A DNA stretch of 40,824 nt. It comes from Syntrophaceae bacterium. Its GTDB lineage: Bacteria; Desulfobacterota; Desulfomonilia; Desulfomonilales; Desulfomonilaceae. Below are positions 1 to 40,824 of the stretch, piece by piece. The DNA is taken from assembly GCA_031292235.1 (NCBI GenBank), contig JARLHM010000210.1, positions 1 through 40,824 of the forward strand. Direction: 5' to 3'. The position numbers and the translations under genes were made by a program. Within the stretch, counting starts at the first letter, position 1. Each line of letters begins with the position of its first letter. The notes beneath the pieces were generated by a model that was not told where the DNA came from, searched no databases, and saw only the letters and a program-made list of their open reading frames with translations.

Positions 1-1
1 G

Positions 2-121
2 GCTTTCAAATCTATCCGGGAGGTTGAGCAGGCTTTATGTAGGGAGATTGATCGTCTTCAAAACGACCCAGACCGGCTTCGCTCCCTAACAAATTTTCCT
101 TACCTAAGAATTCCTTGTTAG
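2..121 (+). CDS. C-terminal fragment of a protein, possibly a transposase (cut by window edge)
   Basis: An open frame runs in from the left edge and ends at TAG 119-121, giving 39 residues. The fragment contains FKSIREVEQALCREIDRLQ followed by NDPDRLRSLTNFPYL. This alternating helix with a short PxRLRSLT tail resembles the C-terminus of IS630-like DDE transposases, but no catalytic residue lies in the window, so this is recognition by feel only. The next gene starts 66 nt downstream. No terminal inverted repeat could be identified in the gap. Confidence 0.4.
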   Translation, partial: AFKSIREVEQALCREIDRLQNDPDRLRSLTNFPYLRIPC

Positions 122-187
122 ACTGCACAGTGGTATTACAGGTAAATTGGAGATTCGAGCCACAAATAATGAGAGAGGGTTTGAAAC

Positions 188-790
188 ATGGGTTGCGCAT
201 CCCCTAATCTTTTTCACTGGGAAGATCTAGCTAGTCAACCCGTTGAGAAAGTTTCCGGACAACCAGGAGTTAAATCTGCCACTGATGGTCGGTCGTACGA
301 TGTTCAATTTTTAAATGCCGTTTATCGTGTGGATCCGATAAATCGTCAAATTGTGGAGTTAAGCCCGAACCCGTTAAGGCCTCTCTCCGAGGAGTTTCAG
401 ATCCTATTGATAAGATATTTGGTCGCGAACAATGGTGGACCGGTTACTGGCCAGGAGATAAGTGAAAAAGACTTACCTGGAGGCGTCACATTCTTTCAGG
501 GACCGCATGCTTTGTACGTTGAGCCCATAGTCAAACTATTTGGATCGGCGCCTGATGAATTCGAGAAGCGTGCCAGAGAACTGGGAGGGGTACCAGCCAC
601 CTATGGCGACAGAGGCATGAAGTTCTTCCCATTTCCTGAGATCCCTGTAACTTATGTCCTTTGGACAGAGGATAATGAGTTCCCGGCGTCGGTCAATGTC
701 ATGTTCGATAAATCGATAGAACGATGGTTTTCACTGGATATGATATTCTTGTTGACGCTCATTGTGACTGTTCGGATAGCCAATCAGTGA
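188..790 (+). CDS. DUF3786 domain-containing protein
   Basis: 200 residues. The start is supported by GAGAGGG about 8 nt upstream of ATG. The body matches the layout I know for DUF3786: an N-terminal FHWEDLASQPVEKVSG segment, a central RPLSEEFQILLIRYL segment, and a C-terminal part with VPATYGDRGMKFFPFPEIPV and a hydrophobic WFSLDMIFLLTLIVTVRIAN end. The family is frequent in anaerobic Desulfobacterota, Clostridia and methanogens and has no established function. There is no signal peptide, and the hydrophobic end is too short for a confident membrane anchor. It stands alone on the plus strand, 182 nt before the tautomerase gene, so it may be separately transcribed. Confidence 0.75.
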   Translation: MGCASPNLFHWEDLASQPVEKVSGQPGVKSATDGRSYDVQFLNAVYRVDPINRQIVELSPNPLRPLSEEFQILLIRYLVANNGGPVTGQEISEKDLPGGVTFFQGPHALYVEPIVKLFGSAPDEFEKRARELGGVPATYGDRGMKFFPFPEIPVTYVLWTEDNEFPASVNVMFDKSIERWFSLDMIFLLTLIVTVRIANQ

Positions 791-972
791 CGCCGAAAAT
801 AGTGAATGGAAAAGAGGTAACGACCCGAAGACGCCGGATCGCCTTTCCTGTATTGATTGTCAGGAATCTTTGAAAGCGCTCCTAAATTTCCATTACATTT
901 GCAACTCCCTCTTGACCCGACAAACAATCTATCGCAGGATGGTTCCATCTAACAGCGACTGGAGGTCAAAAG

Positions 973-1206
973 ATGCCGCACATTATTGTGAAGCTATATC
1001 CAGGAAGGACGGAAGAGCAAAAAATTAGTCTTGCGGAACAAATTACCAAGGACGTTGTAACTATAGCCAAATGCCCGGAAGAAACAGTGTCTGTGGCCAT
1101 AGAAGAAGTCGAACCTGAAAGATGGAACAAGGAAGTTTACGAGCTGTACATTTTGAATAATGAATCGAACTTATACAAGAAGTCCGCCAAGACCTCGACC
1201 AAATAG
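973..1206 (+). CDS. 4-oxalocrotonate tautomerase-family protein, PptA-like
   Basis: 77 residues, with a strong ribosome site (GGAGG, 8 nt before ATG). The protein begins MPHIIVKLYPGRTEEQK. Removal of Met would expose Pro-1, the catalytic base of the tautomerase superfamily. The length and the WNKEVYELYILNNESNLYKK end line up with E. coli PptA (YdnC), which has the same PHI start and an ALIKKPGY end. Such enzymes interconvert enol and keto forms of small 2-oxo acids or aromatic-derived compounds. The gene converges on the cysteine desulfurase gene with a 39-nt gap and no clear terminator. A link to the aromatic-type genes beyond is possible but not shown. Confidence 0.8.
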   Translation: MPHIIVKLYPGRTEEQKISLAEQITKDVVTIAKCPEETVSVAIEEVEPERWNKEVYELYILNNESNLYKKSAKTSTK

Positions 1207-1245
1207 ATTTATGAATTGGTCTGTGATTCTTCGGGGGAAACGCTA

Positions 1246-2412
1246 TCATAGGCTGGATTCCAGGATTGACTGGAAAGCCTCCAAGACGGCGTCAATGTCC
1301 CCTTGCGCATTTGATGGCCCAAGACTGAATCGCACACCGCCGTTGGGACTCGTGCCCAAATCCTGATGTACGAGTGGGGAGCAATGCAGGCCGGTGCGAA
1401 CGGCTATATTGAAATCACCATCCAGAATGGCGCCCAGATCAGCGGCGCTGATGCCATCGATGTTTAGTGTGAGAAGCGGAAGATGATTATTCATACTATC
1501 GGCGCAATAAAGTCGTACACGCTTGAAGGAAGCGAGTCCATCACGTAGCCTCCTCAAGAGACGCATTTCGTGTTCATAAATATTTTCAAGCCCCAGTTCA
1601 GTGATATAGCGCATGCCGGCCGATAGCCCAATGACGCCGAGCATGTTGATGGTACCGGGTTCCAGATGTTGTGGATATTCCTCAGTATGCGTCAGACTAT
1701 GTGAATCAACGCCGGTCCCTCCGAAACGGGTAGAGCGAACATCAAGACCATCACGAAGAACCAATCCTCCTATACCGGTAGGCCCCAACAAAGATTTATG
1801 GCCTGTGAACGCTACGGCGTCCAAATGCCACGTCCTCATATCTACGGGCACAACCCCGGCGCTTTGAGATACATCGAGGACAAATGGAACATTTCTTTCG
1901 TAGCAAACGCTCCCAATCTCCTGAACAGGTTGAATCGTTCCCAGGACATTTGAAGCGTGGGTGAGTATTACCAGTCCAGTATCAGGTCTGATCGCTTTCG
2001 CCACATCCTGTGGATCAATAAAACCATTAGAATCAAACGGAACAAGGTCTAAACTTATGAGTCCATGTTCGCTCAGGTAATGAAGGGGCCTGAGCACGGA
2101 ATTATGCTCGAGTCGAGAACTGACTACGTGACAACCAGGCTTCACCAGGCCAAAGATGATATTATTAAGAGCGTCTGTGGCGTTGTAAGAAAAGACGACT
2201 CTGTTTGGATCGTAACCATAAAAGAAATCGCTGACTTGACGTCTTACTCCGGTGACAAACTCTTCAGCTCTAACAGCTAGATCGTAACTACCTCTTCCAG
2301 GCGAGACACCCAAACACTGATATCCCTCCAGCATCGAACGAATAACTTCGGGAGGTTTTGGGAACGTGGTGGCTGCGTTATCCAAATAAATTGTCTTGGG
2401 ACAAGATGACAT
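1246..2412 (-). CDS. Class V aminotransferase / cysteine desulfurase family protein
   Basis: 388 residues, the usual length of NifS-like enzymes. The start is IYLDNAATTFPKPPEV, typical of the SufS/CsdA-like group. The PLP-binding lysine is K206 in FTGHKSLLGPTGIGG, and the candidate persulfide cysteine is C344 in AVRTGLHCSPLVHQ. These enzymes take sulfur from cysteine as a protein persulfide and release alanine. The gene follows the DsrC-like gene by 4 nt and a Mop-like molybdenum hydroxylase before that, on the same strand. A role in supplying sulfur to that enzyme is therefore reasonable inference. It is the last gene of the series, and no terminator is visible downstream. The ribosome site is weak, consistent with translational coupling. 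Confidence 0.88.
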   Translation of the reverse strand: MSSCPKTIYLDNAATTFPKPPEVIRSMLEGYQCLGVSPGRGSYDLAVRAEEFVTGVRRQVSDFFYGYDPNRVVFSYNATDALNNIIFGLVKPGCHVVSSRLEHNSVLRPLHYLSEHGLISLDLVPFDSNGFIDPQDVAKAIRPDTGLVILTHASNVLGTIQPVQEIGSVCYERNVPFVLDVSQSAGVVPVDMRTWHLDAVAFTGHKSLLGPTGIGGLVLRDGLDVRSTRFGGTGVDSHSLTHTEEYPQHLEPGTINMLGVIGLSAGMRYITELGLENIYEHEMRLLRRLRDGLASFKRVRLYCADSMNNHLPLLTLNIDGISAADLGAILDGDFNIAVRTGLHCSPLVHQDLGTSPNGGVRFSLGPSNAQGDIDAVLEAFQSILESSL

Positions 2413-2416
2413 AGCG

Positions 2417-2764
2417 CTAGCAGCTCTTGGGGTTGGGCAATCCCGCTATGCGACGAGCGCCGAACTTAATGCCACCCGGAAAAATCCGTTCTATTTGCGT
2501 TAGGCTCAAACCGGAGCCCTTTCTTAGCTCATTGTTTAGAGGAGCTTTTCCCATAGACAGGTAGTATTTTCTCAGGAAATGAATAACCTTCCAATGAAGA
2601 TCATTTAGCTCTGAGAGCCCTTGTGCCCGAGCGATATCTCCCGCCATCGTTTCGTCCCATTTGTCAGGATCCACTAAAAAACCTTCTTCATCAAACAAGG
2701 TGTCATCGCCTACGACAACGGTTGTATCAGGGTCTCTTGCTTTGACGTCCTCGTGATGGCCCAA
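2417..2764 (-). CDS. DsrC/TusE-family sulfur carrier protein with one C-terminal cysteine
   Basis: 115 residues, starting at TTG with AGAGGGG 8 nt upstream; that ribosome site overlaps the end of the preceding gene. FDEEGFLVDPDKWDETMA, LNDLHWKVIHFLRKYY and IERIFPGGIKFGARRIAGLP follow the DsrC/TusE fold pattern in order. The family carries sulfur on C-terminal cysteines. Dissimilatory DsrC has two, the last being penultimate and the other 11 residues before it. Here C115 is the final residue and the position 11 before it is R104, so this is a single-cysteine, TusE-like relay protein and not the DsrC of sulfite reduction. Its place between a molybdenum hydroxylase and a cysteine desulfurase suggests sulfur delivery within this operon. 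Confidence 0.85.
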   Translation of the reverse strand: MGHHEDVKARDPDTTVVVGDDTLFDEEGFLVDPDKWDETMAGDIARAQGLSELNDLHWKVIHFLRKYYLSMGKAPLNNELRKGSGLSLTQIERIFPGGIKFGARRIAGLPNPKSC

Positions 2765-2777
2765 GAATGGCGCCCCT

Positions 2778-5438
2778 CTAATTCCCGGAAGATTTTATGG
2801 ACTCCAGGACTCGTTCGGGTGTAGCGGGTAGATCGCATATACGGGAGCCGCCCGTAGCGTTTTTTATGGCTGTGATTATTGCTGCAGCGGTAGGCAGAAG
2901 AACGAACTCTCCTACACCTACGGCGCCTAATGTTCCTCTTTTTCGGGGTGTCTGAAGTAATATCACATCTATATCAAATGCGGTCCTCATTGTAGGGAAT
3001 TTTAGAGTGACCCAGTCGCGGGTTTGACCGTGGACATAATGTTCACGAAGGGCCATCCCAGCGCCCATATCGACACCACCTTCAATTTGGCCTTCAACGA
3101 TCATGGGGTTAATAATGGTCCCTGGATCGACGACAGCGGTTATCTTATAAATCTTGACCACCCCTGTCTCTGTATCTACCTCAACTTCGGCCATCTGCGC
3201 GCCGTGCACTCGAGACTCGAATGGCGCTCCCTGGCCCGTCTTAGTGTCTAGAAACGTTGTCTCCGATATTCTGGAACCAAGGAATCGAGTGGGCTTACCG
3301 GCGGCCACTAACTCGTCGTATGATGTGGCGCCGATTTCAGCCATTGTAGTCTGTAATGACTCTATAGCCTTGACCATCGCTCCGCCACTCATATAGGTTA
3401 CTCGACTACCGGACGCGGAGCTGGAATCAGGTGTTCGATCAGTATCACAAATAATCAGCCGAATTTTGGCTGGAGTAATGCCTGTGAGGTGGGAAGCTAT
3501 CTGCGTGAGCATGGCGTCATTGCCTTCTCCAGGGTCTGCGATGGAACCATAGACTGTCAAACCCCCATCAGAGTTGAGTTCAACCGCGACATTGGATCTA
3601 TCAGGTCCTCCTCTGCCAATACCAAAGCTACCTCCTGCAATTCCGACGCCACGTCGGAACCTGGCATTTTTGTTCGATGTCGCTTCCCGAACAGCTCTTT
3701 GATAATGAGGTCTAAGAGCTTCCAGGCATCCAGGGTACGGCCACTCATCGATAACCTGACCAGTAGAGATTGATCCACCAGGTTTGAGAGAGTTTAAGGC
3801 GCGGAATTCCAGAGGATCCATACCCAATTTGGCGGCCAAAAGCTCCATGGCTGATTCCAGGGCAAAATTCACCTGAGGTGGCCCGGCCCCCCGTGCAGCT
3901 CCACCCCATGCGTTGTTCGTATACACCAACTGACCTTTGGCCCTAACGTTAGGTATATCGTATGATCCGCTCAACATATACAGCGCACGGTTTAATACCG
4001 ATTTGCCGGCGGATGTATATGCCCCGTTTTCAACTATGAAGTCTATAGTATATGCGGTCAGCTTGCCTTTGTCGTCCGCTCCGAGCCGAGTCTTCATTTC
4101 GAATGGGTGCCTTTTTGTGGTTATCTGCATAGACTCGGTAAGACTGCACACGTAGCGGGCTGGACGCCGAAAATGAAGGGCGGCGGCCGCCGCTATTCCT
4201 TCAGCGGTAATGTCCATCTTCATGCCGAATTGACCGCCGATGAAAGCCTGTTCGTAGCGTATATTGTTCCAGCCGAGCGCCTCCTGTAAAACCATTAAAT
4301 GGTAGTGGATATAAATGCTTCGACCGATCACTACAAGTTTGGGATTGTCTTGATCCTCATCCGGTTCCAGGTAAGCGACTGACGCTTCCAGTTCCAATGC
4401 CGCCTGGTGAATGAGTTGAGTTGAAAATTCCGCTTCCACGATGGCCGCTGAGGAGTTCATGGCGGATTCGGCGTCGCCCTTTATCTGAGGGTGTTCGTAA
4501 CAAAGGTTGGGAGAGCTTTCGTGAACTCGGGGGCTGTTTTCAGTCAAGGCTTCTTTGGTGGTCATTACAGACGGAAGGATTTCATATTCTACCTTAACAG
4601 CCTCAGCGCCAGCTAACGCCTGAGCCTTGGACTCAGCCGCTACTATTGCTATCGCGTCACCCAAGACGTGTGCCTTCTTGTCGCACAATAGGGGCTGGTC
4701 ATCCTTCAGGAGGTTGGATCCCTTTATATCCTTCGCCGTCATAACGCCTATCACACCAGACATTGTTTGTGCTTGTGTGGTGTCGACGGATTTTATAAGA
4801 GCATGAGGGTAGGGGCTGCGAACGACAGCCAACTCGAGCATTCCATCCATCCGGATGTCCGCAGAGAATTTTGCGGTCCCGCATGCTAGCGTCAGAGAGT
4901 GGGGCCTAGGCCTGGAAACGCCTATCAGGCCGAGCTGAGGATCGCTACGTAGCTGTTCGGGACTTGTTTCGCCACGCAAAAATCTTCCAGCCAGCTTGAC
5001 GGCGTCGATGATTTTTTTATACCCGGTGCAGCGACAGAGGTTTCCGCGTAGAGTCTTTTTAATCAACTCAGTGTCAGGGTCGGGATTGATATCCAGGAGC
5101 GCCTTGGTGGCCATTATCATGCCGGGCGTGCAAAAACCGCATTGAATGGCGCCTGCAATTGCGAAAGCCTCTTGAATCAGATGCGGATTTTCCGGTGTGC
5201 CAAGCCCTTCTATGGAAATAACATCGGCCCCATCAAGATCAGCTACTTTTACAAGGCAGGAATGTACCGCCTTGGTGTTCACTATTACTGTGCAAGAACC
5301 GCATTGTCCTTTTCGATCACAAGATTGCTTGGTCCCTGTTAGAGAAAGTTTGTCACGTAATAGATCCAGCAGGACTAGCTGGCCATCTGTGTCCAATGTG
5401 TGTGGGACCCCGTTAATGGTTAGGTTGACCTTTTTCAT
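2778..5438 (-). CDS. Mop-like molybdenum hydroxylase (xanthine oxidase family), fused Fe-S and Mo domains
   Basis: 886 residues, close to the 907 of Desulfovibrio gigas aldehyde oxidoreductase (Mop). The N-terminal plant-type [2Fe-2S] domain has C40, C46, C49 and C61. The second [2Fe-2S] helical domain has C100, C103, C135 and C137 (QCGFCTPGM and LCRCTGY). The rest is the molybdopterin-binding part, with GGQFGMKMD, WGGAARGAGPPQ and, near the C-terminus, GAVGVGEFVLLP carrying the catalytic glutamate. There is no FAD domain and no FAD-subunit gene nearby, as in Mop. Such enzymes oxidise aldehydes or hydroxylate carbon using water, passing electrons through Fe-S centres. A ribosome site (AGGGAA) precedes ATG. 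The substrate is unknown. A 138-nt gap separates it from the upstream gene, so it may have its own promoter. Confidence 0.92.
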   Translation of the reverse strand: MKKVNLTINGVPHTLDTDGQLVLLDLLRDKLSLTGTKQSCDRKGQCGSCTVIVNTKAVHSCLVKVADLDGADVISIEGLGTPENPHLIQEAFAIAGAIQCGFCTPGMIMATKALLDINPDPDTELIKKTLRGNLCRCTGYKKIIDAVKLAGRFLRGETSPEQLRSDPQLGLIGVSRPRPHSLTLACGTAKFSADIRMDGMLELAVVRSPYPHALIKSVDTTQAQTMSGVIGVMTAKDIKGSNLLKDDQPLLCDKKAHVLGDAIAIVAAESKAQALAGAEAVKVEYEILPSVMTTKEALTENSPRVHESSPNLCYEHPQIKGDAESAMNSSAAIVEAEFSTQLIHQAALELEASVAYLEPDEDQDNPKLVVIGRSIYIHYHLMVLQEALGWNNIRYEQAFIGGQFGMKMDITAEGIAAAAALHFRRPARYVCSLTESMQITTKRHPFEMKTRLGADDKGKLTAYTIDFIVENGAYTSAGKSVLNRALYMLSGSYDIPNVRAKGQLVYTNNAWGGAARGAGPPQVNFALESAMELLAAKLGMDPLEFRALNSLKPGGSISTGQVIDEWPYPGCLEALRPHYQRAVREATSNKNARFRRGVGIAGGSFGIGRGGPDRSNVAVELNSDGGLTVYGSIADPGEGNDAMLTQIASHLTGITPAKIRLIICDTDRTPDSSSASGSRVTYMSGGAMVKAIESLQTTMAEIGATSYDELVAAGKPTRFLGSRISETTFLDTKTGQGAPFESRVHGAQMAEVEVDTETGVVKIYKITAVVDPGTIINPMIVEGQIEGGVDMGAGMALREHYVHGQTRDWVTLKFPTMRTAFDIDVILLQTPRKRGTLGAVGVGEFVLLPTAAAIITAIKNATGGSRICDLPATPERVLESIKSSGN

Positions 5439-5576
5439 GACAATTCCCTAATAATATAAGAGGAAGTATTCGACCAGTTTCAGCGATCCTGTAGCAAAAA
5501 ATTTATAAACTTCAAAATGAATTAAATTGTTCCGAACCTTAATTGCATTTTTGCGCTCCAAACCCTTTACGTCAAT

Positions 5577-5897
5577 CTAAAAAATTCTAAGAAGAATTGG
5601 TTCAGAGCTTGCTGTTATCTCATATGATTTCAAAACCGGTTCATTGCTGTACATTTCCTTGAACATAGCGACGAGTTTTTCATAATCACCGCTTTTCTCG
5701 TATGCGTCAACGTCAGCCTTGGTGTCCCATGCGGTGATGGAAATGCCATCGTTAACACTATCCATGCACTCAAGTAGGTGGACAAACCGAATCCCTTTAT
5801 GGTCTTTGTGGGCGGAGATGACCTGTTTGTTGTAAAGATTCCGGAGATCATCCATTTTTCCTTCTTTAACCCGGAAGAACGTCATTCTGACGTACAT
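5577..5897 (-). CDS. ABM-type dimeric alpha/beta barrel protein
   Basis: 106 residues, with AAGGAG before ATG. The order beta-strand (YVRMTFFRVKEG), helix (KMDDLRNLYNKQVI), strand (GIRFVHLLECM), strand (DGISITAWDTKADVDAYEKSG) and helix matches the antibiotic-biosynthesis-monooxygenase ferredoxin-like fold. Members include cofactor-free monooxygenases and heme-degrading enzymes, but many act as cyclases, isomerases or small binding proteins, and oxygen chemistry is unlikely in an anaerobe. It lies 21 nt after another alpha/beta-barrel gene and close to a split phosphotransferase, so it probably acts on or binds the same small molecule. The function is not known. Confidence 0.7.
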   Translation of the reverse strand: MYVRMTFFRVKEGKMDDLRNLYNKQVISAHKDHKGIRFVHLLECMDSVNDGISITAWDTKADVDAYEKSGDYEKLVAMFKEMYSNEPVLKSYEITASSEPILLRIF

Positions 5898-5918
5898 TTT
5901 GAACTCCTTTCGTCCCTC

Positions 5919-6578
5919 TTAAAAGCCTTTCATCATGTTTTGCATGAGTGACGGAATTTCTATCCTGCCTGTGGGCGCAAGTATTCTGCTACTATAATCA
6001 GTTGCAAAATGTTTCTTCAACCGCCGGACCAATTGCCGAAACACAGAAGAGTCAATGCACTTGGCGATTCCAGCCATATCACGGGATGTACATTCCGCAA
6101 GGATCCTTGGGCCTTCTCCTATCACCATGCGCCAGGCTCCTGTAACAGGGACTCCCAACTCTTTCATGCCCGGTATGCATTCGTCCTTAACAAAATGATA
6201 GTGTTCAGTTTCTTTACCTGGAATAATGTTATAATACTGGTTGAATTTCCATGCGCCGGTTTGAATACTATACGGTCCCTGAGTTAATCTACCGCTGGAC
6301 ACATAGAGTTTACTTGAGTACTTACATATTCGTTCGAAAAGCCCTTCCATAACAATCCTGTATTCTTCTTTGGCCAGGATACGGCGAAGGTAGTCCTGTT
6401 CTTCAACAGTGCCTACAACTATTATTCGTGGCCCCTCACCGACAGCAACATAGAAACCGCCAAGAAGCTTAAGGCCCAGTCTTTCCATGGTTGGAATGTA
6501 CTCTTTGGTTACAAATGAGGAGTACTCGTCAAATTTCCCCGGGATTACGTCCCAATACTGAGTGAAAAGGCTGGTCAT
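5919..6578 (-). CDS. Tandem-duplicated alpha/beta-barrel protein of unknown function
   Basis: 219 residues, with GGAGGG before ATG. The protein is an internal duplication. FTQYWDVIPGKFDEYSSFV near the N-terminus is repeated as FNQYYNIIPGKETEHYHFV near residue 113. GLKLLGGFYVAVGEGPRIIV is mirrored by GVPVTGAWRMVIGEGPRILA, and each half ends with a KLYVSSGRL- or RILAPTGRI-like strand. Each half has the length and strand order of a NIPSNAP/ABM-like ferredoxin-type barrel, so one chain could form the complete barrel that smaller relatives make as dimers. I do not recognise a named family. It sits between the PpsB-like gene and the ABM gene with short gaps, suggesting a common pathway. Confidence 0.65.
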   Translation of the reverse strand: MTSLFTQYWDVIPGKFDEYSSFVTKEYIPTMERLGLKLLGGFYVAVGEGPRIIVVGTVEEQDYLRRILAKEEYRIVMEGLFERICKYSSKLYVSSGRLTQGPYSIQTGAWKFNQYYNIIPGKETEHYHFVKDECIPGMKELGVPVTGAWRMVIGEGPRILAECTSRDMAGIAKCIDSSVFRQLVRRLKKHFATDYSSRILAPTGRIEIPSLMQNMMKGF

Positions 6579-6611
6579 GGATTCCCTCCGCCAAATGTTG
6601 TTTTGGCTCAG

Positions 6612-7637
6612 TTACATTCTAAAAATCCTAGACATCAGGTCCGCCAGGTATTGTGAGTCGTTCTGCTTTACCTTGCTGTATTTGGCTGGTCGAGCTTGTA
6701 CCCAATACAGGTTTGCAGGAAAAGATTGGTCTCGATCAATGACCCATTCCATGTCCTGGGGCACATTAAAGTATGTTTCAACGTCAGTGGCGATTCGTAC
6801 GATCTCCGAAAGTTCATCCGGATTCAAACAGGGCGCACATTTCAATTCGTCAGGAACTCGTGTCACTCGTGTCCCTAATGTCCCATAGCAGACCATTTTG
6901 GTCTTTTGGCTAATTGTGGTCTCACATGTTCCACAAGCTTTATCCACGATGAACTGATCAGGGGTGATTTCGCCACTGACGACACTTTCTCCCAGTCCCC
7001 AGTTGCCTTCCACCACCACCTTGCTCAGATCTCCGGTAGTGGGTAGCACTGTCAGAACCACCCCAGCGCATTTAGCGTTGACCATCTTGAGCACGGCTAC
7101 ACCAATGGGGGCTTTTGCTATGTCCATCTTCTTTTCAAGCCGAAAAGCGATTGCACGTGCGGTGAATGCGCTGGCCCAAACCTGTGTGACTTTTCTCTCA
7201 AGCTCGGTTTTACCTCGCACATTGAGATAGGTCTCCATCTGACCGGGCATGCTGACGGCGCCACTAGACCGCACGGCCACTGCCAGATCAGGAGTCCCTT
7301 GCTGATGACAAAGGGTCTGGTAGTTGTGGCGTAGCTCTTGGGCCATTTCGTTGGGTAAGCTCTTCGACTCAATTATGCGCCGTATTTCACGGCTTGCTTC
7401 GACTTGTTTGCCCACCTGGGACATCATGGCACTGTTTTTATGGAAGTAGCTTTGAATTTCTTTCCCAGCGCCACTCTCTTCCATAAACTGCTCATAGCCA
7501 TCCACGGATATGGCAAAGCCTGGAGGTACCCTCATGCCTAGCTTTGTCATCTCTCCAAGGTTAGCGCACTTTTTCCCCACAAGGTCATTAAAATCGGCGC
7601 CGAGTTCATCGAACCAGTAGATCCATTTCTTGGCCAT
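6612..7637 (-). CDS. PEP-synthase/PPDK N-terminal ATP-binding domain protein (PpsB-like, copy 1)
   Basis: 341 residues covering only the ATP-grasp part of PEP synthase or pyruvate phosphate dikinase. Motifs in order: FNDLVGKKCANLGEMTKLG and RVPPGFAISVDGYEQFM at the N-terminus, VAVRSSGAVSMPGQMETYL, PIGVAVLKMVNAKCAGVVLT and NWGLGESVVSGEITPDQF. Such domains bind ATP and phosphorylate the histidine of a partner domain. Here the partner is the next gene upstream, 89 nt away. The VRSSGAVSMPG version resembles PPDK, unlike copy 2 at 21133, which has VRSSATAEDLPG. The arrangement parallels subunit B of phenylphosphate synthase of Thauera. Substrate unknown. No PEP/pyruvate-binding barrel is present in either gene, so classic PEP synthesis is unlikely. 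Confidence 0.82.
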   Translation of the reverse strand: MAKKWIYWFDELGADFNDLVGKKCANLGEMTKLGMRVPPGFAISVDGYEQFMEESGAGKEIQSYFHKNSAMMSQVGKQVEASREIRRIIESKSLPNEMAQELRHNYQTLCHQQGTPDLAVAVRSSGAVSMPGQMETYLNVRGKTELERKVTQVWASAFTARAIAFRLEKKMDIAKAPIGVAVLKMVNAKCAGVVLTVLPTTGDLSKVVVEGNWGLGESVVSGEITPDQFIVDKACGTCETTISQKTKMVCYGTLGTRVTRVPDELKCAPCLNPDELSEIVRIATDVETYFNVPQDMEWVIDRDQSFPANLYWVQARPAKYSKVKQNDSQYLADLMSRIFRM

Positions 7638-7726
7638 TTCAATCCGATCCTTTCCGGAGAGAGAGCAGGTCCCGGTACAAAAATTACCCGAATCAATAGT
7701 TAAACTTTGATCCAGCAGGCCTTGGA

Positions 7727-9409
7727 TTACTTGTCGAGTATGTAAACAGCGCCCAGGTTAGCGTCGACCCTGATGCGTTGACCCGATTGAATCTTGGTGG
7801 TGCCCTCAAACACGTTCATAACGACTGGAATTCCATATTCCCGGCCGACAATAGCGGCGTGTGAAAGGCTCGCTCCGCGGTCGACCACAACCCCGCTGAT
7901 CATTGAGAATACTGGGGTCCAGCTCGGTGATGTGCTTGCCGCCACAAGGATGTCCCCTGCTTTGATAAGGTGTAGTTCATCTTCAGTTACGATAACCCTT
8001 GCGGTTCCTTCGGCCACACCCGGTGATCCGCAGGTCCCGTACAGGTCGGCCTTCAGTTCAGGCCGCACTTGAGGCATTGAACCTACAACCACCTTGAGGG
8101 CAATAGGGTCATTTGATTTGACCAGGACTCCCATCGCTTGGTCCAAATCGAATCCCTCAGCTAAAATAGCCGGTGGATTGGGAGTTTTTTGCCATTCCAA
8201 CCATTCGGCGCGTCGCCTGTCTACTATGTAACGGAGGTCGAACTGGCCAGGATTGATTCCAGCGCGACGAACTTCATCGGGGATAAGAAAAAAGATGTCT
8301 TCGTGATCATCAATTGCGCCAGCTTTGACAAATCGTCTGCCGAGTCCGAGAGCGCTTCGGCGCATCATCGCATGTGTGTATAAATCAAGATAATGGTCAT
8401 GCTCCTCACTAAATATACCGCTTTTTTGAGCGAGACGCATGAGAGGCTCGAACCAAGCTCGTTGCTCGGAAGGAACCTTGGCAAGAATTTCTTTCTCTGT
8501 TTCGGCTCTTTCGACGCTTATTTTCTTTCGCTCTTCGTCGAGATTAAATGATCCCCCTTTTTGGATAAATTGTTTCACCATAGAAAGGGCCGGGGTAGGA
8601 TCTTCCACCCACGTGGGCAAGTTGATTTCGGACATTCGTTGCATACGCCAACCGTCTTCGTTAAGGAACTCTCTAAATTGTTTGAGGAAATTGTGACCGC
8701 TATCTGATTCTTCTAGTTTCTCGCGAATGTCAACTTCTTCATTCTTTAGGAAGACGTCGTCAAGTCCCATGTCGGACGCGATCTTGGAAAACTCCCAGAG
8801 ACGACGGTCAACCTGAAATACCTTGTTGTCGAAACCTGACACTATGCGATGAAATGACGGGGAGGTGTCGTCTATTCCTACGAGTTCACGACACATGTTC
8901 TCAAAAAGGATGTAGGCGGTATAAGTCCCGTACATCATATACATGTGTATTTCCCACATTCGCCTACAAGTATTGATAGTCTCCTCGAAGTTATCCAGAA
9001 GTTCGATATTTGAAGCGGTATCTACGTCCAACTCTTTTAGCTTTTCATAACGTCCAAGAATTTCTTTTACGAAACCATTCCAAATCCCATCGTAGTCTTT
9101 GATTAACGGGAGAATGGCCTTTCGAAACTCCACTTCTCGTCGCTGTTTTTCTTCTTCGCTCTTAACTAAGAGCAGAGTCAGATAACCACCTCCGTTCATG
9201 AAACGCCAATCCCATCCATGGACAGTAGGTAGAGACAGCTTCTCAGCACCGTATTGCATGCCGTGACGACAAAAGTTAATCCAAAACCAGCCAAACATTG
9301 GGGTCCAAGGTGGGACAGAATGGGTAGCGTCTAAGAACCATGCTGGGGATTGAGCCAGGTCGCGCTCTGCGTCGAATTCCAAGCCAGGTACAACATCGTA
9401 AACTTTCAT
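7727..9409 (-). CDS. PEP-utilizing-enzyme mobile (phosphohistidine) domain protein, PpsA-like, copy 1
   Basis: 560 residues. The C-terminus is the swivelling phosphohistidine domain: ILVAASTSPSWTPVF, then GASLSHAAIVGREYGIPVV with the likely phosphorylated H517, and GQRIRVDANLGAVYIL at the end. The large N-terminal region (about 1-440, helical and rich in W, R and E) is not a PEP-binding barrel and presumably binds the acceptor substrate, as proposed for phenylphosphate synthase subunit A and seen in rifampin phosphotransferase-like enzymes. It is the partner of the ATP-grasp gene just downstream. A 232-nt gap lies upstream of its start, so a separate promoter is possible. Identity to copy 2 (22243-24075) is low outside the histidine domain, implying a different substrate. 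Confidence 0.82.
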   Translation of the reverse strand: MKVYDVVPGLEFDAERDLAQSPAWFLDATHSVPPWTPMFGWFWINFCRHGMQYGAEKLSLPTVHGWDWRFMNGGGYLTLLLVKSEEEKQRREVEFRKAILPLIKDYDGIWNGFVKEILGRYEKLKELDVDTASNIELLDNFEETINTCRRMWEIHMYMMYGTYTAYILFENMCRELVGIDDTSPSFHRIVSGFDNKVFQVDRRLWEFSKIASDMGLDDVFLKNEEVDIREKLEESDSGHNFLKQFREFLNEDGWRMQRMSEINLPTWVEDPTPALSMVKQFIQKGGSFNLDEERKKISVERAETEKEILAKVPSEQRAWFEPLMRLAQKSGIFSEEHDHYLDLYTHAMMRRSALGLGRRFVKAGAIDDHEDIFFLIPDEVRRAGINPGQFDLRYIVDRRRAEWLEWQKTPNPPAILAEGFDLDQAMGVLVKSNDPIALKVVVGSMPQVRPELKADLYGTCGSPGVAEGTARVIVTEDELHLIKAGDILVAASTSPSWTPVFSMISGVVVDRGASLSHAAIVGREYGIPVVMNVFEGTTKIQSGQRIRVDANLGAVYILDK

Positions 9410-9641
9410 GAGTTCTCTTTCTTCCTTTCAAGATATTGGGAAACGGTTAATAGAACACTGTGAAATGACGACTGACCCTGCTATATTTATCGACACTCGC
9501 CGGAGGGATCCACGAATACAATTCGGTAGAAGGAGTAGGGGGAATCAAATTAAGTTTTCCCCGCAAACAGTAAGAAATTCGACGCAAAAAACAATGTAAG
9601 TAAGAGAATAAACCAGCTCCGACGACGGTGATATTACGGAA
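9410..9641. other. Intergenic gap inside the minus-strand series
   Basis: This gap separates the SDR gene from the PpsA-like gene. It contains an inverted repeat, GGGGAA at 9539-9544 and TTCCCC at 9557-9562, with a 12-nt loop and no T-run on either side. It is therefore more likely an RNA processing or pausing hairpin than a terminator. No clear sigma-70 promoter was found, and the LysR-type operator described at 14182 and 25607 is absent. A 63-codon plus-strand open frame here has no support. Confidence 0.4.
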
Positions 9642-10397
9642 TTAATGCATTGCCCTCCCTCCATCGACCAAAATTGTCTGGCCTGTTATAAAATTACTGT
9701 CATCGGACGCTAGAAAGGCCACTATACCGACGAGGTCCGCCGGAGTTTCCAGCCTTTTGAGAGGTGTTTTACTAGTATCATATTTACTGACATCTGCAAT
9801 TGTCCGGCTCGCCTCAGTATCGGTGTATCCTGGGGCTATAGCGTTGACGCATATTCCATAGGGGCCAAGTTCTACGGCCAAAGCTCGCGTCAGCCCCACA
9901 ACTCCTCCTTTAGAAGTTACATAATGGATGAACCCGTGTGAACCTGTGAAAAAGACCTCCGATGTCAAGTTGATTATCTTTCCTTTGCCTTGGGATTTCA
10001 TAGTTTCGAAGACTGCTTTCGCGCAAATCCACGGGCCTTTGACATTAACAGCCATCATTTTATCCCACTCGTCAGAGCTAATCTCAGTGAATGGTTTCCT
10101 TTTTACTCCGTAATAGTAGGCGGCATTGTTGACAAGAATATCTATACGACTAAACTTCTCGATGGCTTCCTGTATCATTCTAGTGGTGTCAGCTTCGTTT
10201 GTGACATCAACCTTGCTTATTAAAGCTTGTTTTCCTAGGTCTTTTACCATCTTTTCAGTTTCTTTTAGACCTTGTATGTCGGCTCTAGTAACAGCTACTA
10301 TGTCGGCGCCTTCCTGAGCCAATTTTACGCAAAAAGCCCGCCCTAAGCCTTTCCCGGCGCCTGTTACAATTGCCACTCGGCCATCAAGTCTTCCCAT
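9642..10397 (-). CDS. SDR family NAD(P)-dependent oxidoreductase
   Basis: 251 residues, the classical short-chain dehydrogenase length. The Rossmann glycine motif is TGAGKGLG (12-19), NNAA is at 90-93, and the catalytic residues are S146, Y159 and K163 (YVTSK). The C-terminal FLASDDSNFITGQTILVDGG is typical. Such enzymes interconvert alcohols and ketones with NAD(H) or NADP(H), often on cyclic or CoA-bound substrates. The residue after the second core strand (VAVTRADIQ) does not give a clear NADP or NAD preference. The start has GGGAGGAAG 3 nt upstream of ATG. It is 12 nt downstream of a CrtI-like flavoenzyme gene, which suggests consecutive redox steps on one ring substrate. Confidence 0.9.
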   Translation of the reverse strand: MGRLDGRVAIVTGAGKGLGRAFCVKLAQEGADIVAVTRADIQGLKETEKMVKDLGKQALISKVDVTNEADTTRMIQEAIEKFSRIDILVNNAAYYYGVKRKPFTEISSDEWDKMMAVNVKGPWICAKAVFETMKSQGKGKIINLTSEVFFTGSHGFIHYVTSKGGVVGLTRALAVELGPYGICVNAIAPGYTDTEASRTIADVSKYDTSKTPLKRLETPADLVGIVAFLASDDSNFITGQTILVDGGRAMH

Positions 10398-10409
10398 GGC
10401 TTCCTCCCG

Positions 10410-12074
10410 CTAGTAGGGTCTGCCTTTTTGCTCCCAAATTTTAGGGAGACCGAAATCTTCAGCGATAACTTTGAAACAGTTGTAAGCGCTGCCCCGACCG
10501 ATGCCTGGTCCTGAATGGGCCGCAGCGGATGCGAGGTACAAGTTTTTTACCGGTAACCGATAAAACGCTAGTTCTGGGAAAGGTCTCATGCGGCCCATCT
10601 GAGAAGCGATCATATCTTCGCCTGTCCAACCCCCTTGAGGCATATTGAGATTTCGCATCTGAACGTCCATGGGCGTGGTTATATGTGTAGCTATAACGTT
10701 GTCTTTGGTCATATTGGGGGCGTACCATGACCATTGCTCCCTCATTATCTCCACGATTTCGCTTTTCATGCGCAACCAGTCCCTGTCGCTGAAGAACCTA
10801 TAGGGGGCGGTAAACTGTTCGATCAAGATCGTGTGTTTTCCTTCAGGCGCTCGACCTTTGTCCCAGATGCTATCCGGCGCCACGATGGCGACAAGCTTGT
10901 TTGGTATCCCTTTGACAAACAGTTCTGCCTGATGTCTTGTAGCGAAATAGTCAGCGTCCTTGGGCCCCCAGTTTAGACGCGGGCACATTCCTATTTCAGG
11001 GTTGTCCTTGGCTACCGTATATTCAGGCAGTTCATGAAGGGCAAAATTACCCCAGAATAGTTGCGCCCTGTCCCTAAGTATATTCTTCGCCCTGTGCGCT
11101 ATTTTCTCTGGGACATGATCTTCACCGATAAGTTGCAAAATCGTCTGAGTAGTGTTCATGTCGCTGACGACAGCATGTCTGGCGGCGATTTCCCTTCCAT
11201 CCTTGAGCAGCACGCCTACGGCACGGCCGTTTTCAATAATGGCCCTTTCTACGCCGGTTTCGACGACAAATTCACCACCCATGGAACTGAAAGCCCGTTG
11301 GAGAGCATGAGTAATCGCGTGGGTCCCTCCGATGGCTATGGAAGCGGGCTCCCACGAAAGAATTAGTCCGAGGGTATGCAAAATCTTGTAAATCCCTATG
11401 CAATCATTGGGAAAAACCCCGCTGGATGTCATGCATGAACGCATAAACAGAGTGCGTAGGTAGTCACTCTCGAAAAGATCAAACGCCACCTGTTGAGAAG
11501 TATAAAACTGATATTCCGGTGGAATTGGGGCTTCTTTGGCGCCTATCAGGCGTTCAAAAGCGTCGTTAACCCCCCATGGAGTGGGAGGATTGTATCTCCA
11601 TTCGTGGAAAGCGGCCCTCCATTTTTTTTTATACTTTTCCAAAAGGTCATAAGCGGTGTCAGCGTCTCTCTTGGAAAATCTGGCGATCTGATCTATTGTC
11701 TTCTGAGCGTTAACCTCGTTGAATTCTGATCTTCCAGTATTTTCATCGACTACTTTCCATGCCGTATAGCCCATGAAATGCATGCCATCGTCGTAAATCA
11801 TCCCTTCGCTATGGTCAGGGAACACATATGACAAGCCGAGGTTCCTGAGTTTGAAATCATCATATGCCGGATGACCGTAAAATCTGGTCCAGTGAGCGCA
11901 GGGGTTTTGAAGGAAGCCGGGCAGGGGTAATTCCTCTCCACAGGCCCCACCTCCCAATTCGTGTTGCCTTTCATATACAACCGTCTTCATGCCGGCGTGT
12001 TGCAGATAACAGGCTATAATAGTTCCCTGATGTCCACCGCCGACCACTATCGCGTCGTAAGTCTTATCTGGCAT
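10410..12074 (-). CDS. Phytoene dehydrogenase-like FAD-dependent oxidoreductase (first)
   Basis: 554 residues, with AAGGAG before ATG. The N-terminal dinucleotide fold is YDAIVVGGGHQGTIIACYL, followed by VVYERQHELGGGACGEE, the CrtI-family FAD signature. The C-terminal FAD-contacting part is NLYLASAAAHSGPGIG. Family members desaturate, saturate or isomerise isoprenoid and other alicyclic substrates using FAD. No carotenoid synthesis genes are present here, so a carotenoid role is unlikely. A homologous gene lies just upstream, separated only by an 86-residue orphan, implying a two-flavoprotein system. An anaerobic ring dehydrogenation or reduction is a reasonable guess. The substrate is unknown. 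Confidence 0.85.
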   Translation of the reverse strand: MPDKTYDAIVVGGGHQGTIIACYLQHAGMKTVVYERQHELGGGACGEELPLPGFLQNPCAHWTRFYGHPAYDDFKLRNLGLSYVFPDHSEGMIYDDGMHFMGYTAWKVVDENTGRSEFNEVNAQKTIDQIARFSKRDADTAYDLLEKYKKKWRAAFHEWRYNPPTPWGVNDAFERLIGAKEAPIPPEYQFYTSQQVAFDLFESDYLRTLFMRSCMTSSGVFPNDCIGIYKILHTLGLILSWEPASIAIGGTHAITHALQRAFSSMGGEFVVETGVERAIIENGRAVGVLLKDGREIAARHAVVSDMNTTQTILQLIGEDHVPEKIAHRAKNILRDRAQLFWGNFALHELPEYTVAKDNPEIGMCPRLNWGPKDADYFATRHQAELFVKGIPNKLVAIVAPDSIWDKGRAPEGKHTILIEQFTAPYRFFSDRDWLRMKSEIVEIMREQWSWYAPNMTKDNVIATHITTPMDVQMRNLNMPQGGWTGEDMIASQMGRMRPFPELAFYRLPVKNLYLASAAAHSGPGIGRGSAYNCFKVIAEDFGLPKIWEQKGRPY

Positions 12075-12119
12075 GGAGAGGCTCCTTTATCTTTGCGAAG
12101 ATTGGACTAAAAACTCTGC

Positions 12120-12380
12120 CTAATTGGATTCCGGTGGCGCGAGCTTTTTCCCGAAAATAAGTAGCTTTAATACAGAGAAAAGGTTCGATGGCTTTAGCAT
12201 CATTCGAGCGAACGCTCTAAGATCATCTCCTCCAACAGTGGCCTTTATAGACCAATGGACAGGCTCCGTAGCTTCTATGCTAAGTCTCATCGCTGGGGCT
12301 GAATCACCGTTAACTTTTTCAAGGTTGGCGAAGTGGGCCACCATAGTGGTTTTCCCTAATCCAGTCGAATTAACCTTCAT
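12120..12380 (-). CDS. Small unknown protein between two flavoenzyme genes
   Basis: 86 residues. The gene is supported by a near-ideal ribosome site (AGGAGG, 5 nt before ATG) and by tight spacing, 9 nt after one flavoenzyme gene and 45 nt before the other. It starts MKVNSTGLGKTTMVAHFANL, continues with a strand-rich part (APAMRLSIEATEPVHWSIKA) and ends with a helix (GGDDLRAFARMMLKPSN). The GLGKTT string looks like a P-loop, but the protein is too short and the surroundings are wrong for a nucleotide-binding fold. No family is recognised. It may be a small subunit or coupling protein for the flanking CrtI-like enzymes. Confidence 0.7.
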   Translation of the reverse strand: MKVNSTGLGKTTMVAHFANLEKVNGDSAPAMRLSIEATEPVHWSIKATVGGDDLRAFARMMLKPSNLFSVLKLLIFGKKLAPPESN

Positions 12381-12389
12381 TTTTTCCTC

Positions 12390-14015
12390 CTACAATGTCC
12401 CCTTTGCCTTTGCTTTATGCACACACTCCGGTTCACCCCACCACTTGTCGATTCCCAAGTCTTCGGCAATTTTATTGGCCGCGTTGTATCCGGGGCCGAA
12501 TGTTATAAGTCCGCCGGGGAAGGTGCTGGCACCGCAGACATAAAGATTCTTCACGGGGGTCGCATACTGGGAACACTCCTCGTTGGGGCGCAGGTATCCC
12601 ATCTGGAGCGGAAGGTAAGCCCCCTGCTTGTAAGATCCTTTGACCATGTCGGCGAATTTGTTTCCTATGTCCAGGGGACTGGTTATGTATCGCCAGACAA
12701 CGTTATCACCAGAAATATTGGGAGCGTATTGTCTTAACATCTCGACGCATCGATCCGCCTCCTGTTCGCGAATGCGGTACCATTTCTCCGCTCCGCCATC
12801 TTTGAGGTCGTGTGGCGCATGCAATGAAATCAACGCAGTATGTTTTCCAGGAGGCGCCTGCTTTGGGTCGTGCATTGACGGGAAACAACAATTGAAACCG
12901 CCGGGGAATAGCTCTCCCTTGTGTATAGCGTCATAATGTTTGGTAAGATTTTCGAGATTCTCATAACCCAAAACCGTTATGAAAGCGTTATTCAGGTCCG
13001 CGTTCTGCTCGGCGGCTTTGAACTTTGGGGCCTCATTCAGGGCAAGATGCACGTGAAACAGGCTGGACTTTTCCCATTGCCAATCCTTGGTCCTTGTTAC
13101 AAAGGACGACTCGAGGTTGTCCTCCCCAACGTACTTGAAAAAAGTCTGGAATGGGTCAAGGCTACTGGCGACGAACTTTCTCGCCTTGTATTGAACGCCG
13201 TCTTCAAGTTCGACCCCTGTGGCCGCGCCGTTTTCAATGATAATTCGCTTTACCGTGACGGGAGAAATAATCATCCCACCATTTCGGTAAAGAACTTTTG
13301 TGAACAAATGGGCCAGATGATGTGAACCACCGACCACTAATCTGTAGTTTGTGGCCCGATTGAACAACAAAGGAACCAGGTAACTGACCCCTTCGAGGTC
13401 GTAATGGAGACCCCACATGCAGGACAAATAAAGAAACAAAGTCCTGACACGGTCGTTCTCAAACAATTCGTTGACAATGTCTCTTGGGGTTTTTTCAGTG
13501 TACGCGGTGATTTCCCTACCGACATCCGTGGCATGTAACTTTATCATCTGTTCGAATGCAGGCTTGGCCATTTCATAGGTGGCCGGTCCAAGAAAGTCTT
13601 CCGTAAGCTCTCTGAACCTGTTCTGAATCCTGCTGTAAGTTTCCGCGTCCTTTTTTGAAAATTGAGCAATGGATTCACAGGTTTTTTCAACATCCTGGTA
13701 GAGTCGTAGCGAGGTCCCGTCCACAAATGGCATGGCCATCACGAGCGACGGAAACACAAATTGCAGATCATAATCCTTTGTCAGGTAATCGTCGAAGTCT
13801 CTTAATGGAGGAGCATAATCTACCATCGGCATGTATACCGCGTGCGTGTTATGCAGGAAGCCGGGCAAGGTTACCTGTTCAGTGGCCAGTCCTCCTCCCG
13901 CTTCGAAACGTTTTTCCAATAGAAGAATTTTCAGGCCGGCTCTGGCGAGATATGCCGCTACAGTCAAACCATTTGGGCCGGCGCCGAGGATAATCCCGTC
14001 GTACTCTTCAGCCAT
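12390..14015 (-). CDS. Phytoene dehydrogenase-like FAD-dependent oxidoreductase (second)
   Basis: 541 residues from the chosen start MAEEYDGIILGAGPNGL, which has AAGGAGG 7 nt upstream. An in-frame ATG 54 nt earlier has no ribosome site and would add a disordered tail. The FAD fold YDGIILGAGPNGLTVAAYL is followed by LLLEKRFEAGGGLATEQ, and the C-terminus NLYVCGASTFPGGLITFGPG is typical of the CrtI-like family. It resembles the enzyme at 10410 along its full length, so the two probably arose by duplication. As first gene of the long minus-strand series, it lies just downstream of the predicted promoter and LysR-type site at 14141-14207. The substrate is not known. Confidence 0.87.
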   Translation of the reverse strand: MAEEYDGIILGAGPNGLTVAAYLARAGLKILLLEKRFEAGGGLATEQVTLPGFLHNTHAVYMPMVDYAPPLRDFDDYLTKDYDLQFVFPSLVMAMPFVDGTSLRLYQDVEKTCESIAQFSKKDAETYSRIQNRFRELTEDFLGPATYEMAKPAFEQMIKLHATDVGREITAYTEKTPRDIVNELFENDRVRTLFLYLSCMWGLHYDLEGVSYLVPLLFNRATNYRLVVGGSHHLAHLFTKVLYRNGGMIISPVTVKRIIIENGAATGVELEDGVQYKARKFVASSLDPFQTFFKYVGEDNLESSFVTRTKDWQWEKSSLFHVHLALNEAPKFKAAEQNADLNNAFITVLGYENLENLTKHYDAIHKGELFPGGFNCCFPSMHDPKQAPPGKHTALISLHAPHDLKDGGAEKWYRIREQEADRCVEMLRQYAPNISGDNVVWRYITSPLDIGNKFADMVKGSYKQGAYLPLQMGYLRPNEECSQYATPVKNLYVCGASTFPGGLITFGPGYNAANKIAEDLGIDKWWGEPECVHKAKAKGTL

Positions 14016-14140
14016 TTCCGGTTCCTCCTTGCTGAGGGTTAAGTTGGGCCGTGGAGTGTTTGGATCCATACACGTGCTGTTGCGCCAAGCCTAAAAAAGA
14101 TGAGCGCAACCTTGGTTACGGTCAGATCATGTTGAATATT

Positions 14141-14170
14141 AGGATCACAGTATTTTGCTTGACATGTCAA
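14141..14170 (-). promoter_or_regulatory. Predicted promoter of the minus-strand CrtI/SDR/phosphotransferase series
   Basis: On the minus strand the -35 box is a perfect TTGACA (14170-14165). It is followed by 18 nt and a weak -10 candidate, GATCCT (14146-14141). The -35 lies in a perfect 12-bp palindrome, TTGACATGTCAA (14159-14170), so the plus strand also reads TTGACA, with TATGCT 18 nt on, towards the LysR gene. The layout relative to the operator is the same as at 25566-25595, which is the main support. Confidence 0.5.
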
Positions 14171-14181
14171 ATCACTAAATT

Positions 14182-14207
14182 TTATGCTTTTATAAGAAAA
14201 ACTTATA
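14182..14207. promoter_or_regulatory. LysR-type operator, tripartite
   Basis: The site reads TTATG, 4 nt, TATAAG, 5 nt, CTTATA. TATAAG/CTTATA (14191-14207) is a perfect inverted repeat with the T-N11-A shape known for LysR-family regulators. The TTATG half-site pairs imperfectly with TATAA. It ends 4 nt before the LysR start at 14212, and its far edge is 11 bp from the minus-strand -35 box. It could therefore both repress the LysR gene and activate the divergent series. The same three half-sites at the same spacing recur at 25607-25632. Confidence 0.7.
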
Positions 14208-14211
14208 TTTA

Positions 14212-15144
14212 ATGCGGCTGGACATGGGAATAGATCTTAATCTCAATCAATTTAGAGCATTCTACATCGCCGCAAGCTGTGGGAGCATCTCACTTGCGGC
14301 GGAAAAACTCTTCATCAGCCAACCTGCTGTTAGTATGCAGATCAAGGCGGTGGAGGAACAATATGGCGTACGCCTTTTAATCAGAAAGAAGAGGGGACTC
14401 GAATTAACAGAAACCGGTAAAAAAGTTTACAAGATTGCTGAAAGAATCTTTGAGCTTGTTGCAGAAGTGGACAATCTTTTGAAGCGAGATACGGAAACGT
14501 CAAAAGCAATACTAAAGATTGGAAGCACTAAGACGCTGGTACGATACCTTATGAGTCGCTATATCTCAAAATTTAGGGAAGCGTATCCAACAGTTCAAAT
14601 TCAGATTGACGAAGGCAGTTCCGATGAAATGATTAAAAGTGTTCTCGAAGATCGAAATGACTTGGCCATTGTCGGACGCTTAACTTATGACGAGAAATTG
14701 AAAGTCATCCCATTCAGTCGGGACGAAATCATCTTGGTTACTGCTCCGGGTCACCACTTTTGCTCTCGATCGGCAATCTCAATTCAGGATTTGCGTCACG
14801 AAAATCTTATTCTTCGAGAAAAAGGATCAGGAACGCGAAGACTTGTTGAAGAAATTTTTGAAGCCCAGGGTTTTGCTCCCTCAGCTTTTATTGAGACAGG
14901 AAACGTTGATTTTATAAAAGAACTTGTAGAAATGGGAAAAGGTATGGCGATGTTAGCGAGAATGGGCGTTGAGCCGGACCTTCAAGCAGGACGGTTGGTT
15001 GCGATTCCTCTTTTGGAGGGGCCGTTTATATTAGGAATTGATGTGATTGTGAAGAACCAACGCACACTATCCAAGGCTGATGCCGCCTTCCTTGAGTTCC
15101 TGCTCCCGGCGCAACCTCCATTGGAACAAAGTCCGGCCCTCTGA
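14212..15144 (+). CDS. LysR-family transcriptional regulator (first)
   Basis: 310 residues. The N-terminal winged helix-turn-helix is LNQFRAFYIAASCGSISLAAEKLFISQPAVSMQIK in two overlapping parts (about 11-45). A linker helix and a periplasmic-binding-type effector domain follow from about residue 92 (ILKIGSTKTL). The effector domain has DLAIVGRLTYDEKL and ILREKGSGTRRLVEEIF, as in CysB/CbbR-like members. Two starts are possible, ATG 14212 or ATG 14224; neither has a strong ribosome site. The gene diverges from the CrtI-like series and resembles the second LysR at 25661 through both domains. Probably it senses a pathway intermediate and activates the divergent series. Confidence 0.92.
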   Translation: MRLDMGIDLNLNQFRAFYIAASCGSISLAAEKLFISQPAVSMQIKAVEEQYGVRLLIRKKRGLELTETGKKVYKIAERIFELVAEVDNLLKRDTETSKAILKIGSTKTLVRYLMSRYISKFREAYPTVQIQIDEGSSDEMIKSVLEDRNDLAIVGRLTYDEKLKVIPFSRDEIILVTAPGHHFCSRSAISIQDLRHENLILREKGSGTRRLVEEIFEAQGFAPSAFIETGNVDFIKELVEMGKGMAMLARMGVEPDLQAGRLVAIPLLEGPFILGIDVIVKNQRTLSKADAAFLEFLLPAQPPLEQSPAL

Positions 15145-15289
15145 AAGGCCTACAACAATGAAAACCCATCTCGAATGTATGACATAATTCTGCGTACTGT
15201 TGCCGATGGCCTAATCATTTTTTTCGCGCCTTCTCCTGGGATCTCCTTAACGTATTTTCGGCCAACTAATGAAATGGACCAGTGGGTTT

Positions 15290-15856
15290 CTAGAGTTCCT
15301 GAACTCGTAATGTCTGTTCTTGGCGCGCTATTTTTTTACCGGTTTCTGTTAAGAGCCATCCGTCTATTTGTAGGGCCAGCCATTGGATATGGACTTTTGG
15401 ATCGATGTTGAATCTCTTGGGATCTATTTCCGAGGCTTCTTTGGAAAAACGCCACAGTTTGTCAGCGTCTTTCACAATAGCATCGTTAAGGGATAGGGCC
15501 GTCTCACGTGAATCATGACCACTTATGATCTCGACAATTTCGTCGATCAAAGCGGCGCTGTATCCGACCTGTTTAAGGATCTCCTTTGCTATTCTGGCGC
15601 CCTCAACTTCGTGTATCCGATTAATTGTCCTATCGTACTCATGCGGACCGAATGCTTTAAGGTGCAATTCCTCCGGTACCATTTTCCATCCCACATCGTG
15701 AAGTATTATGGCGGGTAAGACCACTTCCGGTTTGCCTCCTTCCTCCTGCAGCAATCTCAAGGCGAACGCTCTGGAAACATCCATATGGATTTTGTTGTTC
15801 CTGGTGTCAAGGTACGGCAAAGCCAGCTCATATATTTCCGAAAAAGGTTCAAACAT
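15290..15856 (-). CDS. HD-domain phosphohydrolase-like protein
   Basis: 188 residues from ATG 15856, chosen because GGAGGG lies 10 nt upstream. A longer frame to 15967 lacks such a site. The HD metal-binding pattern is intact: the first histidine in KIHMDVSRAF, the HD pair in AIILHDVGWK, further histidines in IHEVEGARIA and ISGHDSRE, and the last aspartate in VKDADKLWRF. HD proteins remove phosphate from nucleotides or other phosphomonoesters. It is the last gene of the series that contains phenylphosphate-synthase-like genes, 126 nt after the CBS gene, so it could hydrolyse a phosphorylated intermediate or a regulatory nucleotide. Either role is inference. Confidence 0.82.
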   Translation of the reverse strand: MFEPFSEIYELALPYLDTRNNKIHMDVSRAFALRLLQEEGGKPEVVLPAIILHDVGWKMVPEELHLKAFGPHEYDRTINRIHEVEGARIAKEILKQVGYSAALIDEIVEIISGHDSRETALSLNDAIVKDADKLWRFSKEASEIDPKRFNIDPKVHIQWLALQIDGWLLTETGKKIARQEQTLRVQEL

Positions 15857-15982
15857 ATTTGACGCTCCCTCCGTGCGGAACATTAACAGAGATCTTGAGA
15901 ACCATGTAAATTTCGAACCCCGTGGGATGGCCTTCCCTATGTATGCGCCCAAAAAGCCGTCCATCAATCGTCATTGTTTAGC

Positions 15983-16624
15983 CTATCCCTTAAATTCCAG
16001 TATGTTGAAGCCATTATCCATTAAGTTCTTGCTCAAAACTTCTGAGTCCCTACATTCCGTGCGTAGCACAACGCGAGCTACCCCGTTCTTGCCTTCTGGA
16101 ACCGTAAAGATCGCCCGGATCATACAGCTACTTTCCTCCACAATTTTTAGAATCTTCGACAAAGTTCCTTCCTGGAGATTCACATCAGTAAGAGTAATTC
16201 GGGTGCATTCGTGTCCCACCTCCAACAGTTTGTAAAGCATTACAAAGATCTCCCGGTCGGAAAGCACTCCCACCACTTTGTCCCCATCCATCACAGGAAA
16301 AGTGCTCATTGTTCGTTCACGACCCTTCATGAGCACGTCTTCGACGCTATCGTCGACGGAGACCGTCACAGGCATGCGGACCATGACATCCTTGACCTTG
16401 AGCTTGTTGCAAAAGTAGTTCATTTCACATGTGTTACCACTTTCACTTACACAGGTCGCAGCCTCGCTAAGATCTCTCCTGTGGACAACTCCCCTTAATC
16501 GGCCGTTATCAACCACCGGCAGCATTTTCAGGTTATTTTCTGAAATTAGAGTAACAGCTTCGGTCGCCAAAGCGTCACTTGAGATTGACAATTCTTGAGC
16601 ATGCATCCAATTTCTAACGAACAT
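15983..16624 (-). CDS. CBS-domain protein, PpsC-like
   Basis: 213 residues from ATG 16624, which has CAGGAGG 5 nt upstream; an in-frame ATG 90 nt earlier has no such site. It carries two CBS motifs, VRNWMHAQELSISSDALAT to RGVVHRRDLSEAA and VKDVMVRMPVTVSVDDSVE to VVGVLSDREIFVML. A C-terminal ACT-like segment follows (CTRITLTDVNLQEGTLSKI). Phenylphosphate synthase of Thauera includes a 24-kDa subunit with CBS domains (PpsC) that stimulates the enzyme, and the predicted size here is about 24 kDa. The same series holds the PpsA- and PpsB-like genes, so this is most likely the third subunit. CBS pairs usually bind adenine nucleotides, giving a possible energy-sensing control. Confidence 0.82.
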   Translation of the reverse strand: MFVRNWMHAQELSISSDALATEAVTLISENNLKMLPVVDNGRLRGVVHRRDLSEAATCVSESGNTCEMNYFCNKLKVKDVMVRMPVTVSVDDSVEDVLMKGRERTMSTFPVMDGDKVVGVLSDREIFVMLYKLLEVGHECTRITLTDVNLQEGTLSKILKIVEESSCMIRAIFTVPEGKNGVARVVLRTECRDSEVLSKNLMDNGFNILEFKG

Positions 16625-16723
16625 TATGGCCTCCTGAATCGTTTGCAGCCAGTAATCCACGGTTATCGAATTCAGGCCGAGGTTTTTGTAATTGATAGTT
16701 TCCCAGAACCCCAAAAGAGAAGT

Positions 16724-17971
16724 CTAATCTTTTTGCGATTTCAAACTCTTGGGGAAGATCTCCAAACAAGCGGATGCGACGGCCTTGCCAAAAGTCTGTT
16801 CCTCCAGATTGGCGTCCACCTCTCTAATGGTGACGTGATCGGATAAAAGGGCCTCTTTTAGAGTCATCAGAAACAACCTGTCCTGATCTTTATCAAACAT
16901 ATGTCCCGACGGCGGGTCGACAGCGGACCAACCTTGTGTGGGAAAGAGAAAAATGGTAGGCCCTTTTGCTTGATTGAGCTTTTCAGCAAAGACACGGGCT
17001 ACTCCGACAATTTCTTCGTCAGAAACCCTCAGGAATGTCCGGAGTTCATCTAGTTCGAATTTTCGGCGTTCATGATGCTCTGGTTTGTAATGTGATTTTC
17101 TTGGGCTGGTGAGATTGACTCCCCCTGGCGTGATTACTTGGGGAATGCCTATTTTTGCTGCGCTGGTCAAGCGATTTATGCCAGCGGCTCTCATGCCGCC
17201 AAGAAATTCTTCTCCCACGCCACCTGGGGCTAATTCCACGACTGCGTCAAAAAAACCTTCCAAAATCATTTGTTCCATGGCCCTGTCACAAACTCCAGCG
17301 GCCGAGAATCCGATTACCTGATATCCTTTGGATTCGAGACTTTGTCGTACGTAATGGGAGCAGCGTTCGGTGGGACCGAACATAGACATGGCGACTAGAG
17401 GAACGCCACTGTCCCGCGATGACTGAACAGTAAACGAGTCAATCATGGCCATTCCTGTGATTGCCGCAGCCGCCCTGTCGAGCAGATTCATCAGGGGTTT
17501 GGACAAACCGGAGATTTCTATCACAGTGTGTAGCACAGCAATATCTCCAGTGCCTATGTATCGCGTAGCCAAACCCGGTAACGCTGCGGTGGAAGAAACC
17601 ATTAACTTTGGAACTCCAAATGGCAGGGCTCTCATGACATCTGTCGCCATCAGGCTGCCGGTGGAACCTCCCAGACCTATTACACCCGCCAGGCGCCCTG
17701 ACTTCATAAAATCAGTTGCTATTTTGGTTGCTCCTCCAATCATTTGTCTGGTAATTTTCTTCCTCTCTATGGATACCCGAATGTCCTCAATATCTGCTCC
17801 TGCAGCACGAGCGGTCTCCGAGGAGGTTATGTCAGCCCCAGGAAATTCTCCGGACATACTCATGTCCAGGATGGAGCAGGCACCGCCCCTGTTCTTAATA
17901 GAATCCCTAAGATAAAAGGTTTCTGGACCTTTTGTGTCTAGTGTCGACAAGAGCAGCACCACTCGTTCCAT
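16724..17971 (-). CDS. UPF0261 / Tm-1-like ATP-binding protein (first)
   Basis: 415 residues, full length for UPF0261. The N-terminus is VVLLLSTLDTKGPETFYLRD, followed by GVIGLGGSTGSLMATDVMR (nucleotide-binding-type glycine loop), LPFGVPKLMVSSTA and, in the second half, MFGPTERCSHYVRQSLESKG and IPQVITPGGVNLTSPRKSHY. The family includes the N-terminal domain of tomato Tm-1, which binds ATP. The bacterial function is not established. ATG overlaps the stop of the ligase gene by one base (TGATG), so the two are translationally coupled. A related gene lies at 26641. Confidence 0.88.
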   Translation of the reverse strand: MERVVLLLSTLDTKGPETFYLRDSIKNRGGACSILDMSMSGEFPGADITSSETARAAGADIEDIRVSIERKKITRQMIGGATKIATDFMKSGRLAGVIGLGGSTGSLMATDVMRALPFGVPKLMVSSTAALPGLATRYIGTGDIAVLHTVIEISGLSKPLMNLLDRAAAAITGMAMIDSFTVQSSRDSGVPLVAMSMFGPTERCSHYVRQSLESKGYQVIGFSAAGVCDRAMEQMILEGFFDAVVELAPGGVGEEFLGGMRAAGINRLTSAAKIGIPQVITPGGVNLTSPRKSHYKPEHHERRKFELDELRTFLRVSDEEIVGVARVFAEKLNQAKGPTIFLFPTQGWSAVDPPSGHMFDKDQDRLFLMTLKEALLSDHVTIREVDANLEEQTFGKAVASACLEIFPKSLKSQKD

Positions 17972-19632
17972 CAGGATTTGCCCTCCGCTTCCACCTTTCC
18001 CCTGATATCCTTTTTCAAGGTCTCTTTGTTAACCTTTCCGGAATCGCCCACAGCGGGAAACTCGGACACCAGTTCCAGCCGCTCCGGGAGTTTAAACATT
18101 GCGATATTCCTAGATTTCAGAAAATCCACCATTTCCTCGAAGGTGAATTGGTGGCCCGCTTTTGGAATTACGTATGCGCATGCCCGTTCTCCCATTTCTC
18201 TGTCCGGGTATCCGACAACCGCAACCGAGGCCACCTTGGGATGATCGTTCAATAGACCCTCGATTTCAGCAGGATAGATATTCTGTCCCCCTCGGATGAT
18301 CATGTCCTTGGCCCTTCCAAGTATCCACAGGCACTCCTGGTCGAATTTGACGATATCGCCAGTGGTGGTCCATCCGTTGGGATCGAAAACCGTGGCCGTA
18401 AGTCCTTCGTCGCGGTAGTAACCGGCCGGCGCATGTGGGCCCCGAAAATAGAGGACTCCGGGTTCTCCGTCAGGAACTTCGTTTTTGTTTTCCTCATCCA
18501 TTAGACGGACCTGGTTTCCCGGAAGCATTCGACCCACTGTCCGACGTCGTAGATCTCTGGAATCCTCGACGCGGCATCCGGACACCGACCCCATGTCCTG
18601 GGTGCCGAGGTCGCTGGTGATAGATGCGCCGAAAGCTCGCTCGGCTTCCTCTGCAATCTGAGGAGAAAGATAGCCACCAGCGGAACGGATAAAACGAAGC
18701 GAACTCAGATCGTACTTGGACGTATCCGCGTCGAGCATCCTCACCAGGTGAGTGGGCACGACACCGATGGCCGTCGCCCTTTCCTTTTCGATGAGCGCCA
18801 AGGCCCCGTCCGGAGAGAATTCCTCTAACATGACGGTCTTTGCCCCGGCCAGCGGAGCGGCAAAATAGGTGAGTGTACCAGCCGCGCCACCGGCATGAGG
18901 AGCGATGGCCATGGTAATATCGTCCTTGTTTAGTTTCCAGATATCCACCCGGCCCTTGGACGTGCAGACCCGCGGAGCCATGGGCCATTCCACAAGTTTG
19001 GGAATTCCGGTGGTTCCCGATGTCGTGGTCAGTAGCGCCACATTCCATATGGGATCCAGTCGTCTTTCCGCTAGGATGGACTCGTCCACGGGTTTTTGCG
19101 CCCGCTCATTTACGATGCGGGTAAGCGAAAATGTTCCCTCGGGCACCGAATCCGGCACTTCGTTGTCGAACAGAAATATGTTCTTCAAATGCGGAAACTG
19201 CTTTTGCAGTCCCTTGTACATTTCCAGATAATTGAATTTATTGTAAATGTTTAGGATGATAACGGCCGATGCCTCCGTCCGCTCAACCATGTATTCCAGT
19301 TCCCTCTGCCGAAGGTATGGATAAACCGTCAATGAGATCAGACCAGCCCGTTCGCAGGCGATCCTGGACAAAAAACCGTAAACGCTGTTGGGGGACTGAA
19401 TGATGACGCGGGAATGCTTTGGAATTCCCATTTCGACCCATGAAATAGCCATTGAGTCCATTAGACGCTTTGCCTCGGCCCAGGTCAACCGGTATTTGGA
19501 ATCGACCAGGGCCTCCCTGTCTCCACATTCACGGGCATTTCTATCCCAGAAATCATAAAAAGTCTCATGGGTCCAGTACCCGTTCCTTACGAATTCATCC
19601 ACCATTTTAGACGTATAACGAATAGGTTTCAT
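17971..19632 (-). CDS. AMP-forming acid:CoA ligase
   Basis: 553 residues, with AAGGAGG 4 nt before ATG. ANL-superfamily motifs in order: the P-loop LTTTSGTTGIPKL (201-213), ITSDLGTQDMGSVSG, GYYRDEGLTATVF, WTTTGDIV, GRAKDMIIRGGQNIYPAEIE and the C-terminal GDSGKVNK with catalytic K533. These enzymes adenylate a carboxylic acid and then form its CoA thioester. The sequence looks nearer to aryl and alicyclic acid ligases (benzoate, cyclohexene-carboxylate and EntE-like types) than to fatty-acid ligases, though this is by eye. It follows UbiD by 56 nt, so activation of the carboxylated aromatic product is the natural guess. Hand counts suggest this gene and ubiD are richer in G+C than their neighbours. 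Confidence 0.9.
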   Translation of the reverse strand: MKPIRYTSKMVDEFVRNGYWTHETFYDFWDRNARECGDREALVDSKYRLTWAEAKRLMDSMAISWVEMGIPKHSRVIIQSPNSVYGFLSRIACERAGLISLTVYPYLRQRELEYMVERTEASAVIILNIYNKFNYLEMYKGLQKQFPHLKNIFLFDNEVPDSVPEGTFSLTRIVNERAQKPVDESILAERRLDPIWNVALLTTTSGTTGIPKLVEWPMAPRVCTSKGRVDIWKLNKDDITMAIAPHAGGAAGTLTYFAAPLAGAKTVMLEEFSPDGALALIEKERATAIGVVPTHLVRMLDADTSKYDLSSLRFIRSAGGYLSPQIAEEAERAFGASITSDLGTQDMGSVSGCRVEDSRDLRRRTVGRMLPGNQVRLMDEENKNEVPDGEPGVLYFRGPHAPAGYYRDEGLTATVFDPNGWTTTGDIVKFDQECLWILGRAKDMIIRGGQNIYPAEIEGLLNDHPKVASVAVVGYPDREMGERACAYVIPKAGHQFTFEEMVDFLKSRNIAMFKLPERLELVSEFPAVGDSGKVNKETLKKDIRGKVEAEGKS

Positions 19633-19688
19633 CTGGGCCTCCTTAACAGACCGAACTGATTAGCATTTTATGTTTTGTAATCTCCAAT

Positions 19689-21095
19689 TCACAGTCCCAG
19701 TTCGGACCACCTACTCTTGACTCTTTCGACCATTTTTGGATCCAATTCGATGGGAATCGGCTTGTCTTTCCAGTCATAGGGAATGGTGGCATCCAGGAGG
19801 AGGCGGCCAGTTATTTCCCTGGCGTTGATCGGCAGTGAGGGATCCAACGGCGTTGATCGGCCCCTCTTGATGACCTGAGAGCGGTTGGGCTGGAACCTGA
19901 AACTAAGCGCATACATCACCCGTGGGATGTCCCAGGGATCGATATCTTCATCTACGACGATCACTGTTTTCAGACCATAAGCGCCCATTTCCGTAGAGAT
20001 GGCCGCGGTCAGCACTTGGTCCGCGTGGCCCGGATACATCTGTTTAACGGAGATGATGGCAAGGAATCTGCCCGAACCCTCGGGCGGACAGTAAACGGCT
20101 TTCAAACCCGGTATCTTCATGGCCAGGAGTTGCTGCCAGAGAGTCGCTCCGTAGGAAAGCGCCATAGTCATATGGGTGTCGGTCACCGCCCGACCCACGG
20201 TGGTACCCCACAGAATCGGATTGTTCCGGTGAGTGACGCATTTCACATCCATGAAATTTCGAGGGTCGGTCCCCACACCAGAGTAATAACCCGTGTACTC
20301 GCCAAACGGACCTTCTTCCATGAATTTTTCAGCATCCACCTCGCCTTCGAGAACGATTTCCGCATGTGCCGGGATGGGCAGGTCAACGGTTTCTCCTTTG
20401 ACTACCTCCACCGGCGTACCCCTGAGCGCTCCCGCCACGTCATATTCCGACACAGTAGCGGAAATGCGTGCCGCGCCCATAATGAAAAGCAATGGGTCAC
20501 ATCCGATTACTGAGGCGACCGGCATCGGTTTGCCCATTGCCTGGTACTTCTTCAGCATGATGTCGGCGTGTTTGCCCTTGATGAACTGGGTTCCGATCTT
20601 GTCTTTGCCCAGCAGTTGGGCACGATAAGTCCCCAGATTGACCCAGCCTGTTTCAGGATCCTTGGTAATGAAAAAGTGGGCCGTGCCGATAAAACGTCCG
20701 CCGTCCAGTGGGTACCATCGGGGAACGGGAAACTTGTAAAGATCGATCTGGTCTCCGGTCAGGATGTTTTGCTTGCAGGGCGCTCCAGCCTTGTCGACGT
20801 ACTTGGGCTGAAGCAGATTTTCGCCCAACTTCGCCCAAGCAGCGTAAAGATCCACTAGGGTTGAGCCGAGAGGTTGACCCATGATCAGCGCCAGCCGTTC
20901 CGTTGTGGTGCATACGCTGGTGATGACCGGTGTGTCGTAATCCTTTACATTTTCAAATAACAGGGCGGGACCTCTCGCCTCCTCGTTAAGTTTGGCGATA
21001 TGCGACAGCTCAAGGTCCCAGTCCACTTCGGCCTTAATCCTTTTGCAGAGTCCCTTTGCCTCGGCTTCCTTGACAAAATCTCTCATGTCTTTCAT
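19689..21095 (-). CDS. UbiD-family (de)carboxylase
   Basis: 468 residues. Residues align in spacing with the characterised Fdc1: N153 and R158 (WVNLGTYRAQ), H176 (KGKHADIM), E217 (VSEYDVAGALRG), and E261 and E266 in EEGPFGEYTGYY. These correspond to Fdc1 N168, R173, H191, E233, E277 and E282, which bind metal and prenylated FMN or act in catalysis. All are kept, so the enzyme should be active. UbiD enzymes interconvert aromatic or unsaturated acids and their decarboxylated forms. Phenylphosphate carboxylase has two such subunits plus two small ones, but only one is found here. The cofactor maker UbiX is in the same series. The ribosome site is moderate (AGGGATTTAT). Confidence 0.93.
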   Translation of the reverse strand: MKDMRDFVKEAEAKGLCKRIKAEVDWDLELSHIAKLNEEARGPALLFENVKDYDTPVITSVCTTTERLALIMGQPLGSTLVDLYAAWAKLGENLLQPKYVDKAGAPCKQNILTGDQIDLYKFPVPRWYPLDGGRFIGTAHFFITKDPETGWVNLGTYRAQLLGKDKIGTQFIKGKHADIMLKKYQAMGKPMPVASVIGCDPLLFIMGAARISATVSEYDVAGALRGTPVEVVKGETVDLPIPAHAEIVLEGEVDAEKFMEEGPFGEYTGYYSGVGTDPRNFMDVKCVTHRNNPILWGTTVGRAVTDTHMTMALSYGATLWQQLLAMKIPGLKAVYCPPEGSGRFLAIISVKQMYPGHADQVLTAAISTEMGAYGLKTVIVVDEDIDPWDIPRVMYALSFRFQPNRSQVIKRGRSTPLDPSLPINAREITGRLLLDATIPYDWKDKPIPIELDPKMVERVKSRWSELGL

Positions 21096-21132
21096 ATAAA
21101 TCCCTAGCTCCTTATCTTTAATTATTCGACCA

Positions 21133-22212
21133 TTATGTAATATTCCGTCCTTTGATCAGCCCAGCGATTATTTGTTCGATCGCAGAAGCTTTTGGCTCGA
21201 CTAGCGGTTTAGCCTCCTTTTGGCTCCAAACTGTTTCAGGGCGGCTTTGAAGAATATAAATTTCACCTTTGTACGGTAGTCCTTTCTCTGTCGCCCATTC
21301 GATGTCCATAGGACGACCGTAGTGTTGCTCGATAAGTTTTGCAACTTTGGCAAGTTCGATTATCTCCGCGTCCAAAAGACTCTGTGAAGTTTGTCGTTCA
21401 GGATTTAACTCCAGCTTGAAAACTTCATCAGATTCAGGGTCGGTCGTGTAATAAATCTTCTTCTCTGAAATGGTCTTCTTCACAACATCCATAGTGATCT
21501 TGTTGACGTGAAACTGGTCCGGCGTCACTTCACCGGATACTACACTTTCCCCATAACCGTAGTTCGAGTCTATAACCACGGTAGCTCGATCACCTGTGGT
21601 TGGATTAAGTGTAAACATAACCCCTGCGGTAAAAGATCTAACCATCTTCTGAATTGCAACGCTAATGAGCACCATAGAATGATCGAATCCCATTTTTACT
21701 CTGTAAGCGATTGCTCTGGGTGTGAACAGGCTGGACCAGCATCTTTTTGTTCTGTCCAGCAACTGATCCACTCCCCGTATCCAAAGGTAAGTATCTTGCT
21801 GTCCGGCAAAGCTGGCCCCAGGAAGATCTTCCGCTGTTGCTGAAGATCGAACCGCAACCGGCAAGGCCGGTATGCGGGAACGACGAGCCAGGAGACGATA
21901 ATTCGAGGCGATGATGTCTTCCAAAGTTTCACTTATGGTTCCGGACTCGATCCAACTCCGGATATCCTTAGATACTTTCTCGAGCTTAGGAATGTCCCCA
22001 TCATTTAGATCGATCAAATGATTGATAATCTTCGTTTTTAGGCCATTGTCATCGAGGAATTGTTCATATGCGGCGGTGGTAATCGCAAAGCCCGGGGGAA
22101 CCGGGATCTTGGCCTTCATTAGTTCCCCCAGGCTAGCGCATTTTCCTCCAACAACGCCCACCATGCTATTGTCGCAATTTTCAAAGGGAATCACATACCC
22201 TGATGTGTCCAT
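21133..22212 (-). CDS. PEP-synthase N-terminal ATP-binding domain protein (PpsB-like, copy 2)
   Basis: 359 residues, with AGGAG before ATG. It contains VGGKCASLGELMKAKIPVPP, VAVRSSATAEDLPGASFAGQ, YLWIRGVDQLLDRTKRCWSS, VAIQKMVRSFTAGVMFTLNP, NYGYGESVVSGEVTPDQF and GRPMDIEWATEKG near the end, all features of the PEP synthase ATP-grasp part. Phenylphosphate synthase subunit B has this same domain content. ATP would phosphorylate the histidine of the PpsA-like partner, 30 nt upstream in the series. Of the two copies this is the more canonical. It lies 37 nt before ubiD, which fits phosphorylation followed by carboxylation. Confidence 0.88.
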   Translation of the reverse strand: MDTSGYVIPFENCDNSMVGVVGGKCASLGELMKAKIPVPPGFAITTAAYEQFLDDNGLKTKIINHLIDLNDGDIPKLEKVSKDIRSWIESGTISETLEDIIASNYRLLARRSRIPALPVAVRSSATAEDLPGASFAGQQDTYLWIRGVDQLLDRTKRCWSSLFTPRAIAYRVKMGFDHSMVLISVAIQKMVRSFTAGVMFTLNPTTGDRATVVIDSNYGYGESVVSGEVTPDQFHVNKITMDVVKKTISEKKIYYTTDPESDEVFKLELNPERQTSQSLLDAEIIELAKVAKLIEQHYGRPMDIEWATEKGLPYKGEIYILQSRPETVWSQKEAKPLVEPKASAIEQIIAGLIKGRNIT

Positions 22213-22242
22213 GACGGACTCCTATAGTGTTACGACAAATAT

Positions 22243-24075
22243 CTAGTCGATTATGTTGATTTCGCCTTTGGAACCATCAAGCCTTATTCTTTGACCTGTT
22301 TTCAGCCTCGATGTCGCGGAACCCGTGCCTACTACGGCAGGCAGACCATATTCACGGCAGACGATAGCCGCATGGCACATGACGCCTCCAACATCGGTAA
22401 CGGCAGCCTTGATCTTCTGGAAAGCAGGGGCCCAGCTAGGCGAAGTTGTTGGGGCCACTAGTATTTCCCCTTCCTGGAGTTGTCCCACTTCCTTGACTGT
22501 GCGGCATACGCGAACTTTGCCTTCCACCACGCCGGGGGAACCGGGAAAGCCGATTATCTTGGTCACGTCACCCTCTGCCACGGCTTTTAACTTTGCCCAA
22601 TTCGACATAGACTCGGAAGTGATCCCCCACAAAACTATCGTAAACGGTTCAGTTATGGTCTCCGGCATGGTACCCATTCCATCGGGCGGGGTCCACTGGC
22701 GGAATTTATCCATGATTCCCTTACGCCAAGAGACTTCTTTCGGCCAAACTAGCGGTCCCCTAGGCTTGCTTCCTGTCGCCCAGCTCGTAACTACGTCCCA
22801 GAGAGCGTCCTTGATTTCGGATCTTTTTAAATACCAAACATCTTCTATGTCCTCGATGAATTTGTAATCCACGAGGATTTTCGCAACTTCACGTACCTTG
22901 TTCCAAAAGATGCTATGAAACCAGTGCTCCACATAGAAAAGATGGTTCTCAACATATGGGAAAACTGTTCTGGCGGTCCCCAGTAGTTGGTCATAAGTCT
23001 GTCTATCAGCGTCAGTGCTTAGCAAAGCCCTGTATTCGGTAGCGAGCCTTTCTCTTTCTTCAATAATGCTTCGAGTCGGACGAGAAATATTTTCTCCTTT
23101 TCTAAGCTTTTCTATGTAAATCCCCATCGCCGATAATGGGATGTCCAGATCGTCATTCCAGGATCTGTCGTGATGATACCAACCGGTTCCTGTGGATACA
23201 TAAAACCACGGTTCTCGAGCCGCTTCAAAGGCCTTCAGCCATTTATTCCCATTCTCAGAAGCCGCCATTTCTTCCAGGATAACGGATGCGGAGCCTTTCA
23301 TCGCAATGTCATCAACCCCTAGATCTATGGAGAGCTTTGCAAGCTTCTTGAGTTCTTCGTCAGGCCGATAAATTATGACATCGATGCCACCGACCATTTG
23401 TGTGATTTTCTGGAGAGGGATGTCAGGAAAGGCTTTTTGACAGAAATCAACAAAGACCACATAGGCGGCATAGCCCAAATTCAAGAATTCAAAGTGGTAT
23501 TGCCATGTGAGTATACCGAGATCGATAAGTTTGTCATAAGCTTTAAGCAGTTTATATCCTGTTGATATGCCCAGACCTTCAGTAACAACGGACTCATCTT
23601 CAATTTCAGGGAGGGTGGGAATTTCGAGTTTCGACACCTGACTAATGACGTCTCGCATTTTTCCTTCCCACTGGTCATGGAGTCGGTCCCAGTTTTGATA
23701 ATAATAGCCAGCCCTCTTCATAAATAGTTCGGCTCTCTTAGGGATCTCACTGGGATCGGAAACAGGTAGGGGAGTAATATAAATGTAACCGTTGTGAATG
23801 CGATGATCGACACCCATTGCGGGAGGAACAATAAAGATCCTGGAATTGAATTGAGAAAGGCCCAAAAACCATGCCTCATCCCAAATGATGTCAAAGGGAT
23901 ACATGGGTTCTGGATAGTGCAGTCCATCGTAAAACCAAAACATGCCTTCTTCATAGGCCTTACGTTCCGGATTTTCACTACTGAACTGATAATGGTAGGG
24001 ATACATACGTTCCCAACCCTCTGTCCCGGGGATAATTTCCGCCTCATGCGGATTGGGGAATTTCATCTCGGCCAT
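22243..24075 (-). CDS. PEP-utilizing-enzyme phosphohistidine-domain protein, PpsA-like (copy 2)
   Basis: 610 residues, about 70 kDa, the size reported for phenylphosphate synthase subunit A. A strong ribosome site (AGGAGGAGG) precedes ATG. The C-terminal swivelling domain has EILVAPTTSPSWAPAF, then GGVMCHAAIVCREYGLPAVV with the likely phosphohistidine H568, and GQRIRLDGSKGEINII at the end. The N-terminal about 480 residues are helical and aromatic-rich (WERMYPYHYQFSS, MFWFYDGLHYPEPMYPFD) and probably hold the acceptor substrate. No PEP/pyruvate barrel is present. With the ATP-grasp partner and the CBS protein it makes a complete synthase-like trio that should phosphorylate a phenolic hydroxyl group. 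The exact phenol is unknown. Confidence 0.88.
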   Translation of the reverse strand: MAEMKFPNPHEAEIIPGTEGWERMYPYHYQFSSENPERKAYEEGMFWFYDGLHYPEPMYPFDIIWDEAWFLGLSQFNSRIFIVPPAMGVDHRIHNGYIYITPLPVSDPSEIPKRAELFMKRAGYYYQNWDRLHDQWEGKMRDVISQVSKLEIPTLPEIEDESVVTEGLGISTGYKLLKAYDKLIDLGILTWQYHFEFLNLGYAAYVVFVDFCQKAFPDIPLQKITQMVGGIDVIIYRPDEELKKLAKLSIDLGVDDIAMKGSASVILEEMAASENGNKWLKAFEAAREPWFYVSTGTGWYHHDRSWNDDLDIPLSAMGIYIEKLRKGENISRPTRSIIEERERLATEYRALLSTDADRQTYDQLLGTARTVFPYVENHLFYVEHWFHSIFWNKVREVAKILVDYKFIEDIEDVWYLKRSEIKDALWDVVTSWATGSKPRGPLVWPKEVSWRKGIMDKFRQWTPPDGMGTMPETITEPFTIVLWGITSESMSNWAKLKAVAEGDVTKIIGFPGSPGVVEGKVRVCRTVKEVGQLQEGEILVAPTTSPSWAPAFQKIKAAVTDVGGVMCHAAIVCREYGLPAVVGTGSATSRLKTGQRIRLDGSKGEINIID

Positions 24076-24159
24076 TTTTCCTCCTCCTGTCTCTTGTTGC
24101 TTCCGTGTGTCAAGTTGACCGTTTCACTAAACGACCATGCATTTGGACCACTTCTAAGG

Positions 24160-24672
24160 TTAGGCCGGAACAGGGGAACCAACCGCAACTCCATCGCATA
24201 TGGTCAGTTTCCATCTGCTACCTAATCCAGATGAATTATCCAAGTATAGTATTGTTCCAGGGCGGAAAAAGTACAGAGCGACTTTGCCCATTTTACCCCT
24301 AAGATCATGGGACAAAGAGGAACCTTTGCTGAAGAAGTCTCTAACAAATGGATACCTTCTGAAGTAGGTCACTGTGGCCCTGGCTACAGCAGGTATCTTG
24401 GTTATAATTTCGACATGACCTTCCATCTGTAATCCCTTGATATTTCGCCAGTTGTCGCATTCTGCATGAACCGAGGCAGCCGCTCGGCTGTTTTCCTTGA
24501 ATACAGTAGAATGTCTGGAGTTCTGTGATGAAAAGAACACAAGATCAAATCCCTGACGAGCGTAAAACACTGGGCAAACCCATGGTTCATCCGCCAAGCT
24601 GCAACTTAGAGTCATTGTGGTCGATGAATCCAGGAAGTAGATAACTATTTTCTCGAGATCTTCTTTGATCAT
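24160..24672 (-). CDS. Pyridoxamine-phosphate-oxidase-like FMN-binding split-barrel protein
   Basis: 170 residues. TMTLSCSLADEPWVCPVFYA, DLVFFSSQNSRHSTVFKENS and NIKGLQMEGHVEII follow the strand pattern of the flavin-binding split barrel, with resemblance to UPF0306/YhbP. Members bind FMN, F420 or heme, or have lost the cofactor. The start codon overlaps the ubiX stop (ATGA), and the GGAGG lies directly against the ATG with almost no spacer, so translation probably depends on ubiX. Coupling to the flavin prenyltransferase suggests a role in flavin supply or reduction, but this is only context. An enzyme acting on a pathway intermediate is equally possible. Confidence 0.75.
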   Translation of the reverse strand: MIKEDLEKIVIYFLDSSTTMTLSCSLADEPWVCPVFYARQGFDLVFFSSQNSRHSTVFKENSRAAASVHAECDNWRNIKGLQMEGHVEIITKIPAVARATVTYFRRYPFVRDFFSKGSSLSHDLRGKMGKVALYFFRPGTILYLDNSSGLGSRWKLTICDGVAVGSPVPA

Positions 24673-25232
24673 CCTCCCGCCCAGCGTTGAAACAGGTGGT
24701 GATCGATATCCAATTGATCCAGGGCCTTTCCTATGGTCTGATCTACTATGTCTTCTATTGTCTTTGGCTTGTGGTAGAAAGATGGGACAGGCGGCAATAT
24801 TATCGCGCCCATCTCTGTCACAGCGGTCATCTGACGAAGATGACCGAGATGTAGAGGCGTTTCCCTGACGATTAATACAAGTTTTCTTCTTTCCTTAAGG
24901 GTAACATCTGCCGCTCGAATCAACAGATTGTCATCGATAGAGTTGGCGATCATAGATAGGCTTTTCATTGAGCAAGGCGCTACCACCATGCCGTCGGTCT
25001 TGAAAGATCCACTTGAAACACAAGCTGCAAGGTTGTCCGGAGAGTGCGATACGTGAGCTAATCTTTCAAGGGTGTCTGGTCTAATCGAAGTCTCATGTTC
25101 CATTGTGACCCTTGCTCCACGCGAAAGAATCAAATGAGTCTCGATACCATCAAGTTGATTTAAAACTTCTAGCAAGCGCACGCCGTAGATGGTCCCACTT
25201 GCTCCGCTTATGCCGACAACAATTGTCTTCAC
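24669..25232 (-). CDS. ubiX: Flavin prenyltransferase UbiX
   Basis: 187 residues from GTG 25232, chosen because GGAAAGG lies 7 nt upstream and the protein then begins directly with the first core strand (KTIVVGISGASGTIYG). An in-frame TTG 18 nt further up is less likely. UbiX hallmarks are present: the FMN-binding GISGASG, SGSFKTDGMVVAPCSMKSLS, the RAADVTLKERRKLVLIVRET stretch and a C-terminal helical tail. UbiX joins a dimethylallyl group to FMN to give the prenylated FMN cofactor of UbiD enzymes. As first gene of the series with a UbiD downstream, it fits perfectly. The transcript would have a leader of about 330 nt if the predicted promoter is right. Confidence 0.93.
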   Translation of the reverse strand: MKTIVVGISGASGTIYGVRLLEVLNQLDGIETHLILSRGARVTMEHETSIRPDTLERLAHVSHSPDNLAACVSSGSFKTDGMVVAPCSMKSLSMIANSIDDNLLIRAADVTLKERRKLVLIVRETPLHLGHLRQMTAVTEMGAIILPPVPSFYHKPKTIEDIVDQTIGKALDQLDIDHHLFQRWAGG

Positions 25233-25565
25233 TACATGCCTTTCCAGCAATCAGATCAAATCGCGTTTGTTAATATGGTCTGTCTACGTTGAGAATGTGC
25301 TGCTGATGCTGCGTCGCAGCATTGTTCACCCGACAAAAACAATAATGAACCGATAGGCTGCAGGTTCGCCAATTTTGGTTCTCATGCTTTCCGTCATGAG
25401 TCGTTGGGAAGTGCTAAATCAAGATCGCAAGGCCTCGGTAATCTCACAAAAATTGCATGAAACGCGACCCGAGGAAACAATGGAACTTACAGCCCAGACG
25501 CCTTTGACGTAACCAGGAATTTCAGATCTCGTCCCATTTTCCACAAGTCCCTTAACATGACCAAA

Positions 25566-25595
25566 ATTATCAACTTTTTGTGGTAGTCAAGTCAA
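25566..25595 (-). promoter_or_regulatory. Predicted promoter of the ubiX-pps-ubiD series
   Basis: On the minus strand, TTGACT (25595-25590, 5 of 6 consensus bases) is followed by 18 nt and GATAAT (25571-25566, 5 of 6). The LysR-type operator begins 11 bp upstream of the -35 box. Its centre is then at about -60, the usual place for LysR-family activators. The start of transcription would be near 25559. Confidence 0.6.
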
Positions 25596-25606
25596 GATAG
25601 AAAAAG

Positions 25607-25632
25607 TTATATGTCTATAAGGCTATCTTATA
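25607..25632. promoter_or_regulatory. LysR-type operator, tripartite (second copy)
   Basis: The site reads TTATA, 4 nt, TATAAG, 5 nt, CTTATA. It has two overlapping inverted repeats: TTATA/TATAA and TATAAG/CTTATA. The half-sites and both spacers match those at 14182-14207, while the spacer bases differ (TGTC and GCTAT here, CTTT and AAAAA there). That pattern is expected of a true protein-binding site. It lies 28 bp before the LysR start codon, so it may also control that gene. Confidence 0.72.
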
Positions 25633-25660
25633 CTATACTTTGGCAAAGTGAGGTTTCGGC

Positions 25661-26581
25661 ATGGCAATCAACCTCAAGCACCTCGAAACATTCTATCATT
25701 TCTGCCAGTTTCATAGCATGACTCGCGCTGCTGAAATTACGAATGTCAGTCAATCAGCGATCTCTCAACAAATCCAACTGTTCCAAGAAGAATGCGCTGT
25801 AAAATTGTTCTATCGCGAAGGAAACCAATACAAGCTTACAGATGTTGGGGAATCAATATTTTTGTTGGGCAAGGTCATATTTGCTCGGCTAGGGCAAATT
25901 GAGTCTCTGCTTGATGAAGCGAGAAGACCGAGTTCTGGTGTATTGAGAATTGGAACAACCAAAGATTATGCTGTGACTCTTATGCCGGAACTGGTCTCAA
26001 AGTTTCAAGATCAGTTCCCCCAAATTCTGGTGAAATTGAACGAGGGAAACTCGTTTGATTTATTGGCCCGCTTGAGGAACCGAAAAGAAGATTTGGTTGT
26101 CGTCGCTAGAACAAACTATGACTCTTGTTTTAAGGCATTTCCTTTTGCAATTGTCGAACTAGTGCTCGTTGCCAGGCCCGACCATCCACTGTCTCAACGG
26201 GGGCCGGTTTCCATAAAGGACCTGAGCGGCGAACTATTGATAATACGTGAACAGGGCTCGGGGTCTAGAGACGCTATCCTGAAAAAACTTGGAGAATACG
26301 ATGTGAAACCTTCCGCAATCATAGAGTCAGGTAGTTTGAGTTTCATCTTGGCCTATGTTGAACGCCGCATGGGGGTTTCTTTCGTCATGGCTAACGAGGT
26401 GGCTGAAGAGCTTTCCAAAGGTGTCTTGAAAAAGATTGACCTTGTCGAAGGCAACATTCGGTTCCCCGCAGACATTGTAGTCCTTCGAGAAAAGCCCATG
26501 ATGGCGCCAGTCCGAAAGTTTCTAAGAATAGCTATCAGGAAGCGAGAAGAGAATTCTCTGGACGAAATCGTTAAACAGTGA
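25661..26581 (+). CDS. LysR-family transcriptional regulator (second)
   Basis: 306 residues, with GAGG 7-8 nt before ATG. The helix-turn-helix region is LKHLETFYHFCQFHSMTRAA then EITNVSQSAISQQIQLFQ. The effector domain starts near residue 90 with VLRIGTTKDYAVTLMPELVS and contains DLVVVARTNYDSCFKAFPF and IIREQGSGSRDAILKKL. The layout is close to the LysR at 14212, including the RIGTTK/KIGSTK and EQGSGSR/EKGSGTR pairs, so the two are paralogues. It diverges from the ubiX series and is followed by a UPF0261 gene on the same strand. Probable role: activator of the divergent series in response to substrate or an intermediate. Confidence 0.92.
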   Translation: MAINLKHLETFYHFCQFHSMTRAAEITNVSQSAISQQIQLFQEECAVKLFYREGNQYKLTDVGESIFLLGKVIFARLGQIESLLDEARRPSSGVLRIGTTKDYAVTLMPELVSKFQDQFPQILVKLNEGNSFDLLARLRNRKEDLVVVARTNYDSCFKAFPFAIVELVLVARPDHPLSQRGPVSIKDLSGELLIIREQGSGSRDAILKKLGEYDVKPSAIIESGSLSFILAYVERRMGVSFVMANEVAEELSKGVLKKIDLVEGNIRFPADIVVLREKPMMAPVRKFLRIAIRKREENSLDEIVKQ

Positions 26582-26640
26582 GAACTAAAAACACAGTTTT
26601 CGCACTCATCTGACTCACAATCCTTATGCATGAGGTTTCA

Positions 26641-27852
26641 ATGAACCCAATCGTAGCAATCGTCGGAACATTGGACACAAAAGGAGAAGAAGTGGAGTTC
26701 ATGAGGGATGAACTCTCACATCACGCATGTAGCGCGATAGTGATCGACGTTGGAACGCTTCATCCTCCAATGTGTACAGCGGACATTTCTCGTACAGATG
26801 TCGCTCTGGCGGCTGGTACTACTATAGAGGACATATATCGAAGGGGCGACAGGAGGTACGCTGTAGAAAACATGGTCCTCGGAGCGGCCTCAATAGTCAA
26901 ACAGCTTCACCATGTCGGTCGTTTGTCCGGAATCGTGTCCGTTGGAGGAGGAACTGGAACCCACATCGGGACGGGGGTAATGAGAAGCCTGCCACTTGGG
27001 GTCCCGAAGCTTATGGTGTCCACTGTCGCATCCCGAGATATGAGCAAACTAATTGGAACTAAGGATATTACGGTAATGCACTCCGTTGTTGATATTCTCG
27101 GTCTCAATCCCATTAGCAGGAAGATACTTTCCAATGCGGTTGCAGCCATAGCGGGCATGGCTTTCGATTCCCGAAAGATCGACTCTGAAAAACCTATCGT
27201 AGGCTTGACCTCTTTTGGTTTTATCACGAAAGGGGCGATGCATGTCAAAGCCAAGCTTGAAGAAAAGGGCTACGAAGTAGCTCCTTTCCACGCAAATGGA
27301 ATTGGCGGCATGGCTATGGAAGATCTGATAGAACAGGGCGTCATCAATGCTGTTGTGGATTTTGCGCTCCATGAATTCGCTGATTTTCTTTATGGTGGCT
27401 ATTGCGGCGATATTGGGACGAACAGGCTAGAAACCGCCGGCCGCCTGGGTTTACCGCAAGTGCTGGTTCCTGGTGGCCTCGATTGTGTAGTGATGGAATT
27501 CGACTCAAGGGAAACGATGCCGACTCATCTGCGCGATCGCGCTGTTTTTTGGTACGACTTCAGATCCGGTGTCAGAACGTCGGCTGAGGACATGCTTAGG
27601 CTTGCCGGAATAATTTCGGAAAAGTTAAACCGTTCGCAGGGTCCTACCAAGGTGGTTATTCCGATGGGAGGCTTTTCGGAAGCGGACGCCGCAGGGGCTC
27701 CTTTGCATGATCAGAATGCCGATCAGATCTTTGTTTCCGAGCTTCGAACTCGACTCGATTCCAAAATAGAAATCATAGAAATTGAGGCGCATATCAACGA
27801 CGAGAATTTTGCTGAAGCGGTTGTAAATATTTTGGACCCAATGATCCGATAA
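26641..27852 (+). CDS. UPF0261 / Tm-1-like ATP-binding protein (second)
   Basis: 403 residues from ATG 26641, chosen because TGAGG lies 5 nt upstream; an in-frame ATG 15 nt earlier has no ribosome site. IVAIVGTLDTKGEEVEFMRD at the start, GIVSVGGGTGTHIGTGVMRS, LPLGVPKLMVSTVA and LPQVLVPGGLDCVVMEFDS are family features and match the protein at 16724 in order. The biochemical role of bacterial members is not established. The gene is 59 nt after the second LysR gene on the same strand, probably co-transcribed, so one UPF0261 protein goes with each regulated unit of this cluster. Confidence 0.87.
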   Translation: MNPIVAIVGTLDTKGEEVEFMRDELSHHACSAIVIDVGTLHPPMCTADISRTDVALAAGTTIEDIYRRGDRRYAVENMVLGAASIVKQLHHVGRLSGIVSVGGGTGTHIGTGVMRSLPLGVPKLMVSTVASRDMSKLIGTKDITVMHSVVDILGLNPISRKILSNAVAAIAGMAFDSRKIDSEKPIVGLTSFGFITKGAMHVKAKLEEKGYEVAPFHANGIGGMAMEDLIEQGVINAVVDFALHEFADFLYGGYCGDIGTNRLETAGRLGLPQVLVPGGLDCVVMEFDSRETMPTHLRDRAVFWYDFRSGVRTSAEDMLRLAGIISEKLNRSQGPTKVVIPMGGFSEADAAGAPLHDQNADQIFVSELRTRLDSKIEIIEIEAHINDENFAEAVVNILDPMIR

Positions 27853-28034
27853 CTCGTCTGACTTGTTTGACCTAGTCGCCGAGTATCAAGCTTTAGTATG
27901 CTTCGTCGGAATGTCTTTACCCCAACTCTACTCCCATGCCTAGACAACAAGAATAAAAAGAGCGATAAAGGGGAATAGACAAATTCAGTCTAGGTTCAAA
28001 CGAAAATCAGTACCCTTTTAGGGAGCCTCCCAAT

Positions 28035-28274
28035 ATGTATTGGAAATGTCCGAAATGTGGAAATAATAGGATAGTTGAGGTTTGCAACGGGGCCAAAGTT
28101 TTTTCCGAAATAGTTTTCATCGGTGATGAAATAGAACATGGAAACATTCGAATCGAGGATTGTGACTTTGTAGGATACGAGTGTGGAAAATGTGGTTACC
28201 GCCTACCGGCTACCTGTGAATCCGGTTTGTTGGATTACCTCGAATATCAGAGGATTTGCGACATCATTCAGTGA
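28035..28274 (+). CDS. Small zinc-ribbon-like protein
   Basis: 79 residues, with AGGGAG before ATG. Two CxxC pairs, WKCPKCGN near the start and YECGKCGYRLP near residue 53, suit a treble-clef or zinc-ribbon metal site. The middle part (VFSEIVFIGDEIEHGNIRIE) is strand-rich. No enzyme motif is present. It precedes another small unknown gene by 45 nt on the same strand, so the two may form a small operon. It is not part of the LysR-regulated series. The function is unknown; a metal-binding or nucleic-acid-binding accessory role is possible. Confidence 0.65.
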   Translation: MYWKCPKCGNNRIVEVCNGAKVFSEIVFIGDEIEHGNIRIEDCDFVGYECGKCGYRLPATCESGLLDYLEYQRICDIIQ

Positions 28275-28319
28275 CACCAGTTGGAAACGGGAAAATACCG
28301 AATAATGGAGCCCTTTTAA

Positions 28320-28535
28320 ATGACCGTTAACGAAAAAATTCTATTCGACGCGCTAAGACAAACGCTTGGGTTAATCAAGAATGTTTTGGAGGCTGCGGAC
28401 GCTGGAGCGTATGTCGCAGCCAATCTTGATTACATAGATATAGTGAATTCCGACGCGATTGACGCTCTATCAACTGTGGACCCAACCATTACGGGAACAT
28501 GTGAAGGTGATTCCTGCAGATTCTCGATTTCCTAA
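28320..28535 (+). CDS. Small acidic protein of unknown function
   Basis: 71 residues, with a GGAG about 8 nt before ATG. The first half is a likely helix (EKILFDALRQTLGLIKNVLE). The second half is acidic (YIDIVNSDAIDALSTVD) and ends with a C-x4-C pair (TGTCEGDSCRFSIS). I do not recognise a family. It follows the zinc-ribbon gene by 45 nt and converges with the methyltransferase gene, whose stop is 29 nt away. Coding status rests on the ribosome site and position only. Confidence 0.5.
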   Translation: MTVNEKILFDALRQTLGLIKNVLEAADAGAYVAANLDYIDIVNSDAIDALSTVDPTITGTCEGDSCRFSIS

Positions 28536-28564
28536 ACACTATTGGCCAAACGGAATGCCTTGTT

Positions 28565-29413
28565 CTATGGTTTTCGAGCGATTACTAGAATATCCGAGGC
28601 CAACCGGGGATTACGATGGGCAAATCGTTTCGTGATTTCCCGATACCATTGAAAATTCTCAAATTCACGCATTAAACGGATACGATTCCGGAAAATCCGG
28701 AACCCTGTTATTTCAAGGATCTCAAATCCCGCTTCTTGAATCTCTTTAACCAAAGAATCAAAAGAATAAAAATTTATTCTGGAAGCTCTTGAAGACTTTT
28801 TCCAGTCGTATTCACAATCAAAGGCCACAGCTTCATCGGACCTGCGGATCCGTCTACCAATCTTTTTCAGTCTGGAAAGCAGGGTAGGGACTGTGTAAAT
28901 TGGGTTGTAAACGTATAACATGCCTGATGGTTTGATAACATGAAACAACTCGGCCAAGAGTTCCGGCGAGTTTTCGAGGTACATAAGGATTTCGTTGAGT
29001 ATAATCGCGTCAGCGGTGTGTTTTTTGATGGGCAATCGCTGAACGAGATTCGCCTGGACCAGTCCGGTGTAAGCGTCAGTGTCAGCGGCTTGCCTCAATT
29101 CATTCGGCCATAGTTCTAGCCCGAACCATTCCATGGCAGGGGTATGGTCACAGAACAGCGCCATGTTTCCAGGGCCACAGGCGAGATCTACCACTTTGAT
29201 CTGCGATCCCGGGGGTACCGCCGCAATCTGCTGAAGAGATTCCCGTATTTTTGAGAAATGGGCATACTTGAGCTTGGTTTCAAATCTGTTTTTGATTTCT
29301 ATGGACGGCAGAGTGCGCTCCTTGGATAAACAAATACGCGATACTTTGATGGGCTGGGGTTTCGATTGGAGTCCATCAGGCGGTATTATACCGTATCGCG
29401 CATACTTATCCAA
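28565..29413 (-). CDS. Class I SAM-dependent methyltransferase-like protein
   Basis: 282 residues if it starts at TTG 29413, which has no good ribosome site, so the true start is uncertain. Motif I is VVDLACGPGNMALF. Later LVQANLVQRLPIKKHTADAI and IILNEILMYLENSPELLAEL are the motif II and post-motif regions of the Rossmann methyltransferase fold, with IKPSGMLYVYNP as motif III. The C-terminal 90 residues are basic (KKIGRRIRRSDEA). Such proteins transfer a methyl group from S-adenosylmethionine. The substrate cannot be told. No operon partner is evident. It is transcribed towards the small plus-strand genes. Confidence 0.8.
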   Translation of the reverse strand: MDKYARYGIIPPDGLQSKPQPIKVSRICLSKERTLPSIEIKNRFETKLKYAHFSKIRESLQQIAAVPPGSQIKVVDLACGPGNMALFCDHTPAMEWFGLELWPNELRQAADTDAYTGLVQANLVQRLPIKKHTADAIILNEILMYLENSPELLAELFHVIKPSGMLYVYNPIYTVPTLLSRLKKIGRRIRRSDEAVAFDCEYDWKKSSRASRINFYSFDSLVKEIQEAGFEILEITGFRIFRNRIRLMREFENFQWYREITKRFAHRNPRLASDILVIARKP

Positions 29414-29456
29414 GTTATTAAAGTCACACGATAATTTGATAAGTTAATTAGTTATT

Positions 29457-29975
29457 TCATTTAATTGTAATCAAATATGAATCAGGTATATTGGTGTCAA
29501 GAGAGGTATTTATAAATGGGCTCAGTTCGGCGCTGAGCAACCCAGCAGCGTCTGTTTTAGATACAATAATGCCGCGTCGGGCAAATTCCAGGCCAAGCGA
29601 CTGGATAAGTGTGTTGTATAGTTTGATCTTTACCATGCCTTCTATGATTGGAGGTATAGAGAGTTGCTCAATATGGCTGACCGCAGAGCGCATGGAACTA
29701 TAATAACCCCCTCGTCGCATAGCGGCGCCTACGAACCCGGGCATAGCCCCCGAAAGCGCCAGTTCACAATTGTCTGTCACAATAGCGCTATCAATGTTGT
29801 CAACAGCTTTTCCATTCAGAAAAACAGTGGAAATCTTGACATCCACAAAATCGCTGGATAGTTTGAATTGGTCCTCGAGTAGCCGTCTGACGCTTACGCC
29901 GGTTAGAACTTTTACACAAAAACCTTTTTGCAGTATAGGGTACAGGATTTGAATAATCTTGTCGCTGTCAATCAT
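29457..29975 (-). CDS. Unknown protein next to AOR, with a MoaD-like central segment
   Basis: 172 residues, ATG 29975, weak ribosome site. Residues about 20-75 (VLTGVSVRRLLEDQFKLSS then STVFLNGKAVDNIDSAIV and CELALSGAMPG) resemble the strand-helix-strand and LNG turn of beta-grasp sulfur carriers. The MoaD-like protein at 32050 has SVNDVLKQMGLPV, LLINGRSGVKS and RLAVFPTIAGG at the same steps. Unlike MoaD, the chain continues for about 95 residues beyond AMPG (GAAMRRGGYYSSMRSAVSHI), so it cannot be thiocarboxylated there. No named family is recognised. It follows the AOR gene and its terminator on the same strand. Confidence 0.55.
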   Translation of the reverse strand: MIDSDKIIQILYPILQKGFCVKVLTGVSVRRLLEDQFKLSSDFVDVKISTVFLNGKAVDNIDSAIVTDNCELALSGAMPGFVGAAMRRGGYYSSMRSAVSHIEQLSIPPIIEGMVKIKLYNTLIQSLGLEFARRGIIVSKTDAAGLLSAELSPFINTSLDTNIPDSYLITIK

Positions 29976-29989
29976 GATTAGCTCGAAGC

Positions 29990-30025
29990 AAAAGGCGAAT
30001 CCCCTTTATTGAGCATGGATTCGCC
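29990..30025 (-). terminator. Intrinsic terminator after the AOR gene
   Basis: A perfect 9-bp stem, GGCGAATCC (29994-30002) with GGATTCGCC (30017-30025), encloses a 14-nt loop. Read on the minus strand it is followed directly by TTTT (29993-29990) and then GCTT. It lies 60 nt past the AOR stop codon at 30085. The start codon of the next gene (29975) is only 14 nt beyond, so that gene is either expressed by readthrough or not controlled from here. Confidence 0.72.
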
Positions 30026-30084
30026 CTGAATGTCATAATTCGATTTTCAAATTCGCCTCTATGTCGTTTGACAACAAATCTTTT

Positions 30085-31821
30085 CTAAAAGTTAAACACC
30101 TGGTCGAGTTCAGCGTCGGTAACCTTGAATTTGATGTTGTGAGGTGGCAACGCGTCACGAGTAAAGAAAGCCGGTAAACGATCGTGGGCGGAGGTGAATC
30201 CAGCCTTTATGTTGAATTCCCGCTCATTCCTGAGCACACTTTTCCCGAGGGCCGCGACATCTTCACCAGTCAGGTTGAGACCGTAGAATGCGTTGATCAT
30301 GTCAATTAGAGCCTGAAAGGTTTCTGGTTGGTCAAGTACCGCAAAAGCGATAAAAAGGCACATGCCAGTGGAATCTACCGCTGCTGTCGCGATCTGTAGA
30401 TTTCGAGACAGTTCAACCTGTCCTACCGGTGAAAGAGCGTCCGTTTTACCGCCAATACCGAGAATGTTTGATCCCACGGCGTAACCTGCCGTGTGGTCTG
30501 CTCCCATAGGACTTGTAGCGTAGGTGACGCCCATACCCTGAACGGCCCTGGGGTCATAGGCGGGAAGGGCCTGGTTCTTGACAACTGGCACACGCTCGAC
30601 CCCGAACACCTTTCCGGTCACGGCGGCCCCGCTTCCAAGAACACGGCCGAGGTCCGTGCCTTTTCCAACTTGATTTACGAAATTTATGGCAGCCTCACCA
30701 TCTCCAAATTTGGCTAGGCCCGCGTCCATTGCGACCCCGATAGCAACTCCCATTTCTATGGTGTCTACACCGTAATCGTCATCAAGCCGATCCAACATAG
30801 CGATTGTGTCGAGATCGTCAATGCCGCAGTTGCCGCCATGTGCCCATACAGTTTCATATTCAGGCTGCTTGGTCAGGTATTGGCCATATTTGTCCATATA
30901 AATGCCTGAACAACGCATTACGCACCCGCGATGGCAGCCGTGTGTGGGGTTGCCACCACGTTCTTTCTCCAGCGCTGCCTCTGTTTCTCCACTTATTTTG
31001 GTGTGACCTTCGAAGCGGCCCCACGTGAAGTTGTGAGTCGGATAACCACCGGCTTCATTAAGAATATTTGTAAGCACGTTAGTTCCGTACGCCGCAAGGC
31101 CTTCCCCTGTGACAGGGTGCTTTTTAAGGCCCTCGACCCAATTTTTGTTGGCTTCTTTGAATTTCTCTGGGTCCTTGGGTGGCCTCATTGTTAGACCCGT
31201 GTCGTCAAGGATGATCGCCTTTACGCCTTTTGAACCCATGACCGCTCCGGTTCCTCCGCGTCCAGCATGACGCGTAGGACGACATTCCATGTCAGTGCAT
31301 GCGATGGAAGCAGCGGCCAATTTCATTTCACCTGCCGGCCCGATTGACATGTAACTGACTTTGTCACCATATTTTGCTTTAAGTTTTTCAATGAGCGCGT
31401 AATTGCCTAATCCCTTCATGCGGTTATCGACTTCTATTTTTACACCATCCTTGTTTATGAAGATTGTGTAAATATCATTTGTCTTTGGTATGCCTTCCAG
31501 GACAATTGCCGCGTATCCAAGTTTGGCGAGAGTCTGGGAAGCCATGCCACCTGCGTTGGATTCCTTGATTCCTCCCGTAAGAGGACTCTTACATCCAACA
31601 GACAGACGACCCGAATTAGCTGCGATCGAACCACTTAGCAAGCCGGGGGCTATGATAAGCTTGTTTTCGGCTCCTAGCGCATGGCACAGCGGCGGGACTT
31701 CTTTGGCTACGATGGCGGATGTCAAAGCTCTACCGCCAAGGCCCGCATACTCACCTACTGGAACTAAGGCGGTCTTGGGACCTCCTTGCGCTCCCATGTC
31801 AACTCGTAAAATTTTTTCCAT
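30085..31821 (-). CDS. Aldehyde:ferredoxin oxidoreductase (tungsten enzyme family)
   Basis: 578 residues from ATG 31821, which has GGAGG 7 nt upstream; an upstream in-frame TTG is rejected. The N-terminal tungstopterin domain has GRLSVGCKSPLTGGIKESNA and HAGRGGTGAVMGSKGVKAII. The [4Fe-4S] cysteines are C296, C300 and C304 (GCHRGCVMRC), with C488 in STGMCLF. LPAYDPRAVQGMGVTYATS and ADHTAGYAVG are typical AOR segments. The enzyme oxidises aldehydes, or runs backwards on acids, with ferredoxin as electron partner. A MoaD-like protein is 228 nt upstream on the same strand. It could act on aromatic aldehydes, but it lies outside the LysR-regulated units. Confidence 0.93.
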   Translation of the reverse strand: MEKILRVDMGAQGGPKTALVPVGEYAGLGGRALTSAIVAKEVPPLCHALGAENKLIIAPGLLSGSIAANSGRLSVGCKSPLTGGIKESNAGGMASQTLAKLGYAAIVLEGIPKTNDIYTIFINKDGVKIEVDNRMKGLGNYALIEKLKAKYGDKVSYMSIGPAGEMKLAAASIACTDMECRPTRHAGRGGTGAVMGSKGVKAIILDDTGLTMRPPKDPEKFKEANKNWVEGLKKHPVTGEGLAAYGTNVLTNILNEAGGYPTHNFTWGRFEGHTKISGETEAALEKERGGNPTHGCHRGCVMRCSGIYMDKYGQYLTKQPEYETVWAHGGNCGIDDLDTIAMLDRLDDDYGVDTIEMGVAIGVAMDAGLAKFGDGEAAINFVNQVGKGTDLGRVLGSGAAVTGKVFGVERVPVVKNQALPAYDPRAVQGMGVTYATSPMGADHTAGYAVGSNILGIGGKTDALSPVGQVELSRNLQIATAAVDSTGMCLFIAFAVLDQPETFQALIDMINAFYGLNLTGEDVAALGKSVLRNEREFNIKAGFTSAHDRLPAFFTRDALPPHNIKFKVTDAELDQVFNF

Positions 31822-32049
31822 GGGTAATCCTCCATTCAATCAGGCAAAAAGACGAAGAAAGAAAAAGTCGGCAACGACATAGTGTCGCAAGACCCATAAA
31901 GAACACGATACGATATTGATGATATGATTTGGAGGTGGGGCAGTCAAGAAGAAATGACTAAAAAAGCTAATAATATATATATGTTATGCCTGTAGTGACA
32001 TAATAGGGGCGCTGTTAAAGAAGCGTTCCTGCTCTCGCAGAACACGAGG
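31822..32049. other. Upstream region of AOR with two dyads
   Basis: This gap between the MoaD-like and AOR genes has a 13-bp inverted repeat, CGACA-TAG-TGTCG (31875-31887). A second, looser one is TTATG-N10-CATAA (31984-32003), beside an AT-rich run at 31966-31983. Both would suit binding sites for an AOR regulator, but no known regulator was matched. Confidence 0.35.
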
Positions 32050-32289
32050 TCAACCGCCAGCTATGGTAGGAAATACGGCCAACCGATCTTTTTCGTGTAG
32101 CTCCTGACTCTTAACTCCTGACCTCCCATTGATTAAAAGAATCAGTGATATGTCGACGGGTAAGCCCATTTGTTTCAACACATCATTTACGGAAGCCTTT
32201 GGCTGGATCTCCAACTGGATCAGGTCTCCAGCCACAGATCCCGGAACGAACCGAGTCAACGACGCGTATATGATTAGGTCGATTTTCAT
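32050..32289 (-). CDS. MoaD/ThiS-family sulfur carrier protein
   Basis: 79 residues, ending TIAGG. The C-terminal Gly-Gly is the thiocarboxylation site of MoaD and ThiS. The beta-grasp order is clear: MKIDLIIYASLTRF, SVNDVLKQMGLPVD, LILLINGRSGVKS and DRLAVFPTIAGG. MoaD gives sulfur for the dithiolene of molybdopterin or tungstopterin. Its position upstream of AOR on the same strand points to a role in the tungsten cofactor, a frequent arrangement for AOR genes. A weak ribosome site (GAGAAG) precedes ATG. No MoaE or MoeB gene is in the window, so activation must rely on genes elsewhere. Confidence 0.85.
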   Translation of the reverse strand: MKIDLIIYASLTRFVPGSVAGDLIQLEIQPKASVNDVLKQMGLPVDISLILLINGRSGVKSQELHEKDRLAVFPTIAGG

Positions 32290-32349
32290 TTTCTTCTCGC
32301 TTACTATTGTCCGATATGTGTTTGTTGCGCAGCTTTTGGCGTTGCCGCC

Positions 32350-33408
32350 TTAGGGTGTTAAGGAGCTGGGTGGTCTTTGGTAGAGATGTACCCATTTATT
32401 GTGCTCCGCAAGATTGGTTGAAAATTGGTGGCTACCGTCATTTTTTGCCACAAAATATAGGTAGTCTACAGCAGCCGGCATTACCGCCGCAATTAGCGAT
32501 TCTTTACCTGGATTGGCAATTGGACCTGGTGGAAGTCCCGTATTCTGATAGGTGTTATATGGTTGCTTACGGTCAAGGTCGGCCCGCGTGATTTTTGCTC
32601 CCATAGGCTTGATGCCGTATATTACGGTTGGGTCGCACTGGAGTTTCATCTTTTGTCTCAGACGGTTATGAAAGACTGCTGAAACTAAAGAGTGTTCATT
32701 GGGTTTGGCCTCTTTTTCAATAAGTGAGGCGAGTGTAACGACCTGTAAGGGGCTCCATCCATATTTCTCCGCTGTTTCCTGGACATATTTGTCATAGACC
32801 GAGTGGAATCTTGACACCATTTTCTTTGCGACCAGCTTCACATTGGACCTTTCGGACGGCCTTAGAAAATATGTGTCAGGGAAAAGAAAGCCTTCAAGGG
32901 AGATGCCTTCGATACCCAATTCATCAAGAAACGCCGGGTCCGAAGCAATCGCCAGAAAGTCCTTTTTGGACGCAATACCCCTTTGCTCAAACAAGTCGGC
33001 AATCTGAAAAATGTTGTATCCTTCAGGAATTGTAATGGTAAATACAAGAGTCTTGCCGGAAATAAGGAGATCCAGGACATTTCCAGGGTCACTTCCAGTC
33101 TTCAGGAGATAGTCTCCAGCTTTCACATGGCGCTGCTCACCTCGAATAAAGGCGACAATCTTAAAAACCAGCTTGCTGGAAATAACACCCTGTTCTTGAA
33201 GTATACTACCAACCTCTGACAGCGAAGCCCCCTTGGGAATGGTTACGACAACGTCATGGCTGGGGACTGTTTTCTCGGATCCAGAAGCAAGCAAATGGCG
33301 CACCATTTCTGGAAAGTTAGAATAGAGATAATGTCCCCCAACAGCTAGGACAATCAATAAAGCAACTGCGGAAGCTGTCTTAACTATAGAGAAAACAGGA
33401 ACTTTCAT
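32350..33408 (-). CDS. mltG: Endolytic murein transglycosylase MltG (YceG-like)
   Basis: 352 residues. One N-terminal membrane helix (AVALLIVLAVGGHYLYS, about 14-30) anchors the protein. VVVTIPKGASLSEVGSIL is a LysM-like segment, and LASLIEKEAKPNEHSLVSAV then FHNRLRQKMKLQCDPTVIYG is the catalytic YceG signature with glutamates E231/E233. MltG cleaves nascent glycan strands and sets their length. Its start overlaps the ruvX stop (ATGA), and the ruvX-mltG pairing is common in bacteria. It is a housekeeping gene unrelated to the aromatic-type genes. Confidence 0.93.
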   Translation of the reverse strand: MKVPVFSIVKTASAVALLIVLAVGGHYLYSNFPEMVRHLLASGSEKTVPSHDVVVTIPKGASLSEVGSILQEQGVISSKLVFKIVAFIRGEQRHVKAGDYLLKTGSDPGNVLDLLISGKTLVFTITIPEGYNIFQIADLFEQRGIASKKDFLAIASDPAFLDELGIEGISLEGFLFPDTYFLRPSERSNVKLVAKKMVSRFHSVYDKYVQETAEKYGWSPLQVVTLASLIEKEAKPNEHSLVSAVFHNRLRQKMKLQCDPTVIYGIKPMGAKITRADLDRKQPYNTYQNTGLPPGPIANPGKESLIAAVMPAAVDYLYFVAKNDGSHQFSTNLAEHNKWVHLYQRPPSSLTP

Positions 33409-33836
33409 GATTCAAACGATGCCTCATTACGCCGGCGATCGAGATGACCTTGCAGGATCAACGCTGCGGCAACCTTGTCAATAACTTTTCTGCGTTTGGC
33501 TCTGCTCATGTCGGCTTCCAACAGCGCACGTTCCGCCGCTACCGTTGTCAATCGTTCATCCCATTCGTAAACCGGCACTGTAACATTTCCAGATATGAGG
33601 TCCTTGAACTTTCGGACTTTCTCTACCTGATGGCCTTCGGAACCGTCCATGTTGTACGGTACGCCAATCACAATCTCTGTTACATCATAATCACGAACAA
33701 TTTCAAGCACTCGGCGAAGATCCCTTTCCGGATTGGTCGACGCTATGGTTTCCAAGGCCTGAGCAATAATGCCGGATTGATCGCTAATAGCCACCCCAAT
33801 CCTCTTTGAACCCATGTCTAGTGCTAAAGCTCGCAA
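33405..33836 (-). CDS. ruvX: RuvX/YqgF-type Holliday junction resolvase or pre-16S rRNA nuclease
   Basis: 143 residues from TTG 33836, chosen because AAGGGG lies just upstream and the protein then begins RALALDMGSKRIGVAISDQ, the usual YqgF start (family length 138-150). Other motifs: VTEIVIGVPYNMDGSEG with the acidic active site, VPVYEWDERLTTVAAERAL and KVIDKVAAALILQGHL near the end, all intact. YqgF processes 16S rRNA and has a resolvase-like RNase H fold. A terminator-like hairpin (33860-33890) lies 24 nt upstream of the start. mltG follows with a 4-nt overlap. Confidence 0.92.
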   Translation of the reverse strand: MRALALDMGSKRIGVAISDQSGIIAQALETIASTNPERDLRRVLEIVRDYDVTEIVIGVPYNMDGSEGHQVEKVRKFKDLISGNVTVPVYEWDERLTTVAAERALLEADMSRAKRRKVIDKVAAALILQGHLDRRRNEASFES

Positions 33837-33859
33837 TTGTATCACCCCTTGCCGGCAGT

Positions 33860-33890
33860 AAAAAAGCTGTCCTAATAATTTTAAGACAGC
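33860..33890 (-). terminator. Intrinsic terminator or attenuator between the TPR gene and ruvX
   Basis: GCTGTC (33866-33871) pairs with GACAGC (33885-33890), and the flanking CTAA/TTAA extends the stem with one mismatch. On the minus strand the hairpin is followed by six T (33865-33860). This is a good intrinsic terminator for the TPR gene. A minus-strand TTGACA at 33920-33915 with a weak TAAACG 17 nt on (33897-33892) could start a ruvX transcript just ahead of it, making it an attenuator. Confidence 0.72.
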
Positions 33891-33977
33891 ACGTTTATTT
33901 GATTGTTGCCGGGGTGTCAAGTTTTTAGGTTTTTGAGGATTAATACGATGGCTCGAAAAGTAGTTCTCAAGCCTTCG

Positions 33978-34634
33978 TTAAATGGTCTGATCAAGCCCGT
34001 TTATCGATGGCGAGGTTTCGAAGTGGTTCGGCATATGACGGAGAGGTTCCTTGCAATTCAAAATAGCTTGAGCTACCTCAAGAATATAGGCGATGTCATC
34101 ACGAGTTGAATACGGAATACACTTCTCGGCCTCTATTGGCAGAGTCACCCCTACAAGACGAGGCGGGACCCTTGTGATTCTTACGCCGCGCAGCAGGCGG
34201 TCCGGCAATTTTGCTATGGCCTCATTTGATATCAACACCAAGTTTTCATCATCAGATACCAGCGCCATACCTGGGATAGACCTATTCTTGCGACCTGTTA
34301 CATCTCTCAGCCCGTCCTTTAGCTGTTGAGTCAGGATGCTCAAGTTGGCCCGAATTTCGGCTATCGCTGTGATGCCCTCAATTGCCTGCCGCCTTTGGAT
34401 TGTGTCACCTACAATGAGAGCCTCTTCGAAGCAGTCGAGAGCTTCAGGCAGGAATTTTCGGGAGAGATTGGCTCGGGCTTCTATGAGCATATTACGGGCT
34501 TCCGGTTCATCCAGCGCCTCAGGATCAAAGGCTTTGCTGTAACATTCCACGGCGGACGCAATGTCGCCCCGTTCCAGCAGCTCCCGGCCTTTTACGACAT
34601 ATGAAAAATCGTCAGAAATGGTATTGCTATGCAT
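33978..34634 (-). CDS. TPR-containing protein of unknown function
   Basis: 218 residues, with a weak ribosome site at ATG 34634. The first 75 residues have two TPR-like helical hairpins (VVKGRELLERGDIASAVECY and KFLPEALDCFEEALIVGD). A middle helical part is followed by a strand-rich segment (MALVSDDENLVLISNEAIAK and RGVRITRVPPRLVGVTLPIE). No catalytic motif, signal peptide or membrane helix is visible. The C-terminal half may be a small nucleotide- or protein-binding module. It is isolated on the minus strand and has its own terminator at 33860-33890. Confidence 0.65.
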   Translation of the reverse strand: MHSNTISDDFSYVVKGRELLERGDIASAVECYSKAFDPEALDEPEARNMLIEARANLSRKFLPEALDCFEEALIVGDTIQRRQAIEGITAIAEIRANLSILTQQLKDGLRDVTGRKNRSIPGMALVSDDENLVLISNEAIAKLPDRLLRGVRITRVPPRLVGVTLPIEAEKCIPYSTRDDIAYILEVAQAILNCKEPLRHMPNHFETSPSINGLDQTI

Positions 34635-35160
34635 TTTGGGACACTCGCGATGTTTAGTTTATTGTTTAGAGGAAAACCCCTGTTTTGAAAATAAGGAAGT
34701 GGAAAGAATAAATTCAATCCTTCTTGTTGCTCACACCCAGAACTGAGCCGATGAAATGCGCAATGCCTTCATTTAATATAGATTCCGGGAGACCTCACGT
34801 GTTCCCGCGTTAACTAACTCCGGCCCGGATATCACCGACCAAAGCTACGGAAAAGTGAATGAAATGTAATACTAAAATTAAACGAGGTGTTATGCTCACT
34901 TAATTAAGCGATGCATAACATGTTACTGGTAACTTTACAACAAAATAAGTAATATGGTCATATTTTGAAAACGATTGTGAGGAAAACATTCCTGGCGCCA
35001 AATGATCATGATACTTGTTGAAGCCAAACCATTAAAATGATAGGAGTGCTAAGGAAAGAAAGCCTCGGCTAAAAATTGAAGCCTTATTAGAGAGACGCCC
35101 GACAATCGACTGGTGATTATTTCATTAGTTTATTTGTGATGTTGAGCGAAGTCCTAGGTT
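34635..35160. other. Non-coding region with a cluster of palindromes, upstream of the sensor kinase gene
   Basis: This 526-nt region has no supported coding frame. Within 122 bp it holds five dyads. TGTTATGC/GCATAACA encloses CTTAATTAAG (34888-34920). GTTACTGGTAAC is at 34922-34933, AATATGGTCATATT at 34951-34964, TGGCGCCA at 34993-35000 and ATGATCAT at 35002-35009. They are AT-rich and 150-270 bp ahead of the kinase start codon. They could be operators or a binding array. A clear -10/-35 promoter was not found. Confidence 0.5.
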
Positions 35161-36969
35161 ATGAAAATCAAAGAATTGATGCGATATCTTCCTGTTTTGT
35201 CCATTGTGCTTGTCGCTGGAACTTTGCTTGTCATTGTTGTTATTTTTACAATTAGGAATATCAACGCGCAGAACCAGAGGATGGAGGAATTTACTTTAAG
35301 ACAGGGGATTTCCGTAATACGTACACTGGAAGCAGGAACTCGAACTGGTTTCATGGAGGGAGACTGGGGGATCGAATATTTACAGATGCTCATTGAGCAA
35401 GCCGCCAAAGATCCCGATGTTGAGTGGGTAGGGCTTATAAATAGTGACGGGATGATTGTGGCGCACAGCGAACCGGCAAAGATCGGCCTTCGTTTGCTCA
35501 TGGGGAAGGAGCTTCAGACGGTCCGTACTGTAATCAGGACTGGTGAGCCTCTTTCATTTAAGCGCGAATTGCCGGATGGGCGAACAATTTTTGAAATTTG
35601 GAAACCCTTTACGCCGTTTCCTGATCAACTGGCGGAGAGTGAGATCGCTGCGAAGCACACGCGCATAGGTCAGGAACTACTGGACCTGTTTGATCGTGAG
35701 CAGAAGCAGGTTCTTTTTCTTGGCTTGAAGATGGACCGTTTCAAGGAAATTCGGCGACAGGAAATCGTGTTCGCCGTGTTCATGGGGGCAGTGCTTTTTA
35801 TCGTTGGTTCGGCAAGTGTCTATTTCGTCTTTGTAGTTCAGAACGCCTACCTTGTCAGGCGTACCCTTGACGAAATGCGGACGTACACGAGAAATGTTCT
35901 AGAGAGCATGGCAAACGGCTTGATTACTGTGGACCGTTCATTACGTGTCGCTACATACAATCCAAACGCGCTGGAAATCCTGAGAAAGGCTAAGGAAGAC
36001 CTAGATGGCAAGTTAATATCCGAGATCTTACCCGTAGAAGATGAGATCAGGAAGGTCCTTTCAGACCCAAATTCAATTTTCGAAAAAGAGGTCAAGGTAA
36101 ATGGGGATGGGAAGGGTAAGAATTTCCTTGCCTTGACTGTCTCCCCATTGAAGGAACAGGAGTCTTTAAGGCCTCGTGGAGCTGTCGTTATCCTGCGTGA
36201 CATGACCATAATTCGTGAGCTTGAGCAAAAGATCATTGTGAGTGAAAAGTTTGCGGCCCTTGGACGTTTGTCCGCTGGGGTAGCTCACGAGATTCGCAAC
36301 CCGCTCAACTCCATTCGTGGTTTTATTCAATACTTCCAAAAAAAGCTTTCAATGGAACCCGAAGACTATCGCTACACTGAGTTGATGTTAACTGAAGTTG
36401 ACCGTCTCAATCGAGTAATATCTAAGCTCCTGGCCTATTCTAAGCCTCGTGAACCCCGCTTGACCATAAGGTCGGCGGAAGAAATTGTGGATCATTGCGT
36501 GAGAGTGGTTGAGCGTGAAGCTCTTGAGGCAGGAGTGGACATAGTGGTGGCCACCACTGAGAAGGACCTCCCTTTGGTGCTTGTTGATTCGGACCAGATG
36601 ACTCAAGTATTCCTGAACATACTCATCAACGCGATTGAAGCCACTCAAAAAGGTGGAAAAGTCTCAGTCAGATTGCTCACTGACACTCATGGAAGATTAC
36701 AGGTCGTCACTGAGGATACAGGTGAGGGAATTCCACGCGAAAATATTGACAAGCTTTTTGACCCATTTTTCTCGACCAAGAAAAAGGGCACTGGACTAGG
36801 ACTCGCTATCGTAAAAAGTATCATTGAGGGCCATGGGGGCGAAATCGAGGTTGAATCGGACAATAACGGCACAAGATTTATCGTTATATTAAATCCTTAT
36901 GAACCGCCGCAGGAAGTATCGTTAGAACAACCCGAGGCTGAAATTAGCCGGTCCTCGGCCATTTCATGA
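35161..36969 (+). CDS. Membrane-bound sensor histidine kinase (NtrB/ZraS-like)
   Basis: 602 residues. TM1 is about 10-31, a periplasmic sensing domain about 35-200, and TM2 202-226. A PAS-like domain follows at about 240-355 (LESMANGLITVDRSLRVATY). The dimerisation/phospho-acceptor segment is AGVAHEIRNPLNSIRGF with H376. The ATPase domain has NILINAIEAT (N box), EDTGEGIPRENIDKLFDPFF and STKKKGTGLGLAIVKSIIEG. It resembles the ZraS/HydH type. The NtrC-type regulator gene follows 97 nt downstream and is surely its partner. The sensed signal cannot be told. The ribosome site is weak. The upstream region is rich in palindromes. Confidence 0.92.
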   Translation: MKIKELMRYLPVLSIVLVAGTLLVIVVIFTIRNINAQNQRMEEFTLRQGISVIRTLEAGTRTGFMEGDWGIEYLQMLIEQAAKDPDVEWVGLINSDGMIVAHSEPAKIGLRLLMGKELQTVRTVIRTGEPLSFKRELPDGRTIFEIWKPFTPFPDQLAESEIAAKHTRIGQELLDLFDREQKQVLFLGLKMDRFKEIRRQEIVFAVFMGAVLFIVGSASVYFVFVVQNAYLVRRTLDEMRTYTRNVLESMANGLITVDRSLRVATYNPNALEILRKAKEDLDGKLISEILPVEDEIRKVLSDPNSIFEKEVKVNGDGKGKNFLALTVSPLKEQESLRPRGAVVILRDMTIIRELEQKIIVSEKFAALGRLSAGVAHEIRNPLNSIRGFIQYFQKKLSMEPEDYRYTELMLTEVDRLNRVISKLLAYSKPREPRLTIRSAEEIVDHCVRVVEREALEAGVDIVVATTEKDLPLVLVDSDQMTQVFLNILINAIEATQKGGKVSVRLLTDTHGRLQVVTEDTGEGIPRENIDKLFDPFFSTKKKGTGLGLAIVKSIIEGHGGEIEVESDNNGTRFIVILNPYEPPQEVSLEQPEAEISRSSAIS

Positions 36970-37066
36970 TTAATTAATCTGGACATTAGGAATTTTAGAA
37001 GAATCATGCCATGATGATGGCCAATATCCGTATTTGTCGTTTCTTTTTTAGGTAAATGGATCTCTT

Positions 37067-38464
37067 ATGAATGCAAGACAGGCGAAAATTCTAGTTGTTG
37101 ATGATGAGCCATCCCAGAGGAAGATGCTAAAAGCCAACCTTTCCCTGGACGGTTATCAAGTTTTCGAGGCTGAAGATGGTAAAGATGCGATAGAGCGGGT
37201 GTCAGACGAATTTTACGATTTAATCCTCATGGACAATAGAATGTCCAATGTAGACGGTATAGAAGCTTTGCGTGAAATCAAGAAAATCTCACCCGGGATC
37301 CCAGTTATCATAATCACAGCATACGCCTCAGTAGAGACAGCGATTGAAGCTTTGCAGGCTGGAGCGCATGATTATCTGACTAAACCTCTCGATATAGAAG
37401 AATTAAGAATAAAGGTTCAACAAACACTGGAGTTCTGGCGATTAAAAGAAGAGAATATTCTTCAAAAAAGACGCATAGAGAATTTATTCGACGCGTCACA
37501 AATTGTGGGCCGCTCCTATAAGATGAGACAGGTTCTTGAGACCGTCGCAATGGTAGCGCCTACTGAGGCTTCAGTGCTCATTCTTGGAGAATCCGGCACT
37601 GGTAAGGAGTTGATTGCAAACGCTTTACACCAAGGATCTTCGAGATCGGACAAAAGATTCATCAAGATCAACTGTGCCGCGCTCCCCGAAACACTTTTGG
37701 AAAGTGAATTGTTCGGGCACGAGAGAGGCGCTTTCACAGGCGCCGTTGGAAGACGGCCAGGCAGGTTTGAACTTGCTGATGGAGGCACGATATTTCTCGA
37801 TGAAATTGGTGAAATGACGCCCTCTACACAGTCTAAACTTCTGCGTGTCCTTCAGGAACGCGAATTTGAACCGCTAGGATCTACCAAGACTGTGAAAGTC
37901 GATATCAGAATATTGAGCGCCACAAACAAGGACCTCAAGGAGGAAGTCAAGCGAGGGACGTTTCGTGAAGACCTGTTTTATCGGCTCAATGTAGTGCCCA
38001 TTCAGTTGCCGCCACTAAGAGAGCGTAAGGAAGATATCTCACTATTGACTGAACATTTTCTCAAAATTTACAATGAAAAGAATGGACGTCATCTAAAGGG
38101 TTTCCATCCGAGGGCTCTCGACGCGATGATGCGCTATTCCTGGCCTGGAAACATAAGGGAACTCGAAAATGTAGTAGAGCGCGCCGTGATCTTGACCCGT
38201 GATGAGTATGTTTCCCTACCTGAGTTGCCGGAATCGATCGCTCTGGCAGTTGAAAACCCAATTCCGGGGATGAACAGTGACGGGATAAGGCCTGGAACGA
38301 CAATACGTGAAGTTGAAAAGGAACTTATTCTTGTAACATTGCAACATAACGATGGTAACAGGACTAGAAGCGCCGCCGAGCTTGGAATTACACGCCGAAC
38401 CTTGCAGAACAAGTTGAAAGAATACGGCATTGATCACCATGGAACGGATAGCCACTTGGAGTAA
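37067..38464 (+). CDS. Sigma-54-dependent response regulator (NtrC/ZraR-like)
   Basis: 465 residues. The receiver domain has the acidic pair D12-D13, phospho-acceptor D56 (LILMDNRMSN), T/S and K (TKPLD). The AAA+ domain has Walker A GESGTGKE, the sigma-54 contact GAFTGA within FGHERGAFTGAVGRRPGRFE, Walker B GGTIFLDEIGEM and the sensor region VDIRILSATNKDLKEEV. The C-terminal Fis-type helix-turn-helix is NRTRSAAELGITRRTLQNKL. It should activate sigma-54 promoters when phosphorylated by the kinase encoded just upstream. Target genes are not visible here; I found no convincing sigma-54 site near the other genes in the window. Confidence 0.94.
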   Translation: MNARQAKILVVDDEPSQRKMLKANLSLDGYQVFEAEDGKDAIERVSDEFYDLILMDNRMSNVDGIEALREIKKISPGIPVIIITAYASVETAIEALQAGAHDYLTKPLDIEELRIKVQQTLEFWRLKEENILQKRRIENLFDASQIVGRSYKMRQVLETVAMVAPTEASVLILGESGTGKELIANALHQGSSRSDKRFIKINCAALPETLLESELFGHERGAFTGAVGRRPGRFELADGGTIFLDEIGEMTPSTQSKLLRVLQEREFEPLGSTKTVKVDIRILSATNKDLKEEVKRGTFREDLFYRLNVVPIQLPPLRERKEDISLLTEHFLKIYNEKNGRHLKGFHPRALDAMMRYSWPGNIRELENVVERAVILTRDEYVSLPELPESIALAVENPIPGMNSDGIRPGTTIREVEKELILVTLQHNDGNRTRSAAELGITRRTLQNKLKEYGIDHHGTDSHLE

Positions 38465-38625
38465 TCTGAGTCTACACTAGTCGTCCGGCCTTTATTCCGA
38501 GGCATGATCAAACAAAATTCATCCCTGTTCGCATTCCAACCAACTAATAGCCCCCGCTGTGGGTAAGTGTTTCCTTCACTACAAGCGAAATAGTATCAGA
38601 TATGTGGATATGCAAAAAAGTGGGA

Positions 38626-38662
38626 TTGGGGGAACGCCTCGTTTTGCGAAACGAACCCCCAA
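38626..38662. terminator. Possible bidirectional terminator hairpin
   Basis: An outer 7-bp stem, TTGGGGG (38626-38632) with CCCCCAA (38656-38662), encloses an inner stem, CGTTT-TGCG-AAACG (38640-38653). It stands between the plus-strand regulator gene (ending 38464) and the minus-strand secreted-protein gene (ending 38732). On the minus strand a T-run follows about 9 nt on (AATCCCACTTTTTT); on the plus strand there is none, so it would best serve the minus-strand gene. Confidence 0.5.
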
Positions 38663-38731
38663 AAAGAGGAGGTACGATTAAAGTGGGATCAATAAGGCCT
38701 CTTAACTAGACGCCTGTTGGTGAGCAAACGG

Positions 38732-39496
38732 TCAGCTTCCACCTGGAGCAGGGGTGGGGAAGACCGCCGGGGTTGCCGAAGTCGTGGGTGTAGACTGAGT
38801 TGTTGTCGGTTGAGCCGTTTCAGGCTGAATCGTCGTTTCAGGTTGGATTGAAAGGCCTGGAAGTGTCGGGGCCGTCTCCGTTGTGCTGTCCGGTGTTCCA
38901 GACGATGTTGTTTCTACTGTAGGGGTCTTGCTGTAAGGGCAGCTCGATGTCATCGTAGTTGTTGTGGTTGACGATGATGGGGAACTAGATGTCATTGATG
39001 TTTGAGGTGGTGCGCTCAAGGCGCTGAAACTGTTCACCGCCAATGAACTGGAACTGGTTGGGTCCGTCTCCCCTGTGACCTGTTCATAAGTTTGCCTCAT
39101 GCGGTTGATGAGGTCGGATGTCCGCGACAATTGGTCCTCAATACTGCTGAGCGAAACAGTCGAAATGACGGAGAGATCGTTCTGCATACTGGTTACGGTC
39201 TGGTTAGCCTGGTCTTTTTGCTGCTGGAGCTGATCTCTAAGCCGCTGAAGCTGTTCCATCTGAAGTGACAGATCTTCTTCGGACTTTTGAATTTGTTGGC
39301 CAATCCTTAATCGGGCAAGTTCAAGCTGGCTGTCCGAAGATGTGCGAGCAGCTTGTATTTGCTCAATCTGCGCCTCTATCGAGGTCTTTAAGTTGTTGAT
39401 TTGGGTCGACAAGCTCGTAGGGGTCTGAGCGTTTGCTACCGAGGCTCCGAGGCAGATTCCAAGCAAGATTGTGAACGCTTTGGCTAATGGTTTCAT
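38732..39496 (-). CDS. Secreted coiled-coil, threonine/serine/proline-rich protein
   Basis: 254 residues from ATG 39496 (GGAAG 8 nt upstream); an in-frame TTG 18 nt earlier is less likely. The signal peptide is MKPLAKAFTILLGICLGASV, with likely cleavage after ANA. Residues about 30-140 form a long coiled coil with glutamine-rich heptads (SIEAQIEQIQAARTSSDSQL and LQMEQLQRLRDQLQQQKDQA). The rest is low-complexity T/S/P (SSSPSSSTTTTTMTSSCPYS, ETTIQPETAQPTTTQSTPTT), probably an exposed or cell-wall-spanning tail. No domain is recognised. The charge pattern and length suggest a periplasmic or outer-surface structural protein. Confidence 0.7.
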   Translation of the reverse strand: MKPLAKAFTILLGICLGASVANAQTPTSLSTQINNLKTSIEAQIEQIQAARTSSDSQLELARLRIGQQIQKSEEDLSLQMEQLQRLRDQLQQQKDQANQTVTSMQNDLSVISTVSLSSIEDQLSRTSDLINRMRQTYEQVTGETDPTSSSSLAVNSFSALSAPPQTSMTSSSPSSSTTTTTMTSSCPYSKTPTVETTSSGTPDSTTETAPTLPGLSIQPETTIQPETAQPTTTQSTPTTSATPAVFPTPAPGGS

Positions 39497-39678
39497 AAGC
39501 ATTCTTCCGATCAAAGGCTTCAGGATAATTCTAATAATAATATATCATTTATTACAAATTGTTGCAACATATAATTAAAGTTAAATATTATGTTAAGTAA
39601 CCGTGACCCCACTGCGACATCAAATGAATTTTTAAATGTGTGGATCAAGATTGGTTGAAATTATGCCATGGAATCTGT

Positions 39679-40707
39679 TCAGATCGACAAGGCGGGGCCC
39701 AGAATGTGTTCTTCCAAAGCGGGAAAATAATCTCTAAACTCAGGATACTTGAAGAGATTTCGGGATATGTTTGTCGCTGTCCTCGGGATCGAGGACAAAT
39801 ACCTTGGGCAACCCCTGACCGAAACCTGATAGCCAAATGTTCCAAGGGCCTTGATGTTTCTCTGTAACGACATGATATCAAATATTCTTCGGAAATGTTT
39901 ATAGTCTCGGTCCATTAGGTGATCCGCATTCTCAAGATAATGAACAATTAATTGCTCCACGAGATCTTCAGGCAGTGAAAGATACGAATCCCTGAGCAAG
40001 GATGCGAGATCATATTGGGCAGGCCCCATCCTGGCGTCCTGGAAATCGATCATATAGAGACGGCCATTCTTTATAATGAGATTTCGGGAATGGTAGTCAC
40101 GATGAGTCAAGAACCTGGGCTCAGCCGACAACTCCCGACAAATCTTCTGAAAAAAGGCATTCATTTCCTCAACAGCCACGGATGACGGCCTTTTCGCCGA
40201 CCAACCTCTAACAAAATGAGTCACGAAAAAATTCATTTCCTGCATCAATTTCGTTTCATCAAATGCAAGGTCAAAGGCGCCACAGCGCGACGTGCCTCTC
40301 AATGCGCCTTTTTGCAGATGAACAAGCGTGTCCACCGCAAGTATGTACAGATTTTGTAATTCTTCAACGTCTGTGCGAATCGCCATGGTTTCCAGAAGGT
40401 CATCTCCCAAATCCTCCAGAATAAGGACCCCTGACGCAGCATCATGGAAAAAAATTCGCGGGACTGCCGCCCCCAGATTTTCCAGATATCGCTGAATTCC
40501 TACAAAGGTTCTTTCTTCATTGGATCCAGGTTCTTGCGTAGCCATTATTATAGCAGATTCTGTATCCTTAAAAATGACTCTGAAATATGTCCGGGTTGAA
40601 GCGTCTCCCGCGAGTCGGTTAAACGAGACAGGATTACCGATATTGGTTGCCGCCTTGCTAATTCTTTCCAGAAGAGAGGTGTCTTCAATCAAGCGGAATT
40701 TCTCCAT
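39679..40707 (-). CDS. Aminoglycoside phosphotransferase-fold kinase, AmgK-like
   Basis: 342 residues. FNRLAGDASTRTYFRVIFKD is the ATP-binding loop. The catalytic loop is LTHRDYHSRNLIIKNG, and the metal-binding aspartate is in YMIDFQDARMGPAQYDLASL, followed by LRDSYLSLPEDLVEQLIVHY. These match N-acetylmuramate/N-acetylglucosamine kinases of the AmgK type, which phosphorylate the anomeric position in cell-wall sugar recycling. The upstream gene (cut by the window end) encodes a nucleotidyltransferase-like C-terminus, the usual MurU-type partner. The two overlap by 23 nt. Another sugar or alcohol kinase role cannot be excluded. Confidence 0.8.
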   Translation of the reverse strand: MEKFRLIEDTSLLERISKAATNIGNPVSFNRLAGDASTRTYFRVIFKDTESAIIMATQEPGSNEERTFVGIQRYLENLGAAVPRIFFHDAASGVLILEDLGDDLLETMAIRTDVEELQNLYILAVDTLVHLQKGALRGTSRCGAFDLAFDETKLMQEMNFFVTHFVRGWSAKRPSSVAVEEMNAFFQKICRELSAEPRFLTHRDYHSRNLIIKNGRLYMIDFQDARMGPAQYDLASLLRDSYLSLPEDLVEQLIVHYLENADHLMDRDYKHFRRIFDIMSLQRNIKALGTFGYQVSVRGCPRYLSSIPRTATNISRNLFKYPEFRDYFPALEEHILGPALSI

Positions 40708-40824
40708 TCAAAGTAATCACTCTATTTTCAAGGTCCCCTTTGAGACAGACGCCCCGTCCTACTATACAGCGCTTAATCCTGGCGCCACGACGTACGCAGC
40801 AATCTTCCCACAATATTGAATCCC
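40685..40824 (-). CDS. C-terminus of a sugar nucleotidyltransferase-like protein (cut by window edge)
   Basis: An open frame enters from the right edge and ends at TGA 40687-40685, giving 45 residues that overlap the AmgK-like gene by 23 nt. The sequence SILWEDCCVRRGARIKRCIV followed by GRGVCLKGDLENRVIT has the hexapeptide rhythm of a left-handed beta-helix cap, as in MurU- or GlmU-type nucleotidyltransferases. Such enzymes make UDP- or GDP-sugars from sugar-1-phosphates, the natural next step after the kinase. The N-terminal catalytic domain is outside the window. Confidence 0.6.
   Translation of the reverse strand, partial: DSILWEDCCVRRGARIKRCIVGRGVCLKGDLENRVITLNGEIPLD

Follow-up and report, generated by a model that had tools for sequence, protein, structure and literature searches.

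Three adjoining genes in the window (the whole stretch of DNA analysed, 40,824 nucleotides) encode a molybdenum hydroxylase, a DsrC-like protein with a single cysteine and a cysteine desulfurase (Table 1). We propose, with moderate confidence, that they form one functional unit, in which sulfur would pass from the desulfurase, as a persulfide on the DsrC-like protein, to the molybdenum centre for sulfuration or repair. The unit is conserved, the hydroxylases descend within a single clade, the relay cysteines are retained, hydroxylase and DsrC-like protein occur as a natural fusion, and a pocket free of aromatic side chains is found in this clade only. The three reading frames, their coordinates and the gaps of 13 and 4 nucleotides between them were re-derived in agreement with the preliminary description of this DNA, as were K206 and C344 of the desulfurase and the lone C-terminal C115 of the DsrC-like protein. 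The open reading frame of the latter starts with TTG, just downstream of an AGAGGGG stretch. No description of a hydroxylase/DsrC/desulfurase system was found in the literature searched.

Table 1. Genes of the hydroxylase/DsrC/desulfurase triplet in the window
Feature	Length (aa)	Position	Strand	Basis
MOP-like molybdenum hydroxylase	886	2778..5438	-	Pfam and NCBIfam matches
Single-cysteine DsrC/TusE-like carrier (putative)	115	2417..2764	-	PF04358, TIGR03342
Cysteine desulfurase, family TIGR01977/EF2568	388	1246..2412	-	TIGR01977 score

The hydroxylase carries the Pfam domains Fer2, Fer2_2, Ald_Xan_dh_C, MoCoBD_1 and MoCoBD_2 in a single chain, with two [2Fe-2S] domains and both MoCo-binding domains and without an FAD domain. 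It has the domains and the catalytic Glu (Glu844, kept in 62/62 clade members) of the xanthine oxidase family, MOP type. The match to Desulfovibrio gigas aldehyde oxidoreductase (AOR; 1sij) scored 604 bits. Against the MOP equivalog NF045668 the score was 768.5 bits (cut-off, 1100), and judged by this value the protein is a member of a related subfamily outside that equivalog. All 60 triplet hydroxylases fell into one clade (support 100), together with two nested exceptions. The clade-specific pocket consists of A515 and A518 and of a DPGEG motif at positions 635-639. Ala515 and Ala518, which are Ala in 62/62 members, correspond to F532 and Y535 of D. gigas AOR, and this residue comparison suggests that they open space near the metal. 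Loss of aromatic side chains from the pocket was restricted to this hydroxylase clade.

The DsrC-like protein matched PF04358 (E 6e-25) and TIGR03342 (68.2 bits; cut-off, 53.5), and both this score and its CysA assign it to the DsrC/TusE/DsvC family. In the alignment, its C-terminus GARRIAGLPNPKSC retains CysA (C115) and has Arg at the CysB position. CysA was retained in 71/71 motif-bearing carriers and CysB was replaced by Arg in all of them (a count that includes some duplicate genomes), so that the second cysteine that defines DsrC sensu stricto is absent from the triplet carriers. The DsrC partners of the triplet formed one clade (support 99/94). The arm of DsrC enters the active site of DsrAB, and DsrC is present as a subunit of such complexes in structures 2v4j and 2xsj. 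By this precedent, the DsrC-like protein might be a redox or substrate partner whose cysteine-borne substrate or persulfide is oxidised or reduced by the molybdenum enzyme, as with DsrC and sulfite reductase, the desulfurase only loading it; the emptied hydroxylase pocket could admit the arm. We consider this improbable: CysB, which is required for the trisulfide/disulfide chemistry of DsrC, is replaced by Arg, and the neighbouring genes showed no partner resembling DsrAB or Hdr. Single-cysteine DsrC proteins are usually named TusE, and the carrier could accordingly be a regular TusE that serves tRNA thiolation, or a feeder of XdhC, with its place beside the hydroxylase an accident of operon structure. 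That is very improbable, given a TusE equivalog score far under the cut-off (45.6 versus 191 bits), a neighbourhood kept across several phyla and in one case fused, and an Arg where organisms without DsrAB usually have Ala, Ser or Thr (PMC3397948). The cysteine retained in the triplet carrier is precisely the one that bears the persulfide in DsrC (Cys111 in A. vinosum), where persulfuration takes place only at CysA (PMC3397948).

The desulfurase has an Aminotran_5 domain with PLP Lys206 and catalytic Cys344 and scored 423.8 bits against TIGR01977 (cut-off, 377), which places it in that family; it is the sole member above the cut-off in this genome assembly. The catalytic cysteine was kept in 66/66 desulfurases (some duplicate genomes included). 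The EF2568/TIGR01977 family has already been tied to molybdenum hydroxylases and was proposed to act as selenocysteine lyase in selenium-dependent molybdenum hydroxylase systems (PMC2276186). In keeping with that proposal, the relay might serve selenium, with the desulfurase acting as selenocysteine lyase and the DsrC-like protein taking perselenide to a selenium-dependent molybdenum hydroxylase; selD was found in 51/53 triplet genomes, and in the source genome yqeB adjoins hydroxylase genes (contig C130). However, YqeB, the marker of selenium-dependent hydroxylases, exceeded the cut-off in just 24/38 triplet genomes rather than in every one, and the isolate Desulfocucumis palustris lacks it. 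Moreover, selD is widespread among Sec-using anaerobes in any case, with matches here that mostly contain an in-frame TGA, it fell below the cut-off in two triplet genomes (both MAGs), and the triplet loci examined contained no recognisable selD or yqeB. A strict selenium system is thus weakened by the missing YqeB, and the near-universal selD leaves a selenium reading live, at a low probability.

The triplet census comprised 61 loci with this DsrC subfamily, obtained in one wide scan, from Desulfobacterota, Bacillota, Chloroflexota and Actinomycetota; the hosts are about 60 bacteria, mostly anaerobic. The hydroxylase lay directly upstream of DsrC in 58/61 loci, the remaining 3 being cut at the contig start, and the desulfurase adjoined in 58/61. 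Conservation of the triplet, which the preliminary description had offered as a check, was thereby borne out: because the same three genes recur in the same order across several phyla, their grouping is far beyond chance. When loci were sampled by hydroxylase alone, DsrC lay downstream in 15 of the 17 clade members (at least 53% identity) and beside 0/6 of the outgroup relatives at 40 to 44% identity in the same sample. In one genome (G013), hydroxylase and DsrC are fused in an open reading frame of 1003 aa (L037:7180-10191), for which structure prediction gave a mean pLDDT of 88 and a folded DsrC domain. Rows for fused and separate DsrC were aligned by reading through the stop between the genes, solely for row placement. 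A small open reading frame after another desulfurase in this genome (L223:9826-10194) had no family match and looks non-coding.

Some observations count against a relay: the relatives at 40 to 44% identity stand in the same pathway cluster without DsrC, and the neighbouring DsrC has been lost in two members of the clade, one of whose genomes (G404) carries a second triplet. At one exception locus (L214), a SufS-type desulfurase and a NifU-like protein adjoin the hydroxylase in place of the DsrC partnership, and these look like another desulfurase/carrier pair. The source genome's six other MoCoBD proteins lack a DsrC partner, because the one further DsrC encoded there, which has both cysteines, sits on contig C98. 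Triplet surroundings vary, with aromatic-type pathway genes in the family of the window, moeA genes in Desulfotruncus and TonB/ExbB or trypsin-like genes elsewhere, and therefore no substrate can be read from the neighbouring genes.

Enzymes of the xanthine oxidase family require a sulfido ligand that is supplied by a desulfurase (PMC2997495). In the relay that we infer, sulfur would move from desulfurase to hydroxylase by persulfide chemistry, with molybdenum as the acceptor and with a role in sulfuration or repair rather than in the substrate reaction. The TIGR01977 desulfurase, via Cys344, would draw sulfur from L-cysteine and pass it as persulfide to Cys115, the last cysteine of the carrier, a small protein not known for such a function; this cysteine lies on a flexible arm at the C-terminus. 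Once the carrier has docked on the MOP-like hydroxylase, the arm would hand the sulfur to the molybdenum centre, so that the terminal sulfido ligand is restored or installed on the already assembled enzyme. Cofactor insertion would still be carried out by XdhC, encoded elsewhere in most triplet genomes. The hydroxylase probably depends on the delivered sulfur for its function.

A relay of this kind had been suggested in the preliminary description, along with a predicted lack of xdhC in triplet genomes. The relay itself gained support from the conserved unit, the kept CysA, the one fusion and the tie of TIGR01977 to molybdenum hydroxylases, but xdhC was not missing: it was present in 19/20 triplet genomes and in 41/45 further ones. 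The relay is therefore not an XdhC substitute at the genome level, and replacement of XdhC by the carrier at that level is ruled out. The xdhC gene of the source genome (G000) lies on contig C187 with no adjoining hydroxylase. Four triplet genomes lacked PF02625, and three of these also lacked PF13478, which proves nothing because all are drafts that hold other hydroxylases. An xdhC beside other hydroxylases, which had been named as a finding that would tell against the relay, was detected about 9 kb from another hydroxylase in two isolates (D. palustris and Desulfotruncus arcticus); this is ambiguous, since that XdhC may act on the neighbouring hydroxylase alone. Sulfur supply of molybdenum hydroxylases is known mainly via XdhC in bacteria and via the ABA3 type in eukaryotes. 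XdhC is encoded in almost every triplet genome, so that an additional path for sulfuration would have to be justified, which counts against the relay.

Sulfur might instead be spent at each turnover, with the enzyme, then not a hydroxylase, placing it onto a substrate carbon and the relay recharging the molybdenum sulfido ligand, as in the metallopterin ergothioneine synthase MES, whose fused desulfurase feeds in sulfur cycle by cycle through a persulfide relay (PMC9516567). A carrier fused to its enzyme is more readily understood as a partner in catalysis than as a factor for a single maturation event, the pocket remodelling is unique to the hydroxylase clade, and with XdhC present anyway, one-off maturation seems already covered. 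We nevertheless consider such use of sulfur unlikely: MES belongs to the DMSO-reductase family and not to the xanthine oxidase family, and the triplet has xanthine-oxidase-type domains and a separate desulfurase instead of a DMSO-reductase-type domain fused to a desulfurase. In addition, all 62 clade members examined retain the Glu that catalyses hydroxylation, a carrier-less distant hydroxylase in the same pathway cluster suggests the same step without use of sulfur, and nothing in the triplet neighbourhood points to a sulfur-containing product. The specific version in which the persulfurated DsrC-type arm enters the emptied pocket and recharges molybdenum at each turnover with sulfur destined for substrate carbon is likewise unlikely.

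If sulfuration or repair through the relay is correct, a carrier of the DsrC type that serves a single hydroxylase clade would constitute a further sulfur route beside XdhC and the ABA3 type, and the DsrC/TusE family would gain a role beyond sulfite reduction and tRNA thiolation. It would also offer a handle on a large, unstudied hydroxylase subfamily that occurs in sulfate reducers and in other anaerobic organisms. The natural hydroxylase-DsrC fusion makes the relay question directly testable in a single expressed protein.

As in the XdhC/NifS4 maturation of Rhodobacter capsulatus xanthine dehydrogenase, a desulfurase would provide the sulfur for the molybdenum sulfido ligand; XdhC, however, binds the cofactor itself, whereas the triplet carrier has no known cofactor binding and adjoins the enzyme, and triplet genomes hold xdhC elsewhere. 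MES of Caldithrix abyssi resembles the proposed system as a molybdopterin enzyme of anaerobes that has its own desulfurase and receives sulfur by a persulfide relay, and differs in its DMSO-reductase family, its fused desulfurase, the lack of DsrC and the fate of the sulfur, which ends in the product. With TIGR01977/EF2568 of selenium-dependent hydroxylase loci, the triplet desulfurase shares family, PLP Lys, catalytic Cys and a molybdenum hydroxylase neighbour, but it is paired with a DsrC-like carrier, and no selD, yqeB or xdhC was recognised beside it. Like the DsrC/TusE/DsvC family (TIGR03342, PF04358), the carrier has a DsrC fold, as predicted from sequence, and the conserved CysA of the C-terminal arm; unlike that family, it has Arg for CysB, forms a separate clade and is associated with a molybdenum hydroxylase instead of DsrAB or TusBCD/MnmA. 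Finally, the hydroxylase shares with D. gigas MOP (1sij/1vlb; NF045668) the domain order, the two [2Fe-2S] clusters, the molybdopterin site without FAD and the catalytic Glu, and the predicted fold of the fused hydroxylase-DsrC relative matches 1sij with a TMt of 0.94 at 38% identity. In contrast, the aromatic Phe425, F532 and Tyr535 of D. gigas MOP are all replaced in the triplet hydroxylase, its DxGQG motif has become DPGEG, and the DsrC partner is a feature of the triplet.

The three open reading frames of the preliminary description were recovered as described, on the minus strand and separated by 13 and 4 nt, including the single cysteine of the second (C115, at the extreme C-terminus) and K206 and C344 of the third, a TIGR01977 desulfurase. 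Gene 1 is closest among solved structures to D. gigas aldehyde oxidoreductase (AOR; 604 bits), and a domain profile search detected no FAD domain in it. Its score against the MOP equivalog (768 bits; cut-off, 1100) places it, by profile, in a related subfamily. Gene 2, which starts with TTG preceded by AGAGGGG, scored far under the TusE equivalog cut-off, and gene 3 is the sole TIGR01977 member over cut-off in the assembly.

Features of the window (positions in nucleotides)
Feature	Positions	Strand	Details
Gene 3, cysteine desulfurase, 388 aa	1246-2412	-	TIGR01977; K206, C344
Gene 2, DsrC-like protein, 115 aa	2417-2764	-	PF04358 E 6e-25; TIGR03342 over cut-off
Gene 1, MOP-like molybdenum hydroxylase, 886 aa	2778-5438	-	Fer2, Fer2_2, Ald_Xan_dh_C, both MoCo-binding domains
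Gene group with ABM, NIPSNAP, SDR, two CrtO-like flavoproteins and the split pair of the next row	5577-14069		Synteny kept in relatives; likely one pathway
Split PEP-synthase-like pair of this group, the second in the window	6612-9409
Cluster resembling anaerobic phenol activation	15290-24075
UbiD-family protein	within 15290-24075		Over phenylphosphate carboxylase beta cut-off (TIGR02724)
PPDK_N protein and CBS-domain protein	within 15290-24075		Phenylphosphate-synthase-like
AMP ligase, UPF0261	within 15290-24075

Conservation of the triplet, raised as a question by the preliminary description, was evident. In a search of 198 relatives, a close kind of DsrC (above 116 bits) was distinguished from the ordinary two-cysteine kind (below 92 bits); both kinds occur once in the window's genome, with the ordinary copy on contig C98. 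A wide scan with a subfamily alignment gave 61 close-kind loci (L043-L101, L105, and L106) in Desulfobacterota, Bacillota (including the isolates Desulfotruncus arcticus and Desulfocucumis palustris), Chloroflexota, and Actinomycetota, phylum names being taken partly from record titles. A same-strand hydroxylase lay immediately upstream in 58 of these, and the other 3 start at a contig end. The desulfurase adjoined the pair in 58/61 loci (upstream in 2), the exceptions being L061, L094, and a fusion, L105. When 395 genomes of the window's phylum were searched with the hydroxylase, independently of DsrC, a DsrC-like gene followed immediately in 15/17 matches at ≥53% identity and in 0/6 at 40 to 44%.

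In a quick-method tree, 60 triplet hydroxylases and 2 lacking a neighboring DsrC formed one clade (support, 100) that excludes both the 40 to 44% group and the canonical MOPs encoded in the same genomes. Both exceptions are nested inside the clade, so the partnership was apparently gained once and lost twice. Triplet DsrC-like proteins likewise formed one clade (support, 99/94, on a short alignment), separate from two-cysteine DsrCs. CysA, the last C-terminal cysteine and the only site of persulfide formation in A. vinosum DsrC (PMC3397948), was present ≤2 residues from the C-terminus in 71/71 GARR-motif carriers, and the desulfurase catalytic cysteine in 66/66 (both counts include some duplicate genomes). 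The position of the second cysteine, CysB, is Arg in these carriers; since it is usually Ala, Ser, or Thr in organisms without DsrAB (PMC3397948), Arg marks the triplet subfamily. Proteins with at least two tandem DsrC domains were seen at L114:7791-8642, in a copy without CysA, and as open frames of 238 to 269 aa in three genomes (G050, G092, and G122). At L121:1990-3741, in a Nitrospira MAG, a CysA-less DsrC-like protein is flanked by a radical SAM protein and by a 2Fe-2S protein similar to the small subunit of a hydroxylase.

The unit and its cysteines are shown by these data. Best supported is the reading that a persulfide would form at Cys344 of the desulfurase, pass to Cys115 of the carrier, and from there serve sulfuration or repair of the molybdenum center on the assembled hydroxylase, transfer steps that we infer. 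An alignment of the clade hydroxylases contained no clade-specific invariant cysteine and so does not point to a fixed relay cysteine in the hydroxylase itself. Ala515/Ala518 replace F532/Y535 of D. gigas AOR in 60/60 triplet hydroxylases and both exceptions, the F425 position holds a small or aliphatic residue, and DPGEG stands where MOP has DxGQG. In D. gigas AOR, benzaldehyde is sandwiched between Phe425 and Tyr535, whereas a Sulfolobus enzyme that acts on hydrophilic aldehydes has Ile and Ala at these positions (PMC4726530); the pocket change may therefore suit another substrate in addition to letting in a protein arm. At L214:4657-9177, the genes after a triplet-clade hydroxylase encode a SufS-type desulfurase and a NifU-like protein in place of DsrC and TIGR01977, in what looks like another desulfurase-carrier pair. 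In a Bacillota genome (L225:445-1892), a second TIGR01977 desulfurase adjoins a PF11823 putative Se/S carrier, another such pair with a small carrier.

The best rival is that sulfur would be spent at each turnover, as in metallopterin-dependent ergothioneine synthase, a precedent from another molybdenum enzyme family (PMC9516567). The catalytic Glu, however, is unaltered in the clade, which favors sulfuration. So does the occurrence, within the same pathway cluster, of a hydroxylase that lacks a carrier: in relatives of the cluster (L217, L218, L219, and L220) the hydroxylase (41 to 43% identical) has neither a DsrC-like gene nor a TIGR01977 desulfurase nearby. Use at each turnover is in turn favored by the hydroxylase-DsrC fusion in a Desulfomonile MAG (G013, JACRDG010000081), a single open frame of 1003 aa. 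An assembly error might conceivably have removed a stop, the fusion being found in one genome, but its linker of ~20 residues is in frame throughout. The structure, predicted with confidence (mean pLDDT, 88; pTM, 0.82), has a folded DsrC part and a low-confidence linker, and its fold agrees with that of D. gigas AOR (TMt, 0.94). No desulfurase adjoins the fusion; the sole TIGR01977 member over cut-off in that genome, on contig C48, adjoins a different, 4-hydroxybenzoyl-CoA-reductase-like hydroxylase.

Also favoring use at each turnover is the presence of xdhC, whose absence from triplet genomes the preliminary description had proposed as a check; 41/45 have it, as do 19/20 related genomes with or without the triplet. 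It stands alone amid unrelated genes in the window's genome (contig C187). In Desulfocucumis palustris, which encodes just two MoCoBD proteins, the triplet and xdhC are on different contigs, with xdhC ~9 kb from the non-triplet hydroxylase. Most simply, XdhC and the triplet have different tasks or different client enzymes. YqeB was over cut-off in 24/38 triplet genomes and selD in 51/53; by the YqeB test selenium is not required, and a selenium reading may still apply. Elsewhere in the window's genome, two more molybdenum hydroxylases adjoin yqeB (contig C130, L181), probably a selenium-dependent hydroxylase locus.

We found no paper linking DsrC with XdhC, a molybdenum hydroxylase, or aldehyde oxidoreductase, in a search with thin coverage of subscription journals. 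Each part of the triplet belongs to a known family; the combination, the proposed carrier role, and the hydroxylase subfamily were new to us.
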